A DNA stretch of 64,000 nt from Ceratodon purpureus (taxonomy: Eukaryota; Streptophyta; Bryopsida; Pseudoditrichales; Ditrichaceae): assembly GCA_014871385.1 (NCBI GenBank), contig CM026424.1:6377320-6441319 (forward strand), given 5' to 3'. Of this stretch, positions 1-64,000 are shown piece after piece. The notes beneath the pieces are model-generated. The model saw only the letters and a list, made by a program, of their open reading frames with translations. It was not told the DNA's origin and made no database searches. The position numbers and the translations under genes are program-made. Numbering within the stretch: position 1 is the stretch's first letter; the number at the start of each line of letters is the position of its first letter.

Positions 1-494
1 TTTGGAGTAATAATCACCAAGTCCCCCTTGGCACAAAGTTGAGTATGTCTTTCGGCCAAGGCAAAAAAAATAAAATCTCCATCAACTTTGAACGTTATAA
101 TCTCACTATTGGTAAAGATCCAACGGTTGAAATGTTTTGAGGAAGTACTGACAATACTTAGGTTCAAGATCTTACGGTTAAAAGTAGAAAAATTCAGTAA
201 AAAAATTGACCATACCTCAATCCCAACAAGGTGGTCAAAAATCACTGTTTATGAGGTTTTGAGACCCAAACATGCTTCGGCACTTAGGGGTTAAAAAGCC
301 CATTCTAGGACAACTATCCTGTAGGGGTTAAAGAGAGGGGTTGAAACTTATATTTTGGTTTGAAATCATTGAAGTCTATTTAGGAAAAGTTAGAACTTTT
401 TTGAAATTTTAATATGTATTGTAGAATGGGCTTTTTGCTTAGCAGGGAGCCAAATCAGGAGTAGGCTCCCTGCCCCTGCCAACAGGAAATGTAA
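1..494. other. Intergenic, no gene seen
   Basis: No coding region is supported here. A perfect 15-bp inverted repeat (293-307 and 422-436, arm AAAAAGCCCATTCTA) encloses about 114 bp. The motif TAGGGGTTAAA occurs twice (around 285-295 and 332-342). A related stretch recurs near 51000-51036, so this may be a remnant of a dispersed element. Confidence 0.4.
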
Positions 495-913
495 GAGCAT
501 CTCCACCCGTGGCTCCCAACGCCACCGGTGGAGACTGCTTTGGCGTGGTTATTTCAGGGCCCTGCGGCACTTGGCCCGCCCACTCCCCCACCCAGCCCCG
601 GCCCTCCCTTCCTCCCTCACTGATTTTGGTGACATTTTAAGCTCATGGCCCCCACTGCACATACTTCGAAATTGCTCCCCTTTGTATTCCATCTCTCTCA
701 TCTAAACTGCCTTTCCAAAAAAATCAGTACCTGAGGAAAACTAGGCGCCCTGTGAGGAGAGGAGAAGCACGGCAGGCTACCGTTTTGGAGAGGTTGAGGG
801 CCGTGGCCTGCCTGGACGGGTCAGCTTCAGGGTCATGGGTGGGGGGCGGGGAGGCTCAGGCCCCGGCGCTGGTGCCGTTTGGCACTCCGGCCTGCGAGCC
901 AGTGGAGATGCTC
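495..913. mobile_element. Harbinger-like MITE
   Basis: The stretch begins with GAGCATCTCCAC (495-506) and ends with its exact reverse complement (902-913). It is flanked by a 3-bp TAA direct repeat (492-494 and 914-916). A GAGCATCTCCA terminus with a 3-bp TWA duplication is typical of non-autonomous PIF/Harbinger elements in plants. Similarity between the two ends continues imperfectly beyond the 12-bp arms. The interior is GC-rich and shows no convincing coding region. The class assignment is inference from termini and duplication length. Confidence 0.7.
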
Positions 914-916
914 TAA

Positions 917-1671
917 ACGCACTAGTGTCTCCCATGGCCCATGGGCCACCATTAAGATAAACATAGACAATTGCGCACATCATAAAGCACTCTTTTCAGA
1001 CAGAATGATTTCCATTCAAACTTCTATTTTAACAAAGCTAGTGACATCACCACTTCACCAGTGACCCCCAGTCTCCAGCTTCAGTTCCAGACAAATTTCA
1101 TGTTGACTATGACAAGACTTTGATTCCAAATTTACATGTACATGCATGATTCATCTACCGTTTTCCTGCAAAGACAGAGTGTAGCCTATGCTCAGCAACT
1201 TTTTTAATTTTGGACTGACTTACAAGAAGCTGAAATTTTACTACAACCATATGAATTGCATACCGGGCACCCTATGACTCGTTCGTGATTGTGCATTGTG
1301 GACCTTGTGGTGCTTTTGCAACAATGCAAACAGCTTGCTTAGTGATGAGGTCTGCCTCCGTGATAAATGCTCTCTTGCAGTTGGCAACTTGACAATGGGC
1401 ATTGTTTGTGTTTTGGAGCTCCAATATTGACTGAGCTAGGACTCCATATAAATTGTAATGCAAATGTACCTCCTCACTCCTTGACTTTTCTGATTCTCTT
1501 TGCAGAGCGTGACTTCTGAGTAACCTGACCGCAATTAGGTCAATTCCTGAAGACCTCTTTGCTTGCAGAGGGTATTCAGTGCATGCAGTGTACGGCAACT
1601 TACTGTACTAAAAGGCAATAGAGGTTGTGCTTTACCCTGCACACTGAGCTATTTCACTCGACAAACTCTGC
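917..1671. other. Intergenic, no gene recognised
   Basis: Only short overlapping reading frames on both strands, none with recognisable motifs. It forms the left flank of the LINE insertion; the 17 bases just after it are the left target-site copy. Confidence 0.4.
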
Positions 1672-1688
1672 AATGGGCTAACACTACT
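1672..1688. repeat. LINE target-site duplication, left
   Basis: The 17-bp sequence AATGGGCTAACACTACT occurs here and again at 8971-8987, directly after the A-rich tail of the LINE. This is the expected product of target-primed reverse transcription and fixes the LINE boundaries. Confidence 0.9.
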
Positions 1689-1982
1689 CTTCACTTCCCT
1701 CCTACCCAAGAGTTGTCGCCTTGTGGGGGGTTCCGATGGCTTCGCTCCGCAATTTACGGACGCTAGGCGGAGCGGAGTAGCGATGGCGGATCTGGAGCAG
1801 AGGTTCGCAGATCTACACGCCAGCAGCAAGACGCTGCCTGAGAGGACCCGTGCAATCCTCTCAATCGCCACTCAACGACTCAACAACAACAAAAATCAGG
1901 TAACCCTAACACAAACAACCTTTGTATTGCGCAAATCTGATTACAATGTTTTTGTCCTAGTACAAGTTATTGCTCAATAGCT

Positions 1983-4574
1983 ATGGCACTGGAGGCAGCC
2001 CCCAAAGGGGGTACTGCCGCGGCAAGCACGCGTCAACCGCCATGGAGTCACCCCTCCAAGGCCGTACGCGCCCAGCCTATCCCTTCCGGTCCCAAGCTGA
2101 AGCTATCCCCCTCCCCCGAAGCCCTAGCTCTCCTCACCGAAGACGCCCTCGCACTGACAAAGCTTGCTTTGATTGGGGTCTCCCCAACGAAGCACCCCTC
2201 CAGATCAGAGCTACAAGATTGGGTCAATGTTAATCTTGTAGAATCTCATATGCAAGTTACTAGGATCAGAATGTTGCCCAGAGGCCACTTTGTGCTCACA
2301 TTTGCTTGCGAGGAAGGAGCTGCCGCGGCTCTCCGCCTCAGCCCGCTTACCTTCGGTACCCATCTCCTTTACTTCCACCCATGGCGTCCGCAGTTTAATC
2401 CTGCGCAACCCACAGGCATCAGGATTCCGGTGTGGATTAGGTTCCCAAAGCTAGATGACCTATACTACAGAGCATTGCCTGCCTTGTGCAAAGAGATCGG
2501 AGAAGTTGTCTGGGCTGGGAAAGAAGAAGACTACCTCAAGAAGTCTTCCACCCCCCGCCTATGCATCCTGGTGGAGGACATTAGCCTTCTCCCATCTTCA
2601 GTAATATTCCCGGTTCCCCTTATCAATGAGGAGGTCGAAATTGTCTTGGAATACGAAGGACTTCCAATTCAATGTACTCGCTGCCTCGGAGTGGACCACC
2701 TAGTGGAATTCTGCAAAAACGAGCACAAGACGAAGAGCAAGGCCAAAGGTAGGCCAAGCACAAGTGGAGCCTCGTCTCGAAGGGAAAACCTCCCACCTCC
2801 TCCAGCCATTCCAAAGCAAGGACTCAACCCAGCGGCCCTTAAGGAGTTGGCTACACTCAAAAGCAAGGAAAAGAACCAAGCACTAGCTAAGCCAACAGTC
2901 TCACCCTCCTCAGAAGACCAAGAAATGCCGCCTGCACATGAACAGCCTCAAGCTGCTCAGGAGCTCATCAGCTCCAACCCTGCATGCCATGTCTCCCCCG
3001 AGGAGATACAAACCTTCCTTGAGGACGTCGCCCAGCTCGCATCTAGCTCGGATGCTACAGGAGTGACGACCCTGCAAGTCAAGCATTCAGAGAAGGCATC
3101 TCCACCTTCAATCACAGCAGCCCCCTCCCCAGCCCTGCAGGAAAAAGAAGCCGAGGTGGAGCAATTTATGGAATCCTTAGCCCAGTATGCTAATGTAATC
3201 CACCCCTTAAACCCCCCCGGCTTTTCATCTACTTGGAAAACGGTGGGCAGGAACAATAAGGTAATCAAGGGTCCCTCCGCGTGCCTGGACCCTGCCGGTG
3301 TGACAACCAGCATCGTTACAACAATCACACCAAGCAAAAAGCGGCCAATGGCCTCCACGGTACTCTCAGAGTCCATATGGGAAACCTTGAATTTTCAGAA
3401 CACTCCAGCCTCGGGAGACAAGAAGCTAAAGATCTGGCCAGTCATCCATACCCCCGGCCCCAGCCGAGACATCCAAGCTAGGAGGTATCTGAGTCTCCTG
3501 CAGGGAGAGCTTGAAGCAACCAAAATCAGCTTTGATTCTCAAGCCTCCCTTTCAGTAGACGAAATGAGGCAGCACTGCTGGACTCAGCTCCAACTTAACC
3601 TCACTAAACAGCTTGGTCCGGGAGCAAGAAGCCTCTCATCCAGAGCTTGGAACTCCATTGAGTGGATTGAACAATGGCAACTTCTCAAGAAAGGAGGCTC
3701 GATATGTCATGTTTTGGCTGTGATGAACATTGAACCTGACGATGAAAATTTCTACTTCAATGAGGCCACACACAAGTGGACTGAGGTAGATTTTCTCAAA
3801 GTCCTTACCAACTCAGACTGGGACATTCCCCCAGAATCAAAATTCCCCCTCAGCATGCTGTCACAAGCTTGGAGCATCGACACCTCTTTCCCGGACCAAA
3901 CAGATGCTGTTCTCAACCTCCCAGCCTCCCTGGACGACGCCCCGGCTCAGGTGGACGACTTCGAAACCCCCCCGCGGCCTAATCCGAAGAGGCAAGCTAC
4001 AGAGAACAGCGACGATGATGCAGGGGACACTATTGTCACCCACGTCCAGCTCCCAGCGGCGGCATCGCAACGCCACTCTACAGCGGCGCTGCCTGACCGT
4101 ACAGAGCTAATTGTAACCCCAGCCGCCCCCAGCACAGAGCCTTCAGCCCCCAGCCATCTGTGGGCCAACATAATCCTCAGGGTGGCGCCCGGCTCTACAA
4201 CCGAGAGTATCCTCACTTACAAGGGAAGACAAGGCGCCGAATGGCCCCAGATCCTAGTCTCCAGTGAAGGTTGGCAGCACCAAGCCACTCTCAAAAGCGA
4301 ATTAATCACCGAAATCCAACAATGGCTACCCCTCCTGGACGGTCAAGGACTCCCGCTCCTCAAAATATATCAACTGTCTATCATACAGCAACTCCAGCAA
4401 GGGGACCTCAGGACGGTAATTCTCACCCTCCCATCTTTCTTCTCCCAGTTTAGCCTACAATGGCTAACTGGTTTCAAATTTTTAGGACCAGGGATCATTG
4501 CCAATTATCCGACCTTGGTCCCGCAATGGACAACAATAGGAAACCTAGAAAATACAACTAACCATGCAGGTTGA
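1983..4574 (+). CDS. LINE ORF1 protein (DUF4283, CCHC zinc knuckle)
   Basis: An 863-residue protein, the RNA-binding ORF1p of the LINE, expected to coat the element RNA. Residues about 45-230 match the DUF4283 domain usual in plant LINE ORF1 proteins. It is followed by a zinc knuckle C-X2-C-X4-H-X4-C at C231, C234, H239 and C244. The remainder is Pro/Ser/Ala-rich and probably disordered, with more ordered segments around residues 500-650. The ATG at 1983 is the first long-frame start after the 5' UTR. The stop overlaps the ORF2 start by 11 bp, which suggests coupled translation (termination-reinitiation) of ORF2. No internal stop or frameshift is seen. The family assignment is secure; binding preference is unknown. 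Confidence 0.88.
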   Translation: MALEAAPKGGTAAASTRQPPWSHPSKAVRAQPIPSGPKLKLSPSPEALALLTEDALALTKLALIGVSPTKHPSRSELQDWVNVNLVESHMQVTRIRMLPRGHFVLTFACEEGAAAALRLSPLTFGTHLLYFHPWRPQFNPAQPTGIRIPVWIRFPKLDDLYYRALPALCKEIGEVVWAGKEEDYLKKSSTPRLCILVEDISLLPSSVIFPVPLINEEVEIVLEYEGLPIQCTRCLGVDHLVEFCKNEHKTKSKAKGRPSTSGASSRRENLPPPPAIPKQGLNPAALKELATLKSKEKNQALAKPTVSPSSEDQEMPPAHEQPQAAQELISSNPACHVSPEEIQTFLEDVAQLASSSDATGVTTLQVKHSEKASPPSITAAPSPALQEKEAEVEQFMESLAQYANVIHPLNPPGFSSTWKTVGRNNKVIKGPSACLDPAGVTTSIVTTITPSKKRPMASTVLSESIWETLNFQNTPASGDKKLKIWPVIHTPGPSRDIQARRYLSLLQGELEATKISFDSQASLSVDEMRQHCWTQLQLNLTKQLGPGARSLSSRAWNSIEWIEQWQLLKKGGSICHVLAVMNIEPDDENFYFNEATHKWTEVDFLKVLTNSDWDIPPESKFPLSMLSQAWSIDTSFPDQTDAVLNLPASLDDAPAQVDDFETPPRPNPKRQATENSDDDAGDTIVTHVQLPAAASQRHSTAALPDRTELIVTPAAPSTEPSAPSHLWANIILRVAPGSTTESILTYKGRQGAEWPQILVSSEGWQHQATLKSELITEIQQWLPLLDGQGLPLLKIYQLSIIQQLQQGDLRTVILTLPSFFSQFSLQWLTGFKFLGPGIIANYPTLVPQWTTIGNLENTTNHAG

Positions 4575-7500
4575 CTCCATCGACTTGCTATCGTGGAACG
4601 TTCGCGGTCTTTCCAGCAAGACCAAGGGCAAAAACAAAAGAGGACGCTTCCGCAACAGCATTAAAGCCCTAAATTTCAAGCCTGGGATCATTTTTATTCA
4701 AGAACACAAGATGAAACAAGAACAATGCGACCCACTCGGAGCCATGGGAATTCGCAGAGGAAAAGCCCACTGGAATGGAGCGGTACTCAATACCGAGACA
4801 TCAAGGTGGAGGGCAGGAACTGCAATCCTGACAAGCTCCGCAGTCCATCTCGCTACCCACTCAACCGGGATTATAATCCCTGGTAGGGCACAATGGCTTA
4901 TCTGTAAGCTCGAGAATTCCTTACAGGGGTTCCTAAACGTCTACGCCCCAAACTCAGGCCAAGAGAGAGCCTCTTTCTGGGACACCGTGGCCCGTAATCT
5001 TCCCAACGCAGATTCATGGGTAATGGGTGGAGACCTAAACATGGTGGAACACGAAGCTGACAGAAGTGGAAACCCCCCAAAGAAGCTTTCAAGAGAAGAG
5101 CAAGACGGGTGGGACAATTTGATCCTAAAATTAGGTCTAGAAGACACCTGGGAGAGTGACGATTTTTCGCACCATAACTCCCTCCGTTTCTCCTGGACCA
5201 ACAAACAGCAAGAGCTTTCGCACCTCATGGCCCGTCTTGACAGATTTTATGTGGGCGAATGGGGACGTAACAGAGGAGGAAAACTTGAAATCCTCGCAGG
5301 TTTCAACACCCTCTCTGACCACGTCCCTGTCCACCTACATATCCGAAGGAAAAGCCATCGCCAGGAGGATAATCGCTGCTTCAGGTTCAACACTTCCTTC
5401 CTTGAAGATGAGATGCTGGTCATAAAGCTTGCTACAGCTTGGGAGGCGGAGCCGCGGCCGACTGCCGACTCTGAGACCTGGGCTCTATGGGTAGTCAGAG
5501 CTCAGCTTCGTATCAAAGATTTCTGTCAACTGGAGGGCAAGAGGCGAGCGCAGGCACGGCGAGACCGAGAGAATCAGCTTCGAGGAACAGCGGCCTCAGC
5601 AGCGAGGCTTCTAGAAAGCGACCCGACAAATCCCTCTCTCCAGGCAACCCTTGCCTCGGCAAGCCAGGAGCTCCTCGAGAAGGAACAGAAATCAACCGAG
5701 TGGAAAGCACTCCGCTCCTCAGCCCGCTGGGCGCAGATTGATGGGCGAATGAATGGGGCTTTCTTTGAGGGCGTCCGTGAACACCACTCAAAAACCTTAA
5801 TCCCCGCCCTAATCGACCCAGCAGGAAGGGAATACTCCACCAACGAGGAGATGGCGAGCTATGCAAATTCATACTATCACGAGCTCTTCTCCACAGAAGG
5901 AAGCTCGCCTGCATGTGATCAAGCGCGAGAACACTGCTGGGCCCAAGTCCCGCAAACAGTAACCGCAGACATGAACGGCAGCCTCACCAGCCCTCTTTCG
6001 GAGAGAGAAATTTTTGAAGCGCTCAAAGCCCTCCCAACAGGGAAATCCCCTGGCATGGACGGTCTCCCCCCAGAATTTTTTCTTAAGGTATGGAACACGG
6101 TAAGCCAAGATCTCCTGAAAGTTTTTAATGAAGCCTTGCAGAAAGGAACCTTATGCAGAGACCTCAACACAGGACTGCTCTGTTTGATTCCTAAAGGGGG
6201 GGTCAAGACAAACATTAAAAATTGGAGACCAATAACAATCTTAGGATCCTTATATAAACTCCTTGCTAAAACCATGGCATTAAGAATCCAACCTCTTCTT
6301 AACAAAATTATCAGACCCAACCAAACGGGTTTCTTAAAGGGGCGTAGCATAATAGACAATGTCTTTTTAGCTCTAGAAACTATGGATTGGGCTATAGAAT
6401 CTAAACAACCTATGGTAATGCTACTTCTTGATTTTGAAAAGGCCTATGATAGGGTAGAATGGGGTTTTTTAGAAGGCACCATGAAAGCCATGGGCTTTGA
6501 TGACACATGGATCTCATGGATTCGTGCCCTCTATATAGAATCGTGGTGTGTAGTAGGACTAAATGGCACTACAAGTGAGCCATTTAAACTCACACGCTCT
6601 ATTCGTCAAGGTTGCCCCCTAGCCCCTTTTCTCTTCCTTTTTGTTGCCGATTGCCTAGGTCATGTACTTGAAAATGATCCTAATGTGGAAGGTATTCTTC
6701 TACCTAATACTAACAAGCCTCTAATAGACTGTGAGTTTGCAGATGATACTAACTTGTATCTAGCAGGGAACTTACAAAACCTCAACAACGCCAAAGCAGC
6801 CTTAAATATATTTTGCTTGGCCTCGGGGGCTAGAATCAACTGGAACAAATCCACGGCCATTTGGATCTCCCCCGACCCTCAACCCTTTTCATGGGGAAAC
6901 GACGTCAATCTTAACTGGCTTCAGCCCGGTGAGCTCACCCGCTATCTCGGTTTCCAGATAGGATACCAGGTCACTGCGGAAGACAGATTCGCTGCAGTCC
7001 TTGCGAGCCTCAGGAAGAAACTCGCCTACTGGAGCACAACCAAGTTATGCCTGGCCAGCAGAGTCCTTATAGCTAACCATGTTCTGCTCTCCTCGATTTG
7101 GTATGTTGCGAGCTGCTGGAGCCCCCACCTTCGCTCCATCGCTAAGGTACGCGCCCTCATTCGTAATTATATTTGGTCAGGGGAAAATGGTGAGCGGAAT
7201 TGTAGAGCGAAGGTTGCCTGGGATACCCTCATCCTCCCTCTCAAACAAGGAGGCATCAAGCTCCTTGATCCGGAGCTCCAAATCCAGGCCCTGCTGGCTA
7301 AGCTTTTCATTAGAGGTCTCATGCCTGGTGACGCTCCCTGGCGAGCATTGATACGCCACCGACTCTCCAACGTGCGACCGAAGAAAGGAGGTAACTGGCC
7401 CCCTCACCTTCATTTCATTTTATTTGCTAATTCCATCCACTCAAGTGGCTCAAGTCTCTGGCTAGGCATCTGGAAAGCCTGGACGAACATCCGCCATTAC

Positions 7501-8874
7501 TTGGTCTTCCAGCAACCCACGGTTCCGGAATCAGTCAGCAGACAATTTCTGTTCTGGAACGGGGAGCTACTCTCCGACGACGACCAAATGATAGGAGACT
7601 CGGCGCACGCCTTTGGCTGCCTCTGGATGCGGAAAGGCATTCAGAAAATCGGGGACCTGTGGAACTTCAACCAGGGCGACTGGAAAAGCGACCACGAGCT
7701 CGTCACCACCCTCGGCAGGAGGCTCACACGAGAACGTCGACACCAAGTCATCCAGACCATCCCTGTAAGCTGGTCTTTGACTCCCGCAGTCCCCCTTGCC
7801 CCCTTCGAATGGGCCGCCACCCTCAATGCCGCCGGGAAGGTAAGTTCTCTCTTCCAGATCCATGCCCCCGGCCAAGGGGCCCTGTTTGTTCAATCTAAAG
7901 AAGACTACTTCGAAAGAGCGAGTGGCCCCACACAAGACATTCGATTCCTCGATCTTCATCGAACCCGAGTGGTGTCAACATGCGGGGACCTCCGCACCAC
8001 AGTGACCAATCCGCGCCAGGAGTATTCGGGTGACGTCTGGAGCATGGGCCCTGTCGCTGCCCTCCCTTTTGACCCACTGGAATGGACATGGGACTCCGCT
8101 GGTCCCATCGACGAACAAGCCTTCCTCAACTATTCGGCGAGGAAAGGCTATCGAATTGGTTTACTCAACAAACCGCAGCGGGGTCGACTGCTCATCAAAC
8201 AAGCGCAACTTCGGCTCACGGAAGAAGAATCGGACCGAGCGATCAAGTTACAATGGAGCCCGCTCAAGCCAGCCAAGTTACAGTACTTCTCCTGGCAGTG
8301 CAACTCCGGTGGCTTGCCCACCGGTGCCTGGGCCAGCGTCATGGGCCACGATGCCGAATGTCGATGCTGTGCCATGGGCTTTACCGAGACTCTTGAACAC
8401 CTCTTTTCAGAATGCAGATTTGCCAGACGCATGTGGTGCCGAGTGATGGACATCCGACAAGCACTGGGACTGCCTCGCCAGCTCTCGTGGCGTGAAAAGA
8501 TCACCGGGATTCCTCCTGGCCCTCGCCCCGGCAACGGTGTTAGTGCTACCTGGGATATTCTCAGGCTTGCCCTCCTCTGGCACCTCTGGTGCGCTAGGAA
8601 CCGCTTCATCTTCTCAAATGAGAGCATTAGTGTCTTCCAAATCTGCCATCTCGCTTGGCGTGACACTATCTGTGCCGGCATGGCTCGTAGGAGTATTATT
8701 CTTAAAAATTGGAAGAAATGTGGTGATAAACGTAAGGAGAAATTAGCTCAGGAATTTCACACAGTTTGGTGTAGCAAAGAGGTTTTCTGCAAAGGCAGCC
8801 TTCTTTCTCCTCAGTGGAGGCTTACTCCTGCCCTCACTATGAGTCTGCGGCCCCTTAATTGGGACCCGGATTGA
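4564..8874 (+). CDS. LINE ORF2 protein: endonuclease and reverse transcriptase
   Basis: A 1436-residue intact enzyme that nicks target DNA and reverse-transcribes the element RNA. The N-terminal part (about 1-235) is an AP-like endonuclease: SWNVRGL at residues 10-16, E47 in FIQEHK, GGDLNM, and the SDHVPV histidine motif. The reverse transcriptase follows (about 470-760), with GKSPGMDG, LIPKGG, NQTGFLKGRSI, LLDFEKAYDRV and the catalytic FADD at residues 725-728. A zf-RVT domain lies near residues 1240-1320, with HxxxC and CRCC patterns. It starts inside the last codons of ORF1. The core RT stretch (about 6170-6830) is distinctly more AT-rich in codon use than the rest of the gene. All key residues are present, so an active enzyme is plausible. 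Confidence 0.95.
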   Translation: MQVDSIDLLSWNVRGLSSKTKGKNKRGRFRNSIKALNFKPGIIFIQEHKMKQEQCDPLGAMGIRRGKAHWNGAVLNTETSRWRAGTAILTSSAVHLATHSTGIIIPGRAQWLICKLENSLQGFLNVYAPNSGQERASFWDTVARNLPNADSWVMGGDLNMVEHEADRSGNPPKKLSREEQDGWDNLILKLGLEDTWESDDFSHHNSLRFSWTNKQQELSHLMARLDRFYVGEWGRNRGGKLEILAGFNTLSDHVPVHLHIRRKSHRQEDNRCFRFNTSFLEDEMLVIKLATAWEAEPRPTADSETWALWVVRAQLRIKDFCQLEGKRRAQARRDRENQLRGTAASAARLLESDPTNPSLQATLASASQELLEKEQKSTEWKALRSSARWAQIDGRMNGAFFEGVREHHSKTLIPALIDPAGREYSTNEEMASYANSYYHELFSTEGSSPACDQAREHCWAQVPQTVTADMNGSLTSPLSEREIFEALKALPTGKSPGMDGLPPEFFLKVWNTVSQDLLKVFNEALQKGTLCRDLNTGLLCLIPKGGVKTNIKNWRPITILGSLYKLLAKTMALRIQPLLNKIIRPNQTGFLKGRSIIDNVFLALETMDWAIESKQPMVMLLLDFEKAYDRVEWGFLEGTMKAMGFDDTWISWIRALYIESWCVVGLNGTTSEPFKLTRSIRQGCPLAPFLFLFVADCLGHVLENDPNVEGILLPNTNKPLIDCEFADDTNLYLAGNLQNLNNAKAALNIFCLASGARINWNKSTAIWISPDPQPFSWGNDVNLNWLQPGELTRYLGFQIGYQVTAEDRFAAVLASLRKKLAYWSTTKLCLASRVLIANHVLLSSIWYVASCWSPHLRSIAKVRALIRNYIWSGENGERNCRAKVAWDTLILPLKQGGIKLLDPELQIQALLAKLFIRGLMPGDAPWRALIRHRLSNVRPKKGGNWPPHLHFILFANSIHSSGSSLWLGIWKAWTNIRHYLVFQQPTVPESVSRQFLFWNGELLSDDDQMIGDSAHAFGCLWMRKGIQKIGDLWNFNQGDWKSDHELVTTLGRRLTRERRHQVIQTIPVSWSLTPAVPLAPFEWAATLNAAGKVSSLFQIHAPGQGALFVQSKEDYFERASGPTQDIRFLDLHRTRVVSTCGDLRTTVTNPRQEYSGDVWSMGPVAALPFDPLEWTWDSAGPIDEQAFLNYSARKGYRIGLLNKPQRGRLLIKQAQLRLTEEESDRAIKLQWSPLKPAKLQYFSWQCNSGGLPTGAWASVMGHDAECRCCAMGFTETLEHLFSECRFARRMWCRVMDIRQALGLPRQLSWREKITGIPPGPRPGNGVSATWDILRLALLWHLWCARNRFIFSNESISVFQICHLAWRDTICAGMARRSIILKNWKKCGDKRKEKLAQEFHTVWCSKEVFCKGSLLSPQWRLTPALTMSLRPLNWDPD

Positions 8875-8970
8875 TGTTTCTTGCTTTTTCCTCCCCCGGT
8901 TTTTGCTGGACAAGGGGGGTTTTTTTGCACCGTAATTGATGGTTTCCCTTTTTCAAAAAAAAATAAAAAA

Positions 8971-8987
8971 AATGGGCTAACACTACT
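8971..8987. repeat. LINE target-site duplication, right
   Basis: Second copy of the 17-bp sequence at 1672-1688, immediately after the A-rich tail. Sequence beyond it diverges from the left flank. Confidence 0.9.
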
Positions 8988-10110
8988 TTCAAAATGTTCT
9001 TACTGTATCGTAAACTTTCTCCCCACTATTGCATTGCAACAATTATAGTAATTTAAATTTAACAGCACTAAAATTTTTGATGGAGGTAGGGCACCTTCTC
9101 TTCAGGAAAGAACAATTTGTTTTTATTTTAGTTGCATGGTAGGCGACTAAAAATGATGAATTGCTCTTGACCAAAGGTGAGCTTGGCAATGTCTGGATTG
9201 GTGGTATTGGTAAAATTAGGCATGTGTGGGATTCAAATGAATGGAGGTAGGCTACCAATTGTACAGTACTGCACCATACAGAGAGTAACCTCTCAAGCAT
9301 GACCTAGCCGCTTGATTTTTGGTCGTGCACCTCAACTACAAGCTAAATCACTGTTGGTTGCACAAAAAGTGCCATCAGATAACATGGCAGACTTTCCTGT
9401 TGACTCCACAAGACTGGCAAAGTACAAACCACAGAAAGAAATACAATAAAAGAAACAAACTATTCAGTTACCGTAATTCCTCAGTACTACAATGCTCCGT
9501 TATTTTATTACCATCGTCATCTACATCCAAAAAACATACTGTACACCATCATAACCAACTCAAATACTACAGTACCTCAATCCCAATAACGACAAGAAAT
9601 AACAGAAGTACTAATTTACCAGTGACGATATACCACAAGTAGTGACATAGAACACTGTAGTAACCCCCCTAGTAGCCATAATAACTGCAACCCTTTCTTC
9701 CTCACCTCACCCTCTCAACAGCCTTCCCTCCCTCAGCCAACCTAATCTCCGCAAAGCTAATTCACCAGCACAAACAGAAGTCCAAATCCCTTAAAATCAA
9801 AAGCCAAAAAAAAAACAAACTCCCATCAATCCCTCCTCTCACACATGAAAGTAAAACCTGAGATCATATATTACATCACATCCCCACAATTAGCAACAAC
9901 CTTTCCCATGCAAATCACTCCTCATCAACACCCCTACCAGGTTGACAAAACTCCCATGATCATCATCACAAACTCAGTCGCTACACCACCTTCATCATTC
10001 ATTACCTTAACCCTTAAAACGACAATTCCTTGCCCAATTCCACACCCAAAATCTCTTCTAAACTCCATTTCAAGTACGATTAAGTTTTCAATTCTTTCTA
10101 ACTCTATTAT
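8988..10110. other. Intergenic, A/C-rich, no gene recognised
   Basis: Right flank of the LINE. From about 9320 to 10100 the plus strand is rich in A and C and poor in G, giving spurious low-complexity reading frames. No motif, RNA gene or splice pattern is supported. Confidence 0.4.
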
Positions 10111-10113
10111 GAC

Positions 10114-10374
10114 GAAGTAGAGATCTCTTTCAGGTACTCGGTTTGGCATCCTAAAAAACCCCATTTCGTGCAATGGAGTATAAATTATGAGCAAGATTCT
10201 TCCAAAATAATACCAAGCCTGATGGACTAGGGTTGTCGTCAAATAAAGAAGTATAGATCTCTTTCAGGTACTCGGTTTGGCATCCTAAAAAACCTCATTT
10301 CATACAATGGAGTGTAAATTATGAGCAAAATTCTCCCAAAATAAAACCAAGCCTGATGGGCTGGGGTTGTCGTC
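10114..10374. repeat. Tandem duplication, two ~130-bp units
   Basis: Two adjacent copies (about 10114-10240 and 10248-10374) share long near-identical blocks such as AGATCTCTTTCAGGTACTCG, with a handful of substitutions. The period is 134 bp. No coding potential is evident. Confidence 0.85.
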
Positions 10375-10471
10375 TAAGGATTAACTTAACCAAGCTTATG
10401 ATAATCTCTCCAGAACGAAAAAACTCAGTTGCAACAGTGACTTCATAGCCGAGTAATTAAGCTTAATCACA

Positions 10472-10546
10472 CAGATTATGACCCAGATCATGACCCAGAT
10501 TATGAACCAGATTATGAACCAGATTATGAACCAGATTATGAACCAG
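10472..10546. repeat. 12-bp minisatellite (CAGATTATGAAC)n
   Basis: About six tandem copies of a 12-bp unit; the first two are variants and the last four near identical. The unit length is a multiple of three, so any reading frame through it gives a repeating tetrapeptide. No gene can be assigned. Confidence 0.9.
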
Positions 10547-10859
10547 TCTGCAGGCGAAGAGGGAGAAGGTTAAAATCCACATGATTATGCAATAATCACG
10601 GCTCCGGCACATGTGCGACGTTGATGATGATGCATCGGTAAATAGGATGCTCCCGGAATCCCTCAATCGCTGGAAAAACTCGGAACTTGGACCCGGCAAA
10701 ACAAAGCTGAGATTCGGACAACGACGTCCGGAGTTATAACAAAGTCATCATCAGGGAGCCCAGTCAAACAGTGACCCGGATCATGAAAGTGAGTGGCAAA
10801 AGATGGAGTTTTTGTCACTTGTTCGGAAACCGGGCTGGTTTTGTTGGTTTGTGTGTTGG

Positions 10860-10884
10860 TAGCGAGCGAGCGAGCGAGCGAGCA
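10860..10884. repeat. AGCG microsatellite
   Basis: Short tetranucleotide run (AGCG, about 5-6 copies) in the intergenic region upstream of the TRIM37-like gene. Confidence 0.8.
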
Positions 10885-11763
10885 GACAATGATCTGGACG
10901 TCATCAGGAGATGACATGGTTGAGCGCAATCAGAATGTGCAGGATTATCAAACCGTTTTTTGTTGACAAACACTGTTAGCATCTGGCCACGAGCTTCATG
11001 AACTGGGGCGGTCTGGATCATGTGCATATTCGTTGGCCTGGTGCCGGTATTCGGGAGTAGATTGCAGGCGGGGCAGACAGACTGACGGCGTCGTGCTTCC
11101 GTGTTGGAGAAGCGAGGAGGAGAGGAGTGAAGAGAAGAGCTGGTGGAGTGACCCAGGTTGTGGATTTGGAGGAGAGGGGTAACATGGGTGATTGTCTGTT
11201 AGGGAGTTTCTGTTAGTGGTTGTCGCAATGCAGTTGCAGGGGTAGCGTGTTTGGTTGAAGGATCGGTAGAGTTTGGGTACGTCTTGGCGATGCTTGTCAC
11301 TTCCAACTGCTCTTCCTCAACTGATACGTTAGTCGAGTCTCCGACTGTGACCATGGTGGAGTATATTTGAGTGTGAGGTTCGTGTTTTGAAGCTTAGCTG
11401 GGGTGGAAACTGGAAGTGATATATGGTGGATGTGAATCATAGGGAGAGAGGTGATCTTCATTGTGGAAGGATATGTACCCGTCGCCATAGCCGCAATAGG
11501 TGATTATAATACTGGTGGTTGTTTAGCTGCAAAGCGAACCGTTTGAAGCTTTCCGAGTGTTTTACAGAAGTGTAAGGATGTTTGTGCTTGGATTGGGGGC
11601 GGTTGAGCGAGAATGATGGTTGTGGTGATCGTTCTAGGAGTTGTGGATTTGAGTGGCTTGTTGACGTTGGCGCTTCGGAATCAGATGATGTCCACATTCG
11701 TTTGAGGAGATTTTCTGGTTCGCATTCAAGCAGCTAGAAGGTTGTTGGTTGTTTGCTGTCGAG
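10885..11763 (+). promoter_or_regulatory. Probable promoter/5' UTR of TRIM37-like gene
   Basis: No coding region is convincing here. It lies directly upstream of the first proposed coding exon and is moderately GC-rich. It presumably contains promoter and leader, but no TATA box or initiator can be assigned with confidence. Confidence 0.3.
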
Positions 11764-14700
11764 ATGGCTGCGGCTGCCGCCCCGCGAGGAAGCAGCGCCA
11801 GTAGAAGCTCCAGCAGTAATAGCAACAACAGCGCCTGCACTCGTTTGCTTCCTGCCCCTGTCATCGCCGTGTCCCCATCCCACACCCTGGAGTATGATTG
11901 CACAGATTGTGGCTCCTTCCTGTTTGGCCACCGCGGGAGGCTCCGGCCTCGGCCTCATAGCACTCGAAGCAGCGGCCACCATCACTCTCGAGGGAGCAGC
12001 ATTGGTGAACCTGCCCAGGTACGCAATCCTTGCCAATTCTTCACATCTTCTATATTCTTTTCATACTTTCAAATCATTCTTCTCTGTGACCTGGTTCTGC
12101 CATTTTCAAAGTTAAAAGAAGGGATAAGAATATGTTCATGATGTAAACTTCGTCCCGTTTCATTTGCAATCAATCATCAACCATCGTGAATGAGCAAGGA
12201 TTACAGTAGTGTGTTCGGAATTTTTCTGAAAAGGGTTTATGCATCCGGCAATGGGTGCCTTCATGTCCTTGGAGTTGAAGATTAGCTGTATACTGTAGTT
12301 CTGTGAATTTCAATAGAAAGGAATAGAGTCTCTGTAAGAATAGGCACCAGTTGTGGCAATAAGACAATATTGGTGTCTTAAGATTATGACACAAACAGCT
12401 GATGCCTCTGTTAACATAACAGTCTTACAGACCTACAAGTACACAACGTCGTGACCTCCACGTAGTCTCAATTTTATTCTTCTGACAACTCTAAATGCAT
12501 TTGGTGGCGAGACACATTTATATCCTGAATTTAGGTTAACATTTTCATGTTCAGAGTGTTGCTTTTTTTTGCTTCTGTAGAGATGCATGATCAAGTGAAA
12601 GTTCCTGGTCAGTTATGGAATCGTCCGCAACTTACTAGGTGAATGATCTAGGGTTGATTGTTGCAATTGTATCCCGAATGCCTGAATTTTATTCTGAATC
12701 GGTTGGGAAACAATCGTGGTGGGTTGCAGGGTCAGGCACAGAGGATCCTCCTAGTTGGTTCTACGCCGGTGCATCACCCATTTACGCCTGCGGTAACTCA
12801 GAACCTGATTGTACCGCAGAACGAGCACCTGTCAACATTCGCTCAGGCGACAGAGCCTGAAGACACTGTTGACTATATAAATGCAACAGGGATTTCAGTT
12901 TCGAATGATGTCAGTGAGCCAATTTCTCTGCAGGCCTCTGATAATGAGGTCGAGGAAGTAGCTACCGAGAGAGTAATGGATTTCGTGGCATGTCATGGAG
13001 CCTCACCTGCCATAGCTGACAGCGTAAATGATTCATCCGCAACGTTAGCAGAAATTTTTCGATGCTTCATTTGTCTCGGAAAGGTATTTATCCCTGTCTT
13101 CATAATGTTCTAAACTTCTTCAGGTGCCGGATTGTGGTAAACTGCATAGGGGTCTGTTTGCCTCTAGTAGATTGTCTTGTAACGTCAACGTTAAGAAAGG
13201 ATGCCGAGGTATTGCCTAAAATGAAAATCCACTATCTTATCTTGATGCTCGGTATTTGCTCTTTTTTCAGGTTGTTGATGCCCAACTATGTCCATGTTGT
13301 TCCAAGCTGGTGTGCCAACCGTGCATCAAGGTTAGTAGTGCCGTACCCCACATTACGGAATTCTTCTCAATGAATTTAGGTGTGCTTCAGTCATGGTTCG
13401 AGGATCTGCACCTTCAGTTTGTTATTCTGAGAGATAATGTTTTGGTTCACGAAAATCCGGAATGTTCTAATGTGACGAGCTTGTATTTAAGGTACTAAAT
13501 CGTCGTTGTGCGTGCAGAGATGGCTCACAGATCAGAAATCGGAGTGTCCACATTGCCGTGCTCCTTTGCTTGTCTCGCAACTTGTGAGTTGTAGATTCAT
13601 TTCCGAGATATCTTTGGTAAGACATCTTCTCTCCCACACTATCCCATATATCTGATTATTAAGTATAACAAAGTGACCGAGATTAAGGCCTGATTGTCTG
13701 GAAGAAATGTGCACGTTTAGGCAATAGATATCTTTTAAGTACAATTTCAATGTAAGTGAATTAAACGGATTTTTCCTATTATGAAACGCAGGAGGTTGAG
13801 AAGATTCAAGGGAAACTGGGTGACAGTCCAATGGAAAAGGTGTGACGTATTTCCCTCCCTAATTTATGCTCCTTCCGAAACCACCATTTTCTCGTGGCTA
13901 TATAATACCGAATTTAAACCAATTAGTTGTAGGATTCTGCATAACAATCGTTCTTCAAATTTGACAGTTCTTCAACTAGAGTTCCATCGTTAATTTTCAC
14001 AGTGAAGGAGTAGTTGTACCTCTTTTCTTTCTGTTTTGGAATGTATATGTGTGTATTGCAGTGGTTGGGCTTTACCTGAGCTGATGTACATTGGTTTGTT
14101 GGTTTGGTGGGAAAATAGCAGTACTGTCCCGCTCATGACAGCCCACTTCTCTACTTTTGTACAACATGTGCAGTCGCTGTGTGCTCAGACTGTGCTGTCT
14201 TAATTGAGGTACATTTGATTCCTTGAGCTTGGAATTTGAGTTATTATACTGGACGATTAGTTTCAAGTGATAATTCTGTCGACCATCGAGTCTTGTTGGT
14301 TGTCATTCTTTTCTGAGCGTTGCAATTGGGTGCACAGGACCATCGAAACCACACATTTGAGAAGCTAAGTGTGGCCTATGGCCGTCACAAGAAAAAGATT
14401 CGCATGGAAGCTGCTGGCTTACGCAAGCGCCGAAAGGTATAGAACTTCATTCTGTTAATACATCAGCAGGAATTTCAATAGTGATGGTGCTGGTTCCTTC
14501 TTTTGAGATTAAGTTCTAATTGGATGTTATGCTATGGACCTTTGATGTAGATTTTCAGAGTACAGTTATAGAAATAAGTTTCAACCTATGTGTTCATTCC
14601 CATTGCTCAAGAGCATAATCCAACATTGCAAGTGTCTCAAAAGCCTGAAAATCTTGTCTTCGTGCTTGCCTTGCAGGAACTTTCTGCACTGGTGGCATCG

Positions 14701-17700
14701 GTTGATAAAAATATCGAGACTGTACTGAAGGTTTACAAACAATCAACCTTTCTTAATAAGGGCGGCTGCTTTTGAATGTGATTCTCATACATATATGAAG
14801 TTCGTATTAACTCAACAAGTCTGACTATGGTTTTTCAACTAATGTACTTGTTTGTTATGGCAGTCGAAGGATGAGTCTGCAGCAGAGCTTCAGATGGCAT
14901 TTAAAAGGATGCAGGTGAAATCTCCATCTCTTAGTAAAACTATACTTCATTGCATCACGGAATTTATTTACTTGAATTTAAAGTAGGTGACAATTCTCCA
15001 AGGTTCTTTATATGATCAAGACTTCTGCAGATGCCATAGAAACTGATGGCTCGTGAATGGTGATGCAGTCTCGCCTTGAAGAGCAGCTCAAGTGCAAATT
15101 ACTAGCACTACTTGCGCAAAAGGGATCCATGACTCAAGAAGTACGTAAACGTTTTTTTGACCCCAATTTGTTGGCTTATCAATATTTATGGATTACTAAT
15201 CTCTAGATTAACTAAACATAGTGATTTTATATTCCTACCTTCCTCCTTTCCTCGCATTTTCACGTTAATATCTTGGTGCTTCAGCCAAGTATTTGCAGAA
15301 TAGTTCCGCATTTCTGATGCTTTTTAGTATAATGGTGGAGCTCATATTCACAATTGTGGCACAGATGGAACTTCTGGACACAATATTACATGAGTTAGAT
15401 CAACAGCTGAACAGTATTCCAAAGAGCGATCTCATAGCGCAAGAGCCTAACATGAGCCGAATGTTGCAGGTTGGCATTTCACCACCCAGTATCACTTTTG
15501 TTCCATTTATTCTTAACTGATCGTTGATTTCCTAAAATGACACCGTCCAATATCAAGTACTTTTTGGAAAAAAATGGATATGTGGTTTTGCTTATTAACA
15601 TGAATCTGCACACGAGATCAACAGCAACTAAAAATTTGAGCTGTATAAAATAGCGTCTCAACAGAGGGCTCTGTTTATGTGGAAGATTATAACTTATGTG
15701 GGACTCTTCAGGATATTCGGACGCGCACATTTTCAGACATCTCCCGCACACCCATCTCTCCAGAATTCACTTCAGAGGTACACCAATACTTAATCTTTAC
15801 CTTCATAATTTTTTGTCTTCCATGAGTTAGTGACTGTAGGGTTCATGTGCTTCGATGTCGTCTGGGTCTTCAGATTTCGAACACAATGTACTAAGACGCG
15901 AGAGAGTCTGATTTTCTGGATTTTCAGGTTGTGCCCTCGTATGAGTATGGGGAGCTCATTTTGAAGAACTATAAGGAAAATCTTAGTCAAACCAGGCCCA
16001 CTGTTTTCACCCCTGGTGGCAGTCCGGATATCAGTGAAGTCTTGTTAAGCAAGGATGTTGTGTATAGCGAGGTATATTATTCTCGTATTTTTTTCCTTCT
16101 TCATGGCTTCATTTATGTGCCACATGCTGCTAGAGTTTGAGAAATGCAGTTTGTTTACTTAACTTGTGAGTTTTCGGAAGCTCCCAGTTTCTGCTGGCAG
16201 CGTTTTATGACTTTTGAGGTCGAGGTTAACATTCTTGGGCTGGAATGTCTTAATGTATGCCATTTGCAAGCTGGTCAAGCCTTGCTGAATCATAAGGGTT
16301 TCTTAATTCTGTCAAGGATCCAAGAGGTATTCTATCCTCGCTAACTTGCTTTGTTTATATGTGCAGCCTATTTGTGCCTCAGGAGTTACATGGAGACTGA
16401 AGGTATTAATGATATTTTCAAACCTGGTTATTTTACCCTGCATCGGAAGTTCTAAAGGATTTTCAACAGATATGCATTTCACTCCCAAGTATCTGACATA
16501 TGCTTCTTTAACAGGTTTATCCAAATGGCAGTGGCGCTTCTCAGGGTACCCATCTTTCAGTTTTTCTAGAGGTAAATCCCCAAACACGTACTCTTTCACA
16601 TCAATAGGTAGGCCTAGTATCTGGTTCATTGCCATTTCAATTTTCTCAACTACTTCATTGTGCCCTTCTACTAAGGGCTTACCAGAACACTTGTAATCCT
16701 GATGAAAATCCTGCACATTTTGAAAAACTTCAGTCCACTACATGTTGAGAATGGCACAAATTTTTGATATCCACCATTGACAAACCTGGCTTCGATCACT
16801 TCCTGACCAGATGGTGGAGGGCGGAAACGAACCAGCAACTTACGAGTACGGCATTGAGCTACTGCACAGGAGTCGCCCCAACCAGCGCATCGTTCGGAAA
16901 TTCTCCTCCGACTTTGAGGCAAGTCCCTTCGAAGCTCTATTTTTGCATTCTCAATCAATTTTTGCATTTCTCAATCATCTGCAACCATGCTGAATCTCAC
17001 ATAATGCTCTTTGGAGGAGCTGGAAGAAAATGAAGACAGAACTTCGCTTGACCCTAAGTTGTTTGAGTATCAGGAGGGTGCATGCTGGGGCTATTACCAA
17101 TTCTTCAGGATCGATCTGCTTGAGAAAGAAGGCTACTTACAACCAGAAGAGGATACCATCACTCTACGGTTCTACGTTCGGTCTCTCACGTATGCTTCTC
17201 TCCCTCAGAACAGTGCTCTCAAATCAAGTATATCGACTTTTGAATAATAGTTTGAACCAAAACGTCTAATTATTCTAACTTATCACAACGCCATCGAGTT
17301 GCAGGTATCAACAGCAATGTCAGGACTTGCGAAGATCACTTGCAGCTCTGCAAGCTGAGCGCGACGAGTCAGCCACCCAGGTCAATCCTCATGCCATCCT
17401 TCAACTATCCTTGCAAAGATCGATTGGAGAAGAACAGGAGTTTTATGATACATTAGAGTTTAGAATTTCTCTTGAATGGGTACTGGTATCGTTGCTCTGA
17501 ATGTTTGTGAAGGCACTCAACTCGCGGATGGTTGATTCTGCAGGTGGCAGTGATTCGAAGAGCATTCGCAGCGACCTTTTTCCAGCGTAGACGAAGAAGA
17601 AGTAGCCGAGCAGGAGGGCACGTCGGTAATGAGCAGGCCATGTTCGCTCAGGCTGTTGCAGCGGGAGCAGGCACCAACATCTCCTCGCCAACACTGGCCA

Positions 17701-18500
17701 TGCGGAAGGCCTCGCCACACATACCCAGCATGAAGCAACTGCAGATGAAAATGCAAGAGTACAATAGCACTACGAGAGGTGGAAAGACGTGGCTCCCTGG
17801 AATTTGGCCACAAGCTGAGGATCATCACCACTCTGAATGCACTATTGAGAATCTTGAGCTCTCTCAAGGTACCGCTGCTGGAGAATCGGTTGAGAATCTT
17901 GAAGCACGTCTGGACGAATCTAGTCCCAGTGTCGCCCAACACGATCATAACCTTCCCAATGAAGACACTTTTGCAGAGCTGGCTCCCGATGATCATGAGG
18001 AGGACGACGTAGGGGCTCCATCTGTAGAGCTCATTGACATGCGAAGAAAGAACCGGAACCAAGATCCGCCCAAAGGGCGAGTACGTAAGAGGCTGCGCAG
18101 CCGGAAGGTTCATAAGTTGACGCTCCTGGCTCCTGAATCACTGACACACTTCACAGACCTTCCTGGAACCACTGGGCTTGCCCAGCATCTTGCAGGTCTC
18201 TCCGTTGTAGAAGCTGGCCCCTCGGTTGGTGCTGCGAAGAAGCTTGTGGGCGAGTCCGCTGCGAACGAGAGTGAAGGCAGTGAGAGTACTGCAAATGGCG
18301 ATGAAAGCTCAAGAGAGAAATGCGAGGATGGATATTCTGACGCAGAAGGTCGGAGCTCAGAGCCACCAGTTGTGACGATTCTGGAAACAAATCCTGTAGA
18401 GGGAGTGCAAGAGAACAAGTATCCGTATTACAGGTCCATGTCCGGCTCTAGTGCCAGCTTCTGCACTCCTGAGATCGAAGACTGGGGCAACCTCAAGTAG
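11764..18500 (+). CDS. TRIM37-type E3 ubiquitin ligase (RING, B-box, coiled coil, MATH)
   Basis: A 19-exon gene encoding about 966 residues, close to animal TRIM37 in domain order and length. Exons: 11764-12018 (tentative), 12730-13083, 13271-13330, 13518-13616, 13792-13839, 14122-14208, 14338-14436, 14677-14730, 14864-14914, 15069-15140, 15365-15469, 15712-15777, 15928-16071, 16367-16402, 16515-16571, 16811-16918, 17017-17189, 17305-17380, 17544-18500. All join in frame and nearly all splice between codons. The RING runs over exons 2-4 (FRCFICLGK, LCPCCSKLVCQPCI, ECPHCRAPL). A B-box zinc site is in exons 6-7 (YCPAHDSPLLYFC, CSDCA, DHRNHTF). A helical coiled coil follows, then a MATH/TRAF domain (exons 13-18; VTWRLKVYPNG, CWGYYQFFRIDLL). 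The last exon is a polar, probably disordered tail with an Arg-rich patch. RING plus MATH implies substrate-recruiting ubiquitin transfer. The 5' exon is the least certain part. Confidence 0.9.
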
Positions 18501-20826
18501 TCAACATGGCTTCGAGAAACAGAATGATCAACTATACTTGCACTGGCGTTTCTATTAAAGGGTTTGATGCGTGTTGGCTGTCGGTGAAGTGGAGGCGAAT
18601 GGTCGATTTGAATGACTTGCAAATTTCTGGTCATGACCCAGTTAGGAGTACTCAACTGCATCGTCGTTGAGTAGTGAGATCCGTCTCTGTGCGGAGGTCC
18701 ACACGCAAACGTCCCTGGCAAAATCCCGGCAATACTCCAGCCAAACATAGTAGTCAGTCTATGGTTGGCTTTCAGATTGCTTGCAAGCAATTCTCGGATT
18801 CTGTGCAGCGCTGTGTTTGACAATGCAACGGCAAAGATGGTGATAACTTTGATCAGTGTCAAGTGCACATAACATATTTGCGATCGTCCTGAAAATCGCT
18901 GAGAAATCGTTGAAGCACACTATCAATCAAACTCTCGGTTACGCAACTCAGAACCGAGAAGAAACCGACTATGCATCAGTCAGCAGGCCGAGGCAAATGA
19001 GTTGAGCTACAAGCTGAAAAGCTCAGAAAAACCAACCTAATCCTGACACAGTGGCTATAAATTGCTGCTTGGAAGTGCATGTAATCTTTTAGCAAGAAAT
19101 GCAATTCTCTAGGTGAGAAGTACAGGTTGCACATTGCAATGATTTGCTGAGTAGCTGTGACGATTCATTTGGTAGTAGAACTCTTATTCTTTAGACTTGA
19201 TTCACATTGTACATTTCCGAGACACACGAGTTCCTTCGAGGGGTCAAAATTTGGCCTACGAGGGTTTTGATATGGAGTAAAAGCATGATGGACTTGTGAA
19301 ATCTGCAGTCGGAATGTCCTGAACTACTCCGGTGTACTAGTGAGTAGCAAACCTTTGTACTGCTTTGTACCTTATCCTCATCCGAGTTTCGAATATGTTG
19401 TTTTTAATTCTCCTCAACCCAGCACGGTGTGCTCTTGTCTAAGCTAAAACCTGCAGGATGATATATAAAGAGTACTGGAGGTGGACATTTATACATGTAG
19501 AATCGAAGATGGGCAATATTCAACGATAAAAACATGCTATCTCTTTGTTGATTACTGTAGTGGTTATCATTTAATTTGAAGACCACGATATTGTACCAAC
19601 ACAAACCAACGATGTTTGATGCTTTTTGTAAGATGTTTCGATATCACCTGAATATTGCAAAATGTAGAATATCAATTTGGATCCTAGCTAGATTCTCAGT
19701 TGAAGTTTGTCACTGAGCACTCGGGCCAATTTTCACCTTGCATTGCATAATCCACCACTGCAGAATATCTCCAAAGCGTTGTACAGTACAGTACATGAAA
19801 TTATTTAGGTTGAGTTTCAAGGAACCAACCGAAGCTCATTCTGAAAATTGTAGAAAATCCACTTCCATTCACACGACTCAGAACAGAGAAGAAAATTATC
19901 ATGTATCAGTTAACAGGCCCAGGCCGAAGCAAGTCCCACACTTGATACACCAACAGGTTTATTCAGCGGACACAAGTCAGAGTTACTTGTTATTCCAGAT
20001 TCTCATCCCTGAGTCTCTCCAACAATGGACTACACCAAATAGTTGCAGTATTTTATTTTTCTCATTTCTTCGTGCGACAATACAGTACTTCAAAGGCATT
20101 TAGACTAGTACACTTGGCCGAAGTACCCATTCAGTTGGCTCTAGTTCTAGAACAGCTTCTGTACAGGAGCAATTACAGACTTAGAGATTGCGTGCATTCC
20201 TTTTAACTCACTTTTATATATGGTAACACGTATCCGACTCCCTGCTATCACGCGCGTGACCCGGTAGGTCTCAAAGGATTCCTGGTCCTACAGCACTGCA
20301 AATACGACACGTCTGAATGTCTGTAGGGACCAGACTTCAAAGCCCAGACATTCTCATGAATCAATCAACATGCGATGACTGCCATATTGTATAAATTCAG
20401 GCCGACCCGCCCTTGTCATTGTGTCCATCACTCTTGACCTCAAGCACTTCGCCATGAGGCTTCTAGACTGCCAAGAGGTTTCGGATGAAGTCCTTGAGGT
20501 GGCAGAGCTGCAGATACACCAGCTGCGATGCAGTGTGTGGGAGTTTCTGTACACCATGTTTGCAAGAACATTGGTGCGTGTTATGTGTGGCATGCGAGAC
20601 TTAGTCCCCCTCAATCCATTTTCAGAGTAAGTGCCGATAACCCCTTTCGTGCTGCTGCGAATTCTTTTGCTAAGATGATCTTGCAGCTAGGAATATTCTG
20701 TAGTTGTGAAGCTGTGAAGGGTTGTGAATTTCTTGTGCTGGAATTAAGTTGAAGTTGTGAAGTTATGAATATCTTGAGAGGTGTGGAATTTCGATTAGTT
20801 ACAGTTGGTTCACTTGAATCAGGCGC
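18501..20826. other. Intergenic, diverged direct repeat, no gene recognised
   Basis: Contains the 3' UTR of the TRIM37-like gene, then about 2 kb without supported genes. Segments near 18940-19010 and 19850-19930 are diverged copies of each other (shared cores around ACTCAGAAC-GAGAAGAAA and ATCAGT-AACAGGCC), so this stretch includes an old duplication. A 40-residue frame beginning at 20454 ends at a possible donor (20574) but cannot be joined in frame to the next gene. Confidence 0.35.
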
Positions 20827-21639
20827 ATGATGGCAGCGAAACAAGCTCATTTCGGAGTTCATAGGTCAAGTTGCTCCTCGTCCTGTTCTAGTGAACAGAG
20901 TGTGGTGGGTGGAGGTCTGCAGAACTTTGAAGTTGGGTCTATGGAGGGATTGAGAGAGACAGAGGTGTTTCCGCTGCTCTTGAATGATCCTTGTGGGTCT
21001 TCGGTTACCGAGGGGCCATCGAAAAGAGGCAAAGTTTCTGGGCACATCTCGGAGAAGAAGTTTCAGGGCAACGGTGGTGGCCCAAGAGCAGCAGCAATAT
21101 TATTGACCTTATGCTTGTTGTTTTCTTCACCGAACGTGGATGCTTCAAGTTACAGAGGAGTTTCCAAACATAAGAATAGCAAATTTTTCCACTGTGAGAC
21201 GGAATATTTTGGTTCTTTACCGAGGAAAAAGATTTATTTTGGCAAGTTTGAAACTGAGAAGATGGCAGCATTAGCGTGCGACGTAGCCTTCTTCTACACA
21301 GGAATGCCTTCTGCGAAGTTCAATTTCAAGTGGTCAGAGGAAGTGATCTTGAATTTCTGTAAACAAAGATCCTTTTATGCAGATCTTACCAACTGGGATG
21401 ACAGAAGAAGATTCATCGAGGCTCAAGCAAACATTCTTGTATTGTTTGTACCAGACTTTCATTGGGAGGATATCATTTTAGTGCCCACTCCGGTCCCGAC
21501 AACAGTGCCAATTACTCCACGCCAACGATCGGAATGGATCGCAGGGAGAATTGTTCATCATTTTCGGAACCAGCCATGGCGAGTGCAAGGATTCATGGCA
21601 TGGTTCATGGAGCCCTCAACAGAGCGACGGATCCTAGAG
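20827..21639 (+). CDS. AP2-like domain protein (first exon)
   Basis: An open frame of 271 codons ending at a good donor (GAG|GTAATAG at 21639/21640). Around residues 105-170 it carries an AP2/ERF-like fold signature: SYRGVSKHKNSKFF, then KKIYFGKFETEKMAALACDVAFF, then a Phe-Asn-Phe end. In plants AP2 domains bind DNA. This copy is divergent and lacks several usual Trp/Arg contacts, so DNA binding is not assured. The N-terminus is Ser/Cys-rich. A hydrophobic stretch (about residues 92-105, AAAILLTLCLLF) precedes the AP2 region and is odd for a transcription factor; it may mark an unrecognised intron. The frame splices in phase into 21803, the exon before the kelch-like gene, so this may be the N-terminus of a larger protein. 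Without that join it stops at 21708. Confidence 0.55.
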
Positions 21640-21745
21640 GTAATAGCTCTAATCCACTACCTGGCTCCTAATTCCCTCCTATGTCCAATGTTGAGTTTCG
21701 CTCAATAATTTGTGTTGCTTCCTTTCTCATCAAGAACAACTTGAA

Positions 21746-23466
21746 ATGAGACATCATGTGCCTATGAATTCGCGTGACCTTGAACCTCGCATTATATGTC
21801 AGGTACATGCCCAAAAATCTTCATCAGCGACGCATGATACGATCTTGGGCGCTCCAGAAGTTGACTTGGTTTGGCCTATGAACCGGAACGATATTATTAC
21901 GGGCGTCGAATCCCTCGAGGCTCGTCCGGGCCGCAATCTGTGCTTGCTTCTAATCTTCGGAGGCGCACTACCATTCATCTTCAAATTGTTCGAATCAAAA
22001 CGCGCGGGTGGTGAATATGGTGGCGTTGACGATGTACATGTGGGTGATACGGCCCTTACTGACGGAGACAGTCGTCGGAGCTGGGCACGAATTGTCAAAA
22101 AACAGAAACTTCATCATTTAGCTTGTGACTACTTCAATTCAGGTATGGAATGCTTTGGCACTGTCTGTCATAGAGAAAACCACGTTACTGTATCATGCTG
22201 CAACTCCTTCGTTGATATTTCGTCACTCTTGTACATCCAGATCAAGCCTTGCTCACGGCAATCCACTATCACACCAAAAACAAGGAATTGATATGTACTG
22301 GATTTGATTTGCATTCAAAGACTTGGATATCACTGCCATCATTTACACCAGCAGTTCCGGCTCCAGATGAAGATCTCGTCAGAGAATATTCCGTTTGTGG
22401 CCATCGCGGCCTGATGTGTGCTGATGTTGCAAAATCAGGTGAGGAAGCTCAAGTGGTTGTATTCAACCCCTTGACCAGGAAGACACTTACACTGCCACCT
22501 CTATTGTATCCAAGAAGGCCAGTGCTGGTCCACCTGTTGGTCGATTCTGAGAACAAATCCTACAAAGTAATAGCTGCTGGGAGTTCGACCTATTTACAGG
22601 AGCACGGTCTATCGAAGAAAATGGAAGTGTTTGACTCCAAGACATTAGAGTGGGAGGAAGCACCTGACCTACCCGGGCCGGCATATGGACTCAATGAGTA
22701 CCAGACAGGTGTATGCGTGGACGGAATATTACACTTCATCACATTTCTGGAGGACGATTGCGGCAAGGGCGTGGTAGCATTTGATGTGGAGAACAGGAAA
22801 TGGTTGGACAATAGGACATGTCCAATCCCACTCTTTTCTAACTCAGATATCTTACAACTAGTTGAGAATGATGGAAAAGTATACCTCTTTTCTGAACAAG
22901 AGACAAGTACTATGAGGAGTCTGGTTGTGGAACATTGCATCGATTTGCTTGAGATCTCAAACCCTGAAGTAGGTCCAGTGGCGAAGTGCCGTTGGAAGCA
23001 GGTGGTTAGAACATGTAAGCAAAATCGCGGGCTTTCGGGTTATCCTGAGTATACGTGTGTGAGCTTTGGAGATGGGAAGCTGTGCGTGTTCAATACTCTT
23101 GAACGTGATGGTGTTGAGTATGACATGCAAGATGGAAGCATATGCGGGTTTGTACAGCCTCCGTCTCAAGATGAAAGTCAATTCTTCAGCTTGAATCCAG
23201 CGTCATTCATGTTGCAGCTGAGCATTGCCACCAATCCAGAACCTCCAAATGCAGGCAGCGATCCAGTACTTCAAATTACAGCCAGCGGTGGCTCGGTACC
23301 TTGTTTGAACGGAACTGGCAATTCACTGCCGCCTTCAAACGAAGCCAGTGATCCACTACCGCCTTCAAATGAAACCACCGATCAACTTCCACCAAGCAGA
23401 GACAGTGATTTAGCACAACCTACAGTTGGTGGATTTAGATCGTTGTGGAGTTGGTTTGGATTTTGA
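21746..23466 (+). CDS. Kelch/F-box-associated-like protein
   Basis: Exons 21803-22142 and 22241-23466 join in frame (split Asp codon). The second exon encodes beta-propeller-like repeats of the type found in plant F-box/kelch and F-box-associated proteins: VVVFNPLTRKTLTLPPL, MEVFDSKTLEWEEAPDLPGP, GVVAFDVENRKWLD, DGKVYLFSE and FGDGKLCVFNTL. Such domains recruit substrates to SCF ligases. No F-box is visible upstream, where one would be expected. The first exon instead has a hydrophobic stretch (RNLCLLLIFGGALPFIF) and acidic, polar sequence. A local start is possible at the ATG at 21746; the alternative is in-frame splicing from the AP2-like exon (total 792 residues). The C-terminus has three imperfect repeats around LPPSNE. 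Function beyond the propeller assignment is inference. Confidence 0.6.
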
Positions 23467-25800
23467 TCATGGCGGAGTTTGTTTAGGACGTAGTACAAAC
23501 AGGAAGCCAGGACGCACATGAAGAAATGAGCTTGTATTATATCTGAAAAACGCTGGTATTGTACTTTAGTGTAGTATTGGGTAAGAACTTCAATGTTGTG
23601 ATTATATGTATTTTGATCATGCCAATGGAAGAGTTCTCTTTGAGGCTGCCACTTATGGTAAATGATATGGTACAGTACATCAACAGTGATCTGGCTGTGT
23701 CCATTCTTCAAGGTGGTTGCCATAATTCTCTTGTCAATGCTCAGAAAGTACACCATCTAACTTTGACAGGCAAGTTTCGATCAAGGGCAGCCACAAACTA
23801 ACCTGTTAAGAAGTGAAATGTCAAAACAGAGATTCTACAAACAAACATAATCTATCCTGTTAAACTGCGCGGTTACCTATCACAGTACTTATCCCAATAT
23901 TGAGAAACTAAGAAACTGAGGACTCGATGATTCACCTGGTAAAGTCTCACAACATCTTGCATTAATCCAGCTTGGCGCTTCTCAAGCTTATCAACTAAGC
24001 GTTCGATGTCAGGCATCCGGCGTTGGTGGAAACACAAATCCTGTCTTAATTCTAGACCCTCGGTATTTTCAGCAACATCCACAATCAAGTTGCTTCAACC
24101 AGGTTCCGATTTAGCAATCTTTTTCCCAACCCAGCTTGAGTGTTCGGTGCATCAAACCAAATAGACTAAAATTCTTGTTTGCATCTGTTTTGCTCTAGTT
24201 AACATTGAGAGCTCGTAAAGCTGCTGCATCCAGTAAAGCTCAGGGCTGAATGATGTGCTTTCCATAGATTGTGATATCAGACAGAAGTTCTATGTATGTA
24301 AGAAAGGCAGCAAGAGCAGCAGCTGCTACTACGGGTATTATTAAAAGCGGGGACACACTGTGCACCATTTGTAACCCTAATCCTGTGAGGTCTCTCCACC
24401 TCTCTCGGTCGAATCACAGGAGAAAATAGTAGTCAAGATTTTTTGACCTCAAAATTTAGTAACCCCGAGGTAAGCTTAGCATTCATGAATTTCGGTTTAA
24501 ATGGGGTGTTTATGTATAAATAGCAGAGATAGGCTTGTTCTCATTTAAAACCATAATTTTGTGAATGTTCTATAGCCCTCTATTATCATTTATTACATGC
24601 AAGTCGTACCACCACTCGTACCACTTCTGAACCTATTACATGAAGTAACCCCTCTTCCCACGGCCACATGATGAAGAATTATTAATTTTATTTGGTAATA
24701 TTAGACCCAATGGGTGCGGAGTAAGAGAAAATTACTCGATATAGTAGGTCAAAGTAGTTGAATTTTCATATGATAAGAGATAGAGAAGCAAAGCGGAAGT
24801 ATGAAAGGCGGAGATGATTCATAGAATTAGAGTTTCAAACAAGAACAAGCTATATTCGCCTTATGTATGTAGACACCCGGTTTGATTGGACTCTTTGGAT
24901 TCTCTAGTATCTCTAAAGAATAGTTGTTAGAATCTAACCAATGATACAAAGAAAAGTTGGAACAAATACATTTGCACTGAAATGATCATTTTTTTTAAAG
25001 TGGAGCAATGAAATGATCCTTTCTTTTAAAGAAGAGTAGGGGTGGATTGGATACTCATTTTGTCTCATGTCTATAATTTTTTTTAAGCTTCCAAGTATAG
25101 GAAATAAGAATTGCAATGTTTATTATAAAAAATTTCTTGCTTACTTGTGTTATTTATGGTATTTTGGAGTTGTTTACTAATCCATTCAAAGTACGCAGTC
25201 ATGAATGAGAAGACTTCTATGCCAAAGAAGTCATTGAAATTGAATGATTATATTTGATGTACACTTGATGAGTCCACATATTCTTTTGAGTAGTAAAATA
25301 ATTGTTCTGTCCAATTTCTTAATGACAACTAAGAATATAATACTACAAAGAAGTTATATTCAATTCCTTGCTTGCATAACTTTGAGTGCCATACTAAAGT
25401 TTTGTTTCATTGTAGCTAAACAAGAGGTCAATTCTTTACAGTGTTTGTTAACTTATGTATATACAGGCATGCCAATATTGATAAATCTATGCCAATATAT
25501 GTAAATGCATTAATTTCCTCCTATGACAAATATACGTATACAGTCATTTTGGTATAATATAAATCAAAGTTGATTTCTACAAATAATATTAGTAGCGTGG
25601 ATCCAAGCGTGAATGCTAAAGGGTTCATTTTGGAATTTCATTTTGGATTTCTTTGGGCAACCAACTCCACATGGAAAACTCGCTCCATCTACAAATATTT
25701 TCACTTATTTACCTCCTTCACAAATCTGCAATTCAAAATCCAAAAACACACAACTCCAAACTACCATGGGGAAACAGAGCACCCAAAACCTGTAGCCAGT
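23467..25800. other. AT-rich intergenic; possible LTR remnant
   Basis: No gene is supported. Around 24360-24640 the sequence resembles a retroelement LTR or promoter: TATAAATAGCAGAG near 24517, followed by a T/A-rich leader. No matching second LTR, primer-binding site or polyprotein is present in the window, so a solo LTR is only a possibility. 24900-25600 is plain AT-rich DNA. Confidence 0.3.
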
Positions 25801-26063
25801 TAGGTTTAGGGTTCCCAAACACACACACTAATTCCAAAACCCCGTACAGTCGACCCTCAACCCACACTAATTCCAAAACCCCTTCACAAGGATGAATGAA
25901 ACATGCCCCAGTGGATGGATGCAGATGGGTTCTGCGGAGGGGGAGTAAAACCCTAGAGAAACGCCGAAGCTCTTCCTTTTGCAAGCTCCGAGGCGGCCAA
26001 ACCTTCGGCAAGGCACACAGATTGCGAGCAAGCGAGCGTGAGAGTGTTGGAGGTTTTGTTGCA
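25801..26063 (+). promoter_or_regulatory. RPL23A promoter and leader with telo-boxes
   Basis: Contains AAACCCTAG (about 25948-25956) and TTTAGGGTTC (about 25804-25814), the telo-box and its complement, which commonly occur in plant ribosomal-protein promoters near the start site. A short duplicated phrase (ACACTAATTCCAAAACCCC, about 25825-25845 and 25862-25881) lies between them. The role is inferred from position and family knowledge. Confidence 0.55.
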
Positions 26064-27216
<1,153 letters not shown>

Positions 27217-28830
27217 ATTGAATTGATCAATTCTGTAATCATCTCAATCTAAAGGTTCGGCCTGGTTTCTGGCGCAGTTTTGTGTATCTCATGGTTTTGC
27301 AATTTTTTTGAGTCATTGATATCTAGTGGTTAAGTCTTGTGTCTGTGAATTCAATCATTCAACCGAAGTGTAGGTTACACTGCGAATGCTATTGGTATGA
27401 TATTAGAGAATTGAACGGAGTTCTGAAGAGCATTTATTTTCATCTCATGAAAGTTCTATAATCACTTCTTTTTGGGAAAATGGAGAAGTCATGCTCTAGC
27501 TGTAGCAATGCGCTACAAAGCTCACCCAGTCTCAGACTACAAAATAGAAAAGGATTTTGCGCATTTCACAAAGATGTGACTTGAATTGTTACAACGTAGT
27601 TGACGATTCAATTCTGCATAAGTTTGCTAACTTTTTTGTAGAAATGTACCAGCACCCACTTCGACTTCATTCTAGCACCCATAGTGACTCAATCAAGAGT
27701 ACCAGCTCCATGAGGGATTACAATATTCTTGACCTTTACTGCAACTAAACCTTGGTGATCTCATTTCCCGAAGCGCCCAGAACAGTTCTGGTGAATCCGC
27801 AGTTTCTGGATGTTTTCATCTAAAAATTTGTTGAAAATAATGTTCCTATTTATGGTATTCGTCTGTAAAAATGGAAGCGTACCGTAATCAAACAACTTCT
27901 GGTCCATGCACCGTAAGCTTGTTTTTGAATTCTTCTATGTCAAGAACAATGTCACATATTATTATTGTGAATATTATAAATGAGTATAGAAAATGTGTAC
28001 GGACAAAAATTCTACCATAGAAAGCAGGAGTCAGTACATTGATCAGAATATATAAACTTATCGAATATGAACAAGAGAATACAATCCATAAAAACAAAAT
28101 AAGATGATAAACTTCTAAACATACTAATATTTAAGTGATAGCAAGGCATTAACGTAGTATCCAAACTGAATTTAAAACATAGGTTACTTTGAACCTTGTT
28201 TTCTTTTTAAAAAAATGAGTTCCACTTCAAGCTTCCACTTTAATGTAATGCATATTACTTACTACAACCTTCGAGGACACACTTAACAATTTTTGAGCAT
28301 CAAATGTCATGATAAAAAGTTTCACATCCAAAATCATATTTGGGAGTCAATGTAGTGATACATGTAGCACTTAACGCCTGAGAGAAGTTATGAGGGCCTT
28401 TTATATCTATGTTTATTGAAACACAGAAACTTCATTCCAAAAAAGAGATCCAAACGAAATCAAGAACCCCTCACTGACCAGGCAAGCCACCTCGTGAGAA
28501 AATCAAAACGAATTGAAAGAATCCAATTGAGGACGCTTGAACGACCACTCCACAAACCTTGAAATCACACCATTGCAACTCAAAATTATCAAGATGACAA
28601 GCAGCTTTCTCAGGAAAACACTTTATTAGCTCCTCAGTCCAAAGCCACACCACCACTAACCTTTCTCCAACGTAACCACCCAAATGGCATGTTCCACCTT
28701 AGAAGTTTGCGACAGATCGTCCGAAAACGATTGAAGATTGCCATCATTCCAGGTAACCCGCATGGCAGTGCTCCTGATCAAGTCACTTAGCAGCCTGCAA
28801 AGATACCTGGATTTAATAGACGCACTTACC
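27217..28830. other. Intergenic; dispersed repeat copy
   Basis: 3' UTR of RPL23A followed by AT-rich DNA. The segment about 27650-27765 is a diverged copy of 46930-47080 near the ceramidase gene (shared TTCTTGACC-YACTGCAAC-AAA-CTTGGTG). Minus-strand frames at 28470-28830 show possible splice signals but no recognisable protein. The piggyBac-type element begins at the TTAA at 28831. Confidence 0.4.
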
Positions 28831-28834
28831 TTAA

Positions 28835-28846
28835 CCCCTTTTGCAG
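28835..28846 (+). repeat. piggyBac left terminal inverted repeat
   Basis: CCCCTTTTGCAG next to TTAA (28831-28834). It is the reverse complement of 39025-39036. Identity stops right after the 12 bp. Confidence 0.7.
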
Positions 28847-29477
28847 TTACCAGTCCAAACTGGCCTACGGTTGTTAGTTTCTCCTGTTTTCCCGTTGTGA
28901 TATTGAGAATTAGGTGAAGGTCCAAACTACACATACCTCGCCAGTGACATGGGGGAAATTGTCCAATTTTCTGAATAATTTTCGGAGGCATAGGGTGGTT
29001 TCTGTGAGCAGAAACGTTTGGTTTTCCGTGTATTGCCGGGTATTCGTAGGGTGGACGTACTGGACGCCGTAGGTAGGGCGGCGCCGTTTGGGGGGAACGC
29101 GTAACTTACGGTGGCTGTTGGTGACCGCCTCGGCCGGTTGGGGTCGTTGAAGGACACCCTCGTGTGACGAAGCCCTCGCCATTGGGTTTCCAGGGTCCGC
29201 TCGCGTTCCACCTTCTCCACTCCGCTGTTTTGCGGCTTCTCCAATTTGTTTATGACTTGTTGTCGCTGATCTGGACTGCCTTGCGACGGCGATTAGGATG
29301 TGAGGGAGGCGGCTGCGGAGATTGTGACAAGAGAGTCTGGAGTACCATTGCTCGGATTAGGGGGGAAATGGAGAGCAGGTTTGACTTCCGGAGATGCTCG
29401 CGACGGCAGGTTATAATCTCCTCTGGCATTGCAATTTCTGTAATTCATTTCGCGTTTGAATCCTGTGCGTTCTGCCA

Positions 29478-29908
29478 ATGCGTCTGTGGAGTACTCATTA
29501 CATGGGATATATTGGGACAGCAAAGAGCGGAAAGCGCCTTGCGTTGGAGGGGCAGCTGGAGAGGTGGTTTGCAGGACAGGGGGTTTCGAAGAAGGGGGCC
29601 TCAAGGGCTGTGCAATTGCTGGAGCCAAGGGCACTTCTGGCGCAGGCACGGCCGAGTACCTGGAATCGACGAGGGCATTTTGGAGCCCAAGAACGCTGCA
29701 GATATCTGTGGTACAGACACGCTGCGCGTATTCTTGGTTGGTGCGAGCGGAAGAAGTTCCCGGATATTGTGACTGACATCCTCCGTAATCACATATTCCC
29801 GAGCGACCTTTGACAGGATGAAGCGATTGGCGAGGATGGCTGCGGGGAGCGTCTCAGCCTGTTCTGACGGAAGTGGACCACAATTCAGAGCCAGCCATGG
29901 AAACAGAG
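29478..29908 (+). pseudogene. Element reading frame, unrecognised, two in-frame stops
   Basis: A coherent frame of about 140 codons ending at a possible donor (GAG|GTATGG near 29908). It is interrupted by TGA at 29811-29813 and TGA at 29865-29867. The encoded stretch looks globular and helical (for example LEGQLERWFAGQGVSKKGAS and KKFPDIVTDILRNHIF) but matches no family I recognise. It lies upstream of the basic exons and the transposase inside the GC-rich element, so it may be a 5' exon of the same gene. Other frames over the same DNA are also open, which lowers confidence in this choice. Confidence 0.3.
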
Positions 29909-30190
29909 GTATGGTTCATCATCGCTGTGACAGGGTTTAGGGTTTAGTTTAAGGGTTTTAGAGTCACCTTCTTCTGATCCTACGAGTCCCAAATTAGAGT
30001 CAGCATCCCTGGTAATGTCAACTGTGGGAGGCATCATGCATGTGAATTTCCTTCTTGTGTTTTGAATTTCCGCAAATGATGCCTCTCGAGAGTAGGTGTG
30101 GGAATGCTGGTGACCTATGGTCCTATACTGTTCATGGAAGTGGAAATGACCTCATGTGCGCTCCCATGGGGTGTGGAAATGTGCAGGACA

Positions 30191-31079
30191 TACGGTTGTC
30201 GCAGTTATGCCTTCCTCTAACGGCGCCGGAGATCAGAGCTCCGCAGCAAAAGCAGAGGAAGCCACGGCAGAGCAAGAAGAAGGTAAACTACTCACCATTG
30301 TGCAGCACTCGACCTGTTTTCTCTTCTTGTGCATGCGGGGTCCCAGTATGGGAGATGGTGAACTGCAACTGTGACTAGCGTCGTAGTTAACAAATACTCA
30401 CCGTGGAGCACAGGCTGTGATGCAGGGGGGGTGGACGCAATCGGCTTATTCACGGCAGTGGGGAAGGAAAACGAAGACCTCCCTCCGAAACCGAAGCGTC
30501 AGCGCCAATCCAGGGCGAAGAAAGTGAGTGGAATTCGGGACTTCTGGTTACTTTACATTTCCAATGCATGTGATTTGGTGAGAATAGGGTTCCCAGTCGT
30601 GCGAAGGGACTAATTAAGAGGCACTGTGCAGGTGGATCTCCCGCCGGTGGTTGCTGGCAACGACCCCGCTGTGGGAGAGGATATGGCGCGATCACTCACC
30701 CAATTGATGACACCAGCACCGGCCAGGCGGTGAAACGTCCGAGGAAGCCGAGACAGGTGAAGCCCGTCGGAGAGGAGGGGCTTCCTCTCACCCAGAGGAA
30801 GTCCAGGGCGAAGAGGGTAGCCACGACAGCAGTGGGACTCGCGGATTCCAGCCAGCAAACGCCCATGCCGGAGAGCGGACCAGGAAGCGACTTTGGGCCT
30901 CCACCACCTGATACAACACCAGCATGCCGGGGTGAGAGAACTACCAACACCATGACTTGAGTCGCAGAGGGGTGACTTACTCCTACTTTTTCCATGTCAA
31001 TTGGCGCCTCCTTCCATGCGTGTTCATAGGTATTCTATGCGGTGCTGCCTGTGAGGAATTCTTTTGCGTACCCTGACTT
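30191..31079 (+). pseudogene. Series of Lys/Arg-rich short exons in the piggyBac element
   Basis: Three stretches end in similar basic motifs, two of them immediately before a GT donor. One ends at 30282 (RKPRQSKKK), one at 30523 (KRQRQSRAKK), and one runs about 30727-30931 (KRPRKPRQVKP and QRKSRAKR). A fourth basic block, RRRPRKYTKEEKGK, follows at 31104 in the transposase frame. The blocks resemble AT-hook or nuclear-localisation sequences and look like copies of each other, as if a small exon had been duplicated. They probably form the basic N-terminal part of the transposase or of a companion DNA-binding protein. Exact exon starts cannot be fixed by eye. Confidence 0.35.
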
Positions 31080-34022
31080 GTGCAATGGCCAGGTGGAGTG
31101 AGACGGCGTCCTCGTAAGTACACGAAGGAGGAGAAAGGGAAGAGCACGAAGCCGAAACAGCACCGGAAGCCCAAGGGTTGGGAGATACCAATTGTCGTCC
31201 CAAATGTCACGGTGGGGGTCCAAACGCGGGCGCAAGCAGCGCTGTGCGCTAAGTACGAGCGATAGAGGGTGAACGACGAAACCATCTGCGAGGTGCTTGC
31301 TGACTTCCGCTACGAGTACGATGAGTTTGACGACATAGTGGCGCCGGAGTCTTTGCACTCCGTAGGAAGCATGGAGACATGCAATATCAACCTGTGGGAC
31401 TCCGTTTTCCGGGACGACGCTTGGAGGTCGACGCTCCCTCCCATTGCGAGGCATACCGGCTTTGGAGCTACACATCCCGGTGGAGCGCTTGAGAGGCTGG
31501 TGCGTGTCGCTGTGGGGGATATGCCTGAGAGGTTTATCGACACATACGTTGACTGGAGCTCCCGTCGGTCTGGGTGGGCTGTCCTAGTCCCGAATAGATT
31601 CCTCTCCGAGGCATCATTCCACACCGGGGACACACCCTCCTGGACGCAGGGAGATGTCATTGGGGAGGGTCTGCACACGGGTACTGGGAAGAGGATGGTG
31701 TTATGCGACCTCGGCGGCTACAACATGGAGCTACACATGCCGGAAGAGAATGTCCGTGTGGCAGATGGCCCAGAAGTCCGTGCCTATGGTTCCGAGGGTG
31801 GTCACGGGTATGGTTGGTGGAAACGCCAGCATTGCTTCAGCCCGAAGAATGCTGTCGTTTTCCCGGAAAATCTGGAGTCCCACCCTGGAACTCCAGGCAG
31901 AGGTTCCGGAAGCATGAGTGGAGGGGCAGGACGGGGACCGGATGCGGGCGGGGCTTTCCATGCGTACTCAAGCGGTGTCGCAGGGGGAGGTGTTGGGGGG
32001 GTAAACCATAGATCCTGCGCCGGTGGCAGTGAAGAAGGACCGGGGCGAACAGAGCATGTCGCTAAGAACACCTGTGGCGACGCAGGGTCCGTCGAGCCAC
32101 ATGGTCACCCCATCGCGGACTATGATGCCCCCTCTGACATCGAGGGGGTTGACGGTACTCAAGACTCAACGGCGAGAGCAACTTTTCCTAAGGTAAGCGC
32201 TCATCTGCCTCGATACATGCTGTGTCCTAACAGGACTCTAGGGAACGATGAGGGTGGGGGGGGGTTGCCTCTACTGTCAGCAGACTCTAGTGACGCGGAG
32301 TGGATCCCAGAGTGGGAGGACGATGTAGAAACCAACGATGAGGAACGACTGGGCGTAGATGAAGAGGACCCAGAGAACGATCAGCCGGGGTTGGAGAGTT
32401 GGTGCATGCGGCCGGAGGCCTTTACACCCCGGCACATGGATACAATGGAGCTTGCCCATCACTATCGGAAAAGCTCCTGGTCTTCAGGCAGCGTCGACTT
32501 CTTTCGGAGCCGTGACGACTTCACGGGCCCTCCTCCTGGTCTGACCGCCCCTCCACCTGAAGGAGTTCCTCTCCCCCACAGAGTCTTCGATATGTACTGG
32601 ACGGATGAGTGCGTGGACCGGATTGTAATGGAAACGAATAGGTACGCGCAGACAACCATGCCTCCTCTGGAGAATCAGCGTCCGCGTACGAAGGGGGGAC
32701 CAAGGTGGTACGAGGTCGCTCGGGTGGAGATGCGGGGATGGCTCGCAATCTGCATACTCATGGGGTGCAAACAATTGCCCAGTATCAGGCAGTATTGGAT
32801 GCGTAGTGTTCCATTCCTGTACTGCGATCTGATATCCTCCATCATGACTTTATCGAGGTGGGAGGCCATTATGCGTTGCCTGCATCTGATAGATAATAGT
32901 ACTGTTGTAAGGGATGTGAATGACCCGAGGTATGACACGATAGCAAAGACCAGATGGATTGTCGACATGTTTGTGAAGGTATCGAAGGAGATTTATAACT
33001 TAGAAAGGGAAATCACCGTGGACGAATGTGTAATCCCCTACAAGGGCCGTTACTGCCACATCAGGCAATTCATGCCTAAGAAGCCAGCCAGGTTTGGAAT
33101 AAAGGTCTGGCTGCTGGCAAGCTCAAAGAGTCGTTTTGTTGCGGGGATGGAGGTATATTTTGGTGAAGGGACAGGGGCTGGCCCTAATGGTTTGGCTTAC
33201 CACGTGGTTGAGCGAATGGTGGCGGGGCTTGAAAACCGCAGGCATTTCCTCGTGATTGACAACTTCTTCGGAAGTGTGAACCTCTTCCACGAGCTAATGT
33301 GTAATGGGATATGGGCAACGGGTACAGTGCGGCGTTTAAGTAAAAACTTGCCTGCGGGTCTCTTGAGGACGGTGGATGGGAACATGCGGGGTTCAATGGT
33401 GATCTGGACTCACGTGCACCGCCAGATGGCCGTAGTATCTTGGCAAGATAAAAAACTAGTAACACTACTGAGCACCGCAACGTCTCCATGAGAACCGAAC
33501 ACCTCAGTACTCCGGAGGATACCTGGACGTCGAGGTCAGGTTGAGGTGCCTTCATCCCCCATGCACCGGCAGTACGTAGAGTACATGCGCGGTGAGGACG
33601 TCGCAGATCAACTCCGGGGGAGCTACTCCTGCCAACTCCGTTGTCACAAGTGGTGGGTAAAAATTTTTCACCTCGTCCTGGATCAGACTATGGTCAACTC
33701 GTACGTCACCTGGAAGAAAGAGGTTGAGCAGCTTGGTTCCCCAGTGATGTCCCATTTGAAGTTCAAAATCACTGTTGGTAAGCATCTGGCTGAGGAGGCA
33801 ATACAGAGCCGAAGACGACAAAGATTCCCCGCTGTACCCGCACCGAGGCGCCCCCTACCCGTCCACACACTATTCCGGTCTCCCCTGAAGCGACGCTGTA
33901 TAATTTGCGGCCGAGTGCAGAAATGGTTCTGTTCATCTTGCGGAAACAAGTGGATGTGTCAGGAAGCATGCTACCAAACACAACATGAAAGGTTACAGCG
34001 GCCTACTGGCAGGGCGCTCTGA
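31080..34022 (+). pseudogene. piggyBac transposase (DDE_Tnp_1_7), interrupted by two stops
   Basis: One frame runs from 31080 to 34022, broken only by TAG at 31263-31265 and TGA at 33489-33491. The N-terminal third is basic, then acidic and low-complexity. The piggyBac domain begins near 32590 (DMYWTDECVDRIVMETNRYA) and includes the conserved WLAICILMG region. Catalytic aspartates are visible: D1 in VDECVIPYKGR (codon 33021), D2 in LVIDNFFGS (codon 33258) and D3 in GEDVADQL (codon 33597). The C-terminus has the zinc-binding Cys-rich tail of the family (CIICGRVQKWFCSSC, with further Cys and His). The TGA separates D1 and D2 from D3 and the Cys-rich tail, so the conventional product would be inactive. 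The transposase would excise and insert at TTAA. Readthrough or a spliced form cannot be excluded from sequence alone. Confidence 0.85.
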
Positions 34023-35157
34023 TTATTTTAGCTATGCTCAACTTACCGTGAACGGTCTCGCAGGATGGAGCGGAGGATATGAGGAGGACCGCGGTCACCT
34101 TGCATGAAGAAGATGGAGTTCACTCCTCAAGGAAGCGCGATGGTCGGTCCTCTACTCCGAGATTCCGCCGTCGTTCCTTCTGACCGACTCGTGACAATGC
34201 TGGAGAGATCCGCCGTGAGTTCTGTGCACGGCAAAATGGAGACGGACTACACCCACGTAGGCTCCTAGTTTTTGAAGCGATGCTCTCTGAATCCGGGCCT
34301 AGGCATCAGAGGAGCTTCTGGAAGTCAATTCTCTCTGAAAAACTGTCACTGAAGCTGCCTCCTGAACTTAGTGACCCTGTTCCTGAACAGAGAACACTTG
34401 GACCTTGTCTGTCACCTCTCAGACGCATAACTTTGTCGTTTGTAAATGTTGGACTGTGTAACTGCTTGTTTTTGAATTCTGTTCTGGAACAGAGAGTGAG
34501 GTCGGGTTCACGTGAAGTACTCCCTGGTCTACCATCCTGCGAACGTGGCACTTGTATCCTTCTAGGCTAACCTGGAATCTTCTCTAATGATACGTGACTT
34601 GCTCTGTGTAATATACTCGTCCAGGTGCGGTCGGTGACAGTATGTTATTCTCCTTCTCGGATCAAGCCAGGCGGTGTATCGCTAGGGAGACTTCCATAGA
34701 CAAAAAATATCCAGAACCCCTGCTGGCAGTTGGTAAGAGGTGTCCAATCTCCACTCCCCCCTTGTCAGCATACGGAGTGTGTGTTGGATTGAATTTTGTG
34801 CCCCTTCAGAACCTCAATCCGGGTCTAGAGTCAGGTGAGTTAGAGTCATGTACAGCAGGTTCTCACAAAGTGAATGTGACAGGTTTATGGTAGAGCTGTG
34901 CACGACAGTGCTCTGCGGGACCTCTCAAGCAGCGGAGGGACCCTACCGGACTGCACCCCGTCAGTGTCTGAGACCTTGTCGTATTCCGAAATTAATTGAT
35001 TGTCACACTGCCGCATGTGGCGGACTTATGTTTTGGCGTGGACAACAGCGACCTCCGTGGCCGCGAGAACTTCCAGCGCTTGTGGACTACAAACCCCTCC
35101 CCCTCCTGCCTCTAAACGCCTTTCTCCTCTTCTCTTTGTTTTCAGTGCTTTCTGTCA
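34023..35157. other. Element interior, no gene recognised
   Basis: Sequence downstream of the transposase inside the piggyBac-type element. Several short frames and possible splice sites occur, but nothing is recognisable. Confidence 0.35.
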
Positions 35158-35643
35158 TTGCTTTCTTCTGTTCTTAAGTCCTCTAATCCAATGAAGCGCC
35201 GCTTTGATTGCATCTCCTCGCACCGTCCAGGAACTGTTAAGGAGGTTCGAGAATGGCTTAAGCGCGTGGAGCTCTTCGAGCAGGTCAATTGGGATGTGGA
35301 AATGCCGAACTACGGAGCCATCACACATCTACTCGATGACAACTTCGAATGGGATTGATTCCCGTCTTGCACCAGCCAGTACGAGGCAGTAGCCGCACTC
35401 ACGGGCGTTGTTCACGTAAGTGTCTCGGAACGGGCTTCACGGTCTCTTGAATCTCCTGTTAGGTCGTCCTCAATGCCGTAGCGCTCCGCCCCCGGCACTG
35501 TTGGACGCCCGGCTTCTGTACTCCCAGCTGCCTCGGACGAAGACGATGGACGCCTAGACCACGGTAGTGATGAAGCTGACGACGACCGCAGCACCGACAG
35601 CACCCACAGTGACCCTCCCTTCGGGTCCCCCCCAACCCCTTAG
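35158..35643 (+). pseudogene. Element reading frame with acidic tail, two in-frame stops
   Basis: A single frame of 162 codons continues from 35158 to a TAG at 35641-35643, broken by TGA at 35356-35358 and TAG at 35479-35481. The first part has a helix-rich look (GTVKEVREWLKRVELFEQV, then NYGAITHLLDDNFEW); an ATG lies at 35191. The last part is strongly acidic with Asp/Ser/Thr repeats (SDEDDGRLDHGSDEADDDRS) and ends Pro-rich. No family is recognised. A further short coherent frame lies around 36080-36220 (RIEVEKDAPHEATHCEVYRV) just before a GTAAGT donor. Both could be exons of one decayed accessory gene of the element. Confidence 0.35.
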
Positions 35644-36919
35644 CATGTTACGAGTCCCCAGAAGCACAGTATAGAGTAGTTGATTCGTCCCCTGACTCAC
35701 TGAGTCGTTCTGTGAGCATTCAGTTAGGACGACACCTGTAGTGTAGGTGAATGGTTCAGTAGTTTCATTGAAGGATTTCCACGCAGTTTTTAGAGGCCTC
35801 TTAGGTACATTTCCATTGTTTGTGGACGTTCTCTGTCATCTTCTTTAGAAACCGGCCACCGGAGGTACCGTGGAGCCACCCTGATGCAGATGGCTATAGC
35901 CCGCGGAACCCAGTCGCACTGTATTGACCATCATCGTCCCACTTGAGATGGTGTCGCCCGACTCTTTCGCAAACGTAAGTGCTCTCTGCTATCTATAGTT
36001 TTATGAACATTGTGTTATTCCTTTATGTCCACTGTTCTTCCATGTAGTTCCCGTCTTACCCTGGTTCTGTACAGGGAGGATCGAGGTTGAGAAGGACGCC
36101 CCGCATGAAGCCACCCACTGTGAAGTCTACAGGGTGCACTGGAGGGTGCACAATATACGGAACTCTGTGAGAAGGGAGTACCGCGCACTGGAGTCCTGCC
36201 TTGTCTGGATGTTGTCCATGGTAAGTAGCACGTACTCGTAAGTGCACTGTTCCGTTTGTAGTGCACTGTTCCGTTTGTCATCTGTCTGTCATGCGATACT
36301 CAGTAGGAATTTGCAACTTGCTCCGACTCCCTATCAACCTGGAGATCATGATTGCCCCGATGGGACTCGTAGTTGTCAGTGCTGCATAGAACCCCGATGG
36401 GACTCGTACATGTCAGAAATCATACTTGCGTCTTCCCCCCCTTCTGGTCTTTGTTGATTGTGACTCCCCTCTCCCGTACGCATTAATTGATCGATAATCA
36501 TGTAGATCGGGGAGATCAATGCTCCGCTGAGTCAGCGGATCCCCTTGATGGACGAAGTGACCGGCAGGTTATAGGTCCGTACGCTCAGACCTTCCTCTCA
36601 TCACGTAAGAGGTCGGCTACATCAAGTGCCGTGGTGGCTATGCCGGCTCACTCATGAATCAGATCTTTACCCTAAACCCCATAGCCCACTCCCCCCTTGA
36701 ACTCCCGTTACTCCCCGCCCCCTTGGCCTTTACACCCGTCCTCTGCGTCTTCACCTACATAAATTCCTTTCCAGGTGCTCAATTGTGTTGATTCTTCTCA
36801 ATGCTGTAGCGTAAGTCCTTCTCTGAGACGCATAACTCGTTGGAATTGTCGTCGCGCAGAGTATCTTCTCCCGTCCCCGATCCACTTCTCTTTCGTCGCT
36901 CCTCTCCAACCGCAGAAGA

Positions 36920-38149
36920 ATGGCAGACGGTCCCAGTGCTTTCCAGGTGTTGCGCGAGCTGGACCACGTCCAGGCCCACTACTTCGCTCTGACCCTGACG
37001 TCAAAGGGCTGCGACTCCACTCTGGTAATTCCCACCGGCTCTCTTCCGCACGTCGTTTACACTGTTGATGTATCGCGTCTTCTGCTTTCCATTGCATGTG
37101 ATTTGTGTGAATGACGCTAATCGGCTGCTCCATGACGTCGGAGTGTGCAAGTGCAGGAGATCCCGGCGTCCTTCACCGCAAAGCACGGGTGGCCTGGGCA
37201 GGATCTCTAGTGCGCGCTTGTCACGGTCAAGAACTGGATGAAAACTGAGTGGCCTCTTCAGCTTCAGCGTGTCGACAAACCGAGCACCGGAGTCTCCGCT
37301 GTCAGTGTCGGCACCGGCTGGTACAAATTTCAGCAGGACCACGGACTTTCGTGGGGCGCGTTCTTAACCTTCGAGGTCGTTGATGACCGCTGCCTCGTCG
37401 TCACAATCCACCGACGTGGGGCACCCGCCGAGTACCTCCCTCCACAGCAACCCGTTCCGAACGTACAGGCAGTGGACGTCGCGGCAGCCGCCACCATTCC
37501 TCCCGGTGAGCGCCCTATGCTGAACAGCGTTCCCCCAGTTGTCTCCGATGACACTCGGTTCGTGCCGCACGAGGGCGAAGACAGCAACCTCGCACCCCCT
37601 CGACCCTTGCCCGAGGTGCCGGAAGTTGACAACAGTGACGGTGTTGGCTCGCGTCGGCGGAAGCCCCCACAAGTGCGACGGCAGGAGCGCCCCCACTTTA
37701 CGAAAACACTGAAGTTGTCGCACACCAAGACAGGAGAGTCGAGCAGACTCGTAAGTACTATCCCCTTGTTCCTTCACATTGTATCCCCTGCTTCAGAACT
37801 TCTGTTGCTTTCGTTCCTTGATGTAAGTCATTCTCCGAGCGCGTGCGTGAAGTCAATGCCGAAGTGGTATGTAATCACTTACATTGCTCTTCTGGGGGGT
37901 GCCGCAGGATGTCCCGACTGCTTTCTAGGGTACCCATGGCGCGGACTGGTTTGACGGCGTCACTACCTCCTCCGCGGCCCGGAGCGTAACTGGTGCGTGA
38001 AGACTGGCACTTATACTTCAGGGAAACAGACCTTCTGTATGTTCACAACGGGTTGGGCGGGCTTCGTCGCCGCTAACAATCTGAAGATTGGAGACACGCT
38101 GACATTGACGAAGGTTGGACCGGTGGAATTCCGTGTGACCAAGACCTGA
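36920..38149 (+). pseudogene. Decayed gene with two B3-like DNA-binding domains
   Basis: Exon 36920-37024 joins in frame to 37157, giving the B3 start signature STLEIPASF. After a TAG at 37208-37210 the same frame continues with VTVKNWMKTEW, GTGWYKFQQDHGLSWGAFLTFE and CLVVTIHRR, a complete B3-type beta-barrel pattern. A second B3-like half follows near 37976-38149: HYLLRGPERNWCVKTG, TTGWAGFVAANNLKIGDTLTL and VEFRVTKT, then a stop. It is reached through a TGA at 37952-37954 and probably a frameshift. B3 domains are plant-specific DNA-binding folds (ARF, REM and LAV families); the double layout recalls REM proteins. It sits inside the piggyBac-type element with the same composition. It may be a captured host gene or a long-term accessory gene. 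The domain call is by pattern. Confidence 0.6.
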
Positions 38150-39024
38150 GTGATTCTGGAATTTGGTCACCTATTACTCAAGCCAGTTTTGGAGTGCGAA
38201 TGCCCCTTACTACAGACATCACCTCTCTTGTACAATTAGTTATTAGGCTAGGTAGTTCTGCTTTGCAGCACAGGCTGAGAGGGGTGTGGTTTTGGAAATC
38301 AGTTTACTCCACCATGTTATCAACATACTTGAGGCCGTTTGTTAGGGTTACAATTCAAACAATTCTCTGACATTGACTTCTTGTAATCTCTTTTACACTT
38401 TCTATCTAATCTAATTTACGAACCTTTGGGAATGAATGTGTCACATGTATCACATCTATGTCTACGTTTCTCCAAACCAGATGGATCCTCGCAGACGGTG
38501 AGACCTGTCGTGGGAGTGGAAACGGTTAGGAGGCCCCAATCCTGGGACTTCTTCCCACGTCACGACCCCACGCAGCTCTTGGTCCCCATTCGTCCACGCG
38601 GCCTTGCCCCTCGCTCTCCCGCCATGCGGTCCTCGCGTGACTTGAGGAAACCGCCTCACCCGGTAGGTCGAGCGACCGGGTGACTCCCTCCCGCGCGTCA
38701 CATCCACCGCGGAGGTCGTCTGTAGACCGCCGCGAAGGGGGCCTGCCCAGTACGCTAACCCTCGACCTATTCCTGCGGCACCTGGTCAGTACGTATCATA
38801 GCCTTTTCACCTCAGCTGCACCCCGTCGCACACAGAAAATCAGAACTAATTCCACACATGTCGGATTCGAGAATGGGTTTGATACAAATGATCTCCACTT
38901 CGATATATAGCGTGAAGGAAAAAATTCACTGTAATCAGGATGTATATAGCGGGGTAAATCAGCTTCGCCCCGGTCGCTAACCCCAGAATACAAGATTCCG
39001 AGTTGCTCTACCCCGCCCACCAAC
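38150..39024. other. Right subterminal region of the piggyBac-type element
   Basis: No gene is supported. It includes an 8-bp inverted repeat (GCGGGGTA at 38948-38955 and TACCCCGC near 39009-39016) close to the right terminus, possibly a subterminal hairpin or binding site. Confidence 0.35.
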
Positions 39025-39036
39025 CTGCAAAAGGGG
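39025..39036 (-). repeat. piggyBac right terminal inverted repeat
   Basis: CTGCAAAAGGGG followed by TTAA (39037-39040), the reverse complement of the left end at 28831-28846. Confidence 0.7.
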
Positions 39037-39040
39037 TTAA

Positions 39041-39536
39041 CTAAATGTTCAGAATGAAGTCATAGAAATTCAAGACTGAACTGGAAGATAACCATTGTTG
39101 CTACATTTAAGTACTCCAAAAAATTAAAGAGTTTTCAGTTGCAGAAAAGTCACTCTTCTTACCAGTGTCAGTTGTATGCGTTTGGCTTTAAAGACTGATT
39201 GGTCTCCACCTCGCTCATGCGGCAACCTTGCAGCAACCTTGCATTGTAATCGATTTTTAGATATCCTTGCATTCCGCTTCAGGGTGAACTAAAGTATCGA
39301 TTTCTGGCTCCTGTTACAATTCCTTCGCCGCAACGTCATCAACAAGGCATCATCGTCTGTTCTTTCGATGATGCAACCTCCCCCTTCATCATGGAAAACT
39401 ACAAAATTGTTACAATGGAGGTACATGCGTTATCAATCAGAAATATAGAAGTCGAGGGCCTTCAACCTGCCAAAGGGGTATAATTTTTCATCAGAGTGTG
39501 GTAACTCTTTATGGACAAGCTTGCGTTGATCAATAA
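39041..39536. other. Region downstream of the TIR-NB-ARC gene
   Basis: Probably the 3' UTR and flank of the minus-strand immune-receptor gene. Contains an imperfect look-alike of the piggyBac right end (CAACCTGCCAAAGGGGTATAA, about 39462-39482). No gene seen. Confidence 0.35.
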
Positions 39537-42500
39537 TCACAGCTCAAATGGTAAATTATACGCATATGATTTACAGTGCCATAAATCCTTGCGTATGTCT
39601 TGAAATTTGGGTCGGTCATTCGGATTTTGAGCCCAACACTTCTCAATCAGCTCCTTCAACACTCTAGGGCACTCACGAGGAAACAAAGGGCGACCTCCAC
39701 TACAAATGAACTCTTGTATATCTGAGAATTTCGTAAATGCCTTGAAAGGAGCTCGTCCAGTAAAGATCTCGTAACAGGTCATTCCGAAACTATAAACATC
39801 TGCAGGCCATGTGTATAGATCCTTTGACCTCTCGTAGATTTCAGGTGCCATGTAAGCAGGCGTTCCTCTGTTGTACGACCAGAAATTAGAATCTTGGCCT
39901 CGCAGCTTTGAGTCTCCAAAATCTATAAGTTTGATGGTGTAAAACATAGGGATATCACTACATTCAGCTGGCAAAGAGTCTGCCATGAATTTGGAACACA
40001 CAAGGCAGTTCTTTGGTTTCAGATCTCGGTGTAGTACACCACACTCTTTCAAGTGAATCATGGCTTCGACAATCTGTAATGCAATGTCCAATGCTACCGG
40101 TAAAACAAAAGGTATACCAGGTGGACCAACATTTTTCCGTTTTTGCTTTATCAAAGAAGTCAAGTCCTGTTCCATGAGCTCAGTCACAATGTACCCTTTA
40201 GGATATGATATATCGTCTTTGTGTGCATATCCCAATAACTCAACGACATTTGGATGTCGAACTCGTGCTAAAAGGTCAACTTCTGCTTTCACTTGTTCTT
40301 CTGACATACTCATAACAGCAACTGCCACTGTTACTCCCAACCACTTGCATTTCTTGACAGTTTTGGAGGCTCCAATTGCAATCCACTCTTTATTTGTGCG
40401 ATCCAGGTTGTCAATGTAGAAGCAATCAGTTGGTGTCGAGCTGGAACTCGGGCTATCGGGGGATGTTCCCAGCAACCTTTTCTTCCAAATGCCTTCAAGT
40501 AGGTCTTGGTTTTTAGCATTGCGGAAAATCACTTCTTCATCATGCAATTTTCTCTTAGTCCGGAAAGGAAAGCAGTATGTTGCAAGAGAAGACACCGAAC
40601 GAAGCATGCTCGCAGAATCATTAACAGATGGAGGAGTGGCGGACAGCTGGCCGATGGGGTTTGCATTGAGGGCTGCTTGCAAAGCTTCTCGGTCCTTGGT
40701 TTGCCGATGAACATCAGATTCTAAAGTCTCGTCTTGGATGCCAGGGAACTCCATCTCAGAATAAAACCGACACTTCTCCTCGCTCCATCTCCACTTGCCC
40801 ATTGGAATAACCTCATCAATATGCGGTTGTTTGACATAGCAAATGAAATCCAGGGTCCAGTCTAACTCTCGAAGTAGCAAGGCAAATCTTGAAAATGCTG
40901 GTACAGAAGGTGGTGGTGATGACAATGCGAAGGCAGCCATGTTGTAATGATTTTCACAGCAGGATAACAGCAAAGCCTCCCCCTCCAGCATACAACACAG
41001 AAATTTCACTAAAGGCGCATACCATGCTACCATAGGCCCTTCGTCCCCACTGGCATTCAAGAAGTGCAATGCTCCCAGAACTATGTCCACTCCTACCCGA
41101 AATTTCTCAAGTAAATGTGTACATTGGTTGCTCCATATCCTTACGTTGTTCAGTTCAAGCTCCTCCATCCTCCTTAGAAGTTCCAGAATAACCATCTCGC
41201 TATCTTGGAGATCCTTTTTAGAAGAACTTTGAAAACAGTATACCTTATCCACACTTCTGGAAATGGTGACCTTTTTCTCAACGTAGAAGTCATGCAAACC
41301 AAAATCGTAGAGGCTGCTTATAATCTCTTCATCCTTTCCAATTGTCATAATTGCTTCTTGCCAGTATTTCAAATCTTCAGGTAATTTTTTCTTTTTAGCC
41401 AGGAATCTGCCCATAACTTCGAGTGCAAGAGGCAATCCACAACAGGCTGTTGTAATCTTGTTCACAAGATCATGCAAAGAAGCATCCACAGCTAGCAAAT
41501 TGTTCTCCTGAAATGCACACCAAATAAAAACTCGCAAGGAGTCTGAAAAACTCAGCTTAGGCACTTCGTGAAGTGCACTTTGTACAGTGCCCTGTGTAAC
41601 AGCATCTATAATAGTCTGCAAGATGTCCTTTTCACAAGATGTGATTAGAACTCGACTTCCTGGAGCAAGCTTTTCCAAATCAGGTATCAACTCATCAAAT
41701 TGCTCCTTCTCTGTGATATCATCAATTACAAGGAAAACTTTTTGGTTTTGGATCTTCTCAAACCAACGACCAAAATCCCACTGCATCTTCATAGCATCCA
41801 CTTGAAGCAATTCTGTCACCATCTTCATTTGTAAACCCATAAAATTGACACCCTTGGAATCCTTTACATTGGTAAGGAAACAACAATGTTGAAAGTTTAA
41901 CCGCTCATTGATGTACACTTCATGTGCAATGGTTGTCTTCCCAATTCCAGAAGTCCCATAAATCCCCAAGAGCCCTACATCATCTCCCATACTGTGTAGA
42001 GTGTTGATTACACATGAGGACTGATTGGAGTCTTCAAGTTGACGGAGTGCAGGCAACAACTTCAGTACAGCTGCTACAACCTTCTTCACCAACTTCATTT
42101 CTCTGTTAGACCATAGTCACATTAGAACCATATGGAAGCAAACAATAACCATTTAATATCTGCGAGTACAACATTGACATTATTCATATTAACATCATGC
42201 AGGATTATCGTGGTTCGAGAACTCACCCGCCATTACAATCAGATAGACTTAATCCTTTGAGTTCAGACACCGCTTGAAGAGCTTCTTTCCATCTGCTCAC
42301 CTCTTCACACCCCCGTCTCGTCGAGTGACGAAGAAATGCTTCATAAAACAATCCCCCATAAACCTCTACATGCCTCAAGTCCTTTGGCTTGACATTATAA
42401 AATACTGGAATTATAGGCTTCCCAGTTGCCAGCATTTCACACAACTCATTTAAGCAGTACTTAGATTCTGCATATCGTGGAGAGAGTATGGCAACATGCA

Positions 42501-42735
42501 CAAGCGTTCCGGAGATGGCCTCGTTGATGCTTGAAAAAGCAGCTGTGCCCTTCACAAGTGACTTGGCATCCAAAAAAGGAGGATGACCAGCTTCACAAAG
42601 TGCTTCATAGAGATGTGAAATAAAGGTCCTTTTTGAATCAGGCCCTCGGTGATTCAAGAACACATCATACTTTGGCAAGGAAGGAACAGATGAGCCTGAG
42701 CAAGAGCTTGAAAGATTTTCCGTCGCCCGCTCCAT
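39537..42735 (-). CDS. TIR-NB-ARC protein with MLKL-like domain and C-terminal pseudokinase
   Basis: Exons 42735-42227 and 42102-39537 join in frame across a 124-bp GT-AG intron, giving 1024 residues. Residues about 22-165 are a plant TIR domain (YDVFLNHRGPDSKRTFISHL) with the catalytic-type glutamate E97 in CLNEL, so NADase activity is possible. The NB-ARC follows, with P-loop GIYGTSGIGKTT (K225), VFLVIDDI Walker B, RVLITSC and GLPLALEVMG; I see no ARC2 MHD motif and no LRR. Residues about 470-640 form a helical region matching the pattern of the plant MLKL N-terminal (DUF1221) domain: SNQCTHLLEKF and WYAPLVKFLCCMLEGEALLLSCC. Residues about 740-1020 are a protein kinase fold with HRDLKPKN (D863) and DFG (D897), but the beta-3 VAVK lysine is Ala765 and the Gly-rich loop is poor, so it looks like a pseudokinase. 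Expected role: intracellular immune receptor and executor. The fusion inference rests on one unbroken 2.5-kb exon. Confidence 0.88.
42103..42226 (-). other. Intron of TIR-NB-ARC gene
   Basis: Minus strand: donor GTGAGT directly after the codon for Gly169 plus two bases, acceptor TCTAACAG. Splicing rebuilds a Gly codon and continues into GEMKLVKK. It falls between the TIR and NB-ARC domains, the usual position in plant TIR-type receptor genes. Confidence 0.85.
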
Positions 42736-44388
42736 GATACGTATAATAAGCAGCTAAGGAACAGGGTTTAGGAAAAGATGGACAAACAGTCCCTATAACT
42801 CGCACCACACTAGGGATGTAGTCTCCAAACACATGCACATCACAATGAACGTTGCAGTAACACACTAGCTATATTCCATCCTGTAGAGAATTTAACTCTA
42901 GATAAGCGCAACTGTTCATGGTTAAATTGTGGAAAGGAAATAGTTGACGAAGTCTTTGCTCAGATATCTGTTTTGTTGTAAGCTTAAGTCCAGTTCAGAG
43001 GTTTGGGCTGGATCAGTAGCAAAACCTGCTAAACAAATAAGTGCTATTAGTGTACCAGGATCACGCTACATGGTGCCAATATTCACATTGCATCAAACGA
43101 AGAAATTGATCACCACATCTGCTCAAATTGCTAGAAAAAAGCATTCATCTCTCTCACTGGCCAACTATGTAATGAACGCCAGAATCTGCACTCAAGGTTA
43201 CCCACTCAAGATTTGCACTCTATGTTATGCAGATGTTAAGATTAATATTTAAAAAACCTCGAACGCCAACCTAATTTCAGGGTTACAATACAAAGTATCG
43301 CCAAAATATTGGGAGTAGCTATGCAATTGAGGGAGTGGACAAGACAAGAAGCACAAGTACTCAGCAAACCGAGTCCCAAAAAATGCAGCTACAAACTCAT
43401 CTTAAGAGCGTTCGTCGAACAACCGCCCAAGGTGAGAATCAGCTCTGGAGCACTGCCGACGGTCCTGAATTCACGGTAGGTTCTGCACTCAAAAATCTAA
43501 AAGGTAAGGAAGAAACTTACAACAACTAGAGTCCACCAACGCCAGTTTCAAACGAAAGCGCCGACACACAACATCCCTCATCCAACATCGTTGCAGCCTC
43601 AATCAAACCGATCAAAGAATCTTCGGCGACCCATGTATTCAAAACCTACAAAATTCCCACAGTTAACGGATATCAGGTGCTAAATTTTTCGAAACGCATT
43701 CAAACTGTTCCGGAAAATCCAAGATGTAGCTGTCGGTAAACTGCTCTCCAAATCCATGTTACCGACATAGAATAAGACCCTTCTCTAAAATCTAAAAGTA
43801 CTGCTTCTAACTTACTACCCATCAGTCTACACAACAAACACATACCGAAGTTCGCAAACCCAGATTAAACCACGGAATGGAAAACCAGAACGCAGCCCTG
43901 CAGCCAATTAAATAAGACAAAAGAAAAAGTACTCAAATGAAACTCATACTTTCACGCTCCTCGCTCTCAAGGGCAGCGCCGTTGCATGTTCATTCTTCTG
44001 GCAAAAGTCTAGAACTTAGTGATGGAGTTGACAACCACCCAAGTTTGTCTGTCGGTGCGGTGCAACTAGACAAACCCTGGCTTGAAGGACGTGGAGAAGA
44101 ACAGCAGACCATCATACAGTCCAAAGCTCAAGCTCCGATTCCAGACAGCAATTGAGAGTGTAGTAAGTGTGTGAGTATGAAGATCGACGATTACAATTGC
44201 GCAGAGGATCGTCGTGAGAAGAACGACCTTGTTTTTGTGAAGAGCTCCGACTTGTTTTCGATCGCCGTGAATGAAGAGTCGGGACACATGCGCCATTCGG
44301 GGCCTCCCCTTCTCGGTGATGGGGCTGCTCGGCCTTCGGGTCTTGAGTTGTTCTTTTCTCTTGTTACTTAACCCGGACAGGGATTCAG
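42736..44388. other. Upstream region of TIR-NB-ARC gene, no other gene seen
   Basis: Presumed promoter and leader of the minus-strand receptor gene, then intergenic DNA. Short reading frames are present but none has a recognisable motif. No RNA gene is seen. Confidence 0.35.
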
Positions 44389-44450
44389 CGCCATTCGGGG
44401 ACCTTATTTGGGACCTCATTCGGGACCTCATTCGGGGCCTCAGTCGGGAT
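44389..44450. repeat. 12-bp tandem repeat (CATTCGGGACCT)n
   Basis: About four to five imperfect copies of a 12-bp unit, ending CAGTCGGG immediately before the inverted-repeat element at 44451. Confidence 0.8.
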
Positions 44451-44804
44451 ATATAAGGTAGAGATGGGTATTCCCGTCAGTTTAAGCCATTCAGCATATT
44501 TGGGATTGAGAAAACTATGGGGATAAAATTTATACAAATAGAAGTTAGGTCGGAAATCACAAATCTGATTTTTTAATATTTTTTCCAAAATTTATCAAAT
44601 TTTCATGAATATTTGAAGTGCAACATTGTAGACCACTATTTCCGTGAGTAGGTATATGCAATACAAAGATTCTTGCATGGAGAACATGATAGGTTGTTAT
44701 ACAATCTGCTGAGTGTGGTAGTCAGGTGCTGTCTGCTTAGATATTGGTGCACTGATAGCCACGGAATTAGAACCCTGACGGGAATACCCATCTCTACCTT
44801 ATAT
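44451..44804. mobile_element. Inverted-repeat element (putative MITE), 354 bp
   Basis: A perfect 30-bp inverted repeat (44451-44480 and 44775-44804; core GGTAGAGATGGGTATTCCCG) bounds an AT-rich interior with no coding potential. The flanking bases are AT-rich, so the true ends and target duplication (possibly ATAT or TA) cannot be fixed. A diverged one-ended relative starts near 49877 (TTTCCGTTAGTTTAAGCC). The superfamily is undetermined. Confidence 0.7.
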
Positions 44805-46350
44805 TACTTCAAACAGTTGGAAGGCATAGAAGAACACTACGATCCCTCCATATTAAGGTATCCCAGCCTATTTCCGCCCTTTTCCAATTTCCGCGAGCTA
44901 GGAAATGACTAGAAGCTACTATCAACACATCTGATTATCACCAATTTCCAAACTCATGTTTAGCCTTAGTTAATGGTGGTAATGGGGTTTAGATTGGGTG
45001 CAAATGGGTCATGGAGTAGTGATAATGACAAGGGAGGTGGATCTAAACTAAAATTTGTAAAAAACATGTGGTGGAAATAGACTTGGTGCATGGTGGGGAG
45101 GTAGAATGAAATTTGGGTGATTGTACATGCATTATGAGGTGGTTATTGATTGTTGTTTAGGTGATAATTGGGCTGGTCTACAGGTGATTTTGGACCTTAT
45201 GCACATATACCCTTCAAAAATTCATAACTAATTCAAATTTCATTAGAAAATTATGATTTCACTTACAGTATATTGGTTTTAAAACCTTAGCCACTATCAC
45301 TAGAAAATTGTTACAATTTTATAAATTACTCTAAAAATGGTTTATTCCATAAGTTGGCGGAAATAGGATGGGTTACCTTATTGACCATAAGAACACATTC
45401 AAGACCTCACCCCATCCTTTACAGGATTTTCACATTGTTACAATACCATGTCACTACTCTATGTGATATCCATCACAATACTATGTCACAAAATCATCCA
45501 AATATCACATTTATACCTTTCATCTGCAATTTCGTTTTGTTCCCAATGGTTCCGGTGTTCTTTTCATGTTTTCAATTAAATTTCACTTTCCCAATGGCAA
45601 ATATGATTCTTGCGCGTTCTTGTATATATGTTCTTTTCATGTATTAGAAGATTCTTCTTTCAACACATATGACTTGGAAAGCTTTAGAGATTAATACATA
45701 TATCAAAAAATCATTATTGGTGGTGTAAACTACAGTTACATCTCATGATTTTAAGCCTTACAGAGTGTTTATACCAAAAAACCGTGTAAGAACTAAAATC
45801 AAAATGAACAAGAGTAAAACAACAATCCATACTTATGTTTATTCTAATCTGAGTCTTGCGGAAATAAGCAAAAAGGTGGAATAAAACAAACATTGTATTC
45901 AAATTTAAAAGCAACTTCAAACCTAGAGAGCGGGCCAATTTATAGTGTAAAAAACCTAAAATCTTCACTTATAATTGGCCAAAAGCTAAAAGGTTCAAAT
46001 TGGCCCCAACAACTTCACAATTAGGCCAATGTGGTCCTAAGAATTTTTTTATCAAAATAAATATGTTTAGACATGGCCCGAGCTCGTTGAATTAGGTGCA
46101 CCCTTGTGCATGCATGAAGTAATAAATAATCGTAACTATGGCTAGAGGATGTGCAAAGGTGCTCCTGCTGAATGTGACGGTTTAGTTGTTGCCCCGCATC
46201 CAACAACTTTGCACGTCGCAGAAATTTCGATGAATCAAATCTTTTATTGTCGAATTCTCACCAATGCTAATCGACAACTTGATAATGGATCGATCGCCAA
46301 GTTTTCAAGGTGTCACAATCTGAGTTTTTAGAGGGGCACATGTCGAGCAC
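44805..46350. other. AT-rich intergenic, nothing recognised
   Basis: Low-complexity AT-rich sequence without supported genes, RNA genes or clear repeats. Confidence 0.4.
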
Positions 46351-46354
46351 AGCG

Positions 46355-47290
46355 TTGAGTAGACACATACCATTGACTGAACACCGTAACAAATTTCTGA
46401 GGGCACCACTTCTAAACGATTGAGAGCACTGCACAATTATCTCGTGAAACATTTGCTAACGGTGTAGCTTGTCATATCATAGAGCAAAATGAGAAAAAGC
46501 ACAACCTGACATGGCATATTGCACTAACACTTCGGTTTTCGTTCCAGCCAAACAAACGGAAGCTATGAAAACAACAACATTACAAAGGTCATACATTACT
46601 TTTATAGTAACTAGGTCCTGTGAACAACCAAACAGCCCAAAAGTTTTAACCTAGAAACATACGAAACACATCTCATCGAAATTCATAACTCTACTATTGC
46701 TCCTACTATTGAAAAAAATTCGTGATCATTATATATTGTGAGTTTTTGTTGGGAACCTGGCAAGCACTGCATTGGTTAATGCCATTCACTGTACACCATG
46801 ACAAATTTACACTGGCCTCAACTTCAAAAAAAAACGTTTTTTCTTTGCGACAAGAACTATCTCATGGAACACTTGTTAACGGTGTTCCTTGTCGTATCAT
46901 AGAGCCCAATGAGTAAAGTCCAGCCTAACGTAGCATACTACGAAAACACTTTGACTTCGTTCTGGCATCTGAAGTCACTGCATCAGATAGGAAACTCAGA
47001 ATCAAGAGTATCAACCCCGCGAGGAATTGCTACGTTCTTGACCTCCACTGCAACCAAATCTTGGTGTTCTATACCCACCAGACGCCACTAAATTACAGAA
47101 TGAGAATCTATGGCTCTTGGCTCTCAATGACATTTGCACTGCCAGCCAAAGAAACGGTAGCTATGAAAACAACAATACATTACAAAGATTGATTCTCATA
47201 CATTAACTTTCTAATAGCTGGACCTGGTTAGCAACCAAGCGCCCACAAGGCTTAAGACTACAAACGCGCAAAGCACACGTCACTGGTCAG
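46355..47290. repeat. Tandem duplication downstream of the ceramidase gene
   Basis: A segment at about 46355-46680 is repeated with divergence at about 46775-47285. Shared blocks include CGTATCATAGAGC-CAATGAG near 46480 and 46900, and GAAGCTATGAAAACAACA (46559) against GGTAGCTATGAAAACAACA (47155). The proximal copy contains an extra piece (about 46930-47090) that also occurs diverged at about 27650-27765. The unit borders are approximate. It probably reflects duplication of a 3'-flank or dispersed repeat. Confidence 0.65.
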
Positions 47291-47297
47291 TCGTAGT

Positions 47298-48489
47298 CTA
47301 TTGCTCCTTCCGTTCAGAATCGGTTTTCTGAACCTTCACATAAGGCAGAACTCCCAACAGATACTCCATCCTCGGGTTCCAGTTGAGCTGCTCAGCTCGG
47401 CAATACTGTAAGAATGTATTGCCAAAATATGAGTTGAACCCCATGAGCACATGCCACAAAGCATGACCTTGAACATTTATCGGAAGCTTCGCCATCTGGT
47501 TGCAGAAAAACCGGTCTGCGAACCAGAATATTCCTCCCACAACGAGAAACAAGATGTAGCGGTGAGCTAGTTTCCTCACCGGTGCTTCTTTTGAGTGGAT
47601 GTAATACTTGTACATCCTTGGGAGACACAGCACCGCCAGACAGACCAATTGTATTTGAAATCCCACAACGAACCTGAACTGGGAGTGCAGAACGGCGAAG
47701 ATTGTTCCATAAAGGAACAGGACTGTAGGCATTGTACTGCGGTAATGCCAATCTGGAGAATAGAGGACGTAGATGTAGAGGAGCATCACCCATACCATGG
47801 GGGTTTCATCGCTCTGCTGTTGACTGCTCTTGAAGCCAAACATGCAAACAAGACAACAGCTAGTGAGGACTTCATTATACTGAAAATGAAAAATTAGTAG
47901 TTCAACCACGTTATTGCATTGCACGGGCCTCACATGAGCAAATGAAGGTGATTCTTCTTTCGTACATTAGTAAGAGACTTGCTTCAATAGAATTCAATCA
48001 TTAACAAAAACCTACTAAATTATAAAACTTCTGTTCTCTAAACTCATGCAAAGACTTGGAAATTCAAATGCATTGTTGCACGTTAGGATTAATAGGCTAA
48101 GGGAATCTAGAAGGCACGAATAGCTCTTGAAAAACAAATCAACAGCATAGAACTATCGGTCGAATAGGCATCCTGAGAGTACACTTTGCAAACTCGAATA
48201 TGAACACTTACGCATGTTTAAGAGTAGCATGAAAGAGGATACTGCCGAATCCAAGCGCGATCGTCGACAAGTGAAGAACACTAAATCGCCGCTCAAACTT
48301 TTGACTAATAGCGTAATACAAGCCTATTAATGCAAGGATGATACCGGGTGCGTTGGATATGGTGTTGTAAAACTCAGCCACCATGGGTGTAACCACATAA
48401 TTCTTTTCACACCACTCAGTGCTCGCGGTAATTGGACCCCAATACCCCGCTGACGATGTCGTGGCAGAGGTGAAAGCCTCCCCCGCCAT
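47298..48489 (-). CDS. Alkaline ceramidase (ACER family)
   Basis: Two exons, 48489-48212 and 47823-47298, join in frame (Ala93 split) to give 267 residues, the usual length of ACER/YPC-type enzymes. The family is a seven-helix membrane hydrolase of the ER/Golgi that cleaves ceramide or phytoceramide into a sphingoid base and fatty acid. The zinc and catalytic residues are all present in the right spacing: S83 and H87 (FGSILFHATLKHA), D98 (QQSDETPM), H213 and H217 (GHALWHVLMGF). The N-terminal YWGPITASTEWCEKNYVVTP and EFYNTISNAPGI segments are typical of plant members. Seven hydrophobic segments can be traced. The intron (GTAAGT to GAGCAG) is 388 bp. In plants these enzymes tune sphingolipid signalling and stress responses. 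Confidence 0.93.
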
Positions 48490-49620
48490 TGAACTAAAAC
48501 AGGATCAACAGCTGAAAATCCACCTTTCCAGCTTGAAAAGATCACATCCTGTTATCCATTCCTCCTCACTCAAGCAATGCACAACTACTCCATCCGTCAA
48601 GCGCACACCACCAGTTCGGCCCCGGCGTAACAAACTCCTTTCTGACATCACAACGAAGCAACCATGAGAAATCTTCCTAGATCCAGAATAGAACACTCTT
48701 CGATTCCACAAGCATTGCAATTAATCCCTACAAAACCAAAATCCTACCCACGTCCAAAGAGAAACATTTCATCTGCTACTTCCTACCACTTGTTACCAGA
48801 CTCCTCACAAACCATCACTGTCAAGTGTTTGTCCCCAGAAGTCCGCAGGACCACTCCAGCTAAAAACCAAGCATCTCAACCTACGAAACTCCACTCAGGC
48901 TCCATCACAAGAACCCCAACAACAATTGCCAACACCCTAAAGTACGATCCACAGCACAAAACACCAAACACACCCAAAAATCAAACACTAAACCTGCAAA
49001 AAAAAATCCCCTCAACAAAAACCAAAGTACCACCACGTCGAATCCATGCATAAACTCAACACTCAACACGTAAAAGCCCACACAGATTACAAAGATCTCT
49101 TCAATCCTCCACTCCACAACCTCACACTCACTCCAAAACCCTCCTCCGAACCCAAACTGACTAAAACCGTCGCCCACACACGAAAAAGCCACAAAAATCG
49201 CTGCTCTCAACACAACCTATCCTCATCCCCTCCAGATTCGCGACCAAACCTCTCAACCAGCAAAACCCAACTCAAAAAAAACTACCATCACAACATCCCT
49301 TCCCTCCCTCCCCCCACACACCGACCATCACACCGACCAACCATCCATCACAAAACCCTAAACCACCCGACAAAACATCAGAAGTCACCAAAAACCAAAC
49401 CTCCTACATCGCAACGCAGCTCATCATGATCCCCCCAAAACCCAGATCCCTCATGACTCCCCCAAAACGCACACCTGGAGAGATCACCAAACTCCGAAGG
49501 CACAGAGATCCCATACCTGGTATATTATCAGCAATCCGGCGGTTCACCTCGAGGTCGTATCACGCTCCGATTAAGTTAATTCATGAGAGATGGATCCGAT
49601 CTGAGTAAGACCGCGGTCGA
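48490..49620 (-). promoter_or_regulatory. Ceramidase upstream region and probable leader
   Basis: The minus strand is strongly G/T-rich here (A/C-rich on plus), giving spurious long low-complexity frames. Its position directly before the ceramidase start suggests 5' UTR, leader intron and promoter. No TATA box is assigned. Confidence 0.35.
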
Positions 49621-51030
49621 AGGTTGTGTGTGTGTGTCTCTGGCGAGAACACAAGTTGTGGGAGTTTTCGCAGAGTTTTTGCAGAGTTTTTGGGAAGTTT
49701 TGGGAAGTTTTGGTGGATTTTAGGGCTTGCGTGGAACAGTAACCCTAATTTTGGGGCGATTTCTGGTTGGGGAGTTCGTTACTTACCAGTTACTTACTAG
49801 TTACTTACTACTCGGTGCTTAGTTCTGAGTGACACCATGTTGACTTGCTATTTCCTTTGAGGTACGGGGTGCTATTTCCGTTAGTTTAAGCCGTGGGGGC
49901 ATGTTGGAAGAGGGGTCTGTCTTCTAGAATTGGGAGTGAGAAGCTTAAATCCGTTATTTTACTTTTTAAATATTTTTTCATGATTTTTGTATGAAGTATT
50001 GAAATGAATGTTTTTGGACATGTGTATATTAATAGAAAAATGTGCATATTATGTACTAATTGATTTGCCATTTTGTTGCTTTGTTTTCTAAGTAAGTACC
50101 AAGGCAATTAGATGGTATATTAATCCCTAATGATCCTAGAACCACATGTTGAAGATTTTGGGTAGGTGTCTTGCGATGTCAATTTCAAAAATTGTTTTGT
50201 TTTTATTTTTATAAACATGGGAAATTGTAAGATCTTTGGAGAAAATTTTATTTTTTGCTCCTGACATTAAAAAATTCTTCTATGGTTGTGGATTCGGAAG
50301 CAGTGTTTTGATACCCGTCGAGCAGCTTTGAATTTTTTGCAACACCCTTCATCCGCCTTTAGGATTTTGTACACAGTGCACTAATACAATTTTCTTTAAG
50401 ATTGTGAAACAAATCTTTTATAAGTCCAAAAAAATCACAAAAAATCTTCACCATATAGAGAGAGGATTTTTTTTTCCCTCTTATTCTTATCCTCTGCTTC
50501 AATAGTAGACATAACACCTTCATTTTGAACCTACAAATTCAAATTTTATAACAAGTTGAGTCAACAAAAAATTAAATAGGTAATAAACAATTATAATATG
50601 AACCCAAGTATTTTTTTCTAAAATTTTACAATACTACACCCTTTACAACTTCTAAAATTTGGTATACAAATAATTGAGTTCATCATGTACATCATATAGT
50701 AGAAAGCCTTCAACTTATACGACGAGTGCAAAAAATTGACAAAGGAAAATGAAAGTTTATTAGTGATTTTGAATAAGATAAAGCAGAAAAAAATCTTATT
50801 TAACCCATAATTGGCCATCACTAAATTTCTCCAAAAATTGTCAAGAATTTGCCATTTCTAATGCAAGGAATAATTTGTCAAATAAGATTGCTTTGGCAAA
50901 TTTTTGTATTTTTTTGGGCAATTTTGACCGCACGGATTGGAAGATTATAACATTTGAAGTCCAAAGAATACATTTTTTTCAAATCCAAAAAACGCTCACT
51001 CTAGGACAATGGCCGTTTAGGGGTTAAAAT
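49621..51030. other. AT-rich intergenic, nothing recognised
   Basis: Contains a short GT run near 49625 and then long AT-rich DNA. Near 49877 a phrase (TTTCCGTTAGTTTAAGCC) resembles the left inner part of the inverted-repeat element at 44451. Near 51000 a phrase matches the one at 303-342. No gene is supported. Confidence 0.35.
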
Positions 51031-51141
51031 TCTATAATATTCGCAGGTTGTTGTTTTTTCACCTATTAATGAAATTTTAACACCTTGTTTTCAAAAAAAA
51101 ATAAAAAAAATAAAAAAAATAAAAAATAAATAAATAAATAA
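51031..51141 (+). mobile_element. 3' tail of a truncated retroelement
   Basis: A T-rich 3'-UTR-like phrase with TTAATGAAATTTTAACACC precedes an A-rich tail with interspersed T (51093-51141, AAAAAAAT and AAAT units). This is the usual look of a plant non-LTR retroelement 3' end. The 5' portion is too short or decayed to identify the source. Confidence 0.45.
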
Positions 51142-54012
51142 TTCTATAATTTTTCAATCTTGTGAAATCAAATGTAAGAAAAGAAATTGTGAATGATCTT
51201 CTAGTAATCATAGAGAAAATCTTGGAACAAATATTTTATTTTATGGATGTACTTTAATGATATTCACTAAAAGACATCTTTTTATTTCAATTTTAAAATA
51301 TTTTTTACATTGAATTTTAGAATGGCAATATATTTTATAACAAGATAAAGAAAAAGCTCAAAGTTGAAATTTCAATGAATATATATGTATTCAAGCTTTT
51401 AAAGGTTGAAATTTTCATATAACATATAGTGAACAAAGTCATAAGAGTAGGAAAAGACCGTGACCACTTTGAGATGTGTGGCCCTACTTACAAAGTCGAA
51501 GCTTATCGAATATTATCTTACAATAAGCAATCAATGGTACATCACTTGTTTCACATCCTTCCACAACTCATATTGTAGTTTATGGCAATGAAGCTAGCTC
51601 CAGCAGCATGTGCAGCATCTCCCGCATAACCCCCTCACGTCCGTGAGTTTCAAAAACATGCAGACACATAGCAAATTGTCAAAAGCAGCACACGTGAAAC
51701 CAAAAAACCGCAACACCGAATTCAGCGTTACACCGGACGGCGCTGCCTTCTCCTCTCCCGACTCCACCCTGACGGTGCCCCTCTCCGATCCTCGACAAGA
51801 AAGTGTTTCGAAAGTGAAGTGATTTGGACACTGGGAAACCCATTCCAAGCATTTCCACCCTACACATTCGCCTCAAACATAGACCCAGCATTAAATGCGA
51901 GTGGCAGCGCACCTGCAATCTCACGTCGTGTCCCTCGAAAATAGCGTTGCAAAGGATTGTGAGGAAACGGCTGCGGAACATTCATAGCGGCCCTTCTCGG
52001 GAATTGGCGCAATGAAGAGGCCTCGCTTGACTTCTGTGTCAACCCCAAAACTCCTGAACAAGTGTCACAGCGTTCCCTTCCCCTTCATGCGGTAGTTCAA
52101 CTGCCTTCACGTTCCCAAAGTCCCCAAACTTGGCACTTTTCTTTCACTAAAATTTGGTCACATATTGCACTTTTTGGTACACTTTATTGTGCTTCCCCCG
52201 CTACCATTTGTTCTTAACCCTTAATTGTCAAAATGACCAAATTCATATTTGAATCCAAAAATGATCTAAATTTGAATTCTAAATGTCATTTTCATTAAAT
52301 TCTTAGAATTAGATAGTAAAATTGATATAGTAAATGCAATTGGTATTTGAGTTCTTTGATTGAATCAAAGACATGAAATTTCAGATCTCCCACTTTAAAT
52401 ACAAGCCACTGTTGCATCAAATGTTTTTAGGCATACTACAACTTTCATATTTACATACATAAGTCTAACCCATTTGTACTCATGGTATGGCTCTTCAAAT
52501 GAAAATGAACCAAGCAACCACTCAACTTTGCAAATTACTACAATAACACCATAGTAAGTTTGCCACCTAGTTAACAATTTTTATTTTTTTTGGAAAATGA
52601 TAAAGTTTTGCATGTCAAAAATTGACTTTCGTAAATTTTTATTTTAAAACTAAAAAAACAGTAAAAAATTACCTTAAATGGCTTAGAAATAACAAAATAT
52701 TTCAAAAACTACCGTTTTTTTGTGTTTTTTTCCATAATTTTCTGATTTTTATGTTGTTCATTTTTAAAACTATTTTTGGGCAAACCTGCTATAGTACACT
52801 AGAGTATAGTACACTTCTCATCGTCATGAAGTTGCAACATAGACAGAGTTTCACAGTTTGGGTCCCTTTTCCAGCATGGCATTCTGAAACTCCACTCCCA
52901 AATTAGAGTATGTTAACTTAGTTGGTGACCACCGAAGCACTTCATTGATGCCGAATTTGACCCTGTTACCCATTGACAAGCTACTGACAGCTTGCCATGT
53001 TCAGACAGTGAATGAGTCAAATTCACATCCTCCAAAAGCCACAGAAAGCTGCGAAGATGCAGCTCCGTGCACTGCACATGGCTTTTTTTTGGTGCTACAA
53101 AATGAAAATCTTCCCTACATGCATTTTGTATTGCAAGGGAAGGTACAGAACAGATATTCTTAGATGGATGGCCTGGCTTCAAATGCAAATGAAGACTGAT
53201 TTGAAGGATGTTTTGAGCCGAATCAGAGGGATACACAATGCAGATGTACAAATCAATTTATAGTATTCATTTACGGTTGAATTGCTGCTGGAAATTTTGG
53301 AGACCGTTCTTTACAGAGACGTTCTCTACCTTTAAACAACAGTCTTTGCTGATTTCGTTTCGTTAACTAAAGGAAGGGACTTCACACAAACAGAGGGAAT
53401 GATTAATCTCCAGATAACAAATATTCAGACAGTCCTAGCAACTTGGCAAACCATGTGTAACTTTTTCATGTATGCAGTACATAAGCAGAAAACAGAACTG
53501 TTATACGATCAAGTTCCAAGGGTACATGTCATACGAATGCTTTATATAAGGCTAATGATCAGGTCAGTTCACCAACACTCTATGCAACTTACTAGTACCC
53601 GGACAATCAACCCATCTGAACAACGGAAGTGGAAACTCAGTGGTCGAGTAACAAGTTTTCAATGTCTCTAAAGGTGTTCAACTATAATGTTGAACAAATG
53701 AAAGAAATTCAATTTTTCACAAAGAATCGATTTGGATACATGTTCAAAACTTGAACAGAGCCGAGCAATGGAGGCTTTCCTCACAGGCAAATTCAAGTTT
53801 TTGTCACTCTCAGAATGATTTCTATTCTTCTTTCCTCTAAAATCATCCGGATGCAGAAGTTTCCTCATTGATTACGTCCTTAGACTCCAAAGAAAGGAAT
53901 AGAATCAATTAGAAAAATCCATGAATCTCCAACTCATATTCATTGGGCTTGCTCAAGCATTTCAAGTGAAATGTGAAAGATGTGAATCCAAGAATTAAAT
54001 TACCAACGCAGA
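51142..54012. other. Intergenic, no gene recognised
   Basis: AT-rich flanks with a less AT-rich island at about 51590-52080 that has frames on both strands but no recognisable protein. Segments near 52940-53260 and 53400-53670 also hold short frames without motifs. Possible gene fragments cannot be distinguished from noise by eye. Confidence 0.35.
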
Positions 54013-55476
54013 CTAGTTCCGGAACTGGCACCGCTTCCGAATTTCACCATCCGGAGCTAGTGTGGGCTCGATGTTGCTGAGAGCAAACATTGCTGCACCG
54101 AAATTCTTGGCGAACGTGTTCTGGTTCAGATTCTTGTCCACGTACTGACGGAGGCTGGCACCTGGATTGTACAGATCTTGGTCGGAGGTCATGAGACCCC
54201 TACCCGCCTTGATGTTCTTGAAGTATGCAGTGTCAAACTTGTTCGGAGTACTCGTCTGATCCAAGACGATGGGAGTCCCGGTGGTTTTCTTCGGACAGAT
54301 CTTCTGCAATTTTGAAAGCAGGTCTTTCGGCATGGACTTATCCACAGGTTTAAAGATCCTGTTACTGATGTGCTCACAGTGGGTGACACCAAGAGTGTGG
54401 GAACCTGCATTTCTCAAAACAAGTCGACATTAGCACAAATAATTGGAGGGAATGAGGTCTGGCTGTGCTAATGTCTGAAGAGTTTTACAACTTTTAAAAA
54501 ACCAGTTGTTAATTCAAAAAGAGCTATAAATGCATGAAATCACCTTCACGTTTTCTTCAGGCTACTCTAGAACTGCACTATATTCTGAAATGCAGTTTGG
54601 TAGAAGAAGTGATATATTCTCCTTGAGAAAAGGAATGGAAGGTACCAGAGAGATCGACCATCTGCTGGGGAGAAAGGCCCTTCTGGGAGAAAGTGGAGAT
54701 GAGCTCTTCGGCTTGGGCGAAGCCGGTGGGCAGGTTTTGCTGGGGTTCAATCTTGTTCGAGACTCTTCCATCTCGCCTACCGCCCATCACCTTCCACTTC
54801 AATCCTCCAGTTACGACCACTGTGTCGCGAGAAGCGTATGCCAGGATGTCCGCACACGACACCGTTCTGGGGCACGCTTTCTCCACAGCGGTCTTGATTT
54901 GGTCGATGACTTCAAATCCGTGCAAGCGACTGTTTATCGGTGCCGCTCTCTCGGTATTTCCTCCCGCCAAGAGGACAGACCCATCACAGCCCTACAAATA
55001 CGATGCTCACGACTTAGTACAGTGGAATTCATTACATTACTCTAACAAAATCATGTTCAAGTTGTTGCAAGCTAGTTCCACGTCATCGTCTCATTTCAAG
55101 ATTCAGTTTTGGATATATACCGAAACACCGACTTCTGAGACGTGAATTTGAGGCTGTGATGTTCATATCAAAAATGCTAGATTCTTTGTGAACTAAGTCT
55201 TAAATTGCGAGTAGAAAAGAATAAAAGTAGCGAGATGATGCTTACCCGAACGAAGCAATCGTGAAACATCATGCGAAGGATTCCAGGAGCGATAGTGGGA
55301 TTCTTCTTGAAGGCTTTCTTCACCTCGGCAAGGACAATAGACTCCACATTCGGGCAAGACTTCCTGTAGTAAGTGAACGAGAGCTGCTGGGCATTCACTT
55401 CACTCACGCTCAGTGCCAACACTGCAACTACTACCAACAAGCTCAACAACGAGACTCCTTGAATTCGAGCCATCAT
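54013..55476 (-). CDS. Class III secretory peroxidase
   Basis: Three exons, 55476-55246, 54991-54646 and 54404-54013, join in frame to 322 residues. A signal peptide (residues 1-30, hydrophobic LLSLLVVVAVLAL) directs secretion to the cell wall. The mature enzyme uses H2O2 to oxidise phenolics and other donors. Key residues: distal R68, F71 and H72 in LRMMFHDCF; proximal heme ligand H195 in LSGSHTLG; GCDGSVLL; and VSCADILAYASRD. All eight conserved cysteines for four disulfides are visible. The intron positions, after FVR before GCDGS and inside LSG|SHT, match known intron sites of plant class III peroxidases. Small oddities: MMFHDC instead of the common MHFHDC, and a Ser in the proximal motif instead of Ala. 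Its substrate is unknown. Confidence 0.96.
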
Positions 55477-57705
55477 TAATCACAACTTCCCACACACAAC
55501 CAGAAGTACCACACTCTATCAGATCGCCACACTAGTTCACACAACCAACTCCAATCCCGACAACAACACTGGTACCCAGACCAGTCCTCAACCCCCCTCC
55601 TCTCCCTCCAACTCCACAACTGAGAACAACACCGCCGAAGCTAGTGTGCACCTCGTGCGAGCGAGTAATCTGGCCGGTGGAGCAGTCGTGAGAACATGAT
55701 GCATTGTCCGAGGTTGGCGGCACACTATATACCTGATGACAGCCACTTCCCAGCTTCACAGAACACAGCCGTGGATTGCGTCGTCGCCGCAACATTCGTC
55801 ACCCCTCCCCAGTTTTCACTTCAATGCCACCCATTTTCACCTGATTCTCCGACTTCGCTGTAACTTACCAGTGGGACGTGGACTCCGATCAAAGGTGAGA
55901 ACTCCGAAGATAATTCTGGTGCCAGAAGTGAACAGCCTGGGCAAGGTTAATGATCTACAGTGCCTCCGAAGTCAACCCCGGCGCTAGAAGGGAAGCGCGG
56001 TACCGTGCCACCATTTGAAATGTGCTTCCAGGGGACCCGCGAGCGCGTGAAGTTCCTCCAGAAGGAGCTGCGATTGTGCAGAATTTAGAAAGTCAGAACG
56101 ATGCATGAGAGGGCGAGATGGCGCACATGGTGGTGATAGGCCGCCCAGCGCTGCGCAGCGGAGTCCGGGATCAGCGAGGACGGTAAGTTCGATTTGGGTA
56201 AGTTCGATTACTTGCGCGCTGCATGCGAGACGGACCTTTGGACGCGGTTGGCTGGGCTGGGCTGTGCGTCACGGTTGGTGACGGAATCTGCATCTTATTC
56301 CAGGGGTTCAAGTTGAGGTCAGCTATTCTGGATCAGGATCATTCATGTATCTATAATATGCACTCTAAATTACAGATGGTATGTTTTTCAATAATTCGAT
56401 TTATGTCAAAAAATATAAAGTAACTCATTTGCAGGGCTTTACTGGAAATATAAGTACTGTACAGCGTTACCCTTGCCATTCTCAGTATACACTATTAAAT
56501 GATTCTGAGTTAGAAAAAGATCGCTAGAATTTTGAAATTTAACAAGGAATCGCAGTCAAAATTGGTTGGGTGAATTTTGATTTTCCAATAAGTCGTAGAA
56601 CTTGCTTATATTTGAAACTAATACTAATCCTTTGTTGGGAAGTTAACATGCTACAGTGGTAATGTATTCCCTTAGAAACCTAGACTAGATTGCTAAATGA
56701 TGAAAACAGTACTTCCCTTCCACTAGTCGGTTGTTCATTTACCCAGTTTGGACAAAAACGCGTTGCACACCTCGTTTGCTGTTCTGTAAAACAAGTCACG
56801 TTTTCACAATAAGTTACACCAGAAACTTTCTTCTTTTGACATGGGAAATATGTGATATTTATTATCAGGTACATAGATATCACACGGTACCGAGAATTAG
56901 TCAACCAACCTCCACTCTCAGGCATGCACAAACTTTGCGCCAGAAACTTTAGAGTTCAATTGAGAGGTACGAATCTCCAGAGTCAGGTGTATGTCTCCTT
57001 GAACCTGCCGATGATGATTTAGCATCGAGATGGGGATCAAAAGTTGTGTCGATTAAGTGTGAGTATGGCTAGTTGTGGTAACTCAGTGTGGGCACTCCAT
57101 AACATCCACCTCAGACAGAGATGGGAGCACTGTCAGTTCCGAGGATTACAACAATATTCCACCTAATACAGTGACAAACAACATCTCCTTCCTTTTTGCA
57201 CACACACGTCAATCTTTGGAGACCGAGTCTCACGAGTCGCCGGATTTACACTCCAAGCTCTGCTGATGTAGTAGTGACTTTTAGGATCAGATAATCGTCC
57301 TTTATTGTCTCTGTCCTCTTAGGCAGAGACTATGTGGAGACTTCCCCCATCAACTCAATCCGAAAGTCCAATGACCTATCTACAACCCTTTTCACATTTT
57401 GAAACATGATCGAGTATATTTTGTATCCGTTTTCACACTTTGGGGTGTGGCTCCGATGGGTGGTGACGTGGCAGTTTTCATACAGTTTGATGAACAGTAT
57501 TATGTGATGAACAGACGTTCATCCATCTTCTCATCCCCTCCCCGTAAACTCCGAAAGTCCAATTGTCGACCTCAATTAGGGTTTCACTCTCACGATCCAC
57601 CATCGCCATCGCCATGCCTGCCAACAGCTTCGCCGTGAGACGCACCGCGCTGGTCGGGGGAGCATTCGTATTTGTTTGTTGATCGATACTTGTTATCTAG
57701 ATATC
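55477..57705. other. Peroxidase promoter and intergenic region
   Basis: The first few hundred bases are presumably the minus-strand peroxidase promoter; CTATATAC at about 55725-55732 could serve as a TATA box. The rest, to the start of the thylakoid-protein gene, has no supported gene. A CCATCGCCATCGCCATGCC phrase near 57600 lies in the presumed leader of the plus-strand gene. Confidence 0.35.
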
Positions 57706-58215
57706 ATGGCAGCTGCAATGGCAATGACTTCGGCGTCGGTGGTGGCCGCTCCAGTGAGCGCCTCCAAGATGTCATCTTCTGCAGCTTTCGGTGCTTCGCA
57801 TGCACAGTTTGCTCCAGTGAGGAATGTGAACGTTAACGACAGCCGGGTGGTTGTTTCAGCCAAGTACTCCGAGGTTGGTACTAGCTAGTGAACGATGTTG
57901 GAGGTTTGGTAGTCATGAAGTGGGTTTGATGTGTGTGTTGATGTGGGGGTTGTTGAGGCTGATGGTGGTGGTGTTGATGTTGTGTAGGAGGAGAACACAC
58001 CTGTGGCGAGGAAGGTGATGAGCTCTGTTCTGGCGGCTGGGTTGGCTATTAGTTTGGCTGGGTCGGCGTTTGCTGCGTCGGGTCCGGGTGGGGATGGAGC
58101 TGAGCGTACTGCACGCAAGGCAGACGAGTTGCTGCAGGGTGCTGATGCGTTGATCAAGAATGACTCGCCCCAGCGGTTTGGGCCGGAGAGAGGGTTCGGC
58201 AACGGAACGGATTAG
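57706..58215 (+). CDS. Small thylakoid-lumen protein (unidentified)
   Basis: Two exons, 57706-57873 and 57988-58215, join between codons to give 131 residues. The N-terminal 55 residues are Ala/Ser/Val-rich and lack acids until late, like a chloroplast transit peptide. Then comes a lumen-targeting signal: charged ARK, hydrophobic VMSSVLAAGLAISLAGSAFA, and AxA cleavage before Ala86. There is no twin arginine, so Sec-type import is suggested. The mature part would be only about 46 residues, acidic and helical (ADELLQGADALIKND), ending QRFGPERGFGNGTD. The layout fits small nuclear-encoded lumenal photosystem subunits or assembly factors, but I cannot name the family and do not assign one. The ATG at 57706 is the first in frame after an upstream TAG and gives the expected transit peptide. 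Confidence 0.8.
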
Positions 58216-58940
58216 GCTGATGAGAACCGCTTCTCCCAGAAGTAAGAAATGCGCCATAGCCACTTTGTTGTTAGTAGCTGTTGGTTCTAGAAATGATTGG
58301 TATAGCGTTTCAATGCGCTTGATTAGAATGGTTCTTATGTCGTTCTTGGAGCCTATTAGTAATCTGTGAAGAAGAAATTGTTTTTATAAGCCTGACTGCA
58401 GAGTTGGAACTGTAGAGTTCTGTGTGAGATCCGGTGGACCCATCGTGGTTCCATCGGTTTAAGTTACCGAAGCTGGAGTTTACCAAGTGAGCTCCAGTGG
58501 CAATGATTTCGAAGAAGCTCCGGTGGAGTGCTCGGTGGGCCTCCTCGTGGTTGCTCATGAGCTCCTGCACGCGCTCGTAGAGTTCCTCTTCCGAGACTCG
58601 GTCGTCGCTGCCCGTCTGCCCCAGGCTTCCGAATTCTACCACTTCTTTTTATTCGCCTGATGCTTTGTTTGGGATGTGGACTTAACGGCAACTTTATTTT
58701 TTGTATAATGTAGGGCCGGAAGTGGAGCTATCCCTGAGCTTCAAGATGCAAAGAACTTGAAACACAGTTCTCAAGCTATCCCTGAGCTTCGGGGGAGTGA
58801 TACTTTCCTTCCTTCCGGCAGAAGTTGGACAAGAGTGAGCATTAAGATCCTGTTCATTAACATCAGTACAAGCTATTAACACAGATTTTAGAGGCCGGAC
58901 GTGAGTGATGTTTGGTTGTTAACTTGTTGCTGAAGTAGCA
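58216..58940. other. 3' flank; possible minus-strand exon fragment
   Basis: On the minus strand, about 58640-58480 reads as an exon-like frame (RVSEEELYERVQELMSNHEE, then HRSFFEIIATGAHL) between a possible acceptor (AATAAAAAG) and a GTAAAC donor. It looks like real protein but has no recognised family and no partner exons. It could be a captured gene fragment. Confidence 0.3.
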
Positions 58941-58947
58941 TTTTTTC

Positions 58948-59190
58948 CATGAGGCCCCCCCCCATTACCACAGCTGAAGCCCTATTACCATAGGTGAAGT
59001 GACCCCCCTCACATGAGGCCCCCCCCCATTACCACAGCTGAAGCCCCTATTACCATAGGTGAAGTGACCCCCCTCACATGAGGCCCCCCCCCCATTACCA
59101 CAGCTGAAGCCCCTATTACCATAGGTGAAGTGACCCCCCTCACATGAGGCCCCCCCCCATTACCACAGCTGAAGCCCCTATTACCACAAT
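58948..59190. repeat. ~65-bp C-rich minisatellite
   Basis: Tandem units begin at 58948, 59012, 59077 and 59143 (CATGAGGCCCCCC...); the fourth is partial and degenerates. Units are almost identical except for the length of a C run (9-10 bases), which sets the 64-66 bp period. It lies about 400 bp upstream of the RPA-like gene of the probable Helitron. Confidence 0.92.
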
Positions 59191-59598
59191 TGAAGCCCTG
59201 AAGCCCATTTCTCGAGAAGCCTATTACCAGTGAGGCCCATACACCTAGGTAAAGCCTATTTTTATCACCATCCCTTATCACCATCTGACATTCCACGTCA
59301 AGCTTGGCACCTTCTAGATTAGAAATAATTAAGAACTACTACATTAGAATTAGATTATAAATAATTAAAAATTATTAAATTAGAAATAAATGAGTTTGGT
59401 GATAATGTTGTCGTTAAATGAAAATTAGGTTAAAAGTAGGTAAAGAAGCGGTGCATTGAATGAAGTTTGGTAGGATTTTTTTCAATATAATGAACTAAAC
59501 ATTCCGTCATTCTCATTCTCTTTGATTTGCGTCTTGTCTTCTCATTTTCTTCTCATTTGCATCTGTGTTCATACTTTTGTGTGTTTTTTTTCTCAACC
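59191..59598 (+). promoter_or_regulatory. Leader region of the Helitron RPA-like gene
   Basis: AT-rich region between the minisatellite and the start codon. No Helitron 5' terminus can be fixed. T/C-rich sequence just before the ATG at 59599 could be the transcript leader. Confidence 0.3.
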
Positions 59599-61014
59599 AT
59601 GGCACTTCCTGCTAGCAAGTCTAGAGCAAGGTTGGTGGTGTCTGTAGATGATCTTACTGAGGGTACTAGAGACGTAGCATTTGAGGGGAAGATTTTGTCT
59701 AGGTATGGAAATTGGGATCCAACCAAGGATGTCAAACATCCCTATCTTCATTGTGATTTACTTGATAGAGAAGGGTACACTACCATTACGATGAGTTTGG
59801 TGCGCCCTCAGATTGAACAGCATGAAGGGAAGTTGAATGTTGGATCATTCATTCGTATAGAGAACTTCGGTGTAGCTTCCAAGTCTGAGAAGTCGTTTGA
59901 GAAGGGTGATATGCCTGTTGTGTTGAAGGTCCAGTCTACCACATCTGTCACCACCATATCTAATGGTGGTGAAAATGAGTTCATTCCTAAGTTTTATCAT
60001 AGTGATAGTATTGCTGAGTTTCGTAAACGCTCCCATGAACAGTGGCCAACAGCAACTATTGCTGTCTGTGTCATTGGTATCAGAGGCACATATGGTCGTT
60101 ATCACCAGCTAGTGATAGCTGATGGATTTACCGAAAGTGATAACGACATTGTGGCACTTGGTCCCCAATTCCAGAAAGAATACAACCAGATCGTTGAAGC
60201 TTTCAATAGTGGTCAATGTGTTATGGTTTTGTTTAAAAACCTTAGTGTTTCTCAATCTGGAGAGCGTTACCTTCGCACAGAAGCAAGCACAATTATATCA
60301 TCTGTTGTTGACAACTTCGTCCAAATGCAATTGCAGTCTATCCACAACAGATTGTGTTCTACAACTCCAGCTTCAACAAGAGAGGTATTTTATTTTGACA
60401 ATCATTTTCAATCGATTTACTTTTAAGATTTATATTAAGTTTTAGTAACTGTATTGTATTATTTTTTGCAGATTTATGGGACATTAGCAATTGCTAGTCC
60501 AACAGTAGCTCCTTACAAATACGTGTGCAATAAGTGTAATCTCTCCAACCTCATTGTTGTTGAAGAAGGTTTCTATTGCAACGTATGTCACAGCCCTCAA
60601 CCTGTTAGAAAGCAAGCATATCTTCGTGGAAGGATTTCTACAGCTACTCAAGCAGTCACTATGTACCTTGAAGGCCAGTGGCTACAAACTCTTGTAAGAA
60701 TGACAGAAGAACAATTTTTGAAGCTTTCAAGAGGAGAACAGATCAAGATGCTTACTGCTTTCCGGATCAAAGGTACATTTTGGTTAACTCCTATGGCTAT
60801 TTTGAATGGATTTGAAGAAGATATGGATACGAGCAACTTCAGTTCTTTGGATATGCCTACTTCTAGTGCCGGAAGACCTCTGAGTTGCACACAAGATTCA
60901 GTTCCAGGGATCGATATGGAAGGAGATGGAGGGACTCCATGCACTCAAAGGTACAAAAGGAAACTTGACAATGACAATGTAGGAGCATCTAGCAATAAGG
61001 TTAAAAAGACTTAG
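59599..61014 (+). CDS. RPA70-like single-strand DNA-binding protein (Helitron-type)
   Basis: Two exons, 59599-60384 and 60472-61014, join between codons to give 442 residues. The first exon shows OB-fold features (FEGKILSRYGNWD, HCDLLDREGYTTITM, GSFIRIENFGV, then a second unit with YHQLVIADG). The second exon begins a third OB-like unit holding a four-cysteine zinc ribbon, C281-X2-C284 and C298-X2-C301, as in the C-terminal DNA-binding domain of RPA1. The C-terminus is polar and ends in Lys-rich KRKLDND and NKVKKT, a likely nuclear signal. Plant Helitrons commonly encode such RPA-like proteins, thought to coat single strands during rolling-circle transposition. AT-rich codons match the OTU gene downstream rather than host genes. 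It could instead be a host RPA paralogue; the neighbour makes Helitron origin more likely. Confidence 0.78.
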
Positions 61015-61139
61015 AAGCTGTAGAACTTCAAACATGCTTCAATTTGTGAATGCAGTTTGGTTTTTTTAATGCAAATATATATTTGACTTGAAGGGGTATG
61101 TCTCCACATTTGCAAAGATCATTTTACAATTTTCTATAC

Positions 61140-61250
61140 GCAGTCTTCCATCTACATTCTTTCATCGCAGTCTTCCATCGCAGTCTTCCATCTACATTCT
61201 TTTATCCCAGCCTTCCATCCACAACTTTTTATCCGCAGTCTTTCATCCGC
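61140..61250. repeat. Short repeats around CAGTCTTCCATC
   Basis: Imperfect repeats of CGCAGTCTTCCATCTACATTC with variants over about 110 bp, leading directly into the larger array. Confidence 0.7.
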
Positions 61251-61690
61251 TTAAACAGTCTTGCTTAAACAGTTTTACTTAAACAGTCTTGCTTAAACAG
61301 TTTTACTTAAACAGTCTTGCTTAAACAAAAATACACTTATTCATTCAAACAGTTTTGCTTAAACAGTCTTGCTTAAACAGTTTTACTTAAACAGTCTTGC
61401 TTAAACAGTTTTACTTAAACAGTCTTGCTTAAACAGTTTTACTTAAACAGTCTTGCTTAAACAGTTTTACTTAAACAGTCTTGCTTAAACAAAAATACAT
61501 TTATTCATTCAAACAGTTTTGCTTAAACAGTCTTGCTTAAACAGTTTTACTTAAACAGTTTTACTTAAACAGTCTTGCTTAAACAAAGATACACCTATTC
61601 ATTCAAACAGTTTTGCTTAAACAGTCTTGCTTAAACATTGTTTACACTTACTCATTCAAATAGAATTGCTTAAACAAAGATACATTTATT
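61249..61690. repeat. 14-bp repeat array with higher-order structure
   Basis: The 14-bp unit CTTAAACAGTTTTG / CTTAAACAGTCTTG alternates as 28-bp pairs. Spacers of the type CAAAAATACACTTATTCATT break it several times (about 61326, 61490 and 61586, then a degenerate one near 61635). This gives a second level of periodicity. It decays after about 61660. It lies between the RPA-like and OTU genes of the probable Helitron. Confidence 0.9.
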
Positions 61691-61970
61691 TTTTGAAACA
61701 ATTTCGCTTCAACGAAGATTCATCTTTTCAAAAGATTTTGCTTGAAACAAAATGTGATTTTATATGATTTTATAAAAAAATTACTTAAATGGTGATTTTT
61801 TTCTTTAAAAAAATGAAAATTATTGAGAAATGCACAACTTGACAATGAACAGATATTACAAATGACATTATTGCTAATATTTTAAGTAATTGAAAAATCA
61901 AAATGAAATTAGGTAATATTCCTTCAACTGCATTTGCTTAAATATTGTAGGTATAATTACAGAACTGTAA

Positions 61971-62001
<31 letters not shown>

Positions 62002-62069
62002 ATTTTAAATAAGAAATTCTGTACATTACTTGATTTAGTATAAAAAGTAAATAGTGAAAACATATTACA
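61691..62069. other. AT-rich spacer with AT microsatellite
   Basis: Decaying edge of the repeat array, then AT-rich sequence with a TA run (about 61969-62001) just upstream of the OTU-domain gene. No other feature is seen. Confidence 0.5.
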
Positions 62070-64000
62070 ATGGCAATCATAGATAGGAAATTAGCAAATT
62101 GTAATTTACAACGTAATACAGCGTATAGGTATGTTGTTGGTGATTGTTTATTTGATTCAATAACATATCTTTTACATTATGATATTTCTTCAGAAATTCT
62201 TAGAATAAATACAATGCAACATCTTGCATTTTGTATATCGTTAAATACTCGAAAAGCTCTACAAACACTTGAGTTTGAATTGAATGAAGATTGGTTGCAT
62301 GATTTACATACAGGGATATTTAATGCTCAACAATACATCCAAAGAATGTCTTTAAGTGCAAGACAAGGAGGACTTTGGGGAGATTTTACTGCAATTAAAT
62401 GGATATCTGATTATTTACAAAGACCTATTTATGTTTGGTCTACTGAAAGTGGAAAAATAATAGACAAAGAGGGATGTGAGTTTCACTTGGAACCATTTCA
62501 TTTAGCTTTTGGTTCAAGACATTTTGAACCTATAGAAAAATTAAATCAAAGCATGCCAATAGTTTTGCCTATAGAAAACACGGAAACAGAAATAATAAAT
62601 TTAGAATCAAATAGTTTATATGAAGAATTAGATTCACAAAATATATGGAAATCAAGTACTTGTGAAAAAGAACAATTTGTACAATCATACACTCAATCAA
62701 AGATGATGAATATTGAGGATTTTAATTTAATCAATCAAAGTAATGTGGACATTGAAAAAATACATACCAATATTGAACCTAAAACAATAATAAATAGTAT
62801 CCAAAGTAATTCGTTGAATGTTTATGAAAAAACGAATATTGATGATTGTGGTATATTAAATGTCATTAATGAAAAAATTGAAAATAATAAAAAAAATGAT
62901 GATCTGATCAAAACTAACATCAATAAAAAATATAACGAATTAACAAACAACACTCAAAATAGTGCACCAAATACTAAGAAAAGGGAAAAAAGAATGTTTT
63001 GGAGTTTAGATCTTAATAATACTTTAAAAGGTTTTATGTTGGAATCGGCAACAAATAAAGAAATTGCTACAAGATTTTTGCTTGAAAGGAAAGAATTAAA
63101 ATTGTCCATTGACCAAGTGATGCGTCATATTAGAAAGATCAAAACAGACATCATAAAAGATAAAGTTAATACAACTAATATAAATGAATACGATTCAATT
63201 AAAAAGGATGTAAATGAATGTGTTTTTAATTTAAAAAGTAAACCAAAGATGTATGATGAAATCCAAAATGAATCTACTTCAATTGAAGAAGACAAAAAAA
63301 TTATATTCAATGAAATTAAAAATAAAAAACGGTCTTATACTAAGTGGAAAGAAATGGATGAATCATTGAGAACAATATTGAATGAACAAGAAAATAATAC
63401 ATTCCTTGCTAAAGCAACTTTATTTGTTGATAAAAATCCAAAACTACAAAAAACTCCACTACAAATAGTAAAACGAATGAAACTTATTTCATCTAAAGTA
63501 AAAAATAATTTTCCATTAGATAAAACTTTATCCCAAAAAAATTTAACCAAAGATAAGTTGGCTAAAGTCATAAAAAAAAATAAGGATCCTTTTATTATAT
63601 TTCAAAACAAAATAAAAGATATTCCAATCTATCCATGTATATGTTGTGAAAGGTTAAATTTTATTTCAAAAACTACAGTGGCATGTGAAAAAATATTGAA
63701 TAAGATGAATAATGTATTAAAATGTAATTTACAATTGATAACAAAAGAAAAAATATACGTATGTAATTTTTGCTTAAAATCAATTAACAATTCTATGGTT
63801 CCTAAATATTGTGTTCCAAACAACCTTTCTAGAAATTCCATTATTGAATCTGTCAAAAAACTTACAACATTGGAAGAAAGATTAATATCTCCACGTATTG
63901 CATTTGCGCAAATCCATAAATTGTACAATTATGGCCAATACAAATTACATGGAAGTATTATAAATGTTCCAGCAAACATTGATCAAACTCAATCTTTACT
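62070..64000 (+). CDS. Helitron-type protein with OTU protease domain (partial, runs off window)
   Basis: An open frame of 643 codons from the ATG at 62070 to the window end, with no stop. Residues about 20-155 form an OTU cysteine protease domain: catalytic Cys26 in GDCLFDSI, a GLWGDFTAIKWISDYL segment, and His151 in HFEPI. A long Asn/Lys/Ile-rich linker follows. Two W-containing helical repeats (about 309-356 and 426-475) resemble SANT/Myb-like modules. A Cys cluster (C523 in YPCICCE, then YVCNFC near 563) looks zinc-binding. The end (LTTLEERLISPRIAFAQIHKL, then GSIINVP) matches the conserved region that precedes the Rep/helicase core in many Helitron proteins (DUF6570-like). OTU domains are known in some Helitron lineages. 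The Rep and helicase parts would lie beyond 64000. Very AT-rich codons set it apart from host genes. Confidence 0.82.
   Translation, partial: MAIIDRKLANCNLQRNTAYRYVVGDCLFDSITYLLHYDISSEILRINTMQHLAFCISLNTRKALQTLEFELNEDWLHDLHTGIFNAQQYIQRMSLSARQGGLWGDFTAIKWISDYLQRPIYVWSTESGKIIDKEGCEFHLEPFHLAFGSRHFEPIEKLNQSMPIVLPIENTETEIINLESNSLYEELDSQNIWKSSTCEKEQFVQSYTQSKMMNIEDFNLINQSNVDIEKIHTNIEPKTIINSIQSNSLNVYEKTNIDDCGILNVINEKIENNKKNDDLIKTNINKKYNELTNNTQNSAPNTKKREKRMFWSLDLNNTLKGFMLESATNKEIATRFLLERKELKLSIDQVMRHIRKIKTDIIKDKVNTTNINEYDSIKKDVNECVFNLKSKPKMYDEIQNESTSIEEDKKIIFNEIKNKKRSYTKWKEMDESLRTILNEQENNTFLAKATLFVDKNPKLQKTPLQIVKRMKLISSKVKNNFPLDKTLSQKNLTKDKLAKVIKKNKDPFIIFQNKIKDIPIYPCICCERLNFISKTTVACEKILNKMNNVLKCNLQLITKEKIYVCNFCLKSINNSMVPKYCVPNNLSRNSIIESVKKLTTLEERLISPRIAFAQIHKLYNYGQYKLHGSIINVPANIDQTQSL

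Follow-up and report, generated by a model that had tools for sequence, protein, structure and literature searches.

Plant MLKL proteins assemble into tetramers in which the HeLo domain is buried. The HeLo domain of AtMLKL is said, after work by Mahdi and colleagues in 2020, to kill cells and yet to be dispensable for immunity. In Arabidopsis the three MLKLs have redundant roles in TNL-mediated resistance, roles that do not extend to CNL-mediated resistance (PMC9950082). A HeLo-type domain next to a kinase with a role in immunity is also found in Pm13, a wheat MLKL_NTD-kinase whose kinase is predicted to be active, reportedly with the full set of usual kinase residues, and in which mutations of the kinase domain lead to loss of resistance (PMC10951266).

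Kinases are the most abundant domain fused to NLRs, at either terminus and as early as in mosses, and at least some of them were interpreted as probable sensors (PMC4759884). In these fusions, C-terminal cases included, the kinase is attached to an NB-ARC protein and, according to that survey, the catalytic lysine and aspartate are conserved in all. The Pkn-NLRs of non-flowering plants combine NB-ARC with an N-terminal kinase, and NLR-IDs have expanded in Ceratodon (PMC11218826). Non-seed plants are described as having TIR proteins but no EDS1 family (PMC9153377, PMC11218826) and RNL helpers as seed-plant specific (PMC9153377), so moss TIRs need another output. In the Wnk kinases the lysine has shifted from position 72 to 55 (PMC1821047, PMC4718504), and in a 2007 survey they were given as the only functional ePK family lacking K72 (PMC1821047).

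The Ceratodon purpureus protein KC19_4G073200 shares with the NLR-kinase fusions a kinase joined to an NB-ARC protein but differs from them in its relocated lysine and in the MLKL-type helical domain that its kinase additionally brings. Its kinase is C-terminal, unlike that of the Pkn-NLRs, and it has a TIR-NB half, which Pm13 (PMC10951266) does not. The initial annotation of the locus stated that known bryophyte variants put the kinase at the N-terminus, which overlooks the known class of C-terminal NLR-kinase fusions (PMC4759884). Among the titles and abstract beginnings listed in literature searches, none described KC19_4G073200 or the lysine-shifted clade to which its kinase belongs; the supplements of PMC11218826 and PMC4759884 may list the gene.

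Gene model and genomic surroundings

The stretch of DNA analysed (the window) is 64 kb long, and all features of the gene given below lie on its minus strand. The top match of the protein search was KC19_4G073200 (1024 aa), 100% identical over the searched regions, and the two-exon model agrees with this annotated protein, also in the tblastn comparison. The TIR exon (exon 1, 42227..42735), read from the ORF and its translation, encodes residues 1-169 and two bases of codon 170. The intron (42103..42226) is of the GT...AG type and 124 bases long; the join matches the annotated protein, and the sequence at either side is collinear with sister TIR-NB-ARC proteins. Exon 2 (39537..42102) carries the NB-ARC, the helical domain and the kinase, residues 170-1024, and ends with the stop codon at 39539-39537. 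The coordinates, strand and splice sites initially proposed were confirmed by sequence, ORFs and annotated protein, and the domain order TIR, NB-ARC, MLKL-type helical domain, kinase was upheld. The last 853 residues had been assigned to one exon; the single exon stands, the count does not (854 whole codons and part of codon 170). Since the fusion of NB-ARC to kinase sits within this exon, it is not a splicing artefact, as had been argued.

Pfam matches were obtained for TIR (7e-26), NB-ARC (2.5e-21) and PK_Tyr_Ser-Thr (1.5e-39), all above the curated cut-offs. Of the four families expected from the initial annotation, DUF1221 was the one without a match, either with exon 2 at E up to 1 or with a 292-aa piece at E up to 10.

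Elsewhere the window contains a LINE-type element at 1941-8874 (plus strand; a DUF4283 frame followed by endonuclease, reverse transcriptase and zf-RVT in a long frame), a piggyBac-type transposase (DDE_Tnp_1_7) at 31266-34022 (plus strand), split by a stop into two frames, and a ceramidase exon at 47301-47966 (minus strand). Weaker features, all on the plus strand, are a sub-threshold AP2 match at 20818-21705, a frame with weak kelch-type matches at 22216-23463, and two frames at 59494-61011 that by eye resemble replication protein A (Helitron-like) and have no Pfam match at 0.001.

The TIR-NB-ARC half

The TIR domain (residues 22-165, 42241..42672) has the flax L6/L7 TIR structures as its best PDB matches. 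The Glu of its CLNEL motif, E97 (codon 42447-42445), aligns with the CLMEL Glu of these structures, which we take to be catalytic, and is invariant across 8 TIR-NB-ARC proteins; the earlier assignment of E97 as a catalytic-type residue is thereby upheld. The NB-ARC (41346..42011) was aligned with 7 TIR-NB-ARC proteins and comprises the NBD and ARC1 only. Its P-loop GTSGIGKTT (41957-41931) is intact, as previously noted, and a GLPL motif is found at 41438-41421. The linker preceding the NBD has a gap of 7 residues relative to the aligned proteins.

The MHD-bearing region of the aligned TIR-NB-ARC proteins has no counterpart in KC19_4G073200, that is, winged helix and MHD are missing, and Pfam lists no LRR family for exon 2 up to an E of 1. 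Of the 23 other matches of a search with residues 1-450, 20 list PF23282, presumably a TNL winged-helix family; KC19_4G073200 does not. The protein thus shares with TIR-type NLRs a TIR with its catalytic-type Glu and an NB-ARC with its P-loop, but differs from them in having neither winged helix/MHD nor C-terminal LRRs. The sensor switch named in the initial annotation is incomplete in the alignment, and normal switching is doubtful because the NB-ARC stops after ARC1.

The fusion joint

Judged by where the alignments end, KC19_4G073200 is chimeric, with an abrupt transition from a moss TIR-NB-ARC (residues 1-434) to a member of another family (residues 438-1024). BLASTP alignments with three C. 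purpureus TIR-NB-ARC proteins (P0123, 54%; P0124, 51%; P0126, 48%) all stop at residue 434. From residue 438 to its C-terminus the protein instead aligns with P0004 (48%), which has neither TIR nor NB-ARC. The blastp and tblastn ends place the joint at 41300..41310 within exon 2 (residue 434 at 41310, residue 438 at 41300), an interval of about 10 bases. The moss TIR-NB-ARC(-LRR) proteins KC19_8G078500 and M758_12G073700 have TIR and NB-ARC in common with it up to residue 434 (54% and 51% identity); their winged helix, MHD and LRR are replaced in KC19_4G073200 by the helical domain and the kinase.

The first residues behind the joint (437-468, 41208..41303) are probably a remnant of a DUF7748-like repeat, comprising its last strands. 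Aligned without gaps to residues 167-198 of P0004 they gave a BLOSUM62 score of 67 (300 shuffles: mean 11, maximum 29), and to P0009 a score of 47 (shuffle maximum 27). The score with P0006 (36) was inside its shuffle range (maximum 38), and the other 9 of the 12 proteins tested scored 3 to 17, not above shuffles. DUF7748 itself is a sub-threshold Pfam match in P0004 (20.8 bits, cut-off 25). Because residues 437-468 resemble the end of such a repeat, the tail was probably taken from inside a gene with a DUF7748-like repeat.

The MLKL-homologous tail

The AlphaFold2 model of the helical-kinase module (mean pLDDT 79, pTM 0.85) contains four long helices and a short one, followed by brace-like helices. 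The HeLo/MLKL_NTD-like helical region (40818..41219) has its helices at model residues 6-29, 35-62, 66-91, 94-105 and 116-139; the brace-like helices (model residues 171-191 and 232-255, 40470..40724) lie between bundle and kinase, collinear with MLKL chains. Profile A3, built from the module family without DUF1221 proteins, matches the chains 6lba (residues 14-517, E 1.8e-63) and 6ka4 (17-514, E 1.1e-58), which we take to be AtMLKL2 and AtMLKL3, over helical domain, brace and kinase. Mouse MLKL 4btf was the only one of the best 50 Foldseek rows whose alignment spanned the model, though with a poor fit (563 columns, rmsd 18.3). The VIA-align and Foldseek searches with the whole model were dominated by the kinase, and neither 6lba nor 6ka4 was among the best 50 rows of either.

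For the helical part by itself the results were weaker. As a single sequence it had one chance match in the PDB (E 0.37), and a protein search with it returned 5 proteins, one of them the query itself; DUF1221 was listed for none of them. In local hhalign, 17 module sequences aligned with the N-terminal domains of six DUF1221-bearing proteins at E 0.0046 (probability 8%). Once three other domains were added to these six, E was 3.7e-5 (71%), and against the first N-terminal domains of the tandem proteins it was 0.3; the reversed controls gave 0.7, 0.19, 0.024 (reversed 'other' set) and 0.78, and NB-ARC 0.52. When only the seven nearest module sequences were used, E was 0.075 and 4.1e-4 for the same two domain sets, and the alignment to the 'other' set (0.086) was worse than a reversed control (0.015). 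With the two PDB sequences added the values were 0.01 and 5.5e-4 (reversed: 0.6 and 0.41). In a decoy ranking 7 of 18 true N-terminal domains stood above the best of 1818 decoys, and the remaining 11, 6ka4 among them, did not. Given the weakness of the hhalign and decoy results, the homology of the helical part to MLKL depends on a weak local signal together with collinearity with the kinase. A Gln and a Cys of the helical domain are invariant in the module family and likewise in the aligned DUF1221-bearing rows. The initial assignment of the tail to MLKL thus largely holds, as profile homology over helical domain, brace and kinase, with a weak signal for the helical part alone; the DUF1221 identity that it had included was not confirmed by Pfam.

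The lysine-shifted kinase

The kinase domain (39564..40424) retains HRDLKPKN (HRD at 40031-40023), DFG (39923-39915), APE and the alpha-C Glu (Glu777, 40283-40281). The usual VAIK lysine position (PKA position 72) is occupied by A765 (40317..40319), and in alignments and trees a lysine, K750 (40362..40364), replaces the third glycine of the glycine loop (PKA position 55), the arrangement known from WNK; the first glycine of the loop has been lost. With HRD and DFG intact and the lysine shifted to the glycine loop, the kinase looks active, unlike an MLKL-type pseudokinase. From the plant MLKLs 6lba and 6ka4, with which the collinear arrangement of helical domain, brace and kinase is shared, KC19_4G073200 differs in these intact motifs, in the glycine-loop lysine, in the absence of a DUF1221 match and in the position of the module at the C-terminus of a TIR-NB.

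The distribution of the two lysines was followed in 147 kinase windows from the first 120 matching proteins; windows with an HRD-like motif before residue 110 were dropped and proteins without such a motif contributed none. K72 was present in 121 windows, 0 of which had K55. The 26 windows without K72 included 17 with K55, all within the module family, 6 from DUF1221-bearing proteins (one of melon) with Arg at position 72, and three others, namely P0010 (Ser/Ser) and windows of P0048 and P0086. These counts are not independent because the rows are relatives picked by similarity. In a tree from which the two lysine columns had been removed (39 of the 147 windows, matches up to P0039 minus four proteins), the 17 K55 windows and P0010 formed one supported set (99/88). 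A quicker tree of 46 windows recovered the same 18-member set (support 86), nested within a larger set of 20 windows in which its sisters are two canonical kinases. A single origin of the lysine shift therefore suffices. All but one of the 18 clade members retain K55, a degree of conservation that 38 of 213 columns reach, while position 72 varies (Ala 11, Ser 5, Gly 2), which points to selection for the relocated lysine. Twelve of the 18 have an intact DFG; the others read GFG (P0010), DFE (P0023) and DFQ or DFY (four second kinases of tandem proteins). These incomplete motifs, and the missing first glycine in KC19_4G073200, argue against full activity across the clade.

WNK kinases have the same two features, loss of the VAIK lysine and a shift from 72 to 55 (PMC1821047, PMC4718504), but the best PDB matches of KC19_4G073200 are MLKL, BRAF and other TKL/TK kinases. 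No WNK was among the best 60 PDB rows for P0002, P0014 or profile A3, and the trees held none; the shift in the module clade is presumably convergent with that of WNK.

In the DUF1221-bearing MLKL-type kinases P0027, P0028, P0030, P0032, P0036 and P0039, Arg replaces the VAIK Lys, and the shortened glycine loop contains a Lys of ambiguous position. A glycine-loop lysine common to DUF1221-bearing MLKLs is not claimed: HMMER places it there in 6lba and two residues later in 6ka4, and it also falls two residues after the K55 position in those of the other sequences in which it was aligned.

Relatives of the module and search for similar fusions

Relatives of the module occur alone or behind various other N-termini. 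It follows DUF7748-like repeats in P0004 (sub-threshold Pfam) and P0006 (by eye), and in P0014 and P0015 a P-loop region judged by eye to be similar to an AIG1/GIMAP-type GTPase, with a weak Pfam GTPase match in P0014 only; a GTPase of this type would be another immune-linked NTPase. Lone short members P0005, P0007 and P0008 start with MGNSxS (MGNSRS or MGNSES), which we take to fit an N-myristoylation motif; the unfused module may thus be membrane-associated. Found alone and behind various partners, the module looks like one output unit under several controls. Four C. purpureus chromosome 9 proteins (P0011, P0012, P0013 and P0018) have a VAIK-lysine kinase followed by the helical region and a lysine-shifted kinase. 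Their second kinases may be dead because DFQ or DFY replaces DFG.

The fusion of the module to a TIR-NB is so far a single example, a second one having not been found in the protein searches. No kinase family is listed for the other 23 proteins matching residues 1-450; among the best 120 of 2880 protein matches NB-ARC (PF00931) is listed for KC19_4G073200 only, and TIR_2 for one bacterial-type kinase, P0097. The two protein searches scored 7983 and 8000 candidates and relied on exact shared words, so relatives may be missed. The second C. purpureus annotation (M758 tags) occurs among the matches for other genes, and no separate M758-tagged counterpart of KC19_4G073200 is among the matches listed, where an identical copy would be merged.

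Possible modes of action

We tentatively propose, at somewhat less than an even chance, that KC19_4G073200 is a chimeric immune protein, a TIR-NB-ARC that has lost winged helix and LRRs and gained a C-terminal MLKL-homologous output module of bundle, brace and kinase. The domain make-up, the joint, the MLKL profile homology, the catalytic residues and the conserved lysine shift are observations; the working of the protein would be as follows. Self-association of TIR and NB would gather several modules while the TIR produces its nucleotide signals. The clustered kinases, using the glycine-loop lysine, would phosphorylate one another or a partner, phosphorylation would free the helical bundle from the kinase, and the freed bundle could then cause membrane damage or defence signalling.

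The tail could instead be an integrated decoy, a HeLo-kinase bait for effectors to which the TIR-NB responds, alone or with a partner NLR. The abundance of kinases among NLR-fused domains, some of them read as probable sensors (PMC4759884), and the expansion of NLR-IDs in Ceratodon (PMC11218826) speak for such a role, which we hold to be less likely than not but plausible. On the other side, the tail is a complete output-type module and not just a kinase, its catalytic residues are retained, and it stands where an ordinary NLR has winged helix and LRRs; a tblastn search of the 64 kb window (7 queries, E 1e-4) revealed no further NLR-like gene. A doubtful but plausible alternative is that TIR-NB clustering activates the kinase to start a defence cascade, with the helical domain as scaffold or inhibitor and no pore. 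The HRD, DFG, alpha-C Glu and shifted lysine agree with it, as does the dependence of Pm13 resistance on a kinase predicted to be active (PMC10951266); retention of the helical domain in the module family with its invariant Gln and Cys, shared with DUF1221-bearing rows, suggests that this domain is more than a spacer.

Finally, an in-frame fusion made by deletion or linked to a transposon may have left an unimportant product, or the joint may be an assembly error. The single example, the loss of winged helix, LRR and part of the pre-NBD linker, the glycine loop without its first glycine, the transposon-type genes in the window and the M758 result above all fit this account. We consider it unlikely; against it, the 2.6-kb exon is still open, the catalytic motifs are kept and the TIR intron is intact. 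Moreover, among the matches listed the C. purpureus relatives of either half are at most 54% identical, so that KC19_4G073200 did not arise by recent copying of genes present today. The four readings (wired output, bait, kinase signalling without a pore, relic) overlap and are not mutually exclusive, kinase signalling in particular overlapping with wired output.

The proposal of an output module wired to a TIR-NB is favoured by module relatives that look like one output unit under several controls, by the catalytic residues and the shifted lysine kept in 17 of 18 clade members, by the intact TIR Glu and P-loop, and by the absence of EDS1 from seed-free plants and the restriction of RNL helpers to seed plants, as described in PMC11218826 and PMC9153377. 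Against it, the bundle lies inside the chain, behind the NB-ARC, and therefore lacks the free N-terminal helix of MLKL or CC-NLRs. The NB-ARC has no winged helix or MHD and the sensor repeat is absent, a second TIR-NB fusion of this kind was not found in the search with residues 1-450, NLR-fused kinases are often read as bait (PMC4759884), the loop has lost its first glycine while DFG is complete in just 12 of 18 clade members, and the helical part by itself gives a weak profile signal. The reported dispensability of the AtMLKL HeLo domain for immunity also counts against the proposal.

Implications

An annotation of KC19_4G073200 as 'TIR, NB-ARC, kinase' conceals its MLKL-type module. Should the lysine shift prove functional, it would provide another example besides the Wnk family of the 2007 survey (PMC1821047) and a warning against calling VAIK-less kinases dead. 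It is possible, though we consider it less than likely, that mosses, or at least C. purpureus, have an MLKL-related clade in which the lysine moved independently of WNKs and which provides a partly active, portable output module, wired in this gene to a TIR-NB with no need for EDS1 or RNLs. The fusion echoes the dependence of Arabidopsis TNL immunity on MLKLs (PMC9950082). Since mosses lack EDS1 and RNLs, a unit of TIR-NB and MLKL-type module is a concrete candidate for a TIR output, and this natural fusion offers a testable candidate for TIR signalling in plants without EDS1 and RNLs.
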